Below are positions 1-64,000 of a stretch of DNA of 64,000 bases, in pieces. Source of the DNA: Lunularia cruciata (lineage: Eukaryota > Streptophyta > Marchantiopsida > Lunulariales > Lunulariaceae); NCBI GenBank assembly GCA_948567375.1, contig OX419755.1:5399001-5463000 (forward strand). The letters are read 5' to 3'. The notes beneath the pieces were generated by a model. The model saw only the letters and a list, made by a program, of their open reading frames with translations, made no database searches and had not been told where the DNA came from. Positions within the stretch are counted from its first letter, which is position 1. Each line of letters opens with the position of its first letter. The position numbers and the translations under genes were made by a program.

Positions 1-3000
1 TCCTCCTCACCTGAAATTTAGGCTTTGGAATATCCACCCCACAGCTGTTACTAGAATTCGCTTATTTTATATCATACAAAGAGGACGAAGAGAAGCACCA
101 TAGAAGAAGATCATTGATTAAGGTGCTGAGGCTAAATGAATGTGGTGAAACCCAAAGCATTATTTATACATTTTTCGAGGGGCGTCTGCTTGGGGTGTAC
201 CGTCTATGAATCCCCAGAGGAGATTCTCTTTCACTCGCACAACTGCTCCAGACTTGTAATGCAATGGAGAAGAGGTCAAAACATGATTGACACTCACTGG
301 TCCCGTAGTCCCAAACCCGATTTCGTCCTTGCCTACTCAACAGCAAACATACATGGGCAACGCCCAAAATCGCGAAATGCAGACTTGTAAAGGTTAGACC
401 GAGATCCCGGGGGCTGAACATATCGTCCTTGCGTTAAACCGCGATCACAATAAGGGAACAAGGCAACAATAGATCGAAGTCTCTCGCAGGAAGTTAGTCG
501 GTTGGTTGTTCTTTACATAGGCCAGCAGCTAATGTGCTGCACCAGGAGTAGCAGCAGCAACACGTACCTAATATCTATCTGGTCTGCCAGCGTCTGGTCG
601 ACAGACAGAACGGAAAGGAAACGAAAGGACGGACGGACGGACGGACGGCTGCCGGCATTGCTCAATTGCGGGTTCTCTCCCTGTGGGAAGGAACGAACGA
701 AACGAACGGCAGCGAGCGGCAACCAACAACGACACCAACCGACGGGTCTATTGTCGCTGGCGTCGTCGAGCCGAGTCACCTCGGCCCAGGACGAAGTGCG
801 TCAGCATTGTTCAGAAAGAGAAAGACGCAGAAGAAGAAGAGATGGCGGAGGAAGCGTGGTGGTCATGATGGATGAAATCAATCGCACACCACTCCACCCC
901 ACCGCGCCGTATACTCTGCAGTCGTCGGAAGCGGAGGAAAGGATCAAGGCGCAAATATGGTGCTGCGAAGATACCACTGTAGGAGTGTACTGTACTGTGC
1001 GTGCCTGCTTTGCCTAATAGGAAGGGGAGAGCAGGGAATGGGGAAAATGACAAGTGTGAAACGAAAGACTTCCTTTTACGGTTTACTAGAGAGATTCTCC
1101 AAGGATGGTGCTACTTTCATTGAGGGAAGTTCACGCCTCTGTGACTATGACTGTGCACTACTTTTGAATGCCGAGGGGAGTGATAGATGAATGCATTGGA
1201 ATGGAATGTTTGGGACGAGGAGAAGGAGGGGGGTTCAAGCATTTGCTCTCCAAGAAGTGGGGGGAGGGGTTTGCAGCAGTGCAGAGAGAAGAGGTCGACA
1301 AAAGAATCGATGGATGAAAATGAACACCTCCCCGCATGCTCCGCCGTGCTGGTTGACTCGTTCGGTTACTGTATGATGTGTGTGGGGTGTGTGTATTTAC
1401 GATCGTAGCTCAGGTTTCCCTTCTTCCTTTTCTTCCCTTCGCCTCCCTTCGCCTCCTCATGTTACAATACATCCTCTCACGACATGCTCGGGTGAATTTA
1501 ATGATGGCATTTCCGGGACATGCCCTATGATTGTTCCCCTGCCTCCTGAATAAACAATTAGTAAGAATCTTGGACTTTGTAAACTTTTGTATTCATCGGG
1601 CAGGTCTTCGTAGTTCTGACTTGAGAAGGAGCATTTCCTTTCCATGCTGGGTGGACTGGGCAAAGAAAAGAACAAGGCAGCCGGGATCGAAAGGACAATC
1701 ACAACTTGCTTCTCCCTCCCTCCCCAAGCCCATCATCTTCCAGTACAACTTCCTCGTCTGCTCTGCTGCCCCTACTGCCACTATTAGGTTAATATGCATA
1801 ATTCCGAATTGCAGCAATCTAGGATCTTGAATATTGGGACAGTCCTGGCCTATGATTGCCGAAGGAGCATGTAAGTGGAAGCAGGACTAAAGAACACCGC
1901 AATGAGCGAATGAGCGGAAGATGCTCTTCTTCCACTCATAGATTCAGTCAGGAAGGAAAGAACGAAGCAGCATCAGCAGCAGCTTTTATTTCCTTCCCTT
2001 CGTGATGCAGCACCAGAACAGACCAGAAGGTTGAAATACAACCACTCATATGGAGGGGCAACTCCCTTATACGAACTCACTTATGAAGTCCTTTCAACCA
2101 CTCCGCGTGTCGTACCGAAGATCTTCTTTTATACAATTTGAAATCGTTAAGCCAAATGCCAATTGACTAAGCGCAAGAAAACCATGTCTGCAACCGCAAC
2201 GAACGGAACCGCATTTTATTGTTGACTATTGCCTAGCCCAATACAACGTGAATATTTGCTCCCAATCCCGACTTTCTTTTGCAATGCTATCACTCTGGAC
2301 GCCTCATGAGTTCCCGTGTGACCACATGGAAATTGTCGATTTGGATGGTTGTTAGGAATCTCGACCCCACCCCTCCCCCATAAACCTCCGAAGCTCTTCC
2401 CTTCATATCGCTGGTTCTTGTACATACCAATTCCTCATCAGGGGGAGGCGAGCGGGGGATCTATGGTGTGTCCATGCAATCGCAAATTTCCAGGTCAGCC
2501 GGCTGCTGACTCGGCGAAAGTGTTTGAGCGCAACATAACGGACGGTAGGCGTGATAGACAGTGAGCGAATTTCTTCAAGCTTCTATACTGAACAGGTCTG
2601 GGCGAATGAGCGCACACTATCTGTCGTCCACGTGCTAGAGAGTACAGTGATCAAATCCCTGTTGTCCTCCAAGCCCCCCGGGTCCCTAATCCGGGGTTGG
2701 CGGTCGCTGCAGTCGTACAGTAGAAGACCAGGGTCGGCTCGGAGGCACTCCTCTGTTCCCCAAGTCTATAACTGCTGTACCCGGTCACTGGCACAAGAAA
2801 CAGCGTCTACGGAGATCTCAATATGAAGAACAAGTCAGCCAGAAATGAAGCGAGGAAGAGTATCTTTCAAGAACGGCGGACGGACGGACGGCGTGACCTC
2901 CTGCCAGTTGAACTCGGAGGCCGCCTGTGCAATCACCATCTGTCTGAGGTAGTTTTACCCGCCCCGACTGCCGACCGACCGAGGAACGAACGATCCCACC

Positions 3001-3400
3001 CAACTGACGGACGGACTCTCGTCCAACGAACGGAAGAAGACGAAGGGTTCTTCGTATTTTGGCGCCAAGTCGTAACGCGGAGGAACGTAGAGAACGCATT
3101 GTCATCATCACCGAAAATCCGTTGTTATGTGGCGCAGAGCTGCCGATTTCCCGTCGTGCCCAGAAAAATATTTCACGGTTCTTATCACAGAAAAATGAAT
3201 AGTCTTCCGATGTCCAGGAAACCAATTTTCTAACCGGGTCGGGATGAGCCGAAGACCACGCGCGGATTACCGAGAAGTTTAACTTAGATGAAATCGGGTA
3301 AAACCCTAAAGATTAGAGCCAAAACCCCTGAATTCGGTCAGAGGGTTTCCTTGTTGACCGACAGGAGTTTGTTTACCCCCTCACGGGCTCCAGTAAAGGA
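1..3400. other. 5' intergenic stretch, no gene recognised
   Basis: I see no reading frame here that resembles a known protein family, and no pair of exons that phases convincingly. The open frames are short, overlap on both strands and carry low-complexity Arg/Glu/Ser runs. Short GGAC tracts occur at 627-648 and 2878-2891. The stretch may be intergenic DNA, or untranslated or intronic sequence of a gene lying to the left. Confidence 0.5.
627..648. repeat. (GGAC)n microsatellite
   Basis: About five and a half perfect GGAC units. Shorter or interrupted versions occur at 2878-2891 and 21917-21944. All three lie in the gene-bearing left third of the window. Confidence 0.9.
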
Positions 3401-3421
3401 ACGAAGGCAGGAAAGAAACCT

Positions 3422-3977
3422 TTGGTAAGGGGAAGGGAACGGCAAGAGAAGGGGAGGGGGCGGGGGGCCCACCTAATTCCCGTCGTTTTTCCTGCACTTT
3501 CTCTCTCCCTCAAATACTGCAGCACCCCCGCCACCACCATCGCCCTCTCTCGCTATCTCTCTCTCCTTCTTCTTCATCAGAAGCAGCCCCGTTCCTTGCC
3601 TTGTTCACTCACTACTGCGCTTGGTGGTTGATCTATCCTCTCTACCGAAGAGCTTTCCTTGCCTTCATCACAACAGCAGCCCGCGAGTGCGAGTCAATCC
3701 AACGAACGAGGGGTTGTTGTCGAGCGGGCCTACTCTGTCGATGATCGCAGGTGTTTTCGGTAGAGTAACCCGAAGAACGAACGAGGAGGATTTTTGAACC
3801 TTGGGTTGATTGATTGGAGGTTCTTCATTGATTGATTTTGAGTGCGCCACAAACAGCCCCGTTCGTGACAAGTCGTGTTCGTCGGCGGATTAAGTCTTTG
3901 TTTCATGCTTCTCCTCTCGTCCGCGGGTGGAGTTATCTGAGACCTGATCACGTCCGTCATTGAGGAACCCTTTTCTG
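3422..3977 (+). promoter_or_regulatory. CT-rich promoter and 5' leader exon of the serine-rich protein gene
   Basis: Between about 3494 and 3610 the + strand is strongly pyrimidine-rich (ctctctc and cttcttcttc runs). This is the Y-patch composition common around plant transcription starts. A strong donor, CTG|GTAAGG, follows at 3977/3978, and an acceptor, TTCAG|AC, lies at 4698/4699 just before the first good ATG of the serine-rich protein. I infer a non-coding first exon ending at 3977 and a leader intron of about 0.7 kb. The transcription start is not fixed by the sequence, and no clear TATA box was assigned. Confidence 0.4.
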
Positions 3978-4713
3978 GTAAGGGCCTTGCTGATACGAGT
4001 CATTGTACCGGACACATTGGGAGTATGGATATTTAGCGGATTTAAGCGGGATAGGAGAAAATCTTGAAATTTCTGAGATACTTCGGTCGTTGATCTCCAA
4101 TGCGACCGATTTCCGTCGTGTCCGTAGGTCGGGTATTAGTTGCCACCTCTTTTTACATCTCCCTCGCTGCATTAGGAGGCTTAATTCTCCTCCCTGGCTT
4201 TGCACAGCCCCCCTGTTTCCCCCCTCACTCTCCATGGTCTGTACCCCCTACGCCTTAATCATCTTAAGTACACTATTTTCTTTTAATTCAGAGTTTCAGT
4301 CCCGTAACCTTAGTGGCGATGAATTATATCTGATCTCATATCCACTTTGGTCATTCTGTCGAGCCGCGGCGTCATTTTTTAGGTTGGCTAGAATCTCACC
4401 GAATCATTTTCGTTCATAGATTGAACACCTTTTTGGAGTATCTTCGATTAGAAAATCTGTCACCTCTTGCGATCCTTGAAACTGTTTCTATCTCCTGTAC
4501 AACACCATTCATCAGTCCGGTGGGAATGGTTTTAACCCATGATTCGGAAACGTGAAGTGAATATGTGTCATTCACCACGTCCTTCCCTTTCCCTTCCGAA
4601 ATTGGTAGAATCGCTAAGGTTTTTTCGTTTATTCGCATTTCATTGAATATTCCTTATTCATGCTGTGACGTGACCTCGATTTTGATTTGGATGTTCAGAC
4701 AAGTTTGAGGAGA

Positions 4714-6750
4714 ATGCATGCTTCAAACCTTCTGAAGGCGGTTTTGAAGCCAAGGTCGATTACTTCAAGTTCTTCGGGCCAGTCTTTGAACAGCAGCAAG
4801 GACTCAAAGGCTCGCAGCGGTCCCAGAGCATCCACACCAGAGACGGCTTCAGCGTCTTTGAGCGTGAGCAAGAAGGCCCCCACAAAAATGTCTTGCCTTT
4901 GCGCCCCCACCAACCATGCGGGTTCATTTAGATGCCGCCTTCATCGCGGTAACCAGCAGTCTTGGGGTGGCAAGCCTCTGACGCCTGCTGCTCCTGCTCC
5001 AAAGCCAACTCCTTCTTCTTCTCCCCCAGCAGCAGCAGCAGCCGAAAGCCGTTCGTCGGTGTCCCCTGTCGGTCCCCTCCCCACGGCAGTGGAGAAAAGT
5101 GTGTCGAACCGACTTCTACACCAGGCCCCGCGGCAGCCGTCGAACAATTTTCTTCCGCACCCACACACCCACAGGACTTCTGACGCCAGGCAGAGCAGAT
5201 TAAGAAATGTGTCTGTGGCCACCCAAGTGGAAGCCCCTATTGTCGAGGCGCACGTACCTGTCCCAGCCCCCAAAGAGTACGTCCATTGTCTTACATACAT
5301 AATTTTTTGTCGGTATAAATTCTGTTTGTAATATTGAATTCGAACTTAAACATAGTTCCTCTATCAAGACTTTGATTCGTGTGGGTGACTAATTCGGTTT
5401 TGTTGATGATTACAGAGCACCTGGAACTGTTAGATATCTCAAGTTTACTGGCGGCGTTGGTTGCGGCAGCGCAGCAGTACTCGAGGCCGGAGTAGTAGCC
5501 ATCAGAAAGTTACAAGTCAGCGGCAAGAAGGACGTGATGCTCGATGTTTTTGGCTCCGGTACTGGTCTGAGCAGGGCTGGATTTTCATTATAACATTTGA
5601 GTCATGGGATGGCGATTACCCCTTTCATGAATTATTTCTTCCGATGCGGAGTTTGTACAGCTGCTGTTATAGCGCCAATTGAGTTAGGATTTTGAGAACC
5701 CTCTGGGGCGTGTAAAGTGGGACACATAATACTATTTACTGTAGTTAATGTAGAGTAGCCAGTCTGCGAAATCCTGCCACATATCTCGTCCGATCAGTGA
5801 CCTTTGAGTCTGCTCAAGGCCATGGGGTTTGGCTTATTCGAACCAATAAGGGATATGGCCAAAACCTATCATCTCCCAAACAATTTTTTCTCTTATTGCT
5901 TTGGCACTGTCATCCGGTGTCAATCTTGTCCAAAGTAGGACTCTGTAACGTGCCTCGGTAGTTCACTCACTGCCAAAGTATGTTTCGCATCACTGAAAAC
6001 GTAGCACAAAGACACGATCCCTTTGTACGGAAAGATTCACTTATAAAACCAAACTGAAGATAAGAAGAGTTCACATTTTTACCAATTCTACCCGAATCTT
6101 CATACCAAGTGCTCTGCTCTCTACTTGTTTACCTCAATCTTGAGCATCATCCGCATCTTTCGGTATGTTACGGTCATATCAAGTATGTTTTCTGGAATGT
6201 TACGGGTAGATGAGTCTCCAGCTTAGCTCATGCTTTGCTTCAAGTTATCTTAAATCGCCGCCATGTTGTGGTGTGGTTGGTGATTTTAATCAGAATCTCC
6301 TCAAGAGGGGCACAGTGCCGCCAGCTTAGGTCGTGAGTTTTCAGGTGGAGCGGGGCTAAGTGATTCGGAAAAGCCCAACACGTCAAAATATGAGCAAGGA
6401 CCATTACTTAGCAACGTAAGTATATATGCATACAGTCTGCTCTGGATCACTTTTCGAGACTCTCACACGTGCGAAACGTGAAGCATCGACCGTGTCCCAA
6501 GAAATGGGAAGGGTGCAACTGGGCGCACTGTCGCGACATTCTTATTTACATGTAATGCCGTTGTCGATAGTAGAACGCCTCTGCCGATACAGGTGTAGAT
6601 GCATGGCCTTGAGGTCCCCCTAAAGCTTTTCTCAAATTTGCCACTGCAAGCAAATATTGTTTCCACTTGAGGGTAGATGGAGACATGTTGCTCTACTTGC
6701 GATTTGAACGCGTTGACTTCCTTCCTTTGTTGCAGTCCTTACCCCTTTGA
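4714..6750 (+). CDS. Plant serine-rich protein with CLCAPT-SFRCRLHR motif; four exons proposed
   Basis: Exons read as 4714-5276, 5416-5558, 6345-6415 and 6736-6750, joining in phase to about 263 residues. Residues 60-78 hold the signature SCLCAPTNHAGSFRCRLHR, which marks a plant family of small serine-rich proteins of unknown biochemical function. The N-terminal part is rich in Ser and Ala, followed by a Pro/Ala/Ser-rich linker and, in exon 2, a Gly-containing segment (YLKFTGGVGCGSAAVLEAG). The start is the first ATG after the leader-intron acceptor at 4699. Donor GA|GTACGT at 5276 and acceptor TACAG at 5415 rebuild a Glu codon. If the second donor (5558) is not used, the frame ends at TAA 5591-5593, giving 246 residues and a different C terminus. 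Exon 3 phases exactly with the 5558 donor and reads as coding. Exon 4 is the weakest part, because a different phase of the same acceptor stays open longer. The first two exons are well supported. Confidence 0.65.
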
Positions 6751-7840
6751 TGGAAGGCAAGAGACTCCCGATCCTTTCGAGCACTTGACTTCTTCGGGGA
6801 ACTCATTTTACTTACAGATTTGTGATCTTTTGTGGTGTATGTGATGTGTTACTTTCTCAGGTGAAGTATTCGTGGTGACTGCTCTTCCACTGCAATCGTC
6901 CTTGATGACAACGTCCCGTTCAATTCACTCGTTCTGATCTTCCTCGAGGAAGAGAAGCTGTGCGAGTGAATGCGAGAAGGGGACGATCAGAGATTGACTG
7001 CAGATTGGAGATGGAAGGAACCATGTGGATCTTGTACTTGGAGGCAACAGCACTGCTGCGGATTGTAGATACGCGAGACTGAATCTGTGTATTGCGGAGT
7101 TGGAGGAGAGTATAAAGAAACCCCGAACAGGTTTGAAAGATGGGAATCGGAACGGCTGCTGAAGAGAGCAATATCCTCCGATCCTGTCTGTAGATATGTA
7201 GATCTTGAAATCTGAACAATCTGAGTCAATGTATTCTCCCTTGAAAACGCTGGCTGCTGCTCTCAGAAGACCGAATGAAGGAGTAAATGAACTGTACCCT
7301 AGCGAGCTGCTGTTGTAGAGTACCAGGATTTCAACCAGGGCCTGATCAGCAAAAAGGATTTCCAATGAATCCGTTTCCTCACTAAGGTAGTCGTTGAACG
7401 TGTCTTTATTCTCAGGGAACGTTAGTGGATGTCGAGAGGGAAGAAGATTCTGTGTTGAGAACTACCAGTATATTCGTAAAGTTTTGATACCAAATCTCTC
7501 TCCTCTCCCCTTCCGCCCCTCTCGCTCTCTCTCTCTTCTTCTGAGACGACCATGTCGCGCGGTGAAGAAGATGCAGGTACAAATTGAGTAGATTTTCTAC
7601 GTAGGAACGGAAGGAGAGACGCAATCACGTGAAGAGCAGCTGATTTCCAGCGCCGTTGTCCCAGCCGTTTTATTCCCGCTGCACGCGTTCTATTTTTACA
7701 CACACCTGGAATGTTTTTGTCGTCGTTTTGGCTTCTGATGCCCACGCTTTTTTCTTCGCTAAGTTAAAGGATGATTATGAGCTTCATCGTTGTTGTCTCC
7801 TCAGTTTAATATAACCGCAGCATAAATTAAGAGTGAAACG
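6751..7840. other. No confident gene; possible start of a transcript near 7552
   Basis: A 146-residue open frame on the minus strand (7365-6925) resembles nothing I know. A CT-rich tract (about 7497-7540) is followed by ATG at 7552 in good context, and a GTACAA donor follows 25 bases later. That pattern could be a tiny first coding exon (MSRGEEDA), but no partner exon was found. Confidence 0.3.
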
Positions 7841-7846
7841 GTGACT

Positions 7847-8044
7847 ATGAACCCGACATCTGGACCTACGGGGAAACCTGAGTGTAAGGCATGCACCTGG
7901 AAGAAGGCGATTCCACCACCTCCCTGGGAAAACCGAAAAAGACGATCGCGCGATGCATGTTCGTGCCCAAGACGTCTTGCTCGAAGGTTTAAAAAAGAAG
8001 TGAGCTCGGAAAATGATTATCTGATGAGTTCAGTCCTTGTCTAA
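7847..8044 (+). CDS. Small hypothetical ORF, Cys/Arg/Lys-rich
   Basis: A 65-codon frame from ATG 7847 contains a CxxC (ECKACTW), a proline run and a basic CxC-containing segment (DACSCPRRLARRFKK). I recognise no family. No promoter or splice evidence supports it, and it may be chance. It is listed because its composition is less repetitive than that of the surrounding frames. Confidence 0.12.
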   Translation: MNPTSGPTGKPECKACTWKKAIPPPPWENRKRRSRDACSCPRRLARRFKKEVSSENDYLMSSVLV

Positions 8045-11000
8045 ATCTACGTAGTAAAGTGCGGGGAATAAATTGTTAAAGTATGTCGTCACCGAGATGA
8101 CGCGAAGCAATGGCGTCGATAGACCTAATTGTTTAAGGGAGTTTCCCCGATCTATACCGGAAGTCAGAATTGGTCGTATTGAATGTCAATAACGCGTACA
8201 TGGGAGCGGCGTCGAGGAAAAGCTTGTGTCAAGGGTTTGATGAGTAGATAGACTTGTTAGGAATTGAGTAGTAGAGTGGTTAGGAAAGAAGTCAGTAAAG
8301 TCAAGCTGAGACGACGAAGATTTGAGGTTAGAAGAACGACAAAGGAGCATACTAGAAAAGTTCTAAAAGAATGCATACAGGGGTAGTAGTTAGACTGGTT
8401 GATTGAGTGCCGGAGTTACGGCGATGGCGGAGAGAGTGCTGCGCGCGCAGTAAAGGTAAGGTAAGAGAATAGCAGCATCAACAGTGGAGAGGTACTGAAG
8501 ACAAGCGGCGTATAGTTGTTGGGAGCTTGTTGTAGTCTCCTGCGATATCGCCGACACTTTGTGGTGATGATGACGGACTAGCAGCGGCCAGTAGCACAGC
8601 AGAAAGAAGTAGGAGTAGAAGAGGAGCTACGGGGGGCTCGCACATCGTGGCAGAGGAAAGAAAGAAAGAGAAATTCGAAGCGTAAAGCTGGAGAGGCAGC
8701 TGGGGTTAGGGCAGCGATCAGACGAGTGGGGGTTCACGGGAGTAATAGTTCTAGAGGGGAGGGAGGGAGGGCTTTTAGAAAGATAACTTAGGATTGCAGA
8801 GAGAGAGGGCAGGATGTCAGTCAGAATAGGTCAGAAATCGTTGAGAGATTCTCGTGCAACTGCATAACTGGAGCCCTCGAGAAAGGCACAGCTTTATGGC
8901 AAATTCGACAAAGAAGAAACCATGAAAATTCAAAAGGGATGTGACCAAGAATTACTTTCTTCATCATTTAGGGCAATAAAATATACAACCAACCCGCACT
9001 AAAAGTATGTGCAGTATCCACATCTCATTTATTCCCCTGGATCACCATCATCACATCTCAGGCAAGCAAGCGCGCGCCTGCTCTCCGTGGGAGGACGAGA
9101 TCCGTCAGTCTTGACCTCCGTTCTTTCTCTACGCTACGGTGCTCTTTCGTTTATCGGTATATCTCAAATCGACCCCGTTGATGAAATGGACAAATAATAT
9201 GCCAATTACCATGGCCAACCCTCGTTCTGCATTTCTGTTGTCGTTCATGATCTTCTTTCCCGCCTGTTGTTCTGATGATTCTCTCTGCTCGACACATGTA
9301 CCACAAAACCGACTAGAGACCCGTTTGTTCTTTCTCCAACGCCTCTAACGAACTTCAACTTCAAACCAGCTTCCTGGATGAACCAGGTTGATTCTAGATA
9401 ATCTCGCTATTTAATCTAACAGCTGCGGCTTGCCTTTCTCCTCAGAGCAAAAGCACAACGGACGTGATCCGAGAGCTGGGTTCATATCTCATTAGGTTCC
9501 ATATGGTTTCAGGTCTGAGATATGTACAGGAAATGGAAAGAGCACAAAACTAAATTGGTCTCTTCTGACACCAGTAAAAGTGCTGTGACTTGTGTCAGTG
9601 CACAGGGAATGGCGTCGACGATGATGTTCTTGATTAATGCTGGGGTCTGCAAAATTTGCATCATGCTCGTTCGCTTTGACTCTTCCGCGGATCTAGTGCC
9701 GTCGGAAAAGCGATTCTCCAAGTTGTGAATATTTCTAAACCATGGACAGGATCCTCCCGATATGCCCCACCATGTTTCTACGAACTCCTCTGCTGTTCTT
9801 CCTTCCCTCCAATGTCATGAACGGCGTCGGTTCCACCAATAGACGTGGTTACGAACATTTCCTCCCCTACCCTTCCCTGGTCTGGTCAAACAATCATCCT
9901 CAAATCTTATGTGGTGCTCCTGAGCAAGAAGAGACCACGGATCGATAGCTGGCTAGATAGAAAAAGATATTTTCCTCTTCTCCTAGGCACTAGTCACAAA
10001 TCGCTCTTATTTTCTCCTCCTCGCCATAGCTCCTCTTACCCTTGCCAGGTCTTGATTCTCGTGGGTAGGCAGAAGTCATTTCGACCTTTCTTGGCCCTGA
10101 TCACTCTCTTTATGGTACGATACGTGTGGGAAGGAAAGACGGAGAATCCTTGGGCTCCTTGTGTGGGGTACAAGCTCGAAGAGGAAGGGGCCTTACATTG
10201 CTCTTTTTCGAGGAGATATTTACAGTTTTTGTGGTTGGTTCGTCTATGCAGACGTCTTCGCTTTGAAATCACTTTCCCGGTGGGGTCTCCGTCTCTATAG
10301 ACTTGGACTTTTCAAAGAAGGAATTGTGCGATTCATGTCCTTCTCCTGGCCATAGCTGGTACAAGACATGGTTTCGGGAAGAGGTAGGGGGGGGGGGGGG
10401 GAACTTTATTTTACACGAAGAAGAAGTTGGTATTATTGTGGCTGTAGAGTAATCTACTCTCTTTTAAGAAATACGTCTCCTGCACTGATCTTTCCCTCGC
10501 TCTCTTTCCATCCAGAGATTGAACAATTCCATGTGTGAGAAGTTGGGCTCATACATGACAATTGCACAACCTTTTGGTGACCATGCACCTAACATCATCA
10601 CCCTTTCGGACGTTTTGCCTGCCTGGTGTAGATAATGGATTGTCTTATCTCTTTTTGTCTCGCTTTTGGACAGCCTTCAACACAAAAAGCCAACCTTTCC
10701 AACCCTAAAAGACCAAAATGCATGCGAGCGTTTCTCTCTTGGTGTCCAGATAAAATGATATATTCTATCTTTCCTTCATTTCTGTCAGTTATATATATAT
10801 CCCTCATAGGGAAGAAAGAAGAGAAATCGGACGGGTATCCCCAAAAGTATTAGTCTACAACACTATAGCCACTACTTCTCTCACTCTCTTTATAAATTCG
10901 ATGGTGAAATTTATGGCAAATCTCCACTTGCTCTTCTCGCCCTCGCAAGCACGCACCAATTATGAACTATCTCTCCCTTGTACGGCTTGATGGGGTCTTC

Positions 11001-11166
11001 CCATCCTTCATTTTTTCTACGCGGTCGTCCTTGCACCTTATGAACTATACAGAAGTATAATCATGATTATACAATACTACTACTACTCTCTCTCTTCCGA
11101 GTGAATCTCCCTAGGGGCTAAGGAACGGAAAAGGTGTGAGATTTTGCCCCACTAGCATTTCTTATC
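8045..11166. other. Intergenic stretch, no gene recognised
   Basis: The sequence is purine-rich between about 8100 and 8800, and short stop-interrupted frames follow. A 15-base G run lies at 10387-10401. Open frames at 9509-9728 (both strands) and 9845-10355 show no family similarity I can name. Confidence 0.4.
10387..10401 (+). repeat. Poly-G tract of 15
   Basis: An uninterrupted run of fifteen G lies in otherwise unremarkable intergenic DNA. Such tracts are prone to sequencing and length error. Confidence 0.9.
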
Positions 11167-11535
11167 ATGAATCCGATGCGCTCAGAGCTGGCTTGGGAAC
11201 CGGAGGATATGTTCAAATCGAGACACACTGTACAAGTACAGCGCAGCTGTCGTGAGGATCCGGAACCAACACCGTGATCTTCTGAACGGACGAGTTCGAA
11301 CTCCGAGACGATGGGTCACTGATCCCCTCTACTATTACTAGTTCACTACTACTACTACCCCTGCTCACCTTTTGGTCTTGATTTCAGTGCCCGTGAATTG
11401 ACTCTCGTTTCCCCCCACCAGCATCTCAACGCTCCCTTTGGTTTGCCACCGCGATTCGAACTTTTCATGGATGCTTTCTTGTCGAGACAATACAACGCTA
11501 TCCTGCAGCAACCGCAGAATCAGACGTGTGAGTGA
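11167..11535 (+). CDS. Candidate two-exon small protein, unrecognised
   Basis: Exon 1 is 11167-11273, starting at ATG. Exon 2 is 11388-11535, following a good acceptor (TTTCAG|TGC) and ending in TGA. The two left-over bases of exon 1 and the first base of exon 2 make a Pro codon, so the frame continues for 84 residues. The second exon reads as ordinary protein (for example APFGLPPRFELFMDAFLSRQ) and is not low complexity. The donor (CC|GTGATC) is weak. A GTGAGT just inside the end of exon 2 suggests the gene might continue. No family is recognised. Confidence 0.28.
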
Positions 11536-14500
11536 ATTAGTGGATCACTGCCAGTGGGTAAAAGTACGTAGAGATACCCAATGTGGGAACAAGTGATCTG
11601 ATTCAAATCGATCATTCCCATCAAGGACTACTACTACTACTGCTACATCCCAAAACTTGCTATAAAGGTTCAGAGTCTTCTTATATCACGCAAGAGTCTA
11701 CCTCCATAGCTCTCTCATCAGTGAACATTCTCGCCTCAAAATACTTCCACCCTGAACGTAATTTGCAGCTCTAGATCAATGTGCCGAACTGGACTAACAA
11801 TAGCTTCATTGACTGCTTACTTTGCAGCTCTAGATTAATGATCTGGATCAACAAACATCTCAACAAGAACCTACGTATTTGCTTCAGATAACATTCACAC
11901 TTCTGTCAACTTCAGAAACAAGAGGAGGTTATATGAACTTTCTTAAGTTGGGTATGAAAATTGAGGTATATAGATGGATTGTTATTTAGATTCTGCTTTC
12001 TTTGAAGCACTTAATGATTATTATGAAGTTAAGTATTCTGTTGGGACTATATTTTGAATCATTTCTCTATCCCAAATTCAAACAAAAAAGGTGACCCTTT
12101 ACCACAACTATCAACATAAGAAGAAGGTGGGAAGTAAGTCCTACTCACTACAAGAAAGGAGACAAGAAAACACAATGATCCTTGACTCTACACTCATATG
12201 TGAATAAGCTGCACTAAAGTCCAGTATATGGGTTGATATGTCCTAAATTTTGTCTTGTAGCAAAATTATTGCTGTTCTTGGTTATAGTCTCAATTACCTT
12301 CAATGAATGTTTGAGGGTGCCTCATGCAGTATTTAAATTCTTTGTGAGAGCTGTAGGTATTTTGAATAACTCGATCCCCGCTTTGGTGGAGTAAAAAGAA
12401 ACGTAAAGTTTCCATATATCCTAGATGATTGGTATATAATGTCAATTTGGGAATAGTGTTTGTTTTCATTTTGTCTTGGTGAAATGGGGATATGGATGAG
12501 TCTTATCTAATTGTGGATTTTAACCAAACTTGGTAGACTAAATGGCATTGACTTGGATGATTGAGCTTGCTCTAGAATACACATCGGACTAAGCTTTTCA
12601 AAAGAATAATAGCATTCTAAAGAAGTTTTGATTAATTCGACTAGCTTTACATATGTGTGTGGTTTAGATGCTGATGGGAATTGCGACAATTCCGAACCTT
12701 CTAATTAAGGATTTGACTGCGTAGGTCTTGGTTGACTCGTCTTAGCCAAAGTAAAAGAAATTGATGAAGATAGGCTAATTAATAAAAAATTCTCGCACAA
12801 TCAACCCCAATACGCGTTACTTATGAATTTCTTCAACGATTTGATGTTTATTAGGTCCCACCTAACTATGCATTCACAATAAGGCTAACATCCTTCCATA
12901 TTGAGATGATTTCGTTGTTTATAAATGGCTAACTTTTTCATCTAACCTCCTCCTTCCTCACCGTATCAACGTCTTATATTTAGTGCACCTGAAGAAGAGA
13001 TGAGAAAGAATCCGAGAGTTAGGGAAGGAAGTTGTGGAAACAAGAGATCTAATGTCTAGAGCTATCAACAAAAGATTCTTGCATTCGATACGGAATAACG
13101 TAAAATACTAATCGAATTTTGCAGACATGGAGCATGTTCACAGCTTCTGCTTCAGCAGCATCATTCACCATGCAGAAATGTTTTGAATCCTTTGTTTATC
13201 CTGTGCCATAGGACATCCGTTTCATACCTTAAGGGTACGATACAGATCGAGACTTCATGCCCGTAGGAGCGGTAGATGGTTGTGACATCTTGTTGGCGAG
13301 TCTGTTCTCGGCCAATCAAACTCCTCAGACGAGGTCATAGATTAGAAGAAATTGCTTTGCCTTACGATTGGTTAATTTCAAAAGAAATTTCTGAACCCAC
13401 AGACATCATGAAGTTCGAATCGTATCATGGATAACTTGTAGGCGTGCGTGATACAGCTTGAGAAATGGAGAAGATGGATAAACGAGAAGAAAATAGAATG
13501 GAGTACAGAGTGGATGCTCGGAGGTGGATGTGGGCTAAGGCTAAAGAAGGTTACAGTGGGCGGGACGCATGTATCCCACCGAATAGAAGTGACGAAGTAA
13601 AATGTCAATGTGAAGTACAGAATTAGTACAAAGACAGGGGCCCGGGCCCACAAATGCTTTCCTGCAGGGCACGAAGGTGGTCGAGTGATATGATGGAGCA
13701 GAGTTTGGCATAGAGTCCACTCAAAGTCCTTTGATAGTGAGTCGGTCAGCTGCAAGGTAGGGGGAAGCTGAAGAACTGGTAATGCATCGACACTTCAAGA
13801 GTAGTTCGTAATAAAACAGGGCAAGCTTTAAGATCAAGAAGAGGGCACGGATTTCGTCTCAGTGATGGAGGTTCCTGATTCGTAGCAAACACGCCAAGCT
13901 ACACGACTTTCATTGTATTTGACACGTGGTATTCTCTGGACTCTTATGTCGACATCCCGAAGACAGACGTTTGTTTTGCCTGCCGTGCAGGCTTTGGACT
14001 CCCTTCCAAACACTTCGCTAACCGGTAAGCTTGAAATTGTCGTTCCCTTTGATACATTACCAGTTGTCGGCGTAAGCTGAACACACGTAGGGAAATGACA
14101 AGCCACAATCCTCAACACCGTAGTTTGTGCTGTAGCTACAGTACCTGTTGAAACGTGTCAACCGCAAGTCCCGGATGAGATAAGACGAAATGTGATCGAC
14201 GCATATAATCATAATTCTCTTACAGCGCTCACATAGCTCCACTCGCAAGGGCACCTTAAGTAGCATATCGTAGCAGCTCAAGGTAATGATCGAAGCGTGC
14301 CAATCTGGAAAAGCAAGGTCCTTTCTCTTAGCTGTAACAGATGCAATGGCTGTTACATCGGATTTAGGAACTTACTGACCTGGAAGCAGCTGGCGTTTAT
14401 CCTCAAGTAACATACACATAAGCAACCGGCAATAAGGATCGGTGTATTTGCTCGGGCCAAGCTCTCGTTGGACGTTGGATCGGCACCTCCCCTGCAGTGT

Positions 14501-14816
14501 TTGACCATTAATATCATGCCTCAGAGGCACAACAGACTTACACAAATACAGACTGGCCTAAATAACCTAAATAACAAATCGAACGAGCAATCAGGTTTTC
14601 AAGCGAGCGAGATAATGCATGAACATTAACCGATTTCAGTTGGATACATTCACTGCCACTTCGTCGCGGTCTATAATGATCTGGCTAGATAAAACATTTG
14701 AAGCAATGAAATTGAAATAAGGTAAACAAGGACGAAGTTGGAACCACCACCATCTTCCTAATGTGGCACCACCTTGTGTCAACTTTGAGCTCATGATCAA
14801 CTGGGCTGTGTGCCCT
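11536..14816. other. Intergenic, AT-richer; one unrecognised minus-strand frame
   Basis: Nothing recognisable was found. A minus-strand frame at 14118-13834 (94 codons, several Cys and Thr/Ser) lies just downstream of the INTS9 gene in the same orientation. It could belong to a neighbouring gene but has no supporting motif. Triplet CTA/CTACTA runs occur near 11075-11095 and 11340-11360. Confidence 0.35.
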
Positions 14817-17800
14817 TTACAGAACGTTGAGAGCACTGTTTAGTACTTCAACAATGAGTCGTCGAAGACCAGGTTCATTGGCATGAACATTTATTTTGGC
14901 TGACGTAATTTCAATCTTAGCTGAAGATGGAGACGTTATTTCTATAATGACTTCTTTGCTGTCAACTTTTTCCGCCAGATTATTGTCTTCCTGAACAGTT
15001 CTTTCTGTTACATATATATCATACATCTGCCGCTCTCTAAATGCTGTGAGAAGAGAGTCCACATCAACTTTCCCCCACCGTATCTGATGCCTGGGCATAC
15101 TGCGTAGGCTACCCCCGCAGTAACTGGAAGGGGACGGCATCTCAAGAGACCAGCGACCATCTTTTAGATGAAGATCCGCATTGAGCCGTGCGGCTGCTAC
15201 CTTTCCACTTTTGATCTGTTTTAACTGAATCTGCAGGGCAAGATCGGCCGACATCTCAACTTCCATGTCATTCTGAAAGCGAGGTATTTTGTAAGGATGC
15301 CGTAATTTGTAGCAAGAAACCTCTCCTAAAGGTGAACCTGCTGGTCCTTGAGAACTTCCAAGGTCTTTTAAGGTCTCTGGTACCTGCAGCATCAAGATTC
15401 CGAGTTGAAACAATGCTGTTGACCGCATCATATCGTCACCAAGAGAAGCTCTGGTTGAGTTAAACTAGCTTGCCATGCAGCTAGTATTGAGAATACTAGC
15501 TGCACTAACAATGCTACAATACAGAGTTATCATCTCACTACATGTTTAACTTGAACTAGAAAAAATAGAACGGAATCAGGACTAATTACAGGAAAGCCTT
15601 CACCACCTCCCCACTTCCAGGCGATAATGTGAGAAGCAGTCGTCCAACTATAGACACGAACATTGCTGTGGTAGAGAGCGACACTGACTCTAAAAGTTGT
15701 ACATTCTATGGGTCAAAACCAAGCACTGATGACTCTGCTTATACGTGGGATCCATATTCTGTTGTACATCGATAAACAGCTGTGTCGACTTAATCTTTTC
15801 CCCTGTATACTAAGTTAAAAAAAAAAACACGTTAAACTAGACATGCGCGAATCTTAAAATCCTATTCGTACCGTGAGAGTCACTTCCAATTTACAGTATT
15901 TAGAAGAAAGGTCTATGATTAAGCTGAAAGCATCAACTTACCAGTGTTAGACGTGGCTTTAATTTGCGAATTATGGAAGCAACTTCATCAGACCTGTGGA
16001 CACATATAGAAGCAAAGGAATACATGCGATGTGGAAATTGGTATGGATATTACAACTTGCGACTGACTGACTTTGAGAAGATCGCACAATCTGCCTATGA
16101 CTGAACTGATTCATATTCCGCCTCTGGATAGATCTGGTAACAATGGCAGAACATCTACATCAAACTAAGGCAAGAACTCACTTGAGATTAGCAAGCACTG
16201 GTTGATGAAGGACCTGGATAGTACATGGCTCGAAAGGCGCAAGTAGCAACTTTGGATCAATATTCGGCTGAACATGAGGAGACATAAACCACTTAAGTTA
16301 ATCAACCTTGTGAATAGAAATAGAACAAGCGGCTTTTTAAGGTTTTGATCTCGAGTAACCCCATCTACCGAGCTGCTTAATTTGTAGTCCATTTCCCACT
16401 AGAAACCATGGTACCCTAGAGAGAGCGTTGTCTGGATAGAAATGTACCAGAATTTCAGTCTTATGTGCGGGGTAGGAAGGGGTTACAGTAAGTACCCTAG
16501 TAACCGAGAAACACGTCAACTCCAATAAACAATCCGCCTTTATCCTCTATGGCAGCAATGTACTTACTTCCGTCAATATAAGCAAACAAAGCGGATTATT
16601 TCGCCAGCGGTGCAGTAATTGAACTGCTGAACCAACTCGTAAAGTCCAATGCGTGGCAAACACCACACAGGGCTCCTGCCAACATCGCCTGCCAACTGAA
16701 GAATGAGTTGCTGTGTAGCACAATCTTCATTCCCTTCTCAGCAGGGGAAAGTTCAAATCTAAAGCAAAAATATTTTATCATAGTGCGGAGCATGTCTTAT
16801 ACGTGACGTTTTGTCGATTCGAACTGGCTCGGAAGTAAACAAAGCAGCTATAGTACACTCCTTAACTGTGAAGACAGATATAGCTTATAAGAAGCACAGA
16901 AGGCTTTCAACAAGGTAAAATATGTATTCCTGCATCAGATTGACATACGCAGAAATTGTACGCGGAGCTCAAGCTGACATCCTCCAAAGTCATGACTTGG
17001 CATCAGTCTCACTTTAAGAGCAGAGGAAAGGACATGTACTTACAGCAAATCAGGAGTGTGAAGTGCTGGAAAATGGTGGAGTCGCTTCTCTCGTATAGCT
17101 TCCACAAAGCCAAATAGAGGCTCCCCCGCATACAGCTGCAATGACCAGTTACGACATTCAAAGTCTTTCAATCTTCAACCACAACATAGACCATCCGAAC
17201 AGGTAAGTTAGTCCTTCAGATCAAGCATATCTGTTATAGATGGAGAGGTCAACCCATGCGGAGCTCAAGAACATGTAGGACTGCCCTTGTGTCAAACTGT
17301 TTTAGCAATATTCATGAATTTTGCAAGTTTCGCCATCATGGCATTGCTGAATTCTTCATTTTCTATGTATTGCGTATATTAGGACATGAGAGCAGAAGCC
17401 ATTCGAAGAACGGGGGATCCAGAACTCATTAAAAGCATATTTCTATGTATTAAGTATTTATTCAGGCGAATATCTATAAAAGTCTGGTAGAAACATAGAA
17501 TTTATATGTCCGCCTTGCCGACGAAATGCAAAATCAAGAGTCGGAGTACAAGAAGTTAAAATCAGCCATGGGTCCTTGTGCAACTTTCAACTTTAGAGGT
17601 GAACAGTCAATTGATGGCTCTAACAAGAGGTAAAGATCTTCTTATTTACGAGCATCTTGGAACCTCGTGAACGCATGTAAGCGTACCACAAGGGAATGAT
17701 GGATAGTCCATAGACAGCCAAACTACAAATCGAACTTAAATCTCTTAGGTGGACACAATGGGAGGTGAGGAAACTAAGGGTTTTCTTAAGGTGTGACTGT

Positions 17801-20800
17801 GCAAATCACTTGGGGAAGACAGCAATATCATGAACACAATCTTTCGATCCTATGATATGTATGTAGTGCTATTGTCTTCACTCCTTGGCCCGACTATAAT
17901 GTCTACCGTATTAAATATATCGAAGTAAGAGTACTACCCTAAAAGTGGACGAGAGGATAATAGAACCCATCAAAAACGAAGAGAGGCTAAGTTCGGAACG
18001 CTTCCAGCGAGTATCCTGCTAGAACAAACCCTGTCATATGGACACCAAGATCTTTCAACTCTGCTTCTGAACACGAGAAAGACTAGTAACTTGAAAAAAT
18101 GCCACATTCTTTACTGTCACAATAGAACAATCAGAAAAGAGCACACAGGTCGGAGAGCTAATTGGTTGAAGAAAAGCGTTAGCACTACTAGTGCACCTGA
18201 TAACTGGGATGAATCACCTATCTGCAACCTTCATGCATCATGAAGAGATAAGGCAGGAATAGATTGAAATTAGAGTCATATAGAAGCCATCACCTTCTCT
18301 TGTCTCGCAGAGCTGAGCCACTCTGGCACAGTGTTCGCATAAGCCAGCAATTCCTCTGCCACTGGCGATATATAAAAAATTGGAACTTGTCTGCAAAAGG
18401 CGTATTCACCTCAATCAGCGCGTACAGCAACTAATGGTTTTACATTTTCTTATGCAAAACCATACATTACATATAATGGTCTTACATATTCTTTTGGTTT
18501 CATGAAATATTTGTGATTAAGAAAGACTCTTGAGAATTGGATAAAATTGTAATCAGATAAGCAGCTTGTGTGCTGCTGCAGAAAATAGGTATAGTTCTCA
18601 AATAAGCCTGGTGAACTTACTCTAGTCCAGCCGACCGAAGCTGAGTCGACAAATCTTCAAGGATCTCAAGGAAAGAGCCATATAAGCTGAGAGGTATCAA
18701 CACGGAGCCACCCCCGCCAACGGCCTCCACGCCAGCTTTGGATATTGCCCTTATTCTTTTATCCACGTTCTGGAAGTTTGACTGCTTTGGAGCTTCCTGC
18801 TCCTCACAGGAACTTTTTATTGACTTATCAGATGGTACTGGTACGAGCACATTGGATAAATGTTTATGTATTGCACCTGAGTTGCCAGGTGTTGAGCCGA
18901 TAGGAGCAGGAGAGACAGAAGATGACGGGCTGGCTGAAAGACGCTGAGAGGACTGTTTCTGTACTACTCCTTCGATGCCCTGGTGGAGCTCGTTTGACAT
19001 GGTTTGGACAGCCTTCAGGTCCACACTCTTGTTTTCGGCAACTGAAACTGCTTCTGCTTTTCTCACTTCAGCAGAATCTACTTCCAGGAATTCTGGGGCT
19101 TTCCCACAGGAAAACAGAAGAACTTCACAACCGCCTAATGCAGGAAAATCCAACGGCATCGAATGATTTGGGTTTAAGACAGATGTACTGATATATGTAA
19201 CATTCCTGTCAGTCCCTTTGATTATCCAATTGCAGGAGCCTATACCAAAACCGGAGCTTGAAGGCTTAATCCTTACAGAGCCATTTATGTTGACTTCCTC
19301 CCCGTACCGAAGCCGATGGATCTTTGCGATACATGCTTTGATATCAGCTGTGCTGTGTTGTACCCCGTATATAAAAACCAGCAGACAACCCACAGTCCCA
19401 AGAAAGAGAAGAAATTCTCAGTGAGTGAAAATATATCCAGAACTGGTAACAACAGGCACATAGTTTTACTTAGAAACTCCCATGAACATCACTCCCACAG
19501 CTTGACAATCATAAAACGATACAGTTCACATGGTTACGAAGAACAGCAACTGCACGCTTAATAGAAGCTGAAAAGGATAACATCTTCAGCGGTAGTAAAG
19601 GTCAACCTGTATAGACGATGCCATTCTTCTCCAGCGCTACTACCAGATATCTGCTCGTTCAATTCTGAGGGAAATATACATTCTAGCCAGGGTGGTATTT
19701 CCGGCCTTTTTGTCCGACCATACAACTGCACAAACTCTGCATGGAGTGAAACTAACTCTTCCATCATCAACTGGCCAAGTTTGGCGGTTGCATCCGTTGC
19801 ATAAATCTGGTTATCAGGAGATGATCACAGTTAACAACATATGCTGGAGCTGGAAAATTAGACACTTCTTTTACCATAGGTCTATGAGTCCTTGATGTGT
19901 AGTGTGGGACTACACCAGTGTCAACCTTGAGGCCATAGACTGACAAAATTCTAACATATTTGATTGAAATGCTCATAAAACCTTTGCAGACGACAAGACT
20001 GATCAGCATGAAGTGCATCAGGAAAGATCGAGGCGCAGTTTACCTTTGCAGAAAATTCCGTATTGCGGAAGAGAAAGGGCAAGCCCAGCATAGCCACAGG
20101 ATTTGATATGATGACAGCATCGAGCAACGACACAACTAGGAGCTGAAAATCAGGTGTCCTGTACCATGGTGCAGCATCCAGTAGACCACTCGATCCCATT
20201 CTATAGTCGTGACTCTTATCACCTCCGTTTTGACTTGTTGACTCATGTGTTGAAGTCCTCTTGAGTCCTACTTTTGGTAGTTTGATCGCGGGGACTAGAG
20301 CCTCCTTATACTCACCGGAGGACACATTTCCCCTCAAATCTCTTTTCCCGCTATGCGTGTAGAGGCTATCCGTCCCAGATCCTAGCCCCAAGCTTGAGCT
20401 GGAAGGAAGCTTAGAACCACCAGCAATTTTGTTCACGTCAACAGGTCCAGGATTGTGTTCTTTGGATGGTAGGATAGTAGGAAGGAACAAGAGAAGGGAA
20501 GACAGATCAATCGGGGACTCCAGGAGCAATTTAGTCCGGCAAACCTCGAGTAAGAAGCTTGTTGGACTTAACGATTCGTCCCTTCCACCCCCTCCCAAAC
20601 ACGTCTGCAGAAAAGTGACGGGACATCGAAGGTAATACTTGGCTCAGATGTAATGAGAGGTGAAGGGGACACAGTAGGAAGGGGTCTATAAGATGTTGCA
20701 CACCAAGGACAGGCCACATTGCACATATATTTCCTTCATCTACAATGCACACATAAGCTATCATGAGCTAGAAGCACGCATATGATTGTTGTTTAAGAAG

Positions 20801-20818
20801 CACACGTACCAGTTTCAT
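14817..20818 (-). CDS. INTS9: Integrator complex subunit 9 homologue (MBL/beta-CASP, inactive), ten exons
   Basis: Exons, 5' to 3' on minus: 20818-20810, 20604-20044, 19806-19607, 19352-18621, 18390-18294, 17135-17044, 16688-16568, 16267-16182, 15993-15942, 15383-14817. All junctions are GT-AG and keep phase, giving 838 residues. INTS9 is the non-catalytic partner of the INTS11 endonuclease in nuclear snRNA 3'-end processing. Landmarks: MKL|TCLG at the start; LLLESPIDLSSL; ISNPVAMLGLPFL, where an active enzyme would have its metal-binding His/Asp motif (absent, as usual for INTS9); GSCNWIIKG; the beta-CASP stretch QVPIFYISPVAEELLAY at about 501-517; EPCVVFATHWTLRVG at about 569-583; and the C-terminal INTS11-binding-type domain, about 650-838. 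The protein is longer than I recall for the plant family because of Ser/Pro/Lys-rich inserts in exons 2 and 4. The first coding exon is only 9 bases. No frameshift or internal stop was met. Confidence 0.88.
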
Positions 20819-21222
20819 GACTTGAGAAAGGTGACAGCACCCACGGCTGTCTAACAGCCACGAAATCGACAATTCACGTCGAAAATTTTCTGTTCACATC
20901 AGTCCTCTGTATCACGAAGACTTCGCTAAGTGACTAGCTGAAGGATTCACCAGTCGGTCACTCTTCTCCACATTTATCGACCTAAATAGGCAATTTCAAA
21001 ACTCACAACGGAACAAATTGTTATAACTGAAGAGCCTCAGAGTGTTTGCTCGAAAAATTATCCAACACTGACAAGGCCCATCCATATCTCCAACTTCAAA
21101 GTCTACGTTCTACGTTCTACGTAACGAGCTGCGGTCACTCTCGGCGCAATGCAAATTTCAAATTAATTGCATCTTTTCTCCGCACATAGTTTACGCTACA
21201 CTCCACAGTGTCCACTTTGCCA
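20819..21222. promoter_or_regulatory. Short divergent intergenic region between INTS9 and the 21223 gene
   Basis: The INTS9 start (20818, minus) and the plus-strand ATG at 21223 are about 400 bases apart and point away from each other, so the region probably serves both as a compact bidirectional promoter. A triple CTACGTT-type motif lies at about 21103-21122. No TATA box could be assigned safely. Confidence 0.35.
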
Positions 21223-21400
21223 ATGCCATCGACTTTCCAACACTCCCATCGACAATCATCGTCGGCAGTTCGCTTCCCTCTCGCCTCTCTGCACGCGACG
21301 AGCTTCAGTACTCTTTCCCCTACTTCCTGCAGTGACCGGAGCGTGCAGGGGGTCAACCGGGGTTTTGTGGAAACTAAACAGGTTCCGATCGACCTTGCAG
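21223..21400 (+). CDS. First exon of a partial gene, transit-peptide-like N terminus
   Basis: ATG 21223 opens a frame rich in Ser, Thr, Arg and His with few acidic residues (MPSTFQHSHRQSSSAVRF...), typical of chloroplast or mitochondrial targeting peptides. A consensus donor (GCAG|GTAAGC) ends the exon after 21400 with one base left over. The 87-base segment 21401-21487 ends in TTCCAG and is a multiple of three, so the frame stays open to 21630 whether or not it is spliced. I recognise no mature domain. Downstream exons were not found, and repeat-derived sequence begins within about 0.5 kb, so the gene may be cut off by repeats or may continue through a long intron. Confidence 0.4.
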
Positions 21401-21639
21401 GTAAGCAGCATCGTATGAGAATCGATGTTCTGACTCGAATACACCGGCTCTCTATCCTGGACCTCGTAAGGTTACTGGCAATTCCAGGTTTCCTCGCCGA
21501 GCAGTCTTACTGGTGTGAGCGGTCTGTAAAAGCAAGTAGAAGTGAAATCATGAGAAAAGGGTTCAGGGCTTTCCAATTCCGTCCAGCCAACGGATGGTCT
21601 AGCACAGCAGGATTGTGGATATGTAATTGACATTTTATA

Positions 21640-23480
21640 ACTCTCTCTTGGGGTCTCGTTTTAGACCCAATTTCTTTACATGTACTGTTTAACAGCAGCA
21701 AAAATTGACTGCAACAAAAATCCTGGTTGTTAGCTACTTATAATATCAAGTAATAATTTATATCTCATAGAAATCGAATACATGGATTAATTCTGGGTTT
21801 TATTCATTTAAGAGGACATAAAGCATTTCTAATTGAGTCGAATGAATTGAACTAGTTAGTTAGCCTTCGAGAATTAGTAGCTTAATCAGTCCTAATATCA
21901 AGGTTCCATGTCCTGGGGACGGACGGACGAACGGACGAACGGATGTACGTGCGAAGGTTCTAATCAATCCGCTAAGGGATCTTCTGGAGAATATTCTTCC
22001 TATGACGGAAACTTTCTGCCTTGCCAAAATACCTACACGAGTGGTCGTCATTATATGTTTATCATGGCTATCTTAAGTGATTTGTATTTTTCCTCCATGA
22101 CCAGAAGGAGCAAGGGCAATCGCTTAGAAAACACGAAGGATGAGAAGACCCGTCAAGCACAAGGGTGAGAAAAAAATAATAAAAAATAATGTGACGAAGC
22201 TCCAATAGAATCAATATGAGAATCTGCCTTATTGCACCACTATGACCATAAGGGGTTTTGATATTGCACTTGATTGGGATCGTCGTGAAACATTAGCTTT
22301 CATCAGTCGTGGCCGCCTCACAATTTGTTTTGTTTTGTCTTTTGGAATTAAGTGTCGATTCATGGCTTGAATAAAGTTCATTCATCAGTCAAGTAGCTCA
22401 TGTTAAAAGCTAAAACTCGGACAAAACTATTTTGGGTTTCTCTATACCTTATGCTAGTTTTAAGGATATATTTCTAATGTGTATTAGAAAAGAAAGGGAT
22501 GAATTGACTTGAAAGAAAGTTAATGTTCTTTTGTACATATTAGGCACTTTTTCCGCTTAGGAAAACCGAAGGATGGGAAGACCCCATCAAGCCATACAAG
22601 GAGAGAAAAAAAGAGGTAACATGGGGCTAAGCCCCAATAGAATTCTGCCCTAACGCACCTAAGATATCCGAGTTATGCAAGTCATACGGTCTACACACTA
22701 GAGCATCATAATGTGGATTGCACCATAATACTCTCCTATGGATTGCACCATAGGAGAGGAGGACTTTTTCAGGGCGTAAGACTGTTTGACAGACTAGGGG
22801 GTTTCAGAAATAGATTTACTAATCTCTGTATCTTTTCATATAGATTGATACGAAGCATTGACTTAATCGGTATAGAGTGCGGATCGGGGACAAAAAGAGA
22901 TAGTTATGGAGTTCTGGTCAAGTTCCTTATTATTAGTACACTCCGTATAGAGTGGCTTGTAGAAAATAAAAAATATGGAAATTTTCATTATCAGTCCGCA
23001 ATGCATTAATTAGGGTTAATAACATGGTTGTTAGGTTAGGGTGAATGGGATGGGTAACCAAAGTGGGGATGATGAAGAAAGGTGATGGATTTCTCTCCTT
23101 GTCCTCCGAGCAAGAATGAGAAAATTGATGAAAATAGATTACATACGAGAATGCAAATGATTGCGCAAGCGGGGGAGAATGTAAATGAATTCCATGAGCG
23201 TGACACGCCGAGCAAGACAAGAACAAGAAATCTGAACTAACAAGAAAGCATTGCATGAGGAATACTAGATCAAGAAAGTATTGACAATAGAGTGTGAAGA
23301 TTTGAAGATTACGCTATGTGAAGATTAGAAGATTACATTGTGTGAAGGGAGGAAGGAGAAATGAATTTTGTTTGAAACTATATCCAACATACTTAAGTTA
23401 CTATTTAAACTAGTACAAATTACAAAATGAATTTTTATCTTGTAGCTAGCTTGTCATTGTGAATAGAACAAAGTATTGCA
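21640..23480. other. AT-rich, repeat-derived region without a gene
   Basis: This is the change-over from the gene-bearing part to the repeat-rich part. It contains an interrupted GGAC tract (21917-21944), two copies of a roughly 90-base repeat (22127-22215 and 22554-22645), and a short direct repeat (ctcctatggattgcaccata near 22731 and the similar sequence just before it). The open frame 22713-23009 resembles nothing I know. Confidence 0.4.
22127..22645 (+). repeat. Two diverged copies of a ~90-base dispersed repeat
   Basis: Segments at 22127-22215 and 22554-22645 share the order: CTTAG.AAA, a block like AGGATGGGAAGACCC, ATCAAGC, a run of A, GCTCCAATAGAAT. The core AGGATGGGAAGACCCTATC occurs again at about 48328-48346. 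I cannot assign it to a known element. It may be a terminal part of one. Confidence 0.55.
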
Positions 23481-23494
23481 TTGAGAAGAGTAGA

Positions 23495-23830
23495 GCGTAT
23501 CGACCAAGTGTTATTTTTGGTGATTCAAGAATCAAGCGAGGAGGACATGGTGCTGAATCAAGTGAGGATGACAATGTTGAATAAAACATGCTTCGACCAA
23601 GTGTTAATTTTGGTGATGAAGGAATCAAGCAAGGAGGACATCGTTGAATACAACATACCCAAACCAAGTGTTAATTTTGGTGATGAAGGAATCAAGCAAG
23701 GAGGGCAGCATTGAAAATAACATGCTCAAAGGATGTTGAGAGCATGTCAGACCAAGCTTGTGATTCATGAATCAAGTTGTTACTTTTGGTGATTCATGAT
23801 TTGAGCAAGGAGGACCGAGTTCAAATAGAA
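23495..23830 (+). repeat. Minisatellite of diverged 68- to 95-base units
   Basis: Units begin with GACCAAGTGTTA.TTTTGGTGAT, followed by GAATCAAGC.AGGAGGAC (near 23501, 23596 and 23662). A fourth, rearranged unit lies at about 23755-23820. The units are imperfect and the array lies immediately upstream of the Harbinger pseudogene. Confidence 0.7.
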
Positions 23831-23849
23831 CATGCCTAGAGGAGTACTT

Positions 23850-25065
23850 ATGGTGCATTAACTAGAAATATTAAGAAATGTATACAATGGATTATAAAGT
23901 TAGATTTGGAGACCTCACATGAAAGATTAGAAGATGAGGATGAATATGGAGAAGTAGATTTAGACATGCTAGAATTATTGTTTGGTGAGTTGCAGTATGC
24001 ACATTTCCATAGATATTTGGAACCTCACGTTACTTACCCTCAAAGTAGAGAATTTGTGATTTAAATATTTTAGAAGTCTAGATGTGAAGGCTTTTTGACA
24101 TCTTACTAGAATGGATGTTCATTTTTTTTCAACATTAGTAGATTTGATAAAAATATAGTGTTTCAAGAAAAAATTATAAGCAAGAGCAAACACTTGTGTA
24201 GATCTAAGTAGCTCTAGCTCTTGATAGATTTGGACATCATGGTAATAGGGCTTGTGTTGCAAGGGGATTAAACATATGGGGCATTAGTGCATGTTTGATA
24301 ATTGCCTCTATAGATAGAGTTATGATAGCAATATTAGATTTGATGAGGAGTCAAGTTGCATGGGCTGAGCCCAAGGAGAGGAAGAGGATATCCGCTATTT
24401 TTGCATAAAAAGATTTCCGTGGTTGTGTTAGTTTGGGAAATTTTTTTCCTCTTTCTGCCCAACCTACTATGGATGGAGAAATCTATTTCAGCTGAAAGGG
24501 TTCATGTTCCATAAATAGCCAAGTGATTTGCGATGATAAAAGGGGAATTATAGATTTTACATGAAGTAAGTGTTCTATATTATGTTTTAGTAGGAGAGTG
24601 TTCTATATTATGTTCTTTTTTGTTTTAGTTTTGGTGGTACTTTGTGTACATTTGCATTATTTTATTAAAGGTTGGATTTGGTTTGTTTATTTGCAGGAAT
24701 GTCAAGGTCATATCACGACATGACTTGTTTGAAATAATAATCACTATGGAATGATTTGAACTAGAGAGGGGTGTCATAGTTTTGAGACAAAAGAGTACCT
24801 TTTAGGGGATTTAGGTTATGTACCAATGCATCACCTAGTCCTTGCCTTCAAGCAGGCATGAATAGAGGACAAGCAAGAGTTCAACCAATATTTGGTGAAG
24901 GCAAGAGTGATAAATAAGCATTGTATAGGAGTTTTAAAAGCTAGATGACATTCTCTTTGTGACCTTAGAATGCAACTTAAAGACAATAGTAGAAATGCAT
25001 ATTGGTTGAAATGGGTCTCATTTTGCATTATTTTGCATAACTTTTTAATTGGTAGGTCAGACGTT
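23850..25065 (+). pseudogene. PIF/Harbinger transposase pseudogene
   Basis: Two conserved blocks are readable. The first, from about 24214, gives LALDRFGHHGNRACVARGL, then RSQVAWAEPKERKRISAIF, FRGCVSLGNFFPL and PTMDGEIYFS. The second, about 24830-25050, gives FNQYLVKARVINKHCIGVLKAR and WLKWVSFCIILHNFLIG. This is the order of the DDE nuclease of PIF/Harbinger transposases (cut-and-paste DNA transposition): the sampled-helix GN block, the GCVG.DGT region and the C-terminal RVRNE.GVLKARW block. The first catalytic Asp position reads Asn, and stops and frameshifts occur throughout. A GT-AG interval at 24566-24696 (GAA|GTAAGT ... TTGCAG|GAA) looks like a genuine intron of the ancestral gene. Terminal inverted repeats were not located. 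Confidence 0.72.
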
Positions 25066-25379
25066 TGGTCAAAAGATGATGAAGGATTTAGCTATGAAAG
25101 TCAAATAGATTTCAGAAATGTCCTTTAGTGGAATAAAGCTTGGTCAAAGAAGACAGTAGGTCAAGGATGATGCAACAATGCCTTGCTCACCATGCTCATG
25201 TACTTGAATGAAATATGAGAGTAACATCCTTTATAATAAAAATATCATTTGCCTAATTCTATTGATCAATATCTTGTTGCAAAAATTGTTGTAAGGAATG
25301 TTTACATTATTTTCCCAAAGCTTATCAGGAATTATCATATGTTTCCTACCTCCACACAAACACCACCAAGTTCAAAAAT

Positions 25380-25480
25380 TGTAGAGAATTTGCTTAGAGA
25401 CACTAGGTGACAATGGGTGATACTAGGTGGCACTGGGTGACGCTCCCCATGGATGCCAAGTGGCACTGAGTGATGCCCAT
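25380..25480 (+). repeat. Short GGCACTGGGTGA-type repeat cluster
   Basis: Several imperfect copies of a 12- to 15-base motif (ACTAGGTGGCACTGGGTGA) lie together. Similar GGCAC-rich clusters are found at about 28405-28510, 42960-43290 and 46110-46320. Confidence 0.5.
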
Positions 25481-25799
25481 GGGCATTTGTCTATAGATGG
25501 TGGGAGTCACCAACCAGAGGTTACTTTTGTATTTTTCCCATTGTGCTCATCTCCACTTTCGTCGGGAGAATAATCTACACATAGTATTGGTGCCATTTGG
25601 TGTGAGTTTTCACGTTAGTGAACTGAAGGGTTTATGTTATGGTGAAACTAGTAGTTGTTTTGTGTTCATGTAAGCTCAAGGATTTTCTCTTGTGTTAAGG
25701 GAAGTAGGAAATTGAGTGGTGGATTTTCTTTAATGTTACATAAGCTCGGGTTTATTTGGATGTCACTTAAGCATTGGAGTTTGTTTATGTTATCTGCAG

Positions 25800-27345
25800 T
25801 AGCAAAAGGAGTTTGGGGGTGGGGGGAGGCAGAAAAATGGGGAAGTGTTTTGGCAGGAAAGAAGTTTGAGAAGGGAGAGAATTATCAAGAGTTTTGGGCT
25901 TGGGAAGAAGAGAGGATTATCAAAGATTTTGCAGGAGAGAGATATCGAAGTGTTTTGGCAAGACGGAAGAATTGGGAAGGGGTTTCTGCAGGAAAGAAAG
26001 AGAAAGAGAAATCCAGAAAGAAGATTTTGAAGGAGAGAGATATCGAAGTGTTTTGGCAGGACAGGAGAGAGATATCAAACTGTTTTGGCAGGACAGAAAG
26101 AGTCGGGAAGGGGTTTCTGCAGGGAAGGGAAGGAAAGAGAAATCCCAAAAGGATTTTGGCAGGAACAAAGAAATCTCAAAGGGTTTTGCAGAAAAGAGAA
26201 ATCCCAAAAGGAGAGAGATATCAAAGTTTTTTTGGCAGGACAAAAGAATCGGGAAGGGGTTTCTGCAGGGAAGAAAGAAAAAAGAGAAATCCCGAAAGAA
26301 GATTTTGCAGGAGAGAGATATCAAAGTGTTTTGGCAGGACAGAAGAGTGGGGAAGTGGTTTCTGCAGGGAAGGGAAGGAAAGAGAAATCCCAAAAGGATT
26401 TTGGCAGGAACAAAGAAATCTCAAAGGGTTTTGCAGAAAAGAGAAATCCCAAAAGGATTTTGGCAGGAACAAAGAAATCTCAAAGGGTTTTGCAGAAAAG
26501 AGAAATCCCAAAAGGTTCTTTGCAGGGGAGAGATATCAAAGTTTTCTTGGCAGGACAAAAGAATTGGGAAGGAGTTTCTGCAGGGAAGAAAGAAAAAGAG
26601 AAATCCCGAAGGGTTCTTTGCAGGAGAGAGATATCAAAGTGTTTTTTTTGCAGGACAGAAGAGTCGGGAAGGGGTTTCTGCAAGGAAGGGAAGGAAAGAG
26701 AAATCCCGAAAGGATTTTGGCAAGAATAGAGAAATCTCAAAGGGTTTTGCAGAAAAGAGAAATCCCGAAGGGTTCTTTACAGGAGAGAGATATCGAAGTG
26801 TTTTGGCAAGACAGAAGAATCGGGAAGGGGTTTCTTCAGGGAAGAAAGAGAAAGAGAAATCCCGAAGGGTTCTTTGCAGGAGAGAGATATTGAAGTGTTT
26901 TGGCAAGACAGAAGAATCGGGAAGGGGTTTCTGCAGGGAAGGGAAAGGAAAGAGAAATCCCGAAAGGATTTTGGCAGGAACAGAGAAATCTCAAAGGGTT
27001 TTGCAGAAAAGAGAAATCCCAAAGGGTTCTTTGCAAGAGAGAGATATCGAAGTGTTTTGGTAAGACAGAAGAATCGGGAAGGGGTCTCTGCAGGGAAGAA
27101 AGAGAAAGAGAAATCCCGAAAGGGTTCTTTGCAAGAGAGAGATATCAAAGTTTTTTTGGCAGAACAAAAGAATCGGGAAGGGGTTTCTGCAAGGAAGAAA
27201 GAAAAAGAGAAATCCCGAAGGGTTCTTTGCAGGAGAGAGATATCGAAGTCTTTTTTTTTGCAAGACAGAAGAATCAAGAAGGGGTTACAACAGAGAAAGT
27301 GAAAGGAAAGAAAGAGAAAATGTTTTGAGGAGAAATGTTGCAAGA
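25800..27345 (+). repeat. GA-rich higher-order tandem array (~97- and ~158-base units)
   Basis: At least twelve units are anchored by AGAGAGATAT. Anchor spacings are about 97 (26214-26310, 26527-26623, 26782-26880, 27038-27135) or about 158 (26623-26782, 26880-27038), plus one of about 217. The long unit is the short unit with an extra 60-base module (GGATTTTGGCAGGAACAAAGAAATC type). The + strand is so purine-rich that stops are rare, so long frames run in two or three registers on + and also on - (412, 389 and 188 codons). The predicted peptides are only reiterations of basic and glycine residues, so I read this as non-coding satellite-like DNA. Confidence 0.85.
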
Positions 27346-27680
27346 GAAAAGTGAGGGTTTTGGGAAGAAATTGAAGGTTGACAGAGAGGATCTTGGCAGG
27401 AAGTTTTCAAGAGATCAGTAAGGTTTTGAGAGGAACTTCAAGTGGAGAGGTTCTTGACAGGGAGTTTCCGGAAGATCAGTAGGGCTGGAGAGAAGCTTGA
27501 AGTGATAGGGATTTTAAGAAGAAATGTTGCAGGAGAACAAAGAGGGGTTTTGGGGAAACTTCAAGTGATAGAAGGTTAGGGAAGAATCAAGAGCAAGTCA
27601 AGAGCGTAGACCAGAAGTACAGAGCAAAAAAGGGAGAGAGAAAGGTGGTCTTGGATGAATGAAAAGATCAGTGGAGGTCA
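27346..27680 (+). repeat. Degenerate continuation of the GA-rich array
   Basis: The purine bias continues, with repeated phrases such as GAGAAATGTTGCA.GAGAA, GGGTTTTGGG.A.A and TTGACAGGGAGTTT, but with no regular period. Confidence 0.55.
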
Positions 27681-28900
27681 GGAATTGGAGTGTGAGTAGA
27701 GAAATACTCAAGAAGAAGACCGTATGGACTCACAATGACAGGATGGAGAAATCGAAGGAATTTTGCCAAGCAATGAAGACTTAGAGACATCAAGCGGAGA
27801 CTGCAAGCAGAAAACCAAACACTGTAAGGGATAGGAGTTATGACCAGGCTGATTTTGTGTTCTATACATGCTTGACTAGGCAGTGCGCTTAGATGCAAAC
27901 ATTATGCAATCAAGTCTGCTTGATCATCCTGAAGAGTTATGGATTTGAAACTTGGTGTGAAGTTGGAAGTGACTTTTCCCATTATCGAATGTGTGTGTAC
28001 AAAAATAAGAAATAGTAATAAAATGGAATAAACACCACGGTATTCAGCTAGGCTGCATAATTCAAACCGGACATGGAACAAAATTCTAGAGTTGAGTCAT
28101 TTGCATGACCTTTGGACTAGTCCTTGAATCCTTGAGTATGTGCTTGGCCAGACCTGACGTTATAGCAAAACCCACCACCCTCCTAAGAAGGTTAGAGTGA
28201 GGAATAGTCTAGAACAACAACTCAAGAACATTAGGAGCGGAACAACAGCAAAAAGTCTGCCCAGAGAGGTTGTTGTCACAAAGCTAGAAACAGAACCAGT
28301 GCCGAGCTTATGAGAACAAGCCAATATAAGCACAAGTAGCCAAGTGCCCGGTGCAATCTCAAGATCTCTGACACCGCTTGATGGCGCCCAACTCATTGCA
28401 ATGAGATGGCACTAGGAGGCACTTAGAGGCACAAATTTGTAAAATAATGGTTGTTGCAAGATGGCACTAGGAGGCGCTTAGAGGCACAAATTTGTAAACT
28501 AATGGTTGGGTGCACCTGTTGGTAACACAAAAAGCCGCATGTTGGCATTGATTGATGCTCATGATTTGATATTTTGGAGTGGAAATTGGGGTTAAGTCTA
28601 GATGAAATTTAAATATTGAGAGTGCATTTTATAGATATATTTGATCATGGTATCGATAAATTTTTCATATGGAAGCCTATATAAAACACTCCCTTCCTTC
28701 TAAGTTTGACAATTCTCAAATTGACTAGAAGTTTTGGAAGATTCCAAGGGGAAAATCAATCATTTTGGTTTTGCACCTTTCAAAACATCTTCATAAGCCA
28801 TTTTTGGGTTGAACAAGGAGGTTTGAGAGAGTTTTGAGGCATTGGGACCAGAAACTGAGCATATTTAAAAATTGAGTAGAAATTGAGGTTATTTCAAAAT
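27680..28900. other. Repeat-derived DNA without a gene
   Basis: No coding similarity was seen. A direct repeat occupies about 28405-28510. Confidence 0.4.
28405..28510 (+). repeat. Tandem duplication of a 56-base unit
   Basis: Two near-identical copies of a segment starting AGATGGCACTAGGAGGC and ending AAATTTGTAAA.TAATGGTTG lie head to tail. Confidence 0.8.
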
Positions 28901-28924
28901 TGAGGAGAAGTGTAATACCAATAA

Positions 28925-29240
28925 CTAGATAGATGATCTGGAGATGAAATTTGGTTTGGTAAAATCTTGAAGGATGTTATACATGATGGACTAAATAGAT
29001 AAGCTAGAGGTATCACCAAAAGATTATTTCTACCAATAGTCCAAAAACTAAAACATGCTTTGAAGCTTTAGAATCAATAGCCAAACATATGATCTAGAGG
29101 TGAACTTGGAGTGGTAACATCTAAAAGGATGTTACACATGATAGAGACTGTAGATCAGATAGAGGTATCCCTAAGAGAGCACTTCTACTAATAGTGAAGA
29201 AGCAAAAATAGGCCTCAAAACTTTAGATACAATTTCAAAG
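28925..29240 (+). repeat. Diverged tandem duplication, ~155-base period
   Basis: The blocks ATGATCTGGAGATGAA ... AAGGATGTTATACATGAT ... TAGAGGTATC (from about 28933) and ATGATCTAGAGGTGAA ... AAGGATGTTACACATGAT ... TAGAGGTATC (from about 29090) are two copies of one unit, each ending in a run that shares TTCTAC.AATAGT. Confidence 0.7.
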
Positions 29241-30300
29241 GCCTAAATAGATGAATTAGGCACAAAAAATGTGTAGATCCTCTCCCCCAAAGGAGGAAAG
29301 GCTGCACTTCCCTCCCCTTGGTTTGTCTCACCAAGAGCTTTCCAATAGTACCTCACCTACATGATTCTGAGATTCTTATAAGAAGATTCCCTAAAAGATC
29401 CCTCTAGTCAAAGCCTATTTGATCAACCAGATGGGACCAGGACCGATATATCACCATCTAAGCAAGTAATCTAAGGGTGGAGCTTGACAATGACAGGTCA
29501 CCTATCCATGTACCTAATCATATGGTGGAGCTTCCTTGGAGGAGATCCTCCTTGGCTATATAATAAAGAGAAGGTGCTCCTTTGGACAAGACATTGGAGG
29601 ACTGAGGGTAAAATTTGTGTTTTCTCTCTTATACTCTCTTGAAGAGTTCTCTTGTCCTCAGAGTAGTACAAGAAGGAGAAGAGAAGGTTCAGAATAGAGT
29701 AGAGTGGAGTTTTGAGAGGAGTGAGTAGAAGGGGACTATTTTGGGAAGAGAAGTAGAGGAGAAGTTCATTTTGAACTAAGTGAGAGCAAGTAAGCAAGCA
29801 ATTTGCAAGCAGTCCAATTCACTTGAATTTCATTCTCCATTGCAGAAATTTGGGGTTACGAGAAGATTGTTGATGGATAAGACATGAGGAACATGCAAGG
29901 AGATTGGTTGATTGGATTCCACACCATGAACCACCTAGTGAACTTCATCAAATGGTGCTGGCTCGATAAGCATCAAATTTGGATTGCTATAAATGGAATC
30001 AAAGAGGTCAATCTTGATGTATTCAAGCTCAAAATCACATTTGGCTTACATTACCCATGTCCCGAGGTATTCCCAATGCATTCCTCATTCATTTTCTGCA
30101 AGTTTTGTCAAGTTTTCTATTTTTTCTCAAATTTTGGAAGAGAATTTCAATCAAGGGGTCTCAATGTACAGCACCTACAAGCGTCAACCAGCACCTCTTG
30201 GTCTCATCTTGCAGCACCCTTGTAGCCCTAAACCCTAAATCCTCCCCATCCCACAATGCCAACAAGCATCATCTAGCGTGGTAGCGCTCGTAGCTACGCT
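29240..30300. other. Unassigned repeat-derived stretch
   Basis: A TATATAATAAAG motif at about 29558 followed by a CTC/GAG-rich leader recalls an LTR promoter, but no matching second LTR was found. The frame 29884-30225 resembles no known protein. Confidence 0.3.
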
Positions 30301-30659
30301 TGTTTGATATCATCAGGAAAATAATGTATGCATACCATTGGTGCTATTTGGTGTGAGTCTTTTCTTTTATTTTACAATGAACTTGGCATTTTTTTATGTC
30401 ATTGTGTCTCAGAATTCATTTCATGTTACCTTGTCTTGAGAGTAATTTTTATGTTATGGTGAAGTCAAAAGTTGTCCCTGTAAGCTCAAGGGTTTTCTCT
30501 TGCATTACATAAGCTCAGAATTTTCTCCTATGTTACATAAGCTCAGGACTTTCTTTTATGTTACATGAACTCGGGAGTTTTGTGTGTTACACAAGCTTGG
30601 GACCTTTTGTTTATGTTATTGGGGTCTTAGGAGTATTTTATTTAGTGGTAGCCGCAAGG

Positions 30660-31460
30660 AGTTCTTTTTAATTCTTTTTTAGCTTTGAGAGAGTACCTTG
30701 ATGGACAGAAGAGAGAAAGGAGTTTTGGCTTCAAGGTAGTGCTTCAAGGTGGTGAAAGGTAGGAGAGAGAAAGGAGTTTTAGCTTCAAGAGATTGCCTTG
30801 AAGGTGAAGAGAGAAAGGAGTTTTAGTTTCAAGAGAGTGCCTTGAAAGAGAAGATAGAAAGGAGTTTTGTTGCTTCAAGAGGAAGCTTGAATAGGACAAG
30901 AGGAGGCTGATAGGATTTTTACTAAAGGAAGTGCTTTGGCCAAGAGGACAAGAAAATTTGAGAAGGGGAGTTTTGGGCTGGATAGGAGGGCAAGGAAATT
31001 TTCTCGAAGGAGGAGCTGGAGAGTGGGAAGAGAGGGAAAAAAGAAAAATCAAAAAGGGAGAGTGGGTGGAAGAGCTTGTGTGCTGAAGGAGCAAAATTTT
31101 GAGGAAGAAGACTTGCTTGGATAGAGGAGAGATTAATCAAATGTGAGGTCTAGAGAGGGAGAGATAGGGCTGGGCTTGGACAGCAAGAGTGGAGATTTTT
31201 GAAATTAGACTTGTGCAAGACAGAGGAAGAGCAAGGAGAAGGGAAGAATTTGAGAGAGAGAGACAAGGCTGGGCTTGGACAGCAAGAGAGGAGATTTTAA
31301 AATTGAACTTGTGCAAGATAGAGGGAGAGAAATTGGATGTGAAGGGCTGGAAAGAGAAGGGCAGAGGAGAGGGTTTTTGAAGGAATAGCTTGTAATTGTG
31401 TAGGAGTTTGAAAGTCTGGAGGGAGAGAGAGAAATTGAATGTGAAGGGTTTTGTGTAGGT
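30660..31460 (+). repeat. GA-rich repeat block, 5' flank of gypsy copy A
   Basis: Phrases such as GAGAGAAAGGAGTTTT.G.TTCAAG.. and GGGCTTGGACAGCAAGAG recur several times. The block resumes on the other side of copy A (41365-42450), so copy A is inserted in a pre-existing GA-rich region. Confidence 0.6.
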
Positions 31461-31912
31461 TGTCACGCCATTTGTAGTGCCGCATCTAGATTGCTCGGAC
31501 ACTGGAGTTCCAGTGATAGTAGTTAGAGTTATTTCAGCAGTATCTCAGAGACTACTTTTCGAAGGTCAGATTTTGTGTTTGGGGTACTGACTTCATGGTG
31601 GGGCCCACTGTCACTTTGCACCGTTTGCACCGTCGAGTGTGCCGTCAGCGGGACCGTTAGGGTTTCAGAGCTAGCTCAAGTCCAAGGGGTATAGTTTTGA
31701 AGTGAGCTCTAGAGAGCTCACTTCTCTGATGTTGAGCCTTCGAGTTCTTGGCTATGGTGGATAGAGGTCGGCGAGCATCACCTGGATTCTCTATGCTTGA
31801 GTGGGTGTGGCTTGACTGTAATCAATGCCCAATTGTTGGCAGTTTATAAAGTGATAGATCAAGTACTGATCTGAGTTGAGTTGAGTTGAGAGTGGTAAGC
31901 AATCTGATTACA
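31461..31912 (+). repeat. 5' LTR of copy A
   Basis: It starts TGTCACGCC and matches 40823-41258 (3' LTR) and 54900-55351 (copy B). The similarity to copy B continues past it into the leader. The similarity to the 3' LTR stops at CTGATTA(CA). A TATAAA lies at 31845-31850. A TGGTATC (31965-31971) agrees with the first seven bases of the initiator-Met primer-binding site, but sits 52 bases further in. By eye, the first 115 bases differ from the 3' LTR at about one position in twelve, mostly C to T or G to A, so the insertion is old. Confidence 0.75.
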
Positions 31913-32639
31913 GCAGGAGAAGTGAAGTTAGGGAGAAATTGGGTGCAGGAACTTTGAGTGTTGGTGGTATCTCCAAGCTCGGTGGATCGTTGGTAGCTCA
32001 ATTCAAGTTCAGTGTTTTCCTAGTGTGCAGAAGCTCATTCAATTGATGTAGATTTGGCAGTTAGGCGGACGGTGTGCAGAAGCGCTGGCCAAATTTTGAG
32101 CAAAGAAGGAGCAAATTTCAAGCAGTGGTTGTGATTTTGAGCTCAAGAGGTGAAGGCAGGACCAATTTGCTACGAGTTGGGCTCAGAAAGTCAAATTGAA
32201 GGTGGAGTTGTGAAGCTATTCTCATGAATTTGTGATTTGGAGAAACCCGTGTTGTCAATCTGGCTCGAGTGGAAAGTTAGCGGGGGATTTGGCGGACAAC
32301 CAACTTTAGGGTTTATATCAGATTTTACGTCAGATTTTGGTTGGGGTTTATGTCAGATTTTGGCCAGATTTGGAGGAGTTTTGCTAGTTTGGCGGACTTT
32401 TGTAGATTTGGAGAAGTTTTGCCAATTTTGGAGGAGGTTCGAAGTGGCAACAAGAAAGGTCTCATTTGGCTGAATTTTGGCGTTTTGAGGCTTTGAGGCA
32501 TAGGGCTATGGGCTATGAGAGGCTACAAAGGCCTAGAAGGGCCAACAAGCCAGCTTGTTGGCATGAGGCTAGCTAGTTTAGAGTAGATCTTGGTCATTGG
32601 TTGGCAAAATTTGCCTTTCTTGCTAGATTATGCACAATA

Positions 32640-32697
32640 GGGTTTGACCCCTAGATCTCTTGTTCTTAGACTGGTGCCCTAGCCAACTGGTCCACCC
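32640..32697 (-). other. tRNA-like (SINE-type) segment in the element leader
   Basis: Read on minus, the segment holds an A-box-like GTGGACCAGTTGG, then CTAGGGCACCAGTCTAAGAA, then a B-box-like GGGTCAAACCC, spaced as in a tRNA gene. The anticodon-stem pairing is imperfect, so it is tRNA-derived and not a functional tRNA. Copy B keeps the same segment at 56055-56110, so it was part of the ancestral element or inserted before A and B separated. Confidence 0.5.
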
Positions 32698-33251
32698 TCA
32701 CTTGTTGTCATGGTGATTATGCCATTGTTATCTATACACATGTAGCTTTGGCTAGGAGAGGCAGTTTGATCCCATTCTTGGTGATCCTGGTAACTTAGGA
32801 CTTAGATATGAATTTCTCTTATGTCAAATGCCAAATGGTGGCAGAGTCAATCCCGTGTTGTGTTATGATATGAAGGGTTTTCATTTAGATTTCTTGTGAT
32901 TGGATCCCCTCCATTCTCTACTTCATGTTTGTGCACCACGTTTGTGTGAGGTGCCCTGACTTTTGAGCGTTGGTGCTCGGGTGTGCTCTTGGTGGTGAGG
33001 CTAGAGTGATGACCAGTCAGACTACCTTTGTTTCTCTTTGGTGAGGTAGGAAGTGATGACCTGCAGATCATGAGAGTGCGTGTTATGATAGCAGGTTACA
33101 GGTTGCCCTTTCCCCTAGTGTAGTTATCTCAATTAGAGTTACATTAGTGGGTGGTGCTTAGTTGGTATTGGCACGTGGTGGTGTTGGCACTTGCGGTTGC
33201 AACTTGCGGTTGAAGTTGGTGGTTTGGGTTTGCTGTTGCAGTTACTTGGTC

Positions 33252-34560
33252 ATGACGGAGTTCTTTGGAGATTTTAGAGGAGTTAGCCCTGCAGTACACA
33301 ATGGGTTTACTCGGAGTGGTGCTCGGTATCAGCCTGTATCTTAGGTCCCAGTAAGGAAGTAGATTGACTCTGAGTTGGAGTTTGACAAAGGAGCTGATTT
33401 AGTTGGAGTGCACTTGGTGTGTCCGCACCGTTGTTGTGGAACATGGACGAGATTTATGGGGCCTCCAAAGGCTCTAGGCGTTACTCTGGTATAGTGGGTA
33501 CCATTGAGTTGGATGACTTCATCCATGAGTTTGATAGTTGGTGTGATTTGTAGCAGATGCGGAACCCGACTTTGTTCACACCCTTCATGGCATGGAAGGC
33601 ATTGTTTCAGCATCTAGAGGGTCCGCCGATGGATGACTACCATGAGTTCAGGAGAGCTCATTTGGAGGAGATTGAGTTATGGAGACAGTATTGGTCTCCA
33701 CACTATGTCTCCATCACTTTAGGGTTGGTGGCTAGGAGTAGATCGGCTATACCTACGAGTTCTAGCTTGAGTAGTGTGGGTGGAGCTAGTGGAGGTGCAC
33801 TAGCTGGAGATAGTGCTACTACGATTGGAGGTAGTGTTGCAGGAGGTGGTGTGGTACCGGGGTTTAACCCCATGGTGGAGTTCTTCCTGTGTTGGAGGCA
33901 GAACTACCAGGGAGTGCGGACTGACAAGCTAAGGAGCTTGCAGGAGTTCCAACGGAAGGCTGGAGAGAGCCTACGTGAGGCATACACTCGCATAAGGCGG
34001 CTGATCAGTTTCACTTAGGGAGTTACTGAGGCCCCAGCAGTCCAATTTTGGTATGGGATACTAGACAAGGAGTTGCGACGTAGAGTTTGTGATGTTATGT
34101 TGTTGTAGGCTACTTCGCTCACTTTGGCAGTGGTCTTTGGTTTGGCTGAGCATATTGAGCTCAACATGGTGGAGGAGAGAGTGGTGACATCTGGATTTGG
34201 TAGGGAGACCTCATCCACGGCTCTGACTTCTTCTAGAGTGCAACAAAGTGCACCACGCCTAGTTGGTTTTCAAGGACAAGGTGGACAGCCCAGATCCTAT
34301 GGAGCGAGTGGAGGGCCTAGTGGAGTTAGACCCTTACCCTCATTTTTGAGTCAGCAATAGCCAATGAGTGGTAGTGTTGCTTGTTGGACTTGTGGTGGAC
34401 CTCACCATCGGAGAGAGTGTACTCAAGGCAGTGGACCTAATACCTCGGGTGCATCACAGCCAGCATAGAGGCAGTGTGAGCATTGCCACAGATTTGGTCA
34501 CACTAGTGACCAGTGTTTTGACCTACACTTGGAGTTACGAAGTGGTAGGGCTACTATGGT
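33252..34560 (+). pseudogene. gag of copy A (capsid and two CCHC zinc knuckles)
   Basis: The probable start is ATG 33252 (MTEFFGDFRGVSPAV...). A frameshift before about 33550 moves the frame, which then runs to the protease. The stretch 33557-34018 includes the retrotransposon-gag signature LQEFQRKAGESLREAYTRI. Zinc knuckles are at 34382-34420 (CxxCx4.5Hx4C type, CWTCGGPHHRREC) and 34475-34516 (CEHCHRFGHTSDQC). They would bind RNA in the virus-like particle. In-frame TAG stops at 34016, 34358 and 34466 correspond to Gln codons in related positions. Confidence 0.8.
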
Positions 34561-35860
34561 AGGTAGTAGAGGAGCTCCAGTTCATGGAGGACAAGGTGGT
34601 AGAGGTGGTGGTAGAGGATCTACACCTAGTAGGAGTGCAGTACCTGCCCTTACTTCTGACACAACTATGGCTACTCGGATTGAGCAGTTGGAGCAGAGAT
34701 TGGCTAGTATGGCTATTGCTCAAAGGAAATCAAATTTGGGTGCTGAGGCTTCCACCTCATATGCTGGTGATAGAGATGCTTTGGACTTCATGTGCAGAGC
34801 AGCACAGGTGGATGCATCTGCAGTAGTGACTAGGAGTGCAGTATGTGCTCCAAAGCCTAGAGGAGCATCAATGGAGTTGGACCCACAAAGAGGAGAGGTT
34901 AGGAGACAGGTCAGACTTCCCCAGTCTTTCACGCTATCTGAGGCATTGCAGACAACATCCATGGTTCCTAGACATCCTAGTGTAGGTGTGGTAGGTGGTG
35001 ATGGAGTACATGATGGACTACCTGCTAGTCAGCCACTTGCTACTATAGAGACTGAGTCTAGCATGATGTTGGGGGTGGCTCAGCTGATTATACGGCATCC
35101 TTTGTTTTCAACTAGTGATATGTTTACATTGGGAGTTGACTCAGCCCCAGTATTCCGGTTGGCTGCCACGTTGTGTGAGAGTAGGGATGGTGCAGTTCCT
35201 ACTACTAGAGCAGAGGTGGTTGGTAGTGGAGCTGACTTGGTTGAGGAGCATGGGATCCGTTCAACGACCAGTGGTTTATGGCAGGCAATAGCGGCTAGAT
35301 TGGAGGAGTTGCCAGCTAGATCGGCCTTTGAGAGAGCACGGTTCACACCTGGTGTTGTCCTATTGGATAACCAGAGGGGGATTTTTTTTTTGGTGGGACC
35401 TTCAGGGAAGGTCTATACACCACAGAGAGTCTTGTTAGACTCCGGTGTGTAGCCCCTTATGTTGGGGAAGGCTACAGTTGTCGGTCTGGAGTTACGGAAG
35501 ACCGATGTGGAGAGGTATCTATTTCAAATGCAGACATCTCTAGGTGGTGGTTCAACACAGTATATCACACGTGGGGAGCTTGTTGTCCAGGTTCAGCCTG
35601 GTCATCCGACTGATAGCTCGGTGGTGAGAGCTCAGGCTATTGCAACAATAGTTGAGTCATATGATGTGCTAGTTGGGGGGCAATGTTATACCCCATGGGT
35701 TTCAGCATTGACTATTAGGAGGAGACAGCCTCTTATAGACCTGGTTGGCAGTCTGGTGAGGGACAGGTATATTGCCTACCAAAATGCTTCAGTAGTAGCA
35801 GTCTTGGCTCACTACAGTCCAGGACCATGGCAACATCAGTTTTAGCTTTTAGTGGTGCAG
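34561..35860 (+). pseudogene. gag-pol linker and aspartic protease of copy A
   Basis: A low-complexity Gly/Arg/Ser linker and a coiled-coil-like segment (IEQLEQRLASMAIAQ) lead to the retropepsin core: LLDSG with the catalytic Asp codon at 35438, then PLMLGKA and, further on, ESYDVLVGG. The protease would mature the Gag-Pol polyprotein. TAG at 35450 stands where copy B has CAA, and another TAG lies at 35843. A frame change near 35860 separates it from the methyltransferase frame. Confidence 0.8.
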
Positions 35861-36108
35861 TTACTTGGCCTGGTGACTTGTTAGAGGGGAACGCCCATGT
35901 AGAGGATACTCCAGTACTAGAGGAGACCACTCGGCTTTGGATTACAAGTGGGATTGTTCCATCCACTTTGGATGTTCCATTGTGGAGTTTAGAGGAGGCA
36001 TTGCAGTAGCATGCAGATCAGTTGGTGCAGCAGGCTTGGAGTGGAGCCTTTGTACCATCAAGAGATGAGTGTGAGGATGAGCCTCCAGAGGCGATTGCTT
36101 TGACACCT

Positions 36109-37112
36109 CTGGATATCACACTCATTGCTTGGCAATATCCAGTAGAGTGGATATGCATATTGGAGTTGTTTGGTGGGTTCAGCACCGGACTAGCTGCGGT
36201 GTTATAGGTGGGTATCCAAGTATAGAGGTACTTGTATGTAGAGAGGGATGAGACTGCTAGGCGAGTCTCTCTATATCATGTGGCACACTTGGCCTATTGG
36301 TATCCAGAGTTATTACCAATGTCAGCAGTCAGAGGTTACCAGAAGGCCCTACCAAGAGACATTTCCTTGTTGGGGGCGCATGACCTAGAGAGACATGGGC
36401 CTATTCACTTGGTGATTTTTGGATGGCAACGTCAGGGACATACACGTGCTGGTAGAGGATTGGGTCTTTAGGATCCTTGTTTAGTGTGTTTTGGGAGATG
36501 TTACGGATACTACGACATCTCCAGGTTCATCAGTCTATTTCTCCAACTTACCTTTTGGAGAACGTTCCTTTTGATGGGTGATTCTCGCACTAGAGTTATG
36601 GCAAGTACACATTAGGTCCATTCTTGGATGGGACCTACTGTATTGTTAGATGTAGCTAGAGTGGGATCACGGGCTTATTGTCTTCATCTTTGGTGGACGA
36701 ACCTCTTACCCAGAGAGGTTCTACAATGTGCTTATGATGGGATTCAACGACTGGACCACATTCTTGTTGATGATATCTTGGATGTTGGGCGTCAGTCTTA
36801 GACAGTGGTAGTAGCTGATAGGTCACCTATGGTAGTGGTGAACCTAGTTGGACAGTCTAGAGCCGCATTTCCCACACTCATGAGTTTCCCAGGCTCTCAT
36901 GCTTTTTGAGAGAGAGGACCTAGACTTGTTTGGGACTCACAGTTACAGCAGTTGGTGGAGCCCAATGTTGATGAGAGAGAGCGGGCAATGGGTTTTTGCA
37001 TCAGTATTATCGCTGTTCCAGTAGTGTCAGAGGCATCCAAGCGTCAGGTGTTAGGTCAGGCTATGGACCTAAATTGTTTGACCTGGATTGTGAGCCTTGG
37101 CTTGGCAGAGTA
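36109..37112 (+). pseudogene. DNMT3-like cytosine-C5 DNA methyltransferase domain in pol of copy A
   Basis: The domain would transfer methyl groups from S-adenosylmethionine to cytosine C5. Motifs in canonical order: I, ILELFGGFSTGLAAVL at about 36157-36204 (SAM pocket); IV, LVIFGWQRQGHTRAG from 36406, where the P-C pair is Q-R, so the catalytic Cys at 36430 is lost; VI, LLENVP at 36552-36569 (catalytic Glu 36558); VIII, ARVGSRAYCLHLWWTNLLP at 36655-36711; IX, ERERAMGF near 36980; X, VLGQAMDLNCLTWIV near 37048. Unrearranged order excludes DRM-type enzymes, and no chromodomain sits between I and IV as in chromomethylases. LFGG/DG.STG, R.R...WTNL and the E.ERAMGF...R..LGQ block fit DNMT3 best. 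Stops at 36205, 36226 and 36469 and shifts near 36485, 36570 and 36905 disable it. Confidence 0.85.
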
Positions 37113-38490
37113 GCGTAGGATGCGCTTGATAAGCATCACCACTCGGACACTTGTGAGCCCTGTGCCTATCGAGACGATTCAGGCACATTTTGGAGGCAAT
37201 GGACCGAGTGGACATGGTATTCTTGGGACACATCCAATAGCTACTAGGGAGAGTGGTTTACTCGGAGTCCATCCAGGTGAGCGTGGGCTACTTGGATTAA
37301 CCCTTTGGTCCACATGGGATGCAACCAAAGGATGTGTGGAGCTTGCAGCGAGAGTGGAGGGAGTTTTTCACACAGAGGTTGGGACCTCTAGTGGTCGGGA
37401 GCATGATGCTATTGCTCCCAAGGGCCCATTGTAGCAGGCAGTCAGTATGTCTTCCACTCCTACTACAGTTACAAAGGATACTTGGGAGCTAGATCTTGGA
37501 CCCAAGCTTACTAGAGAGGAAAGACGGAGGGTTTGGAGGTTCTTGAGGAGTCACATGAGTTGTTTTGCCTTCAGTATGAAGGATTTGGGTGCTCTGAAGG
37601 GACTTGGTATACGGATTGAGCTGACTAACGACACACTAGTTTTCCAACATCCTTATCGATATAGTGATATGGAGAGGACATTGATTTAGAGCCGGAGTAG
37701 TGACCTTTTTGAGGCTGGTTTGGTAGAGATTTCACATGGAGAGTATGCATCAGCGACAGTGATGCCAGCCAAGAAGGATATGCATGGCAACTATACAGAT
37801 AGGCGGATGTGTGGAGATTACCGTCCTATCAACCGACAGACCAAGGCTGATTGGTATGCAATGCCTACACCGGAGGAGATTTTTGATGCAATTAGGCATG
37901 CAAAGGTCTTCAATACTTTGGATCTTCGAGTGAGATATCATTAGTTGCCAATCAGGAAGGGGGATAAGTCCAAGATAACATTTTGGGCTATTGATCCTCA
38001 TGGTAAGGATGTGATATATCAGTGGAGGCTCTTACCATCTGGGTTAAAGATTGCTCCTGTTGAGTTCCAGAGGGTCATGGATAGGATCCTAGCTGGATTG
38101 GATTTTGCTTGGTGCTATATTGATGACATTTTGGTTTATAGCACTACTGCGGAGGAGCATGAGAGACAGTTGTTGGAGGTGTTTGAGAGATTGAGATCTC
38201 ATGGACTCAAATTACATCTTGGGAAATGTAGGTTCTTCCACAAGCAGGTTGAGTATTTGGGTCACACTATCTACCTCGGAGGACTTGGTGTTCAACAGAC
38301 CAAGGTGGAGGCTATTGCACGTATTCCTCGGCCTACAGATTTGAGTAGAGTGCAAGCATTCCTTGGGTTGGCAAACTTCTATCGCCGCTATGTTAGAGGA
38401 TTTAGTGCCATTGCTAAGGCCTTGACGAAGCTGACCAAGCTTACACATGAGTGGTGCTGGGAGATGAGCAGGAGAGAGCTTTTGTAGAGC
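37113..38490 (+). pseudogene. Reverse transcriptase of copy A
   Basis: After a connector (37120-37440), the RT begins with DLGPKLTREERRRVW..L. It shows the strand-2 block MCGDYRPINRQT, the thumb-side LPSGLKIAPVEFQRVMDRIL and the catalytic box CYIDDILVY (Tyr-Ile-Asp-Asp at 38116-38127), followed by CRFFHKQVEYLGH and QAFLGLANFYRRYVRGFSAI. This is the usual Ty3/gypsy RT layout. It lies in the same frame as most of the methyltransferase, so the two were probably parts of one polyprotein. Stops at 37687 and 37942 are TAG. The catalytic residues themselves are intact. Confidence 0.9.
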
Positions 38491-38925
38491 TCAAGGAGAG
38501 GTTGACATCTGCTCCTATTTTGAGGAGACCAATTAGGGGATGACCATTTCAGGTTCACACTGATTGGAGTATGTTGGGGCTTGGAGCGGTGCTCACCCAG
38601 CATGATGATGAGGAGAAGGAGTTTGTGGTGGCCTATGCTAGTTGCTCCAACAATTCAGCAAAGGCAAAGTATAGTTCATATGAGGGAGAGTGCTTGGCAG
38701 CAATTTGGGCAGTAGCACATTTCCGATGTTACCTATTTGGTAACCCCTTCACTCTCATCATTGATCATCAGCCGCTGAAGTGGTTGAAGGAGTCCGACAA
38801 GCTTTCAGGGAAGCTTGCATGAAAGGCTCTGATTTTACAAGAGTATGATTTCACGGTTGTTCACACACCTGGAGTGGTGAACCGTGATGCAGATGGGTTG
38901 AGTAGAAACCCATGTCCCAGCTAGT
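38491..38925 (+). pseudogene. RNase H of copy A
   Basis: The domain starts with [16 protein letters not shown] (first acidic residue), then [15 protein letters not shown] (Glu) and LIIDHQPLKWL (Asp), ending in a VVHTPGVVNRDADGLSR tether. This is the typical gypsy RNase H that removes the RNA template. A frame change near 38,465-38,540 separates it from RT, and a TGA lies at 38820. Confidence 0.85.
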
Positions 38926-39099
38926 AGGATCAGACCGGAGCACGTTGGCATGGTGAGACAGATGAGGAGATGGTGCCAGGTTGGCATGCATCGGCCTTTC
39001 TATGTATATTTGCAGAGGCTTTGGTGGTATCTCTCTCAGCACATACAGGAGGAGTTATTGAGGTCATAGATCCAGAGAGTGAAGATATTGGTATAGTTT

Positions 39100-39845
39100 A
39101 GCGAGACATTCATGATGATGTCTTAGTGATGGACTATCTTTGCATTGGTGTTGTGGGTGGCATAGTTGGGGCCAAGGAGAGAGACCGTGTTCTTCAGCAA
39201 GCAAGACGATTCAGATTGGAGGGTAGACACCTTTTGCGTGTATGGAAGGATGGTAGAGTGCGAGTAGTACCACTTCCATCACAGAGACCACAGTTGGTCC
39301 GTCATGCTCATGAGGAGCTAGGACATTTTGGAGTAAAGTGTACATATAGCTTACTCCAGAGTCATTATTGGTGGCGCGGTATGCAGACCAAGGTACATCA
39401 ATTTGTTGCCAGATGTGTGGTTTTTGATCGAGTTAGAGCATCATTCAATGCTCCTACGCCATAGTTACACCCATTACCTATCATGGGATTGGGTTACCGT
39501 TGGAGTTTGGACTTTGCCAGACCTTTACTGCTGACTGTGAGACATCATTGGTATGTTTTGGTGATGGTGAAGCACTTCTCCAAGTGGATTGAGTTGGTGG
39601 TACTTCTTGACAAGTCTAGTGAAGGGACAACTTACTCGTTTCTGAATCAAGTTCTTAGTCATTTTGGTGCACCAACTGAGGTTTTGACTGATCAGGGTAC
39701 AGAGTTCTTGGGGGAGTTTCAAGTCTTGTGTGACAAGGCTTTGATTGATCATCGTACTACATCCCTATATCACCTTGATGCAAATGGCTTAGCAGAGAAA
39801 GTGGTTCAGACGGTGAAGAGAGGATTGCGAAAGTATGGTTTGTAG
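39100..39845 (+). pseudogene. Integrase of copy A (HHCC and DDE core)
   Basis: The zinc-binding part has HAHEELGHFGVK and WWRGM...VHQFVARCVVFD. The last Cys is Phe here but Cys in copy B. The core has WSLDFA (first Asp), LTDQGTEF (second Asp) and a Glu about 35 residues further (NGLAEKVVQTVKRGL). Integrase would join the cDNA to host DNA. Stop codons at 39462 and 39843 break the frame. Confidence 0.85.
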
Positions 39846-40070
39846 AGAGGCCACTTGAGAGATTGGGATCTCCAATTACCTTGGTTGGCCATGGACTATC
39901 GGTTTAGCCGGCAAGCCTCCTTAGCATCCTTCTCTCCATACTTTCTATTATATGAATGAGATCCAGATTTACCTGCAGCTATTTGTCGAGATGCTACTGT
40001 AGTTTTGGACTTGGATGACCCCGATGTATGGATGAGTGCATGTTCTTAGTGGGCAGAGATCTTTTGGAGA

Positions 40071-40545
40071 GTGATGCCGATGGCCTTTGAGAACTTGGCA
40101 ATTGCTCAACATAAAGATACTTTACGCTATGCTACCATTCAAGGAGGAGGTTATAGACCCTCGATCCGTCAATTTCATCCAAGCAATTATGTATATCTAC
40201 AGCAGACAACACTGATGACACTTGATGTTTCTACAGGCCGCACTATCTTGAGAGTGCGTGAGGCTTTGCCATCTGGAGTCCTTGTGTTAGAAGGATGTGA
40301 TAGTGTTGTTTGGAAGGATTATGTACGCAATTGTGCGCCATGCCACCTCCCAAACATTGATGGTACTATGGACCCAAGCTTGGCACTTGTATGTGTAGGC
40401 TTGAGATGTATGTTATGCGGCTCTTCTGGTGGAGCTGCTACTATGTTAATGTGTGATAGCTATTCGAGAGGATGCATATGGCATGTATGACTCCTCCCCT
40501 CATGGTGGTTCCTCAGGGACTGTGGTTATGTCCTAGATGTACTTA
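40071..40545 (+). pseudogene. Integrase C-terminal module and PHD finger of copy A
   Basis: A beta-rich segment (RQFHPSNYVYLQQTT, then LRVREALPSGVLVLEG), like a GPY/F or SH3-type integrase tail, is followed from 40407 by a PHD-type zinc finger: C-x2-C-x11-C-x2-C-x4-H-x2-C-x14-C-x2-C, ending in LCPRCT and TAA 40544-40546. PHD fingers read the N-terminal tail of histone H3. One Cys codon (copy B TGT) is TAT here, and one G is missing in AGGATG(G)CATATGG, which shifts the frame at the His. A chromodomain is the usual occupant of this place in chromoviruses. Confidence 0.8.
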
Positions 40546-40704
40546 ACCTATAGCTAGTTCGTTCTTTATATGGTATAGATTGCAGACATGCGACTAACGA
40601 TGGGGCTCCATAGCACCCGGCCTCTTGATCTTTGCCCATTAGAGGGTATACCATATACTTAGAGTAGATGGCTATCTGGAGTTAGAGGGATCTAACCGCT
40701 AGCT

Positions 40705-40714
40705 AGGGGGGCAA
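40705..40714 (+). other. Polypurine-tract-like sequence
   Basis: AGGGGGGCAA precedes TTGTGGCACTTTAG. This has the position and look of a plus-strand primer just before a 3' LTR starting at about 40715-40717, 108 bases upstream of TGTCAC. Confidence 0.45.
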
Positions 40715-41364
40715 TTGTGGCACTTTAGAGTCTATGTATGACTTATGTGTGAGTTGTGCTTCTATAGTGTATGATGTTGACAGCGATGTATGTTGTGTAG
40801 TGATGTATATACGCATGACAACTGTCACGCCATTTGTAGTGCTGCATCTAGATTGCTCAAACACTGGAGTTCTAGTGATAGTAGTTAGAGTTATTTCAGC
40901 AGTATCTCAAAGACTAATTTCTGACGGTCAGATTTAGTGTTTGGGGTACTGACTTCATGGTGGGGCCCACTGTCACTTTGCACCGTTGAGTGTGCCGTCA
41001 GCAGGACCGTTAGGGTTTCAGAGCTAGCTCGAGTCTAGGGGGTATAGTTTCAAAGTGAGCTCCAGAGAGCTCACTTCTCTGATGTTGAGCCTTCGAGTTC
41101 CTGGATATGGTGGACAGAGGCCGGCGAGTGTCACCTGGATTCTCTATGCTTGAGTGGGTGTAACTATAATCAGTGCCCAGTTGTTGGCAGTTTATAGAGT
41201 GACAAATCAAGTACGGATCTGAGTTGAGTTGAGTTGAGAGTGGTAAGCAATCTGATTATTGTGGCACTTTAGAGTCTATGTATGACTTATGTGTGAGTTG
41301 TGCTTCTATAATGTATGATGTTGACAACGATGTATGTTGTGTAGCGATGTATATATGCACAACA
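40715..41364 (+). repeat. 3' LTR region of copy A: X-Y-X arrangement
   Basis: Segment X (40715-40822, starting TTGTGGCACTTTAGAG) precedes segment Y (40823-41258, starting TGTCACGCC, equal to the 5' LTR). Y is followed directly by a second X (41259-41364) ending GCACAACA and the AGGT flank. If the LTR is Y plus X (542 bases), the 5' LTR lacks X. If it is X plus Y, an extra X follows. Confidence 0.7.
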
Positions 41365-42450
41365 AGGTGCTTGGACAAAAGAGAGAGGGATTTAGAATGT
41401 GAGGAGTTAGTTGTGTAGGGTTTTGTGCAAGACATAGAGAAGAGAGGGGAATTTTTTAACATTGAAGGGATGTGCAAGAGCTAGAGAGCCTGGACAAAGA
41501 GAGAGAGAAATCAAATGTGAAGGTTGTGTAGGAGCTAGAGAGCTTAAGAAAAGAGGGAAAATTTTGAATGTGAAGAGTTGGTTATGCAGTGGTTGTGCAG
41601 GGTATAGAGAAGAAGAAAGAGATTTTTGAATATGATGAAGGGCTATGCAGGAGCTGGAGAGCTTGGACAAAGAGAGAAATAAAATGTGAAGGGCTTTGTG
41701 CATGACATAGGGAAAAAGAGAGAGAAATCAAATGTGAAGGATTTTGTGCAGGTGCTTGGACAGAAGAAAGAGAATTTTGAATGTGAAGGGCTTTGTGCTT
41801 GGACATAAAGAAGAGAGGAATTTTTGAATGTGAAGAGCTAGTTGTGCATGACATTGGAGAGAAGAGAGAGAATCTTGAATGTGAAGGGCTTTGTGCAAAA
41901 CATAGAGAAGAGAGAGGGGAAATTGAAATGTGAGGGCTGGAGAGATTGGACTGCAGAAGGAAGAATTTCAAAGGAAGGTTAGACAGGAGGGTTGGGACTC
42001 TCTCGAAGGAAGAGTTTGTGGCTGCAAGGAAGAATCTCGAGAGAAGAAGCCTGCTGGACAGAGGATTTCTAAAGAGTGAAGGGGTTTGCTAAGACTAAGC
42101 TGAAAATGAAGCATCAAATGAGTGAGTGAGGTCTGGACAGGGGAACCCTTGAGGAGAAGGACTGTACTGAAAGGAGAGAAAAGGAAGGGATATTTGAAAA
42201 GACTATGCAAAGAAATAAGGATCCAAAGAAAAGGAGTAAGCACTTTGTGACAAGGAAGGCAAAATTTTTGGGAAAAAGAGCTTGGTATGTAGAGAGAGAG
42301 AGGGAAGAAGTTTCAAAGGGACAAGGATGGACAAGGCTGGACAGGGCTGACAAGAAGATTTCCCATAGGAGAAGAGCTTGTGCAAGAGAGAAGAAAATTT
42401 CAAGAGGTTTTGTGCAGGACAGTTGGGAGAGTTTAGGTGGTCATTGTTTA
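41365..42450 (+). repeat. GA-rich repeat block, 3' flank of copy A
   Basis: Recurring phrases GAATGTGAAGGGCTTTGTGC, GACATAGAGAAGAGAG and GGAGCTAGAGAGCTT repeat at irregular 40- to 70-base intervals. This is the same repeat family as 31140-31460 on the other side of the element. Long minus-strand frames here are only a product of base composition. Confidence 0.7.
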
Positions 42451-43440
42451 GTCTAGAGCTGTTTGCTTTTCCCCAAAGAGGTTATAAACTGCAAGGTTTG
42501 GTATTTTGATGAATCTGATATTTCTCGTGAACAAATGTGTGTATTCTGATCTGTGAATAGTGTCAAGGGAAGGACTCCATTTTAGGAGCTCTCAGTCCAG
42601 TCTACGTAAATGGAACAATTTAATGATCTTGATGCTTGAGTTTGAGTCCAATCAGATCACTTGGAGGCTATTCTACAAACACCACCAAACCCAATTCTAT
42701 GAGCCCTACCAGATCCAAAACCACAAATCAAAAATTAATAGAACACAAATAGTCATGTGAAGGTCAATGTTAACCCGCGAAACTTAACATAAAAACCCCT
42801 CAAGAAGAGCCTACCATTGGGAGCAATTGTAAAAAATTTGCTCTATCAAGAAGGAGAATTGCCAACCACACAAGAGTAGAGATAATGTTAGACTACAGGA
42901 AACTTTGAGGCATTGACAATAGAGGAATTTACGCATGAGCAGCTAGGTGCTTGATGCACTCTTGAGACCAAACAATCCCCATGACACCGGCAGTGCCAGT
43001 GGGCATTGACCCGCATTGCCGGGCATCATCTCGTACCACCGTATAGTTTACATTTCCTTGCACTTGTCCACTAGTACTAGCGGGCGTCACTCCATGGTAT
43101 TTTTCCAAATTTCTCTATGTAGTAGTGGCACCGAGCGCCTCCTTGCATCTTTTGCACCTATCTGCCAATACCGGTAGGCATCACCCCGCAACATCTCTAT
43201 AGTTTTTTCTATGCAATAGCGGTGCCAAGTGCCGCCCTACATTTTTTGCTTGTGACTCGGCACCTCCAAGCACCTTCTAGTGGCGATTAGTGCCATCAGG
43301 GATTGGGATTGATGTTTAAGTTGATGTGGTTTGTGCTCTTTGTAGGTTCATCTATGTACTGAGTTTGTAAACTCTTGGGACAAGAATTCATGCCAAGGTT
43401 TGGTCAAGGGGAGATGGTTTCATTTAAATGTAGATGTAGT
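42451..43440. other. Repeat-derived stretch, no gene
   Basis: No coding similarity was seen. GGCAC/GTGCC-rich degenerate repeats fill 42960-43290. Confidence 0.4.
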
Positions 43441-45970
43441 TAGAGAAGCACTTGCAATGCCAAGGAGGAGGACACCAAGGAGGAGAATTGTTCTTTACAC
43501 TATTGTTTTAGATTGGTTTTCCTAATGAGGTAGAGTTGCAAAGAGGTATTTGGCAAGACAATGTGTGTATCTTGCTTTCAAGCCTTTCTTCCAATTGATG
43601 GGTCTACTTTTGGCACCAAGTTTGAGGCCCAAGATTGTACATGGGCATTTGGTTCTCAACACCAAGACAAAGGCAAGGAGATTTGGTGTGGAGGATTATG
43701 ATTGGAGGGAGTTGGCATTCCGAGCTATCATTGCAGAGGTGGATAGTTTGCAAAGCCAATTGAGGAGACCCAAGGAGTGTAGGTTCAGAGTCACTTGCCT
43801 TACTTACCTCTTTGTGGAGAGAGGTTTCACTCTTCAGGAAGAAGTGATGTTTTTGAGTGATGGAGAGGAGGAGATTATAACAATGAAGAAGAGGATGATG
43901 ATCATGATGATGCAGAGAGTGAGGACAAGGACAAGAGTGATGATGATAAGAGGATGAGTGAGAGGATGAAGATGGTTAGTGATTGCTTAGATTTGAGTTT
44001 TTGCATATTTGTATATTTGAAAAAATACCAAGTTTTATTATACATACACCAGATTTAATAAATGAGTTAATTTAACATGGCTTATTTAATAAATTTTTGT
44101 ATTGGACTGATTGATTTTAAAGTGAGGTTTATTTGATGGATGACTAAATGTACCACTTGTGAACATGTGTTCAATATATTTGTGTTGAGATAGCTCTTTC
44201 TCCCTCTTCTTCACCTTCACCTCTTTCTCAATTAGTAGAGGGGGCACTCCTCGGCGCCCTTCAGAGTACCTTCACCCTCTTTTTGTCTTTTTGACATCAT
44301 GCATGTTTTAGATGATTGTGCTTAGGTGGCTGAGAAGAGAGAGACTTCTAGTTGAGCGCAAGAGTAGACCGGAGAGTGTACATGAGAGAGAGAGTTTTGG
44401 TTGAGCACGAGAGTAGAGTGGAGAGTGTACAGGAGAGAGAGAGACTTCGTGTTGAGTGTGAGAGTAGAGTGGAGAGTGTACAAGAGAAAGAGAGAGAGAG
44501 ACTTTTGGTTGAACGTGAGATTAGAGTGGAGAGTGTAGAGGAGCAAGAGACACTTCTTGTTGAGCATTAGAATAGATTGGAGAGCTTTGAGGAGCAAGGT
44601 AGATTATTTAGTAGAGAGAAAGAGACTCCTTTGTGAGCTAGAGGAGACTCTTGCTGCCAAGGAGGAGCAGCATTTGACCTTGAGCACTTATGGGATGTAG
44701 AGAGAGTAGAGATTAGCTGACTTGGACTTGGACATCCTAGGTGTAGCTGCCATGGTTGAGGGTTATAGGGTCCAATTACAAACTCATGCACAAGAGTTAG
44801 CATATGCTATGGAGAGGTGCAAGAGTGCTCATGCTCAGGTAGAGGAGATTGAGAGTATTCTACTTTAGGTGAGGGCTTGTATGGCTTATCTTGGACCTAG
44901 AATTTGTACTATTGCTTGCCAGACCCATAGCCATAGTGAGATGCAGACCCAGACCAATGCCACCCTTGTTATAGATGAGACCCATGTGTTACCCCGTAAT
45001 GTTATGACTCAAGAGACCCCAACTATTGCCTCCCATTCCTTACCTCACCATGTGGATACTTAGGAGACTTAGACTCAAGGGACCCAAAATGAGTTTAGAG
45101 AGAGGCTTAGTCTATCGGGAGAGTATATTCCACGTATTCTCTTCCCAGGCTTCTTGCGGAAAAAGATTATTATTGTGGATGTTACTTGTTTGGCATCATT
45201 ATGGATTTGTGGTGCTACATGTTTTTGTGCATGGGAGAGTTGGAAGACTAGGCATGTTTGGTGCCCTCACACATAATCAGGGCTTGTAGGGTAGGTAGCA
45301 TGTCATAGTGTTAGCCATTTTGTCCACTTTTGTTTTTTGTGCTTTGAGGTTATCTTGTGGATAGATCTTACTTTGGATGGAGTGGAGTGATTATTATGGA
45401 GCATGTAGCAATGGTTGGAACTCCCTGATTGAGTTCACATTAGGTCTCGCCTCATGGCCTATTTGTGTTCTACATATATCCAACAAGATTCTGAGTTTAG
45501 AGGACTTAGAGTTAGATCATATGAGCATCTTACTTCATTAGGTTTACCTATTCATGATCTTTTGATTCTAGATAGTTATGCACTCTCTTATTAGGAACCA
45601 TCCACATGTTACTATCCATCCTACCCACTTTTTTCCTTATAGGGTAGAGAGAGCATCATACTCTTGATCATCAACCCTTTGATGAGGGCTTTGGACAGAT
45701 TTGGGCATGATAGGCTTGTTGTTACTTGGGCAGAAGAGGAATGGACATCTAATAGGCTGAGTTCTTATAGTTTTGACCCATATTCTCTTCTTACTAGCGG
45801 CATCACAAACAAAGACTTGGATGAGAGCGAGTGGCTCCTTTGGTGGTCATTGAGTCCATTCAAGATTCAACATCATGTATACCATTGTAGACTTGAGGAT
45901 TCAATAGAAGCATGTAGACACCATGTTGCATCTCCCTCTTCTTCTTTGCCTCTTTCTCCTCTACCATAGT
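43441..45970 (+). pseudogene. Decayed, unclassified element-like coding region
   Basis: Broken frames on + at 43550-43957 (ending in an acidic then basic low-complexity tail), 44352-44570 (reiterated ESRVESVQERER, coiled-coil-like), 44869-45063 and 45664-45969 (YSFDPYSLLTSGI..., ESEWLLWWSLSPF) follow one another in one direction, separated by stops. They look like pieces of one long ancestral protein, perhaps of a mobile element, but I recognise no catalytic motif. Confidence 0.35.
44345..44600 (+). repeat. Coding minisatellite, five ~51-base units
   Basis: Units of about 48-57 bases (GTTGAGC.CGAGAGTAGAGTG type, then GAGAGTGTAC.GGAGAGAGAGA) encode a Glu/Arg/Val-rich heptad-like peptide. Confidence 0.75.
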
Positions 45971-46529
45971 CATAGGTTTTATTGGCTCCACATTTATATA
46001 CATCTTTTGTTCATTTATACTCATTTATATATTTATCACTTATATTCATATCTATTTTCTTTCCTCCTTGTCATGTGTTTTGTATAACTTGTGCATCAAC
46101 TTGGGTATCACCTAGCACTTACGTGCACCATGCACATCACGCATGGAATTTAACTACATTCTCCAAATTCAGCGGACTCTAGCTGCTCTAGGCATTACCC
46201 AACATCACTTAGTGCTTATATGTGCCATCGAGCGGAGCCCTAAACCCAACCTACGCTACTTGCCATTGGTGCAAACTCAATACTAGTGGTACTGAGTGCT
46301 GACGAGTAACAATCAACCAATTAGAAGAGCCTCAATCAAGAATCTAAAACTCATCTTTATTTATGATCATAATGAGGTTATAGTTGTCTCCTATTTGCTA
46401 TCATTAGAGTATAATGGATTTGGAGTAGGATGATGAATTTGACTAAGCACTTTGAAATATTGACAAATTTCCTTGGGAGATTTTCCAACCTATATGAGAC
46501 TCACTTTGATATCAAGAGTGTGCTTTGAC

Positions 46530-47700
46530 TCTAAACTCTTCTCCTTAAATTTTTGTTTTTCTGCCCTAGCTTTCATCTTATCTACACTCAATTTCTTCTC
46601 AATTTCAACTTTCATCTTCTTTGTCTCTAATCTAACTTGCTAAGCTTCCATTTTCATCATTGTTTTCTCTCTTTCCCTCATGTTTGTGGCTTCTACTTCA
46701 GCTAGTTGTAACCTCTCCCTAGATTCTATAGTATATACCTTCAACATGTTAATTTTTTCTAAATCATGAGACAATGACAAACTAGGTGACAACCTCAATA
46801 CCTTACTGGCTAATATTCCACCTTTTCTCCTCTTTGGGTCACGTTCCTCTTCTTGGTCAAGGAAATCACACTTGGATCCATCCCTTATAGAAGTTAAAGG
46901 AGGTGGTGTAACAAAAGCTGAGTCGTTGATTGGTGCAACAAATTGTAATTCATCCTTGGGTGATACGATTCCATTGTCCATGCCTACACTTGGTATACTT
47001 TCCATCCCTTGGGTGTTTGGGACAACCCTCATGCACCACTTTTGGAGGAGATGGGAGTTGAGAGCACTCCTATGCACTTTCATGGACCTCTTCCTTGCCA
47101 ACCTTGCTCAATTTGGGATTTATATCTCCCACACTTACCATAGTAGGTGGACTAATTTTTGCTCTATTCCCAAACATGACTTCCATTCTTGTAAAATGCA
47201 AGCACATTCCATTCAATGTATCCTCTATATTCTCCACCCTTTGCCATATTCCTTCTCTATGAGCTCTTCTCCGGTAGACTTGTTCTTAAGCTTAAACATT
47301 TCTTTGTATTGCTTCATGTACCTCAACCATTTCTTGTAAAGCTTGTCACCTATCATAGAAGTAGGAAATCCTTGCCCCTCTTTAATAAAAAAATGTGGCC
47401 ATGAAACTAAAAGCAATTAATTTTTGAATGTGCTTTTTGCAATTCACACCATGAATCTAGGCAAAAAGCTCAAGGTCCTCCAAATAATCTAGTATTTGGC
47501 CATAATGGTGCATTGTCATGCAAAACCGCTCATCTTCCTTTGTTTTGCCAAGCAGCACAGAAAAAGAAATCCTCAACTCTTCTCCAAATTTCCCTAATAA
47601 TTTTTTGAGGTGTGAATCCAAAGATGAGTCTATAGGTCTTGGATTGGTGTCCAAAAGTGAACCTCCTACCTTGAAACAAGGTACTTGATCTCCCATTGCT
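46530..47700 (-). pseudogene. Decayed coiled-coil ORF, unclassified
   Basis: Read on minus from 47696, the product begins MGDQVPCFKVGGSLL and has a helical middle. From 47101 to 46640 an open part carries a basic nuclear-signal-like DPKRRKGG, followed by a long charged helix rich in Glu, Lys and Met (LQLAEVEATNMREREKTMM and beyond). Frames change between segments. The overall plan recalls the non-transposase (SANT/Myb-like) second protein of PIF/Harbinger elements, but I cannot show the DNA-binding domain. Confidence 0.3.
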
Positions 47701-49282
47701 CAAATTTTTTTGTAAAATTCCTCAACCCCCAATCAATTTCTTGGTTGCCGCACGGTGGTGCAGATCATTTCCCACACCAATGCAAAACTACAAAACCACC
47801 ATTTATTGGACTGACAAAAGGAGTATTTGCTCAGGATGGTGAATTCAAGTTTAGAATTTGAATAGTTGAGAGCAAGGCATTTTGGATTTTGAATCTACCA
47901 AAAAATTCATAAATTAAAACCAACTCACCTAACCACATAAAGATCCTCTCAATAACCACATCACCTCTTCTGACAATCATTCATTCAATTACAACATTCC
48001 TAAACCTTTGTAATATAGTGCCTAATTTTTATAAACAAACACCACATGGAAAGAATACTCCGTTACTGAACTTACATAGCATTCATTTATTGCCATCTCA
48101 ACTTGCTACAAAGTTCACTAAAAATTATTATGAAGTTTGTTATTTATCCTGTAGACATCCATCAAATCTATTTTTGAAACCCCGTACTATCTTGTAAAGA
48201 CTTTCATTTGGGAGTTGGAGAGGATTATTGAAGCTTTACATAGCCTGTAGCCATAAGTATCCCATGGGACACAAGAAAAGTGACCCGTAGGAATTCCTAA
48301 GAAAGCCTACTTCCTAGAACACAAGGAGGATGGGAAGACCCTATCAAGAATTCCCATGGGCTGGGAATAAGGGATGCATGTAAAAACTAAAGTCTAGCAT
48401 GAATTATAATAATATTTTGAAATGGAGACGTGGTCGTGGTAGGGGTTCAGTGCAGTCCCAACATGGTGGAACTTGCATTTTCACTAGAAGCTCAATGTTG
48501 CTCATGAATCTAGAACCCCATGGACTAAGCTAGACTCACATTCTCACATAGATTCCTAAGGCGCTTATGAATCTGGCTCCCACATTTGTGATTATGCTCA
48601 CCTTTTCACATAAAGCTTGATGGCTTAATAATTTTCATATTTTCACATAGAGCATGGCGGGTTAGGAGTTTCAAAGAGCTGGGTGGGTTAGGAACTTGAA
48701 CATCCTCATTGATTAAACTATTCCCATTTGCAGATTTTGGTAACAGGTGAGAGAATTCCATGACCACACACATGCTAGAGCTAAAAGAATTCAAGGAGCA
48801 TGAGTTTTAGCTCAACTCAAACATTGTGAGTGCCTGCACACGGATACCCAATCATTTATTCTGGGCCCTCCAAAAGAAACAAGAAATTGAGGGATTTAAG
48901 CTTGACCATAGTTGAAATAATTGGTGAGTTCTAGTTTTTAAGTTCCATGTTTGAGTTTTAATTTTTACAGGTTATACTATAAGTTTCAATTTATTTTAAA
49001 GTGTATGTCTCAAATCTGAAAAGCTCAACCCATCTAGTTAATTCTTTAGCTACTCCTTTTCCTAAACCTGTTTTTGAAATTATGAAACTCCTATATTTCT
49101 AGCTTCTTCTTTGGTTGTACCTATTTTCTTTTTTCATGTCCCTCCAAATAGTTCAACCCTTTTTTCCCAGCTCATTACTTTCCTGCTCATTATTTTTCTC
49201 CCTCTTGCTTGTGGCTGAACCTTATTTTCCTTATCCCCATAACTTTATAATCTTTATTGCACTCTCATAAAATCATATCACA
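47701..49282. other. AT-rich stretch, no gene
   Basis: Nothing recognisable was found except the third copy of the AGGATGGGAAGACCCTATC core (about 48328-48346), followed by a degenerate repeat of CACATAG.GC.T phrases (48490-48660). Confidence 0.4.
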
Positions 49283-50360
49283 TGTTGTGCATATATACAT
49301 TGCTACACAATATACATTGCTATTCAACATCATACACTATAGAAGCACAACTCACACATAAGTCATACATGAACTCTAAAGTGCCACAATGTTCAATTCA
49401 TTCTTCCACTTGAATCACTCTCAATCAGATTGGTACTCAATCTTCCACTCAACAATTTGCAAACAATTGAGCATTGATTACAATCAAGCCACACCCACTC
49501 AAGCTAAGAGACTCCAAGTGACACTCACCGGCCTCTATCCACCATAGATAGAAAATCAAAGGCTCAATCTAGGTCTCCAGCCCTAATAGTGCCACTGATA
49601 GTGCAAATGGTGCAAGTGAAAATGGGTCCCACCATGTGATCAATAGCCCTAACATGAAATCTGACCGCCGACAAGTAGTCCATGAGCAACTACCAAAATA
49701 ACTATGATTATTAACACTACTACTCCAACATTCAAGCAAACTAGCTTTGGTGCTAGAAATATCATGACAAATTCTTGTGCATATATAAATTGTTACACAA
49801 CATACATTGTTCATAACATCATACACTATAGAAGCACAACTCACACATAAGTCATACATGAACTCTAAAGTGCCACAATGTTCAATTCATTCTTCCAATT
49901 GAATCACTCTCAATCAGATTTGTACTCAATCTTCCACTCAACAATTTGCCAACAATTAAGTATTGATTGTAGTCAAACCACACCCACTTGAGCTAAGAGA
50001 CTCCAAGTGACACTCACCGTCCTCTATCCACCATAGATAGAAAATCAAAGGCTCAATCTAGATCTCCAACCCTAATAGTGCCACTAATAGTACAAATGGT
50101 GCAAGTGACAATGAGTCCCACCATGTGATAATAGCCATAACATGAAATCTGATCGCCAACAAGTAGTCCATGAGCAACTACCAAAATAACTATGACTACT
50201 AACACTACCACTCCAACATTCAAGCAAACTAGCTTTGGCGCTAGAAATATCATGACAAATTCTTGTGCATATATAAATTGTTACACAACATACATCGTTC
50301 ATAACATCATACACTATAGAAGCACAACTTTGTAGTATACATGCATTCTAAAGTTCCACA
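49283..50360 (-). repeat. Tandem LTR units X-Y-X-Y-X at the end of copy C
   Basis: Segment X (TGTGGCACTTTAGAG on minus) starts at about 50360, 49877 and 49388. The units between are 482 and 489 bases and are nearly identical to each other. They correspond to the X and Y segments of copy A's 3' end. Confidence 0.8.
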
Positions 50361-50529
50361 ATTGGCTCCACTAGCTAGCGGTTAGGTCATTCTAACTCCA
50401 TATAGCCATCTATTCCAAGTATGTGATATGCCTTATGGAGGGCAAAGATCAAGAGGTTGGGTACTATTGAGCCCCATTGTTGTCTATAATCTATATCACA
50501 TAAAGGATGAATTAGCTATAGGTCAAGTC

Positions 50530-50700
50530 AAGTACATCTAGGGCATAACTACTATCCTTGAAGAACCACCATGAGGAGAAGAGTCAAACATACCATATTG
50601 CATCCCCTCAAACAACAATCACAGACCAACATAGTAGTAGCTTCACTAGAAGAGCCACATTACATACATCATAAGCTTGTGCATACAAGTGCCAAGATTG
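50530..50700 (-). pseudogene. PHD-finger remnant of copy C
   Basis: On minus, the sequence is collinear with the PHD-coding parts of A and B (GCTCTTCT.G.GAAGCTACTAC, then CTCATGGTGGTTCTTCA). Stops and shifts occur and several Cys codons are lost. Confidence 0.55.
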
Positions 50701-51151
50701 AGTCTATAGTGCCATCAATCTTTGGGAGGTAGCATGCCATGGCACATAATTGCCCACATGATTCTTCCAAATAACACTATCATGTCCTTCCAACATAATG
50801 ACTTCAAAGGCAAAACCTTATGCACTCTCAAAATAGTGAGGCCTAAGGTAACATAAAGTATTGTTGGTGTAGTGTGTTATACATGTACATAGTCACTTGG
50901 ATGAAATGGATTAATGGTCTATAACCTCTTCCTCAAATAGAAGCATAACATAAGGTATCTCTATTTTGAGCAATTATTAAGTTCTCAAAAGCCATCACAC
51001 ATCACTCTCCAAAATATCTCTGCTCATTTCAGAACATGCTCACCCCATATATGTGGATCATCCAAGTCCAAAACTATACTAGCATCACAACAAATGGTTG
51101 CAAGTAAATCTCGATTGCATCCATAGAGTAGAGAGTAAGGAGAGAAGGATG

Positions 51152-51700
51152 CTAAGGAGACTTGCCAGCTGAATCAATAGCCCATGGCCAACCAAGGTAA
51201 TTGGAGATCCCAATCTCCCAAGTGGTCTCTCTACAAACATACTTACACAATCTTCTCTTCATTGTTTGAATACTCTCTCTACTAAGGCATTCAGGGTGAT
51301 CTTGAGAGGTTGTAAGATGATCAATCAAGGCCTTGTCACACAAGACTTGAAACTCCTCCAAGAACTCTATACCTTGATCATTGAAAAAATCAACTAGTGC
51401 ACCATAATAACTAAGAACTTGATCTATGAAAAAGTATGCCATCCTTTCATTAGACTTGTCAAAAAGTGTCACCAGCTCAATTCACTTGGAAAATTGCTTC
51501 ACTATAACCAAAACATACTGATAATATCTCACAGTCAATAGTAAAGGTCTAGCAAAGTCCAAACTCCAATGCTAATCCAATACCATGATAAGTAATGGGT
51601 GTAATTGTGGCATAAGAGCTTAAATGATGCTCTAACTTGGCCACAAACCACACATCTGCCAACAAACGATTGTACATTGATCTACATACCACACCACCAA
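51152..51700 (-). pseudogene. Integrase of copy C
   Basis: The open part 51472-51152 on minus carries the second half of the core: FNDQGIEFLEEFQVLCDKALIDHLTTS. Upstream, the WSLDFA and HHCC parts are readable with stops. Confidence 0.7.
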
Positions 51701-52219
51701 TAATAACTCTAGAGTAAGCTATATGTATTTTTTACTCCAAAGTGTCTTAGCTCCTCATGAGCATAATGTACCAATTATGGTCTCTAAGATGGAAATGGTA
51801 CTTATTGCACTCTACTATCCTCTCATACATGAAGAATATGTTTGCCTTCCAATCCAACCACATGGTTTGCTAAAGAACACGATCTCTCTCTTTGGCACCA
51901 ACTATACCACCCATAACACCAATGCAAAGATAATACATCACTAAGACATCATCATGAATGTTTCACTGACCTGTACCAATATCTCCACCCTCAAGATATA
52001 TAACCTCAACAACTCCTCTTGTATGTGTTGAGAGAGATACCACCAAAGCCCCACAAAATATACATAGAAAGGTAGATGTATGCCAACTTGGTACCATCTC
52101 CTTATTTGTCTGACCATGCCAATGTGCTTCAATTCAATCTTGCTGGCTAGGACATGGGTTTCTACTCAACCCATTTACATCACAATTCACCACTCTAAGC
52201 TTGTGAATAACCATGATAT

Positions 52220-53260
52220 TATAATCCTATAAAATTAGAGCTCATCATGCAAACTTCCTTGAAAGCTTGTTAGATTCTATCAACCACATTAGTGGTTGAT
52301 GATCAATGATGAGAGTGAAAGGGTTACCAAATAGGTAACATTAGAAATGTGCTACTACCCATACTATTGCCAAGCACTCTCCATGATATGAACTATACTT
52401 CATCTCCATTGAATTGTTGGAGTGACTAGCTACCACAAACTCCTTCCTCTCATTATCTTGTTGGTTGAGCATTGCTCCAATCCCTAACGTACTCCAATCA
52501 TTATGAACTTGGAATGGTCATTCTTTGATTGGTCTCCTAAGAATAAGGGTTTATGGCAACCTCTCCTTGAGCTCTATAAAAGCTCTCTCTTGCTCATCTC
52601 TCCAACACCACTTTTATGTAAGCTTGGTTAGATTCATCAAGGCCTTGGCAATAGCACTAAATCCTCTAACGTATTGGTGATAAAAGTTTGCCAAACCAAG
52701 GAATGTTTTCACTCTGCTCACCTCCGTAGGCTGAGGAATATGTGCAATAGCTTCCACCTTGGTTTGCTAAACTCCAAGTCCTCTATGGTAGAAATGTGAT
52801 CCAAATACTCAACTTGATTACGGAAGAATCTACACTTCCTAGGATTTAATTTGAGTCCATGAGATCTCAACCTCTCAAACACCTCCAACAAATGTCCTTC
52901 ATGCTCCTCCATAAAAGTGTTATAGACCAAAATTTCATCAATATAGCACCAAGTAAAATCCAGTCCTGCTAGGATCTTGTCCATGACTCTCATGAACTCA
53001 ACAAGAGCATTCTTTAACCCAAATAGTAAAAAACTCTATTGATATAATACAACCTTGCCACAAGGATCAATAGCCTAAAATGATGTCTTGGACTTATCCT
53101 CCTCCTTGATCGGCAATTGATGATATCATGCTCAAAGATCCAAAGTATTGAAGACCTTTGCATATCCAATCATATCAAAGATCTCCTCTAGTGTAGGCAT
53201 GGTATACCAATCAGCCCTAGTTTATTTGTTGATAGGATGGTAATCTCCATACATCCGCTT
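52220..53260 (-). pseudogene. Reverse transcriptase and RNase H of copy C
   Basis: The longest open part (52993-52718, minus) gives MDKILAGLDFTWCYIDEILVY. The RT box reads Tyr-Ile-Asp-Glu, so the second catalytic Asp is lost. FFRNQVEYL follows. RNase H with a DHQPL segment lies around 52310-52280. Confidence 0.75.
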
Positions 53261-53389
53261 GTTAGGCTTCACCAATTGTTGTAATTTTGAGTCCCAAACA
53301 AGTCCATGACCTCCCTCTCAAAAATCATAGGAGCTTGGGAAACTCATACATATGGGTAAAATGGCTATCCAACAAGGTTCACCACTGCC

Positions 53390-53612
53390 ATAGATGATCT
53401 ATCAACCACTATCATTGTCGGAGACTAGTGCCCAACATCCAACATATCTTCAATAATAAGGTGGTCTAGTTGTTGAATCCTATCATAAGCACGCTATAGG
53501 ACCTCTATGGGTAAGAGATTTATCCACCAAAGACAAAGATAATGAGCCTATGATCCCACTCTAGCTACATCCAACAACATGATAGGTCCCATCCATAGAT
53601 GTAATTATGAGA
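53390..53612 (-). pseudogene. Methyltransferase remnant of copy C
   Basis: On minus, the segment corresponds to the stretch of A and B that begins at the ATGGGACC.. linker and continues through the VIII motif (LCLWWINLLP-like) to the SP.VVVNLVG segment. Motifs I, IV and VI are missing because the copy is truncated at about 53612. Confidence 0.6.
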
Positions 53613-54899
53613 TTTTTAGCACCTTGTAACCATTGGATTTCTCCAAAGTTGAGTGGAAAAGTGTATAAGGGGCTCAAGCATGATGACCACCATGTCCATT
53701 CAATGGATCCTTCTTTTGGAGTAAAACAAAGTTCATACCATCAAGACTCTCAAGGTGGTGTATGTATTAGTTTTCACTTTGTAATGGTAATTAAAGGCTT
53801 ATTTGAAGAGTAGTGAAGAATCTTGATATAGGGGTGGAAGCATTTGAGTGAGAGAGATCATTTGTGTGGAACTGGAGTGTGCAACTCTAGGTACTCTATA
53901 GATACTAGGTACAATATAGAGATAGGTGGCCGCATGCTTGGAGTACCATCTAGTAACATTACCAAGAAAGATTGAGCATCATGATCACTTCAACTCTTGT
54001 GACATGGTACTTTTGGGGCGGGTGAAATACTACATTACAATTGTAGTTGTCAAGGAGATTGGACCCATGGAAGATCTTGTTTTCCTCCTCAATTTGCACA
54101 TTCTTGGACACTAAATGTAAGGCCCCATAATACTAATGATCTTGTACAAATGAACCTTTGTGATATGAATACAAATTATAAGCTTAAGGGACTCCCACAA
54201 CAATATAGCTAAATGGAATTTGGTTGGGAAAAAGAGGAAGGTGTAGAAACTCTACGGTAAAGTGACCTTTGTTCGAAATGAACCATTACCTCTTGGAGTC
54301 TTCTAGACTTGAACTATGGTAAGCCTCATTGTTAGTTAGTAATATTTTTGTAATGTACCAAGGTTGGTGATATTACCTTCTTTTGGGAAGCAAATTCACC
54401 CAAAAGTTTAAATAGCAAATAATATAGTCATCATAGTGGCACTTTTATCTTGTTTCAATCATTTTTTATCTGTATTCTCAAAGGGATGACTTTTTTTCCA
54501 TCTATACTATTATTTTGTCTACATTACATTGTCATAATGTGCAAAGTCTGACAATGATAAAAGAAAATTCCCTTTTTCAATACTAGAATAGTCAAACCCC
54601 ATTCATCCTTATCCATTAACTCATCAAATTTCCAAAAAGGCATAATCAATATCATTGTCACATTCAAGCTTCTCTTGCCACTCCAAGAGCTTACTTTGCA
54701 TGCATCTTTTGATCTCATTATTGAACTCCTTCTATAACCTAATTTGGTGCATGTTGATAATCTTGAGCTTAGGACCTAAAGAGAGTACATCTCTTGACAA
54801 CACAACCAACAAGGCAATTTTTCCACCCCACTAAATAAAGATTTTTTCTTTCATCTATACTCCTCTCTTCTCCCCTCAAACACTCCTCTTCTTGCTCCT
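53613..54899. other. Intervening stretch between copies C and B, no gene
   Basis: Only short frames occur (for example 53926-54114 on +). No similarity is recognised. Confidence 0.4.
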
Positions 54900-55351
54900 T
54901 GTCACACCATTTTTAGTATTGCATCTAGATTGTTTGTACACTAGAGTTGTAGTGATAGTAGTCAGAGGTATTTTAGCAGTCACTTACAGACTACTTTTTG
55001 ACAATTGGATTTTGTGTTCAAGGTACTGACTTTGTGGTAGAGCCCATTGTCACTTTGCACCGTTTGCACTATCAAGTGTGCCATCAGCGGGACCATTAGG
55101 GTTCCAGACCTAGCTCAAGTCTAGGGGTATACTTTTGAAGTGCAACTCTAAAGAGCTTACTTCTCTGATGTTGAGCCTTCGAGTTTCTGGCTATGGTGGA
55201 TAAAGGCCGATGAGCGTCACCTGGAATCTCTTAGCTAGAGTGGATGTGGCTTGATTGTAATTAGTGCCTAGTTGTTGGCAATTTATAGAGTGACAAATCA
55301 AGTACTAATTTGAGTTGAGTTGATTTGAGTGTTGTAAACAATCTGATTACA
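54900..55351 (+). repeat. 5' LTR of copy B
   Basis: It starts TGTCACACC and ends CTGATTACA, 452 bases, the same length as the corresponding part of copy A. The TGGTATCTCC downstream (55402) is conserved with copy A. Confidence 0.75.
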
Positions 55352-56054
55352 TCAGAGAAGTTAAGTCAGGGGAAATTGGGTGCAAGAATTGAGAGTGTTG
55401 GTGGTATCTCCAAGACTTGCTAATCGTTGGTACTTGATCAAAGGTAGCTTGATTGGAGCTCAGATTTTCTTCAATGTGTAGAAGCTTGTTCAATTGATGC
55501 AGATTTGGTAGTGAGATAGATGGTGTGCGGAAGCATTGGCTAATTTTCAAGCAAAGAAAAAGTAAATTTTGAGGTTGTGATTTTGAGCTCAAGAGGTGAA
55601 TGCAAGACCAATTTTTTGCAAGTTGGGCTTAGAAAATGAAGTTGAAGTTGGATTGGGAACCTACCCTTGTGAATTTGTGATTTGGATAAACCTATTTTTT
55701 CAATTTGGCTCAAATGAAGAGTTAGCGGAGGATTTGGCAATCAATCAACTTTAGGGTTTACGTCAAATTTTTGCTAGAGTTTATGTCAGATTTTGGTCAG
55801 ATTCGGAGGAGTTTTGCAAGTTTGGAAGAGTTTTGCCAGATTTGGAGAGGGTTCAAAGTGGCAAGAAGAAAGGCCTCTTTTGGTTATATTTTGGTGTTTT
55901 GAGGCTTCCAAGGCATAGGGCTGTGGGCTATGAGAGGCTACAAAGGCCTAGAAGAGCCAGCAAGCTAGCTTGTTGGCGTGAAGCTAGCTAGTTTAGAGTA
56001 GATCTTGGTCATTGTTTGGCAAAATCTGCCCATCTTGCTAGATTGTGCACAATA

Positions 56055-56110
56055 GGGTTGACCCCTAGATCTCTTGTTCATAGATTGGTGCCCTACCAAC
56101 TGGTCCACCC
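56055..56110 (-). other. tRNA-like segment in the leader of copy B
   Basis: It is the counterpart of 32640-32697. Read on minus, GTGGACCAGTTGG is followed by a B-box-like GGGTCAACCC. Confidence 0.5.
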
Positions 56111-56694
56111 TCACTTGTTGTTCTAGTGACTATGCCACTGTTATCTATACACTTGTAGCTTTGGCTAGGAGAGGCAGTTTGATCTCATTCTTGGTGAATC
56201 TTGGTAGCTTAGGACATAGATACAAATTTCTCTTATGTTAAATGCCAAATGGTGACAAAGTCAATCTTGTGTTGCTTTATGAGATGAAGTGTTTTTGTTT
56301 AGATTTCTTTTGATTGGACCTCCTCCATTCTCTATTTCCTATTTGTGCACCATGTTTGTGTGAGATGCCCTAAATTTAGAGTGTTGGTGCTTTGGTGTGC
56401 TCTTGGTAGTGAGGCTAGAGTGATGACCAATCAGACTACCTTTTTTTTCTCTGGTGAGGCAAGAAGTGATGACCTGCAGATCGTGAGAGTGTGTATTGTG
56501 ATGGCAGGTTATAAGTCACCTTTTTACCTAGTGTAGTGATCTTAGTTAGAGTTGCAATAGGGTGGTGTCCCGTGGGTATTGGCTCTTGGTGGTGCTCAAT
56601 TGGTGTTGGCACTTGGTGGAGTACTTGCGGTTGCGGTTTGTGGTTGCATTTGATGGTTCCAATTTGTGGTTGCAATTGCGGTTACTTTGTCACG

Positions 56695-58230
56695 ATGGAG
56701 TTTTTTGGGGATTCCAGAAGAGTTAACCTTGCAATATGCAATGAGTTTACTTGGAGTGGTGCTCGATATCAGCCTGTATCTTAGGTCCCAATGAAGGAGG
56801 AGATTGACTCTAAGTTGGAGTTTGACACATGAGTTGATTCAATTGAGAGTGCACTTAGTGTCTCCACACCGGGACATGGACAAGATTTATGGGGCCTCCA
56901 AAAGCCCTAGGCGTTACTCTGGTACAATGTGTACCATTGAGTTGGATGACTTCATCCAAGAGTTTGATAGTTGGTGTGATCTACAGTAGATGCGGAACAT
57001 GACTTTGTTTACACCCTTCATGGCATGGAAGGGGTTGTTTCAGCACTTGGAAGATCCGCCAATGGACGACTACCATGAGTTCAGGAGAGCTTATTTGGAG
57101 GAGATTGAGTTATGGAGACAATATTGGTCTCCAAACTATATCTCTATCACTTCAGGCTTGGTTGTCAGGAGTAGATCGGTTGTACCTACGGTTCTAGCTC
57201 AATTAGTGTTGGTGGAGCTAGTGGAGGTGCACTAACTAGAGATAGTGTTACCACAAGTGGAGGTACCACTGCAAGAGGTGGTGTGGTATTAGGGCTTAAC
57301 CCCATGGTGGACTTCTTCTAGTGTTTGAGGCAGAACTACCAAGGAGTGCAGACTGACAAGTTGAGGAGCTTGCAAGAGTTCCAACAGAAGGCTAAAGAGA
57401 GAGCCTATGCAATGCATACACTTGCATGAGGCAGTTGATCAGTTTCACTCAATGAGTTATTGAGGCCCAAGCAGTCCAATTGGTATGGTATATTGGATAA
57501 GGAGTTGCAACGTTGAGTTTGTGATGTTATGTTGTTACATGCTACTTTGCCTACTTTGGTAGTGGTCTTTGGTTTGACTGAGCATATTGCTCAACATGGT
57601 GGAGGAGAGGGTGGTGACATCTAGATTTGGTAGGGAGAGACCTCATCCACAACTGTGACTTCTTGTAGAGTGTAGTAGAGTGTACCAAGCCTAGTTGGTT
57701 TTTGAGGACAGGGTGGACAGCCCTGATCTTATGGAGTGAGTGGAGGGCCTAGTGGAGCTAAACCTTTACCTTCCTTTTCAGGTCAACAACAACAAATGAG
57801 TGGTAGTGTTGCTTGTTGGACTTGTGGTGGACCTCACCATAGGAGAGAGTGTACTCAGGGCAGCGGACCTAATACCTCTAGTGCATCATAGCCAGCATAG
57901 AGGTAATGTAAGCATTGCCACAGATTTGGTCGCACTAGTGATTGGTGCTTTGACCTACACCCAGAGTTATGGAGTGGTAGGGCTACTATGGCAGGTAGTA
58001 GAGGAGCTCTAGTTCATGATGGACGAGGTGGTAGTGGTGGTGGTAGAGGATCTACACCTAGTAGAGGTGTATTACATGCCCTTACTTTTGATACAACTAT
58101 GGCAACTTGGATTGAGCATTTGGAGCAGAGATTGGCTAGTACAGCCATTGCTCAGAGGAGATCAGATTTGGGTGCTGAGGCTTCCACCTCATATGTTGGT
58201 GATAGAGATGCTTTGGACCTCATGTAGGAG
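56695..58230 (+). pseudogene. gag of copy B
   Basis: The proposed start is ATG 56695, with a frameshift before about 56800. The capsid part reads in one frame from about 56870 to 57230 with a single TAG at 56987. Zinc knuckles are at 57814-57852 and 57907-57948; the second has its last Cys kept. Further stops follow. Confidence 0.75.
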
Positions 58231-59330
58231 TAGCACAGGTGGATACATATGCAACAATGACTAGGAGTGCGGTATGTGCTCTAGAGCCTAGAGGAGCACC
58301 AGTGGAGTTGGACCCACAAAGAGGAGAGGTTGGGAGATAGGTCAGACTTCCCTAGTCTTGCATGCTATTTGAGGCATTGTAGACAACATCCATGGCTCCT
58401 AGACGTCCCAGTGCAGGTGTGGTAGGTGGTGATGGGATGCATGATGGACTACCTACTAGTCAACTACTTGCTACTACACAGATTGAGTCAAGCACGATGT
58501 TAGGAGCGGCTCAGCTGATTATGTAGTGCCCTTTGTTTTCAGCCAGTGACATGTTTACATTGGGAGTTGACCTAGCTTGAGTGTTCTGGTTGGCTGCCAT
58601 GCTTTGTGAGAGTAGGGATGATGCAGTTCCTACTACTAGAGCAGAGGTGGTTGATAGTGGAGCTAACTTGGTTGAGGAGCATGGGATCCGTTCAACAACC
58701 AATGGTTTATGGTAGGCAACAATTGCTAGACTAGAGGATTTGCCAACTAGACCAGTCTTTGGGAGAGTGCGGTTCACACTTGGTGTTGTCTTATTGGATA
58801 ACTAGAGGGGGATTTTCTGCTTGGTGGGACCTTCAAGGAAGGTCTATACACCACAAAAAGTCTTGTTAGACTTTGGTGCGCAACCCCTTATGTTGGGGAA
58901 AGCTACAATAGTCAATCTGGAGTTACGGAATGGTGTCCATTTCAGATCCAAACATCTCTAGGTGGTGGTTCAACATAATACATCACACGTGGGGAGCTTG
59001 TTATCCAAGTTTAGCCTGGTCATCCAACTGATAGCTCAATGGTGAGAGCTCAGGCTATTATGACAATAGCTGAGTCATACGATGTGCTAGTTGGAGGAGC
59101 CTTGTTGTATCCCATGGGTTTCAGTATTGACTATTGGGAGGAGACAGCCTCCTATAGACCAGGTTGGTAGTCTGGTGAGGGACAAGTATGTTGCCTACCT
59201 GTACGCTTTAGTAGTGGCAGTCTTGGCTCACTACAATCCGGAACCATGGCAACATCAGTTTCAACTTTCAGTAGTGCAGTTACTTGGCCTCGTGATTTAT
59301 TGGAGGGGAATGCCTATGCAGAGGATACTC
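58231..59330 (+). pseudogene. Protease region of copy B
   Basis: It is collinear with copy A. The core reads LLDFGAQPLMLGKA, where the Ser of the D-S/T-G triad is Phe (Asp codon 58869). A short deletion near 58930 shifts the frame. Confidence 0.7.
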
Positions 59331-59544
59331 CAATACCATAGGAGATCACTCGGATTTGGAGTACAAGTGGGATTGTTGCATCCACCTTGAATATTCCATT
59401 ATGGAGCTTGAGGAGGCATTGCATCAGCATGTAGATCAGTTGGTGTAGCAAGCTTGGAGTGGAGCCTTTGTACTACCAAGAGATGAGCGTGAGGATGAGC
59501 CTCCATAGTCTATTACCTTGACAACTATGGATACCACACTCATT

Positions 59545-60530
59545 GCTTGGCAGTATCCAATAAAGGGAGTATGTCTATTGGAGTTGTTTGATGGGATTAG
59601 CACCGAACTAGTTGTGGTCTTATAGGCGGGTATACGAGTACAGAGGTACTTGTATGTGGAGAGATATGAGACTGCTAGGCGAGTCTCTCTACATCATGTG
59701 GCACACTTGGCCTACCGGTATCCTAAGTTATTATCAATGTCAGTAGTCAGAGGTTACCAAAAGGCCCTATCAGCAAACATTTCCTTACTAGGGACGCATG
59801 ATTTGGAGAGACATGGGCTTATTCACTTGGTGATTTTTGGATGGCCATGTTAGGGACATACACATGTTGGCCAAGGTTTGGGTCTTCACAATCCTTGTTC
59901 TGGTGTGTTTTGGGAGATGTTATGGATATTACAACATCTCCATGTTCATTAGTTTGTTTCTCCAACTTACCTTTTGGAGAACATTCCTCTGATGGGTGAT
60001 TCTTGCACCAGAGTGGTAGTGAGTACACATTAGGTCCATTCTTGGATGGGACCTGTTGTATTGTTGGATGCAGCTAGAGTGGGATCACGGGTTCATCGTC
60101 TTTGTCTTTGGTGGACAAACCTCTTACCCAAAGAGGTTCTATTGCATACATATGATGGGATTCAACGACTAGACCACATCCTTGTTGATGGCATCTTGGA
60201 TGTGGGGCGTCAACCTCAAATGGTGGTAGTGGCTAATAGGTCACCTATGGTAATGGTAAACCTAGTTGGATAGCCTAGAGTCGCTTTTCCCACACTTATG
60301 AGTTTCCCATGCTCTCATGCTTTTGAGAAGGAGGACTTGGACTTGTTTGGGACTCACAATTATAGCAATTGGTGGAGCCCAACGCCGATGAGAGAGAGAA
60401 GGCAATTTGCACCGGTATTACTGCTATTCTAGTAGTATCAGAGGCATCCAAGCATCAAGTGTTAGGTCAAGCTATGGACTTGAACTGTTTGACCTGGATT
60501 GTGAGCCTTGGTTGGCAGAGCAACGTAGGA
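59545..60530 (+). pseudogene. DNMT3-like cytosine methyltransferase domain in pol of copy B
   Basis: The frame is continuous from motif I to past motif VIII, interrupted only by stops. Motif I is LELFDGISTELVVVL at 59578-59622, close to the LFDG..TG of DNMT3. Motif IV is GWPC at 59839-59850, with the catalytic Cys codon TGT at 59848 present but followed by TAG, where copy A has CAG. Motif VI is LLENIP at about 59971-59988. Motif VIII is ARVGSRVHRLCLWWTNLLP at about 60073-60129. A shift near 60300-60400 precedes motifs IX and X (VLGQAMDLNCLTWIV-like at about 60460-60505). Copy B keeps the catalytic Cys that copy A lost, and A has fewer stops near motif X. Confidence 0.85.
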
Positions 60531-60849
60531 TGCGCTTGATAGGCATCACCACTCGAACACTTGTGAGCCCTATGCCTACCGAGACAATTTAGGCACATGC
60601 TAGGGGCAATGGACCGAGTAGACATGGTATTCTTGGGACACAACCAATAGCTATTAGGGAGAGTGGTCTACTTGGAGTCTGTTTAGGTGAGCGTGAGCTA
60701 CTTAGATTACACCTTTAGTCCACTTAGGATGCAGCTAGAGGACGTGTGGAGCTTGCAACCAGAGTGGAGTGAGCTTTTCACACAGAGGTTGGAACCTCTA
60801 ATGGTCGGGGGCATGACACTATGTTCCCAAGGGCCCAGTGTAGCAGCCA

Positions 60850-62021
60850 ATCAGTACATCTTCCACTCTTGCGACAATTACAAAGGATACTTGGGAGCCA
60901 AATCTTGGACCCAAGCTTATAGGAGAGGAAAGATAGAGAGTTTGGAGGTTCTTGAGGAGCTACATGAGTTATTTTGACTTTAGAATGAAGGATTTGGGTG
61001 CTCTAAAGGGACCTGGTATATGGATTGAGTTGACTAGCAATACACCAATTTTTTGACATCCTTATTTGATATAGTGATATGGAGAGGACATTGATTCAGA
61101 GCCGGAGTAGAGACCTTTTTGACATCCTTATTTGATATAGTGATATGGAGAGGACATTGATTCAGAGCCGGAGTAAAGACCTTTTTGAGGTTGGTTTGGT
61201 GGAGATCTCACATGGAGAGTATGCATCAGCAATAGTGATGCTGGCCAAGAAGGATATGCATAGCAGCTACACAAATAGGCAGATGTGTGGACATTACCAT
61301 CCTATCAACCGACAAACTAGGGCTAATCGGTATGTCATGCCTACACCGGAGGAGATTCTTGATGCGATTGGACATGCAAAGGTCTTTAGTACTTTGGATC
61401 TTTGAGCGGGATATCATCAGTTGCCAATCAAGGAGGAGGATAAGTCCAAGATAGCATTTTGGGCTATTGATCCTCACGGTAAGGATGTGTTATATCAGTG
61501 GAGGTTTTTACCATTTGGGGTTTAAGAATGCTCCTATTGAGTTCTAGAGGGTCATGGATAGGAACCTAGCTGGATTGGATTTTACTTGATGTTATATTGA
61601 TGACATTTTGGTCTATAACACTCCTATGGAGGAGCATGAGAGACAGTTGTTGGAGATGTTTGAGAGGTTGAGATATCATGGACTCAAATTACATATTGGG
61701 AAGTGTAGGTTCTTCCACAAGCAGGTTGAGTATTTGGGTCACACTATCTACCCCGGAGGTCTTGGTGTTCAGCAGACCAAGGTGGAGGCTATTGCACGTA
61801 TTCCTCGGCCTACGGATGTGAGCAGAGTGCAAGCATTCCTTGGGTTGGTGAACTTCTATTGCTGCTATGTTAGAGGATTTAGTGCCATTGCCAAGGCCTT
61901 GACAAAACTGACCAAGCTTACACATGAGTGGTGTTGGGGAGATGAGCAAGAGAGAGATTTTGTTGAGCTGAAGGAGAGGTTGACATCTGCTCCTATTTTG
62001 AGGAGACCAATCAGAGGATGA
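60850..62021 (+). pseudogene. Reverse transcriptase of copy B
   Basis: It is collinear with copy A, with the YIDD box at about 61593-61604 preceded by a stop. A 66-base tandem duplication (units starting at about 61055 and 61121) lies in the N-terminal part. The open part 61608-62021 covers the thumb and connection (CRFFHKQVEYLGH, QAFLGLVNFY). Confidence 0.85.
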
Positions 62022-62385
62022 CCATTTCAGGTTCATACTGATTGGAGTATGTTGGAGCTTGGAGTAGTGCTCATCCAACATGATGATGAGGGGAAGGAGT
62101 TTGTGGTAGCCTATGCTAGTCGCTCCAAAAATTTAGCGGAAGCAAAGTATAGTTCATATGAGGGGGAGTGCTTGGCAGTAGTTTGGGCAACAACACATTT
62201 CTGATGTTACCTATTTGGTAACCCCTTCACTCTCATCACTGATCATCAGCCACTGAAGTGGTTGATGGAGCCCAAAAAGCTTTTAAGGAAGCTTGCACAA
62301 TGGGCTCTGATTTTACATGAGTATGATTTCACGGTTGTTCACAGACCTGGAGTGGTGAACCGTGATGCTTCCATGGTTGAGTAGA
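62022..62385 (+). pseudogene. RNase H of copy B
   Basis: [28 protein letters not shown] and LITDHQPLKWL give the three acidic positions. Copy B keeps the TDH that is IDH in copy A. Confidence 0.8.
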
Positions 62386-62579
62386 AACCCATGTCCCAGC
62401 TAGTTGGATCAGACGAAGCACATTGGCATGGTGAGATAGATGAGGAGATGGTGCCAGGTTGGCATGCATTGGCCTTTCTATGTATATTTTTTGAGGCTTT
62501 GGTGGTATCTCTCTCAGCACATATAGGAGGAGTTATTGAGGTCATAAATCTAGAGAGTGAAGATATTGATATAGTTCAG

Positions 62580-63420
62580 CAAGACATTCATGGTGACGTC
62601 TTAGTGATAGATGATGGTGAGGTCTTAGACTATCTTTGCACTGGTCTTGTGGGTGGCACAGTTGGGGCCAAGGAGAGAGACCATGATTTTCAGCAAGCCA
62701 AACGGTTCAGAGTGGAAGGCAGACACCTTTTGCCTATATGGGAAGATGGTAGAGTGAGAGTAGTACCATTTCCATCTCAAAGACTATAGTTGGTCCATCA
62801 TGTTCATGAGGAGCTAGGACATTTTGGAGTAAAGCGTACATATAGCTTACTCTAGAGTCATTATTGGTGGTGCGGTATGTAGACCAAGGTACATCAGTTT
62901 GTTGCCATATGTGTGGTTTGTGACCCAGTTAGAGCATCATTCAATGCTCCTAAACCACAGTTACACCCATTACCTATCATGGGATTGGGTTACCGTTGGA
63001 GTTTGGACTTTGTTGGACCTTTACTGATGATTGTGAGACATCATTGGTATGTTTTGGTGATGGTGGAGCACTTCTCCAAGTGGATTGAGTTGGTGGCACT
63101 TCCTAACAAGTCTAGTGAAGGGACGGCTTACTTGTTCTGGGATCAAGTTCTTAGTCAGTTTGGTGCACCAATTGAGGTTTTGACTGATCAGGGTACAGAA
63201 TTCTTGGGGGAGTTTCAGGTCTTGTGTGACAAGGTTTTGATTGATCTGTGTACTACATCTTGAGATCACTCTGAGGCAGATGGCTTAGGAGAGAGAGTGG
63301 TTCAGACGGTGAAGAGAGGATTGCAAAAGTATGGTTTGCAAAGAGGCCACTTGGGAGATTGGGATCTCCAATTACCTTGGTTCGCCATGGGCTATCGATT
63401 CAGCTGGCAAGCCTTCTTAG
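62580..63420 (+). pseudogene. Integrase of copy B
   Basis: The HHCC part has the final C-x2-C intact (ICVVCD). The core has WSLDFVG and LTDQGTEF. A TGA at 63261 interrupts it before the Glu-bearing EADGLGERVVQ-like segment. Confidence 0.85.
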
Positions 63421-63539
63421 CATCATTTTCTCCTTAATTTCTACTCTATGGACAAGATCTTGATTTACCTGTAGCCATTCGTCAAGATGTTATTGTAGTC
63501 TTGGACTTGGATGATCCAGGTGTATGGGTGAGTGCATGT

Positions 63540-64000
63540 TCTCAACGGGTAGAGATCTTTTGGAAAGTGATGCCAATGGCTTTTGAGAAGTTGGCCATTG
63601 CTCAACATAGGGATACCTTACGTTATGCTACTATTTGAGGAGGAGGTTATAGACCCTCAATCCGTCAACTTCATCTAGGTGACTATGTATATCTATAGTA
63701 GACAACATCGATGACACTTGATGTTTTGACAAGCCGCACTATCTTGAGAGTGCAAGAGGTTTTGCCATCTGGAGTTCTTGTGTTAGAAGGACGTGATGGT
63801 GTTGTTTGGAAGGATCATGTGCACAATTGTGCGCCATGCTACCTCCCAAATATTGATGGTACTATGGACCCAAGCCTAGCACTTGTACATGCAGGCTTGA
63901 GGTGTATGTTATGTGGCTCTTCTGGTGGAGCTACTACTATGTTAGTGTGTGATAGTTGTTCGAGAGGATGGCATATGGCATGTATGACTCCTCCCCTCAC
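63540..64000 (+). pseudogene. Integrase tail and PHD finger of copy B (cut by window end)
   Basis: The tail holds LHLGDYVYL and LRVQEVLPSGVLVLEG. From 63902 the PHD finger has its first six ligands intact: CMLC, CDSC, and W-H-M-A-C, followed by MTPPL. The last C-x2-C lies beyond the window. This copy shows the finger without the frameshift seen in copy A. Confidence 0.8.

Follow-up and report, generated by a model that had tools for sequence, protein, structure and literature searches.

The closest described relatives of the element reported here are retroelements that carry a cytosine methyltransferase (MTase) of their own. Those of a charophyte alga and of dinoflagellates, correctly named in an earlier note on this DNA, are treated in the available text of De Mendoza et al. 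2018 (PMC5890265). KnitGypsy-Dnmt3 of Klebsormidium nitens combines DIRS-like repeats with Gypsy domains, and purifying selection is reported for it (PMC5890265). Its MTase gave no methylation in yeast, a result that the authors call inconclusive; the dinoflagellate enzymes have de novo CG activity, and the SymbioDIRS-Dnmt3 type methylates CG de novo in yeast (PMC5890265). The presence of DNMT3 in streptophyte LTR elements is repeated in a 2025 paper (PMC12344493), and the host DNMT3 of plants persists up to the gymnosperms (PMC6453930). PHD fingers in CR1-like non-LTR elements are cited in a reference list. A full-text literature search, covering main texts and mostly papers outside subscription, recognised no bryophyte element bearing a DNMT3 and no PHD finger on a Gypsy integrase. 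Apart from the repeat structure of K. nitens, no description of split repeats with a DDE integrase and target duplications was recognised in the full-text literature. The kind of element is already known from one alga; new here are the mosses, the liverworts and the genome of Lunularia cruciata as its holders, with a PHD finger and unusual ends.

The window is a stretch of 64,000 nucleotides of the L. cruciata genome (contig OX419755.1, positions 5,399,001 to 5,463,000) and contains copies A, B and C of a family that is almost certainly of streptophyte Ty3/gypsy type, with a DNMT3-type MTase on the Gag side and split repeats. The DNMT3-type MTase of copy A lies at 36100..37113 on the plus strand, as placed by codon map, profile and tblastn, and a better preserved genome copy aligns there with 335 of its 338 MTase codons. 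This is almost exactly the block of 36109-37112, between protease and reverse transcriptase (RT), that was proposed in the earlier note. The canonical order of motifs I, IV, VI, VIII, IX and X read there is confirmed by the codon map to the genome copy, with motif I at 36160-36192, motif IV at 36424-36438, motif VI at 36547-36570, motif VIII at 36673-36696 and motifs IX-X at 36994-37074. The assignment to the Ty3/gypsy type and the reading of the MTase as DNMT3-like and unrearranged are also supported. MTase sequence is present in all three window copies, so the idea that the block might be missing from other copies does not apply; the collection of further copies, as the note had proposed, extended this to 24 sampled genome loci.

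The MTase block of copy A contains seven stops and a frame slip between motifs IV and VI, and an arginine stands where the catalytic cysteine is expected. Because of the stops and the slip, a Pfam scan of copy A alone found no MTase match at E<=10. The profile search proposed earlier therefore failed with copy A by itself, but succeeded with a profile built from A and B together, with X at stops, which matched 30 PDB sequences at E<=10, 29 of them DNMT3A, 3B or 3C and the best at 8.7e-5. The Calypogeia relative P0112 matched the window by tblastn with 52% identity over 589 columns (E 3e-174), far beyond chance. A chance reading of the motifs is ruled out by the PDB matches of the A and B profile together with this alignment. 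The arginine of copy A, the presence of copy C, the PHD finger, the arrangement of the stop and the split repeats go beyond the earlier note.

By its profile, fold and motif order the MTase is better assigned to DNMT3 than to DRM. In PDB a profile of 17 relatives matched DNMT3A first (1.4e-19), followed by plant DRM (1.7e-10 for 4onj, which we take to be a DRM; 2e-8 for DRM2) and then by DNMT2 and HhaI (2.4e-5 and 5.1e-5). For an AlphaFold model (mean pLDDT 65) 50 fold matches were listed, all of them DNMT3-family entries. The C5-MTase motifs of the element MTases stand unrearranged in the order of DNMT3, and the rearranged order of DRM is not found in them; a DRM identity is ruled out by this order and by the profile ranking. 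Motif IV of the element is PCQ and not the PCN of DNMT3A. A host DNMT3-type exon of this genome also has PCQ, therefore PCN is not a general feature of DNMT3. In a tree of 24 rows, in which the long branches of the Closterium row and the host rows are flagged, the element MTases group together in a single clade (99/99) that excludes host DNMT3, host DRM and human DNMT3A. The label DNMT3-type is a fair one, and a position inside or beside DNMT3 is possible.

The coding anatomy was determined in 20 loci from the list of 123 genome places given below, a sample that leans to young copies because mostly loci with long open frames were chosen. The first frame comprises Gag, zinc knuckles, protease and MTase, the last being fused to the Gag-protease frame, and closes at a TAG in all 20 loci. 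In copy A, where all coding regions are decayed and on the plus strand, the Gag region is at 33461..34228 (codon map to the genome copy; relatives P0116 and P0133), the zinc-knuckle (CCHC) region at 34310..34558 (codon map; motif by eye) and the aspartic protease region at 35336..35847 (codon map). No Pfam match above the cut-off was found for the zinc knuckle in the scans of copy A and of the genome copy, and Asp_protease_2 was weak in the relative P0111 (0.0012, below the Pfam cut-off).

The TAG between the two frames is located at 37432..37434 on the plus strand of copy A, at the position conserved in other copies. MTase and RT had been taken to share one frame; they do lie in the same frame, but this TAG intervenes. 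UAG-CAR-YYA is the leaky stop context of the TMV type. The six bases after the TAG fit CAR-YYA in 19 of the 20 loci, and the same frame stays open for 50 codons past the TAG in each of the eight loci listed. The stop context of copy B fits the leaky pattern by eye, and that of copy A has been altered by decay. Folds near the stop, seen without a shuffled control, are leads only.

The second frame comprises RT, RNase H, an integrase with H2C2 and rve domains, and a PHD finger. In copy A these are the RT at 37651..38457 (RVT_1 3e-23 on part; codon map), the RNase H at 38458..38966 (tblastn; codon map), the integrase with its H2C2 domain, rve core and C-terminal part at 39144..40361 (H2C2 2.8e-16, rve 2.2e-11; codon map) and the PHD finger at 40362..40543 (tblastn of P0120; codon map; PF00628 4e-12 in the genome copy). 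The order of RT, RNase H and integrase and the Ty3-like integrase are those of Ty3/gypsy (Metaviridae), and the best PDB match of the integrase is the Ty3 integrase (1.3e-22). The PHD finger is present in 21 of the 22 rows long enough to show it, and also at the end of Marchantia P0120. In PDB it matches mixed PHD fingers (CHD4, KMT2C/D, KDM5, UHRF1 and others). The chromodomain of chromoviruses sits behind the integrase.

Copy B is on the plus strand, with repeat A1 at 54900..55349, a DNMT3-type MTase at 59518..60523 that retains the catalytic cysteine codon but has six stops and, in the map, four frame changes, and a PHD region at 63858..63998 (codon map) that is cut by the window end. Copies A and B are broken and unable to code for a working MTase. 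Copy C (49285..53595, minus strand) is truncated, having an MTase remnant at 53595-53262 followed by RT to PHD, and its 3' end carries the repeats B-A-B-A-B at 50362-49285. Outside the three copies, a long purine-rich tandem array at 26131-27406, with units of about 28-32, 59, 98-100 and 254-316 bases, has the strongest GC skew of the window. On the minus strand, an exon-like host frame at 18617-19417 is related to Integrator complex subunit 9 (PDB 7bfp, 6.1e-12), and a frame at 14817-15464 has a weak Seipin match (0.0016, below the Pfam cut-off).

Copy A starts TGTCACG with repeat A1 (31461..31910; 90% identity to A2) and closes with repeats B1 (40714..40821; 94.4% to B2), A2 (40823..41258) and B2 (41258..41364), the last ending ACAACA, all on the plus strand. 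It is flanked on both sides by the 4-bp target duplication AGGT (31457..31460 and 41365..41368). A G tract at 40706..40711 on the plus strand, a candidate polypurine tract, is just ahead of B1. The complete order A1-internal-B1-A2-B2 was found in 17 of the 20 loci, the other three (L023, L043 and L051) being without a complete end set; the two identical complete flanking LTRs of Ty3/gypsy elements are replaced by these split repeats. For the ends TGTCACG...GCACGACA an exact 4-bp duplication was found in 15 of 17 loci, against 2 of 272 cross-pairings, and the short target duplication and TG...CA ends of these 15 loci are as in Ty3/gypsy elements. The G tract is immediately 5' of B1 in all 18 loci listed, although somewhat altered in a few. 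The B1/A2 joint CACGACA-GC-TGTCACG is exact in 11 of the 18 loci listed, the rest differing by at least one base, and the A2/B2 joint AATCTGATTA/TTGTG is identical in 15 of 17, L025 and L027 being different.

Within a locus the two A repeats resemble each other more closely than repeats paired by shuffling, and so do the two B repeats (0 of 2000 shuffles in each case), therefore both repeat pairs are recopied in every cycle. Across 18 loci the K2P divergence between A1 and A2 lies between 0.002 and 0.086; copy A has a value of 0.080. Inspection of the 20 loci by eye revealed no tRNA-type primer site beginning with TGG directly after A1, and priming may therefore be unusual. A short palindrome, TCTGAT-TAC-ATCAGA, spans the boundary of A1 and the internal region in most loci listed (about 31900-31915 in the window); this hairpin, seen without a shuffled control, is a lead only. 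In locus L017 a further B-A-B set lies 86 bases past the element's own end, in the stretch 11617-12281. Split direct repeats usually mark tyrosine-recombinase elements. The element has the split direct repeats of DIRS/PAT/Ngaro elements, but not their tyrosine recombinase or their lack of duplication; no tyrosine recombinase match was found in those parts of the sequences that were scanned.

The profile of copies A and B matched 109 proteins among 8000 scored candidates, and two further protein searches gave 41 and 35 matches. The holders among the named rows are the liverworts Marchantia polymorpha, M. paleacea, Riccia sorocarpa and Calypogeia fissa, the mosses Sphagnum troendelagicum, S. tenellum, S. 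jensenii and S. fallax, and the alga Closterium sp. NIES-54; the row of the relative P0026 is labelled as a bacterial MAG. No match named Klebsormidium occurs among the named rows of the three protein searches. MTase and RT are within one protein in P0118 and, by the listed domains, in P0139. The active-site motifs are kept in the sampled genome copies, in the relatives from Marchantia, Calypogeia and Sphagnum, and in a soil-type metagenome contig. An IMG/VR scan gave two distant loci, which were left out of the analysis. A Streptomyces locus (L004) matched at 33%.

The genome of L. cruciata (565.8 Mb, 74 contigs) gave 2161 candidates at first look, and all of the 123 scored places match PF00145 at E<=0.001. 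Of the 28 places examined, 24 map to the element MTase and three are host genes; the remaining one, L007, failed to map to the reference copy and is absent from the codon, variant and PHD counts. The host genes are the DNMT3-type exon mentioned above (L005; best PDB match DNMT3C, 3.3e-16), a DNMT3-type gene that is similar to it by eye (L008) and a DRM with, by eye, the rearranged order (L006). The catalytic cysteine codon is present in 25 of the 26 copies covering the site (24 genome loci, chosen by their PF00145 match, and copy B), copy A being the sole exception.

A distant twin of the element, L003, is on a contig filed under a Synechococcales MAG (a GTDB cyanobacterial MAG) and is probably a misbinned eukaryotic sequence, from an alga in the sample. 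It shares with the genome copies the two frames, TAG-CAA-TCA, the G tract, the B/A joint and the PHD finger. Identity to the genome copy is 52% in the MTase, 65% in RT, 69% in the integrase, 60% in the PHD finger, 43% in the protease and 30% in part of Gag. In the MTase 72% of the fourfold sites differ, and an identity of 52% at this level of change therefore shows that long selection at the protein level has kept the MTase, which was passed on along with the other parts of the element. L003 is circular through an end overlap of 127 bp, which a collapse of repeats in assembly would also give.

Within the genome, MTase variants in at least two copies comprise 43 synonymous and 52 nonsynonymous changes, compared with 39 and 97 among singletons (Fisher p 0.012). 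The same test gave 1e-5 for Gag and 0.001 for the protease, and no signal for RT (0.56) and the integrase (0.61); of two shifted frames used as a control, the first shows a tendency in this direction (0.10) and the second shows none (0.31). This is modest support for purifying selection on the MTase within the genome. Ka/Ks between the MTases of A and B is 0.43 (bootstrap 0.29-0.63), but the control failed, with the shifted frames at 0.38 and 0.92, therefore no conclusion is drawn from it. The integrase comparisons A-C and B-C look misaligned and were left out.

Among 19 A1/A2 pairs, transitions number 186 and transversions 31; C/T differences amount to 0.118 per site at CG, 0.065 at CHG and 0.019 at CHH. 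Deamination at CG and CHG shows that the inserted copies were methylated, by the host, the element or both, and host CMT or DNMT enzymes can explain all of the methylation seen. The earlier proposal that the element itself wrote DNA methylation, either limiting its own damage or imitating host silencing marks, is a hypothesis here and not a result; copies A and B are unable to encode a functional enzyme, and host enzymes explain the deamination equally.

The explanation best fitting the whole, which we hold at about even chances, is that copy A is a defunct member of an old streptophyte family that would mark its own DNA and integrate from a circle. The first protein would be the main product, with the MTase made at the level of Gag and included in the particle; the second part, which would be rarer, would result from leaky reading of the UAG. 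Reverse transcription would begin at a site after A1, extend to the G tract before B1 and give a cDNA of the form B-A-internal-B-A, the ends of which would join to form an A/B joint in a circle. The integrase would then open the B/A joint CACGACA-GC-TGTCACG, drop the GC and insert A1...B2. This circle step is proposed because of the joints, as opening at B/A with loss of GC gives exactly the integrated form. Split repeats, a Ty3-like integrase and a 4-bp duplication together fit integration from a cDNA circle opened at this joint, and the route is slightly favoured. The PHD finger may bind histone H3 tails and help to choose or hold the target. The MTase would put CG methylation on the new DNA, in the particle or on the circle, and host maintenance would keep the mark, so that the new copy would be silent from the outset or be treated as self. 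That the intact MTases of the family act on DNA is likely. Self-marking as the role for which the MTase is selected is the least certain step, suggested tentatively and placed ahead of restraint of the element's own copies. A broader and still more speculative reading is a reader-writer lineage, old in streptophytes, with a DNMT3 packed with Gag, methylation of its own cDNA, a circle with two repeats, a DDE integrase and steering by the PHD finger. The integration route of such a lineage would stand between those of LTR and DIRS elements, with a DDE integrase acting at an internal CA-GC-TG joint.

Other functions of the MTase have to be weighed against self-marking. The enzyme might restrain the element by methylating the integrated A repeats of the family, which would be its promoters, and so limit damage to the host, leaving the cDNA unmarked. 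The excess of deamination at CG and CHG over CHH in the integrated A repeats and the coexistence of many copies in one genome agree with this. Host silencing, however, leaves the same signature, and selection would hardly maintain a gene that hinders its own propagation unless the survival of the host repays it; we consider restraint unlikely, though next in rank to self-marking. It is more doubtful still that a captured host protein has been retained in the particle for a task that is non-catalytic or directed at RNA, such as nucleic-acid binding or RNA methylation. The domain is fused to Gag, that of K. nitens gave no DNA methylation in yeast, and an RNA role is raised by the authors for enzymes of the LINE type (PMC5890265). 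The catalytic Cys and Glu motifs nevertheless persist across relatives that are about 50% identical, and fold and profile match a family that acts on DNA.

The ends and the origin of the element can also be read differently. If the split repeats were ordinary LTRs altered by recombination, integration would be of the normal linear form, and the extra tandem B-A units of copy C and L017 do indicate that repeat number changes by recombination. Against such an alteration, 17 of 20 loci have one and the same order, the target duplications of 15 of 17 sit at identical ends, L003 has the same B/A joint, both repeat pairs are recopied in each cycle, and the K. nitens element also has DIRS-like repeats (PMC5890265), which makes it improbable. 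There is a similarly small chance that Gypsy elements captured DNMT3 more than once, separately in K. nitens and in bryophytes, which is one reading of the word 'independent' in the 2018 paper. The K. nitens sequences are outside the comparison and the Closterium and host rows have long branches, as repeated capture would allow. The element MTases, however, form the single clade described above, the L. cruciata copies and L003 share all modules in order as well as the stop context and the B/A joint, and 'independent' is set against the dinoflagellate elements in the available text (PMC5890265).

MTase-bearing Gypsy elements are extended by these results from one alga to land-plant lineages, including Marchantia, for which genetics is available. 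They make it possible to test whether a transposon writes the very mark by which it is silenced. The combination of split repeats, DDE integrase and target duplications suggests an integration route, and the end structure deserves a separate study.

Compared with known systems, the element shares its catalytic class with the plant DNMT3 host genes (PMC6453930), one exon of which, L005, is in this genome. It differs from these in that the host genes have introns (inferred from the exon-wise match) and a PC(Q)DLS motif IV, and in that the element clade is separate. SymbioDIRS-Dnmt3 and SymbioLINE-Dnmt of dinoflagellates also carry a DNMT on a retroelement, although in other element classes (PMC5890265). 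Elements of the DIRS/PAT/Ngaro group have the same split direct repeats A1, B1, A2 and B2, but they integrate by a tyrosine recombinase, and the target is not duplicated (PMC4157794), whereas the element here has an rve integrase and a 4-bp duplication. Compared by description, KnitGypsy-Dnmt3 is likewise an LTR Gypsy element whose coding part includes an unrearranged DNMT3 domain; a PHD finger, a target duplication, a leaky stop and land plants do not appear in its available text (PMC5890265). Chromoviruses are also Ty3/gypsy elements with a chromatin-reader domain (PMC2864245, PMC3350952), but theirs is a chromodomain, and the element described here has a PHD finger instead and a DNMT3 added.
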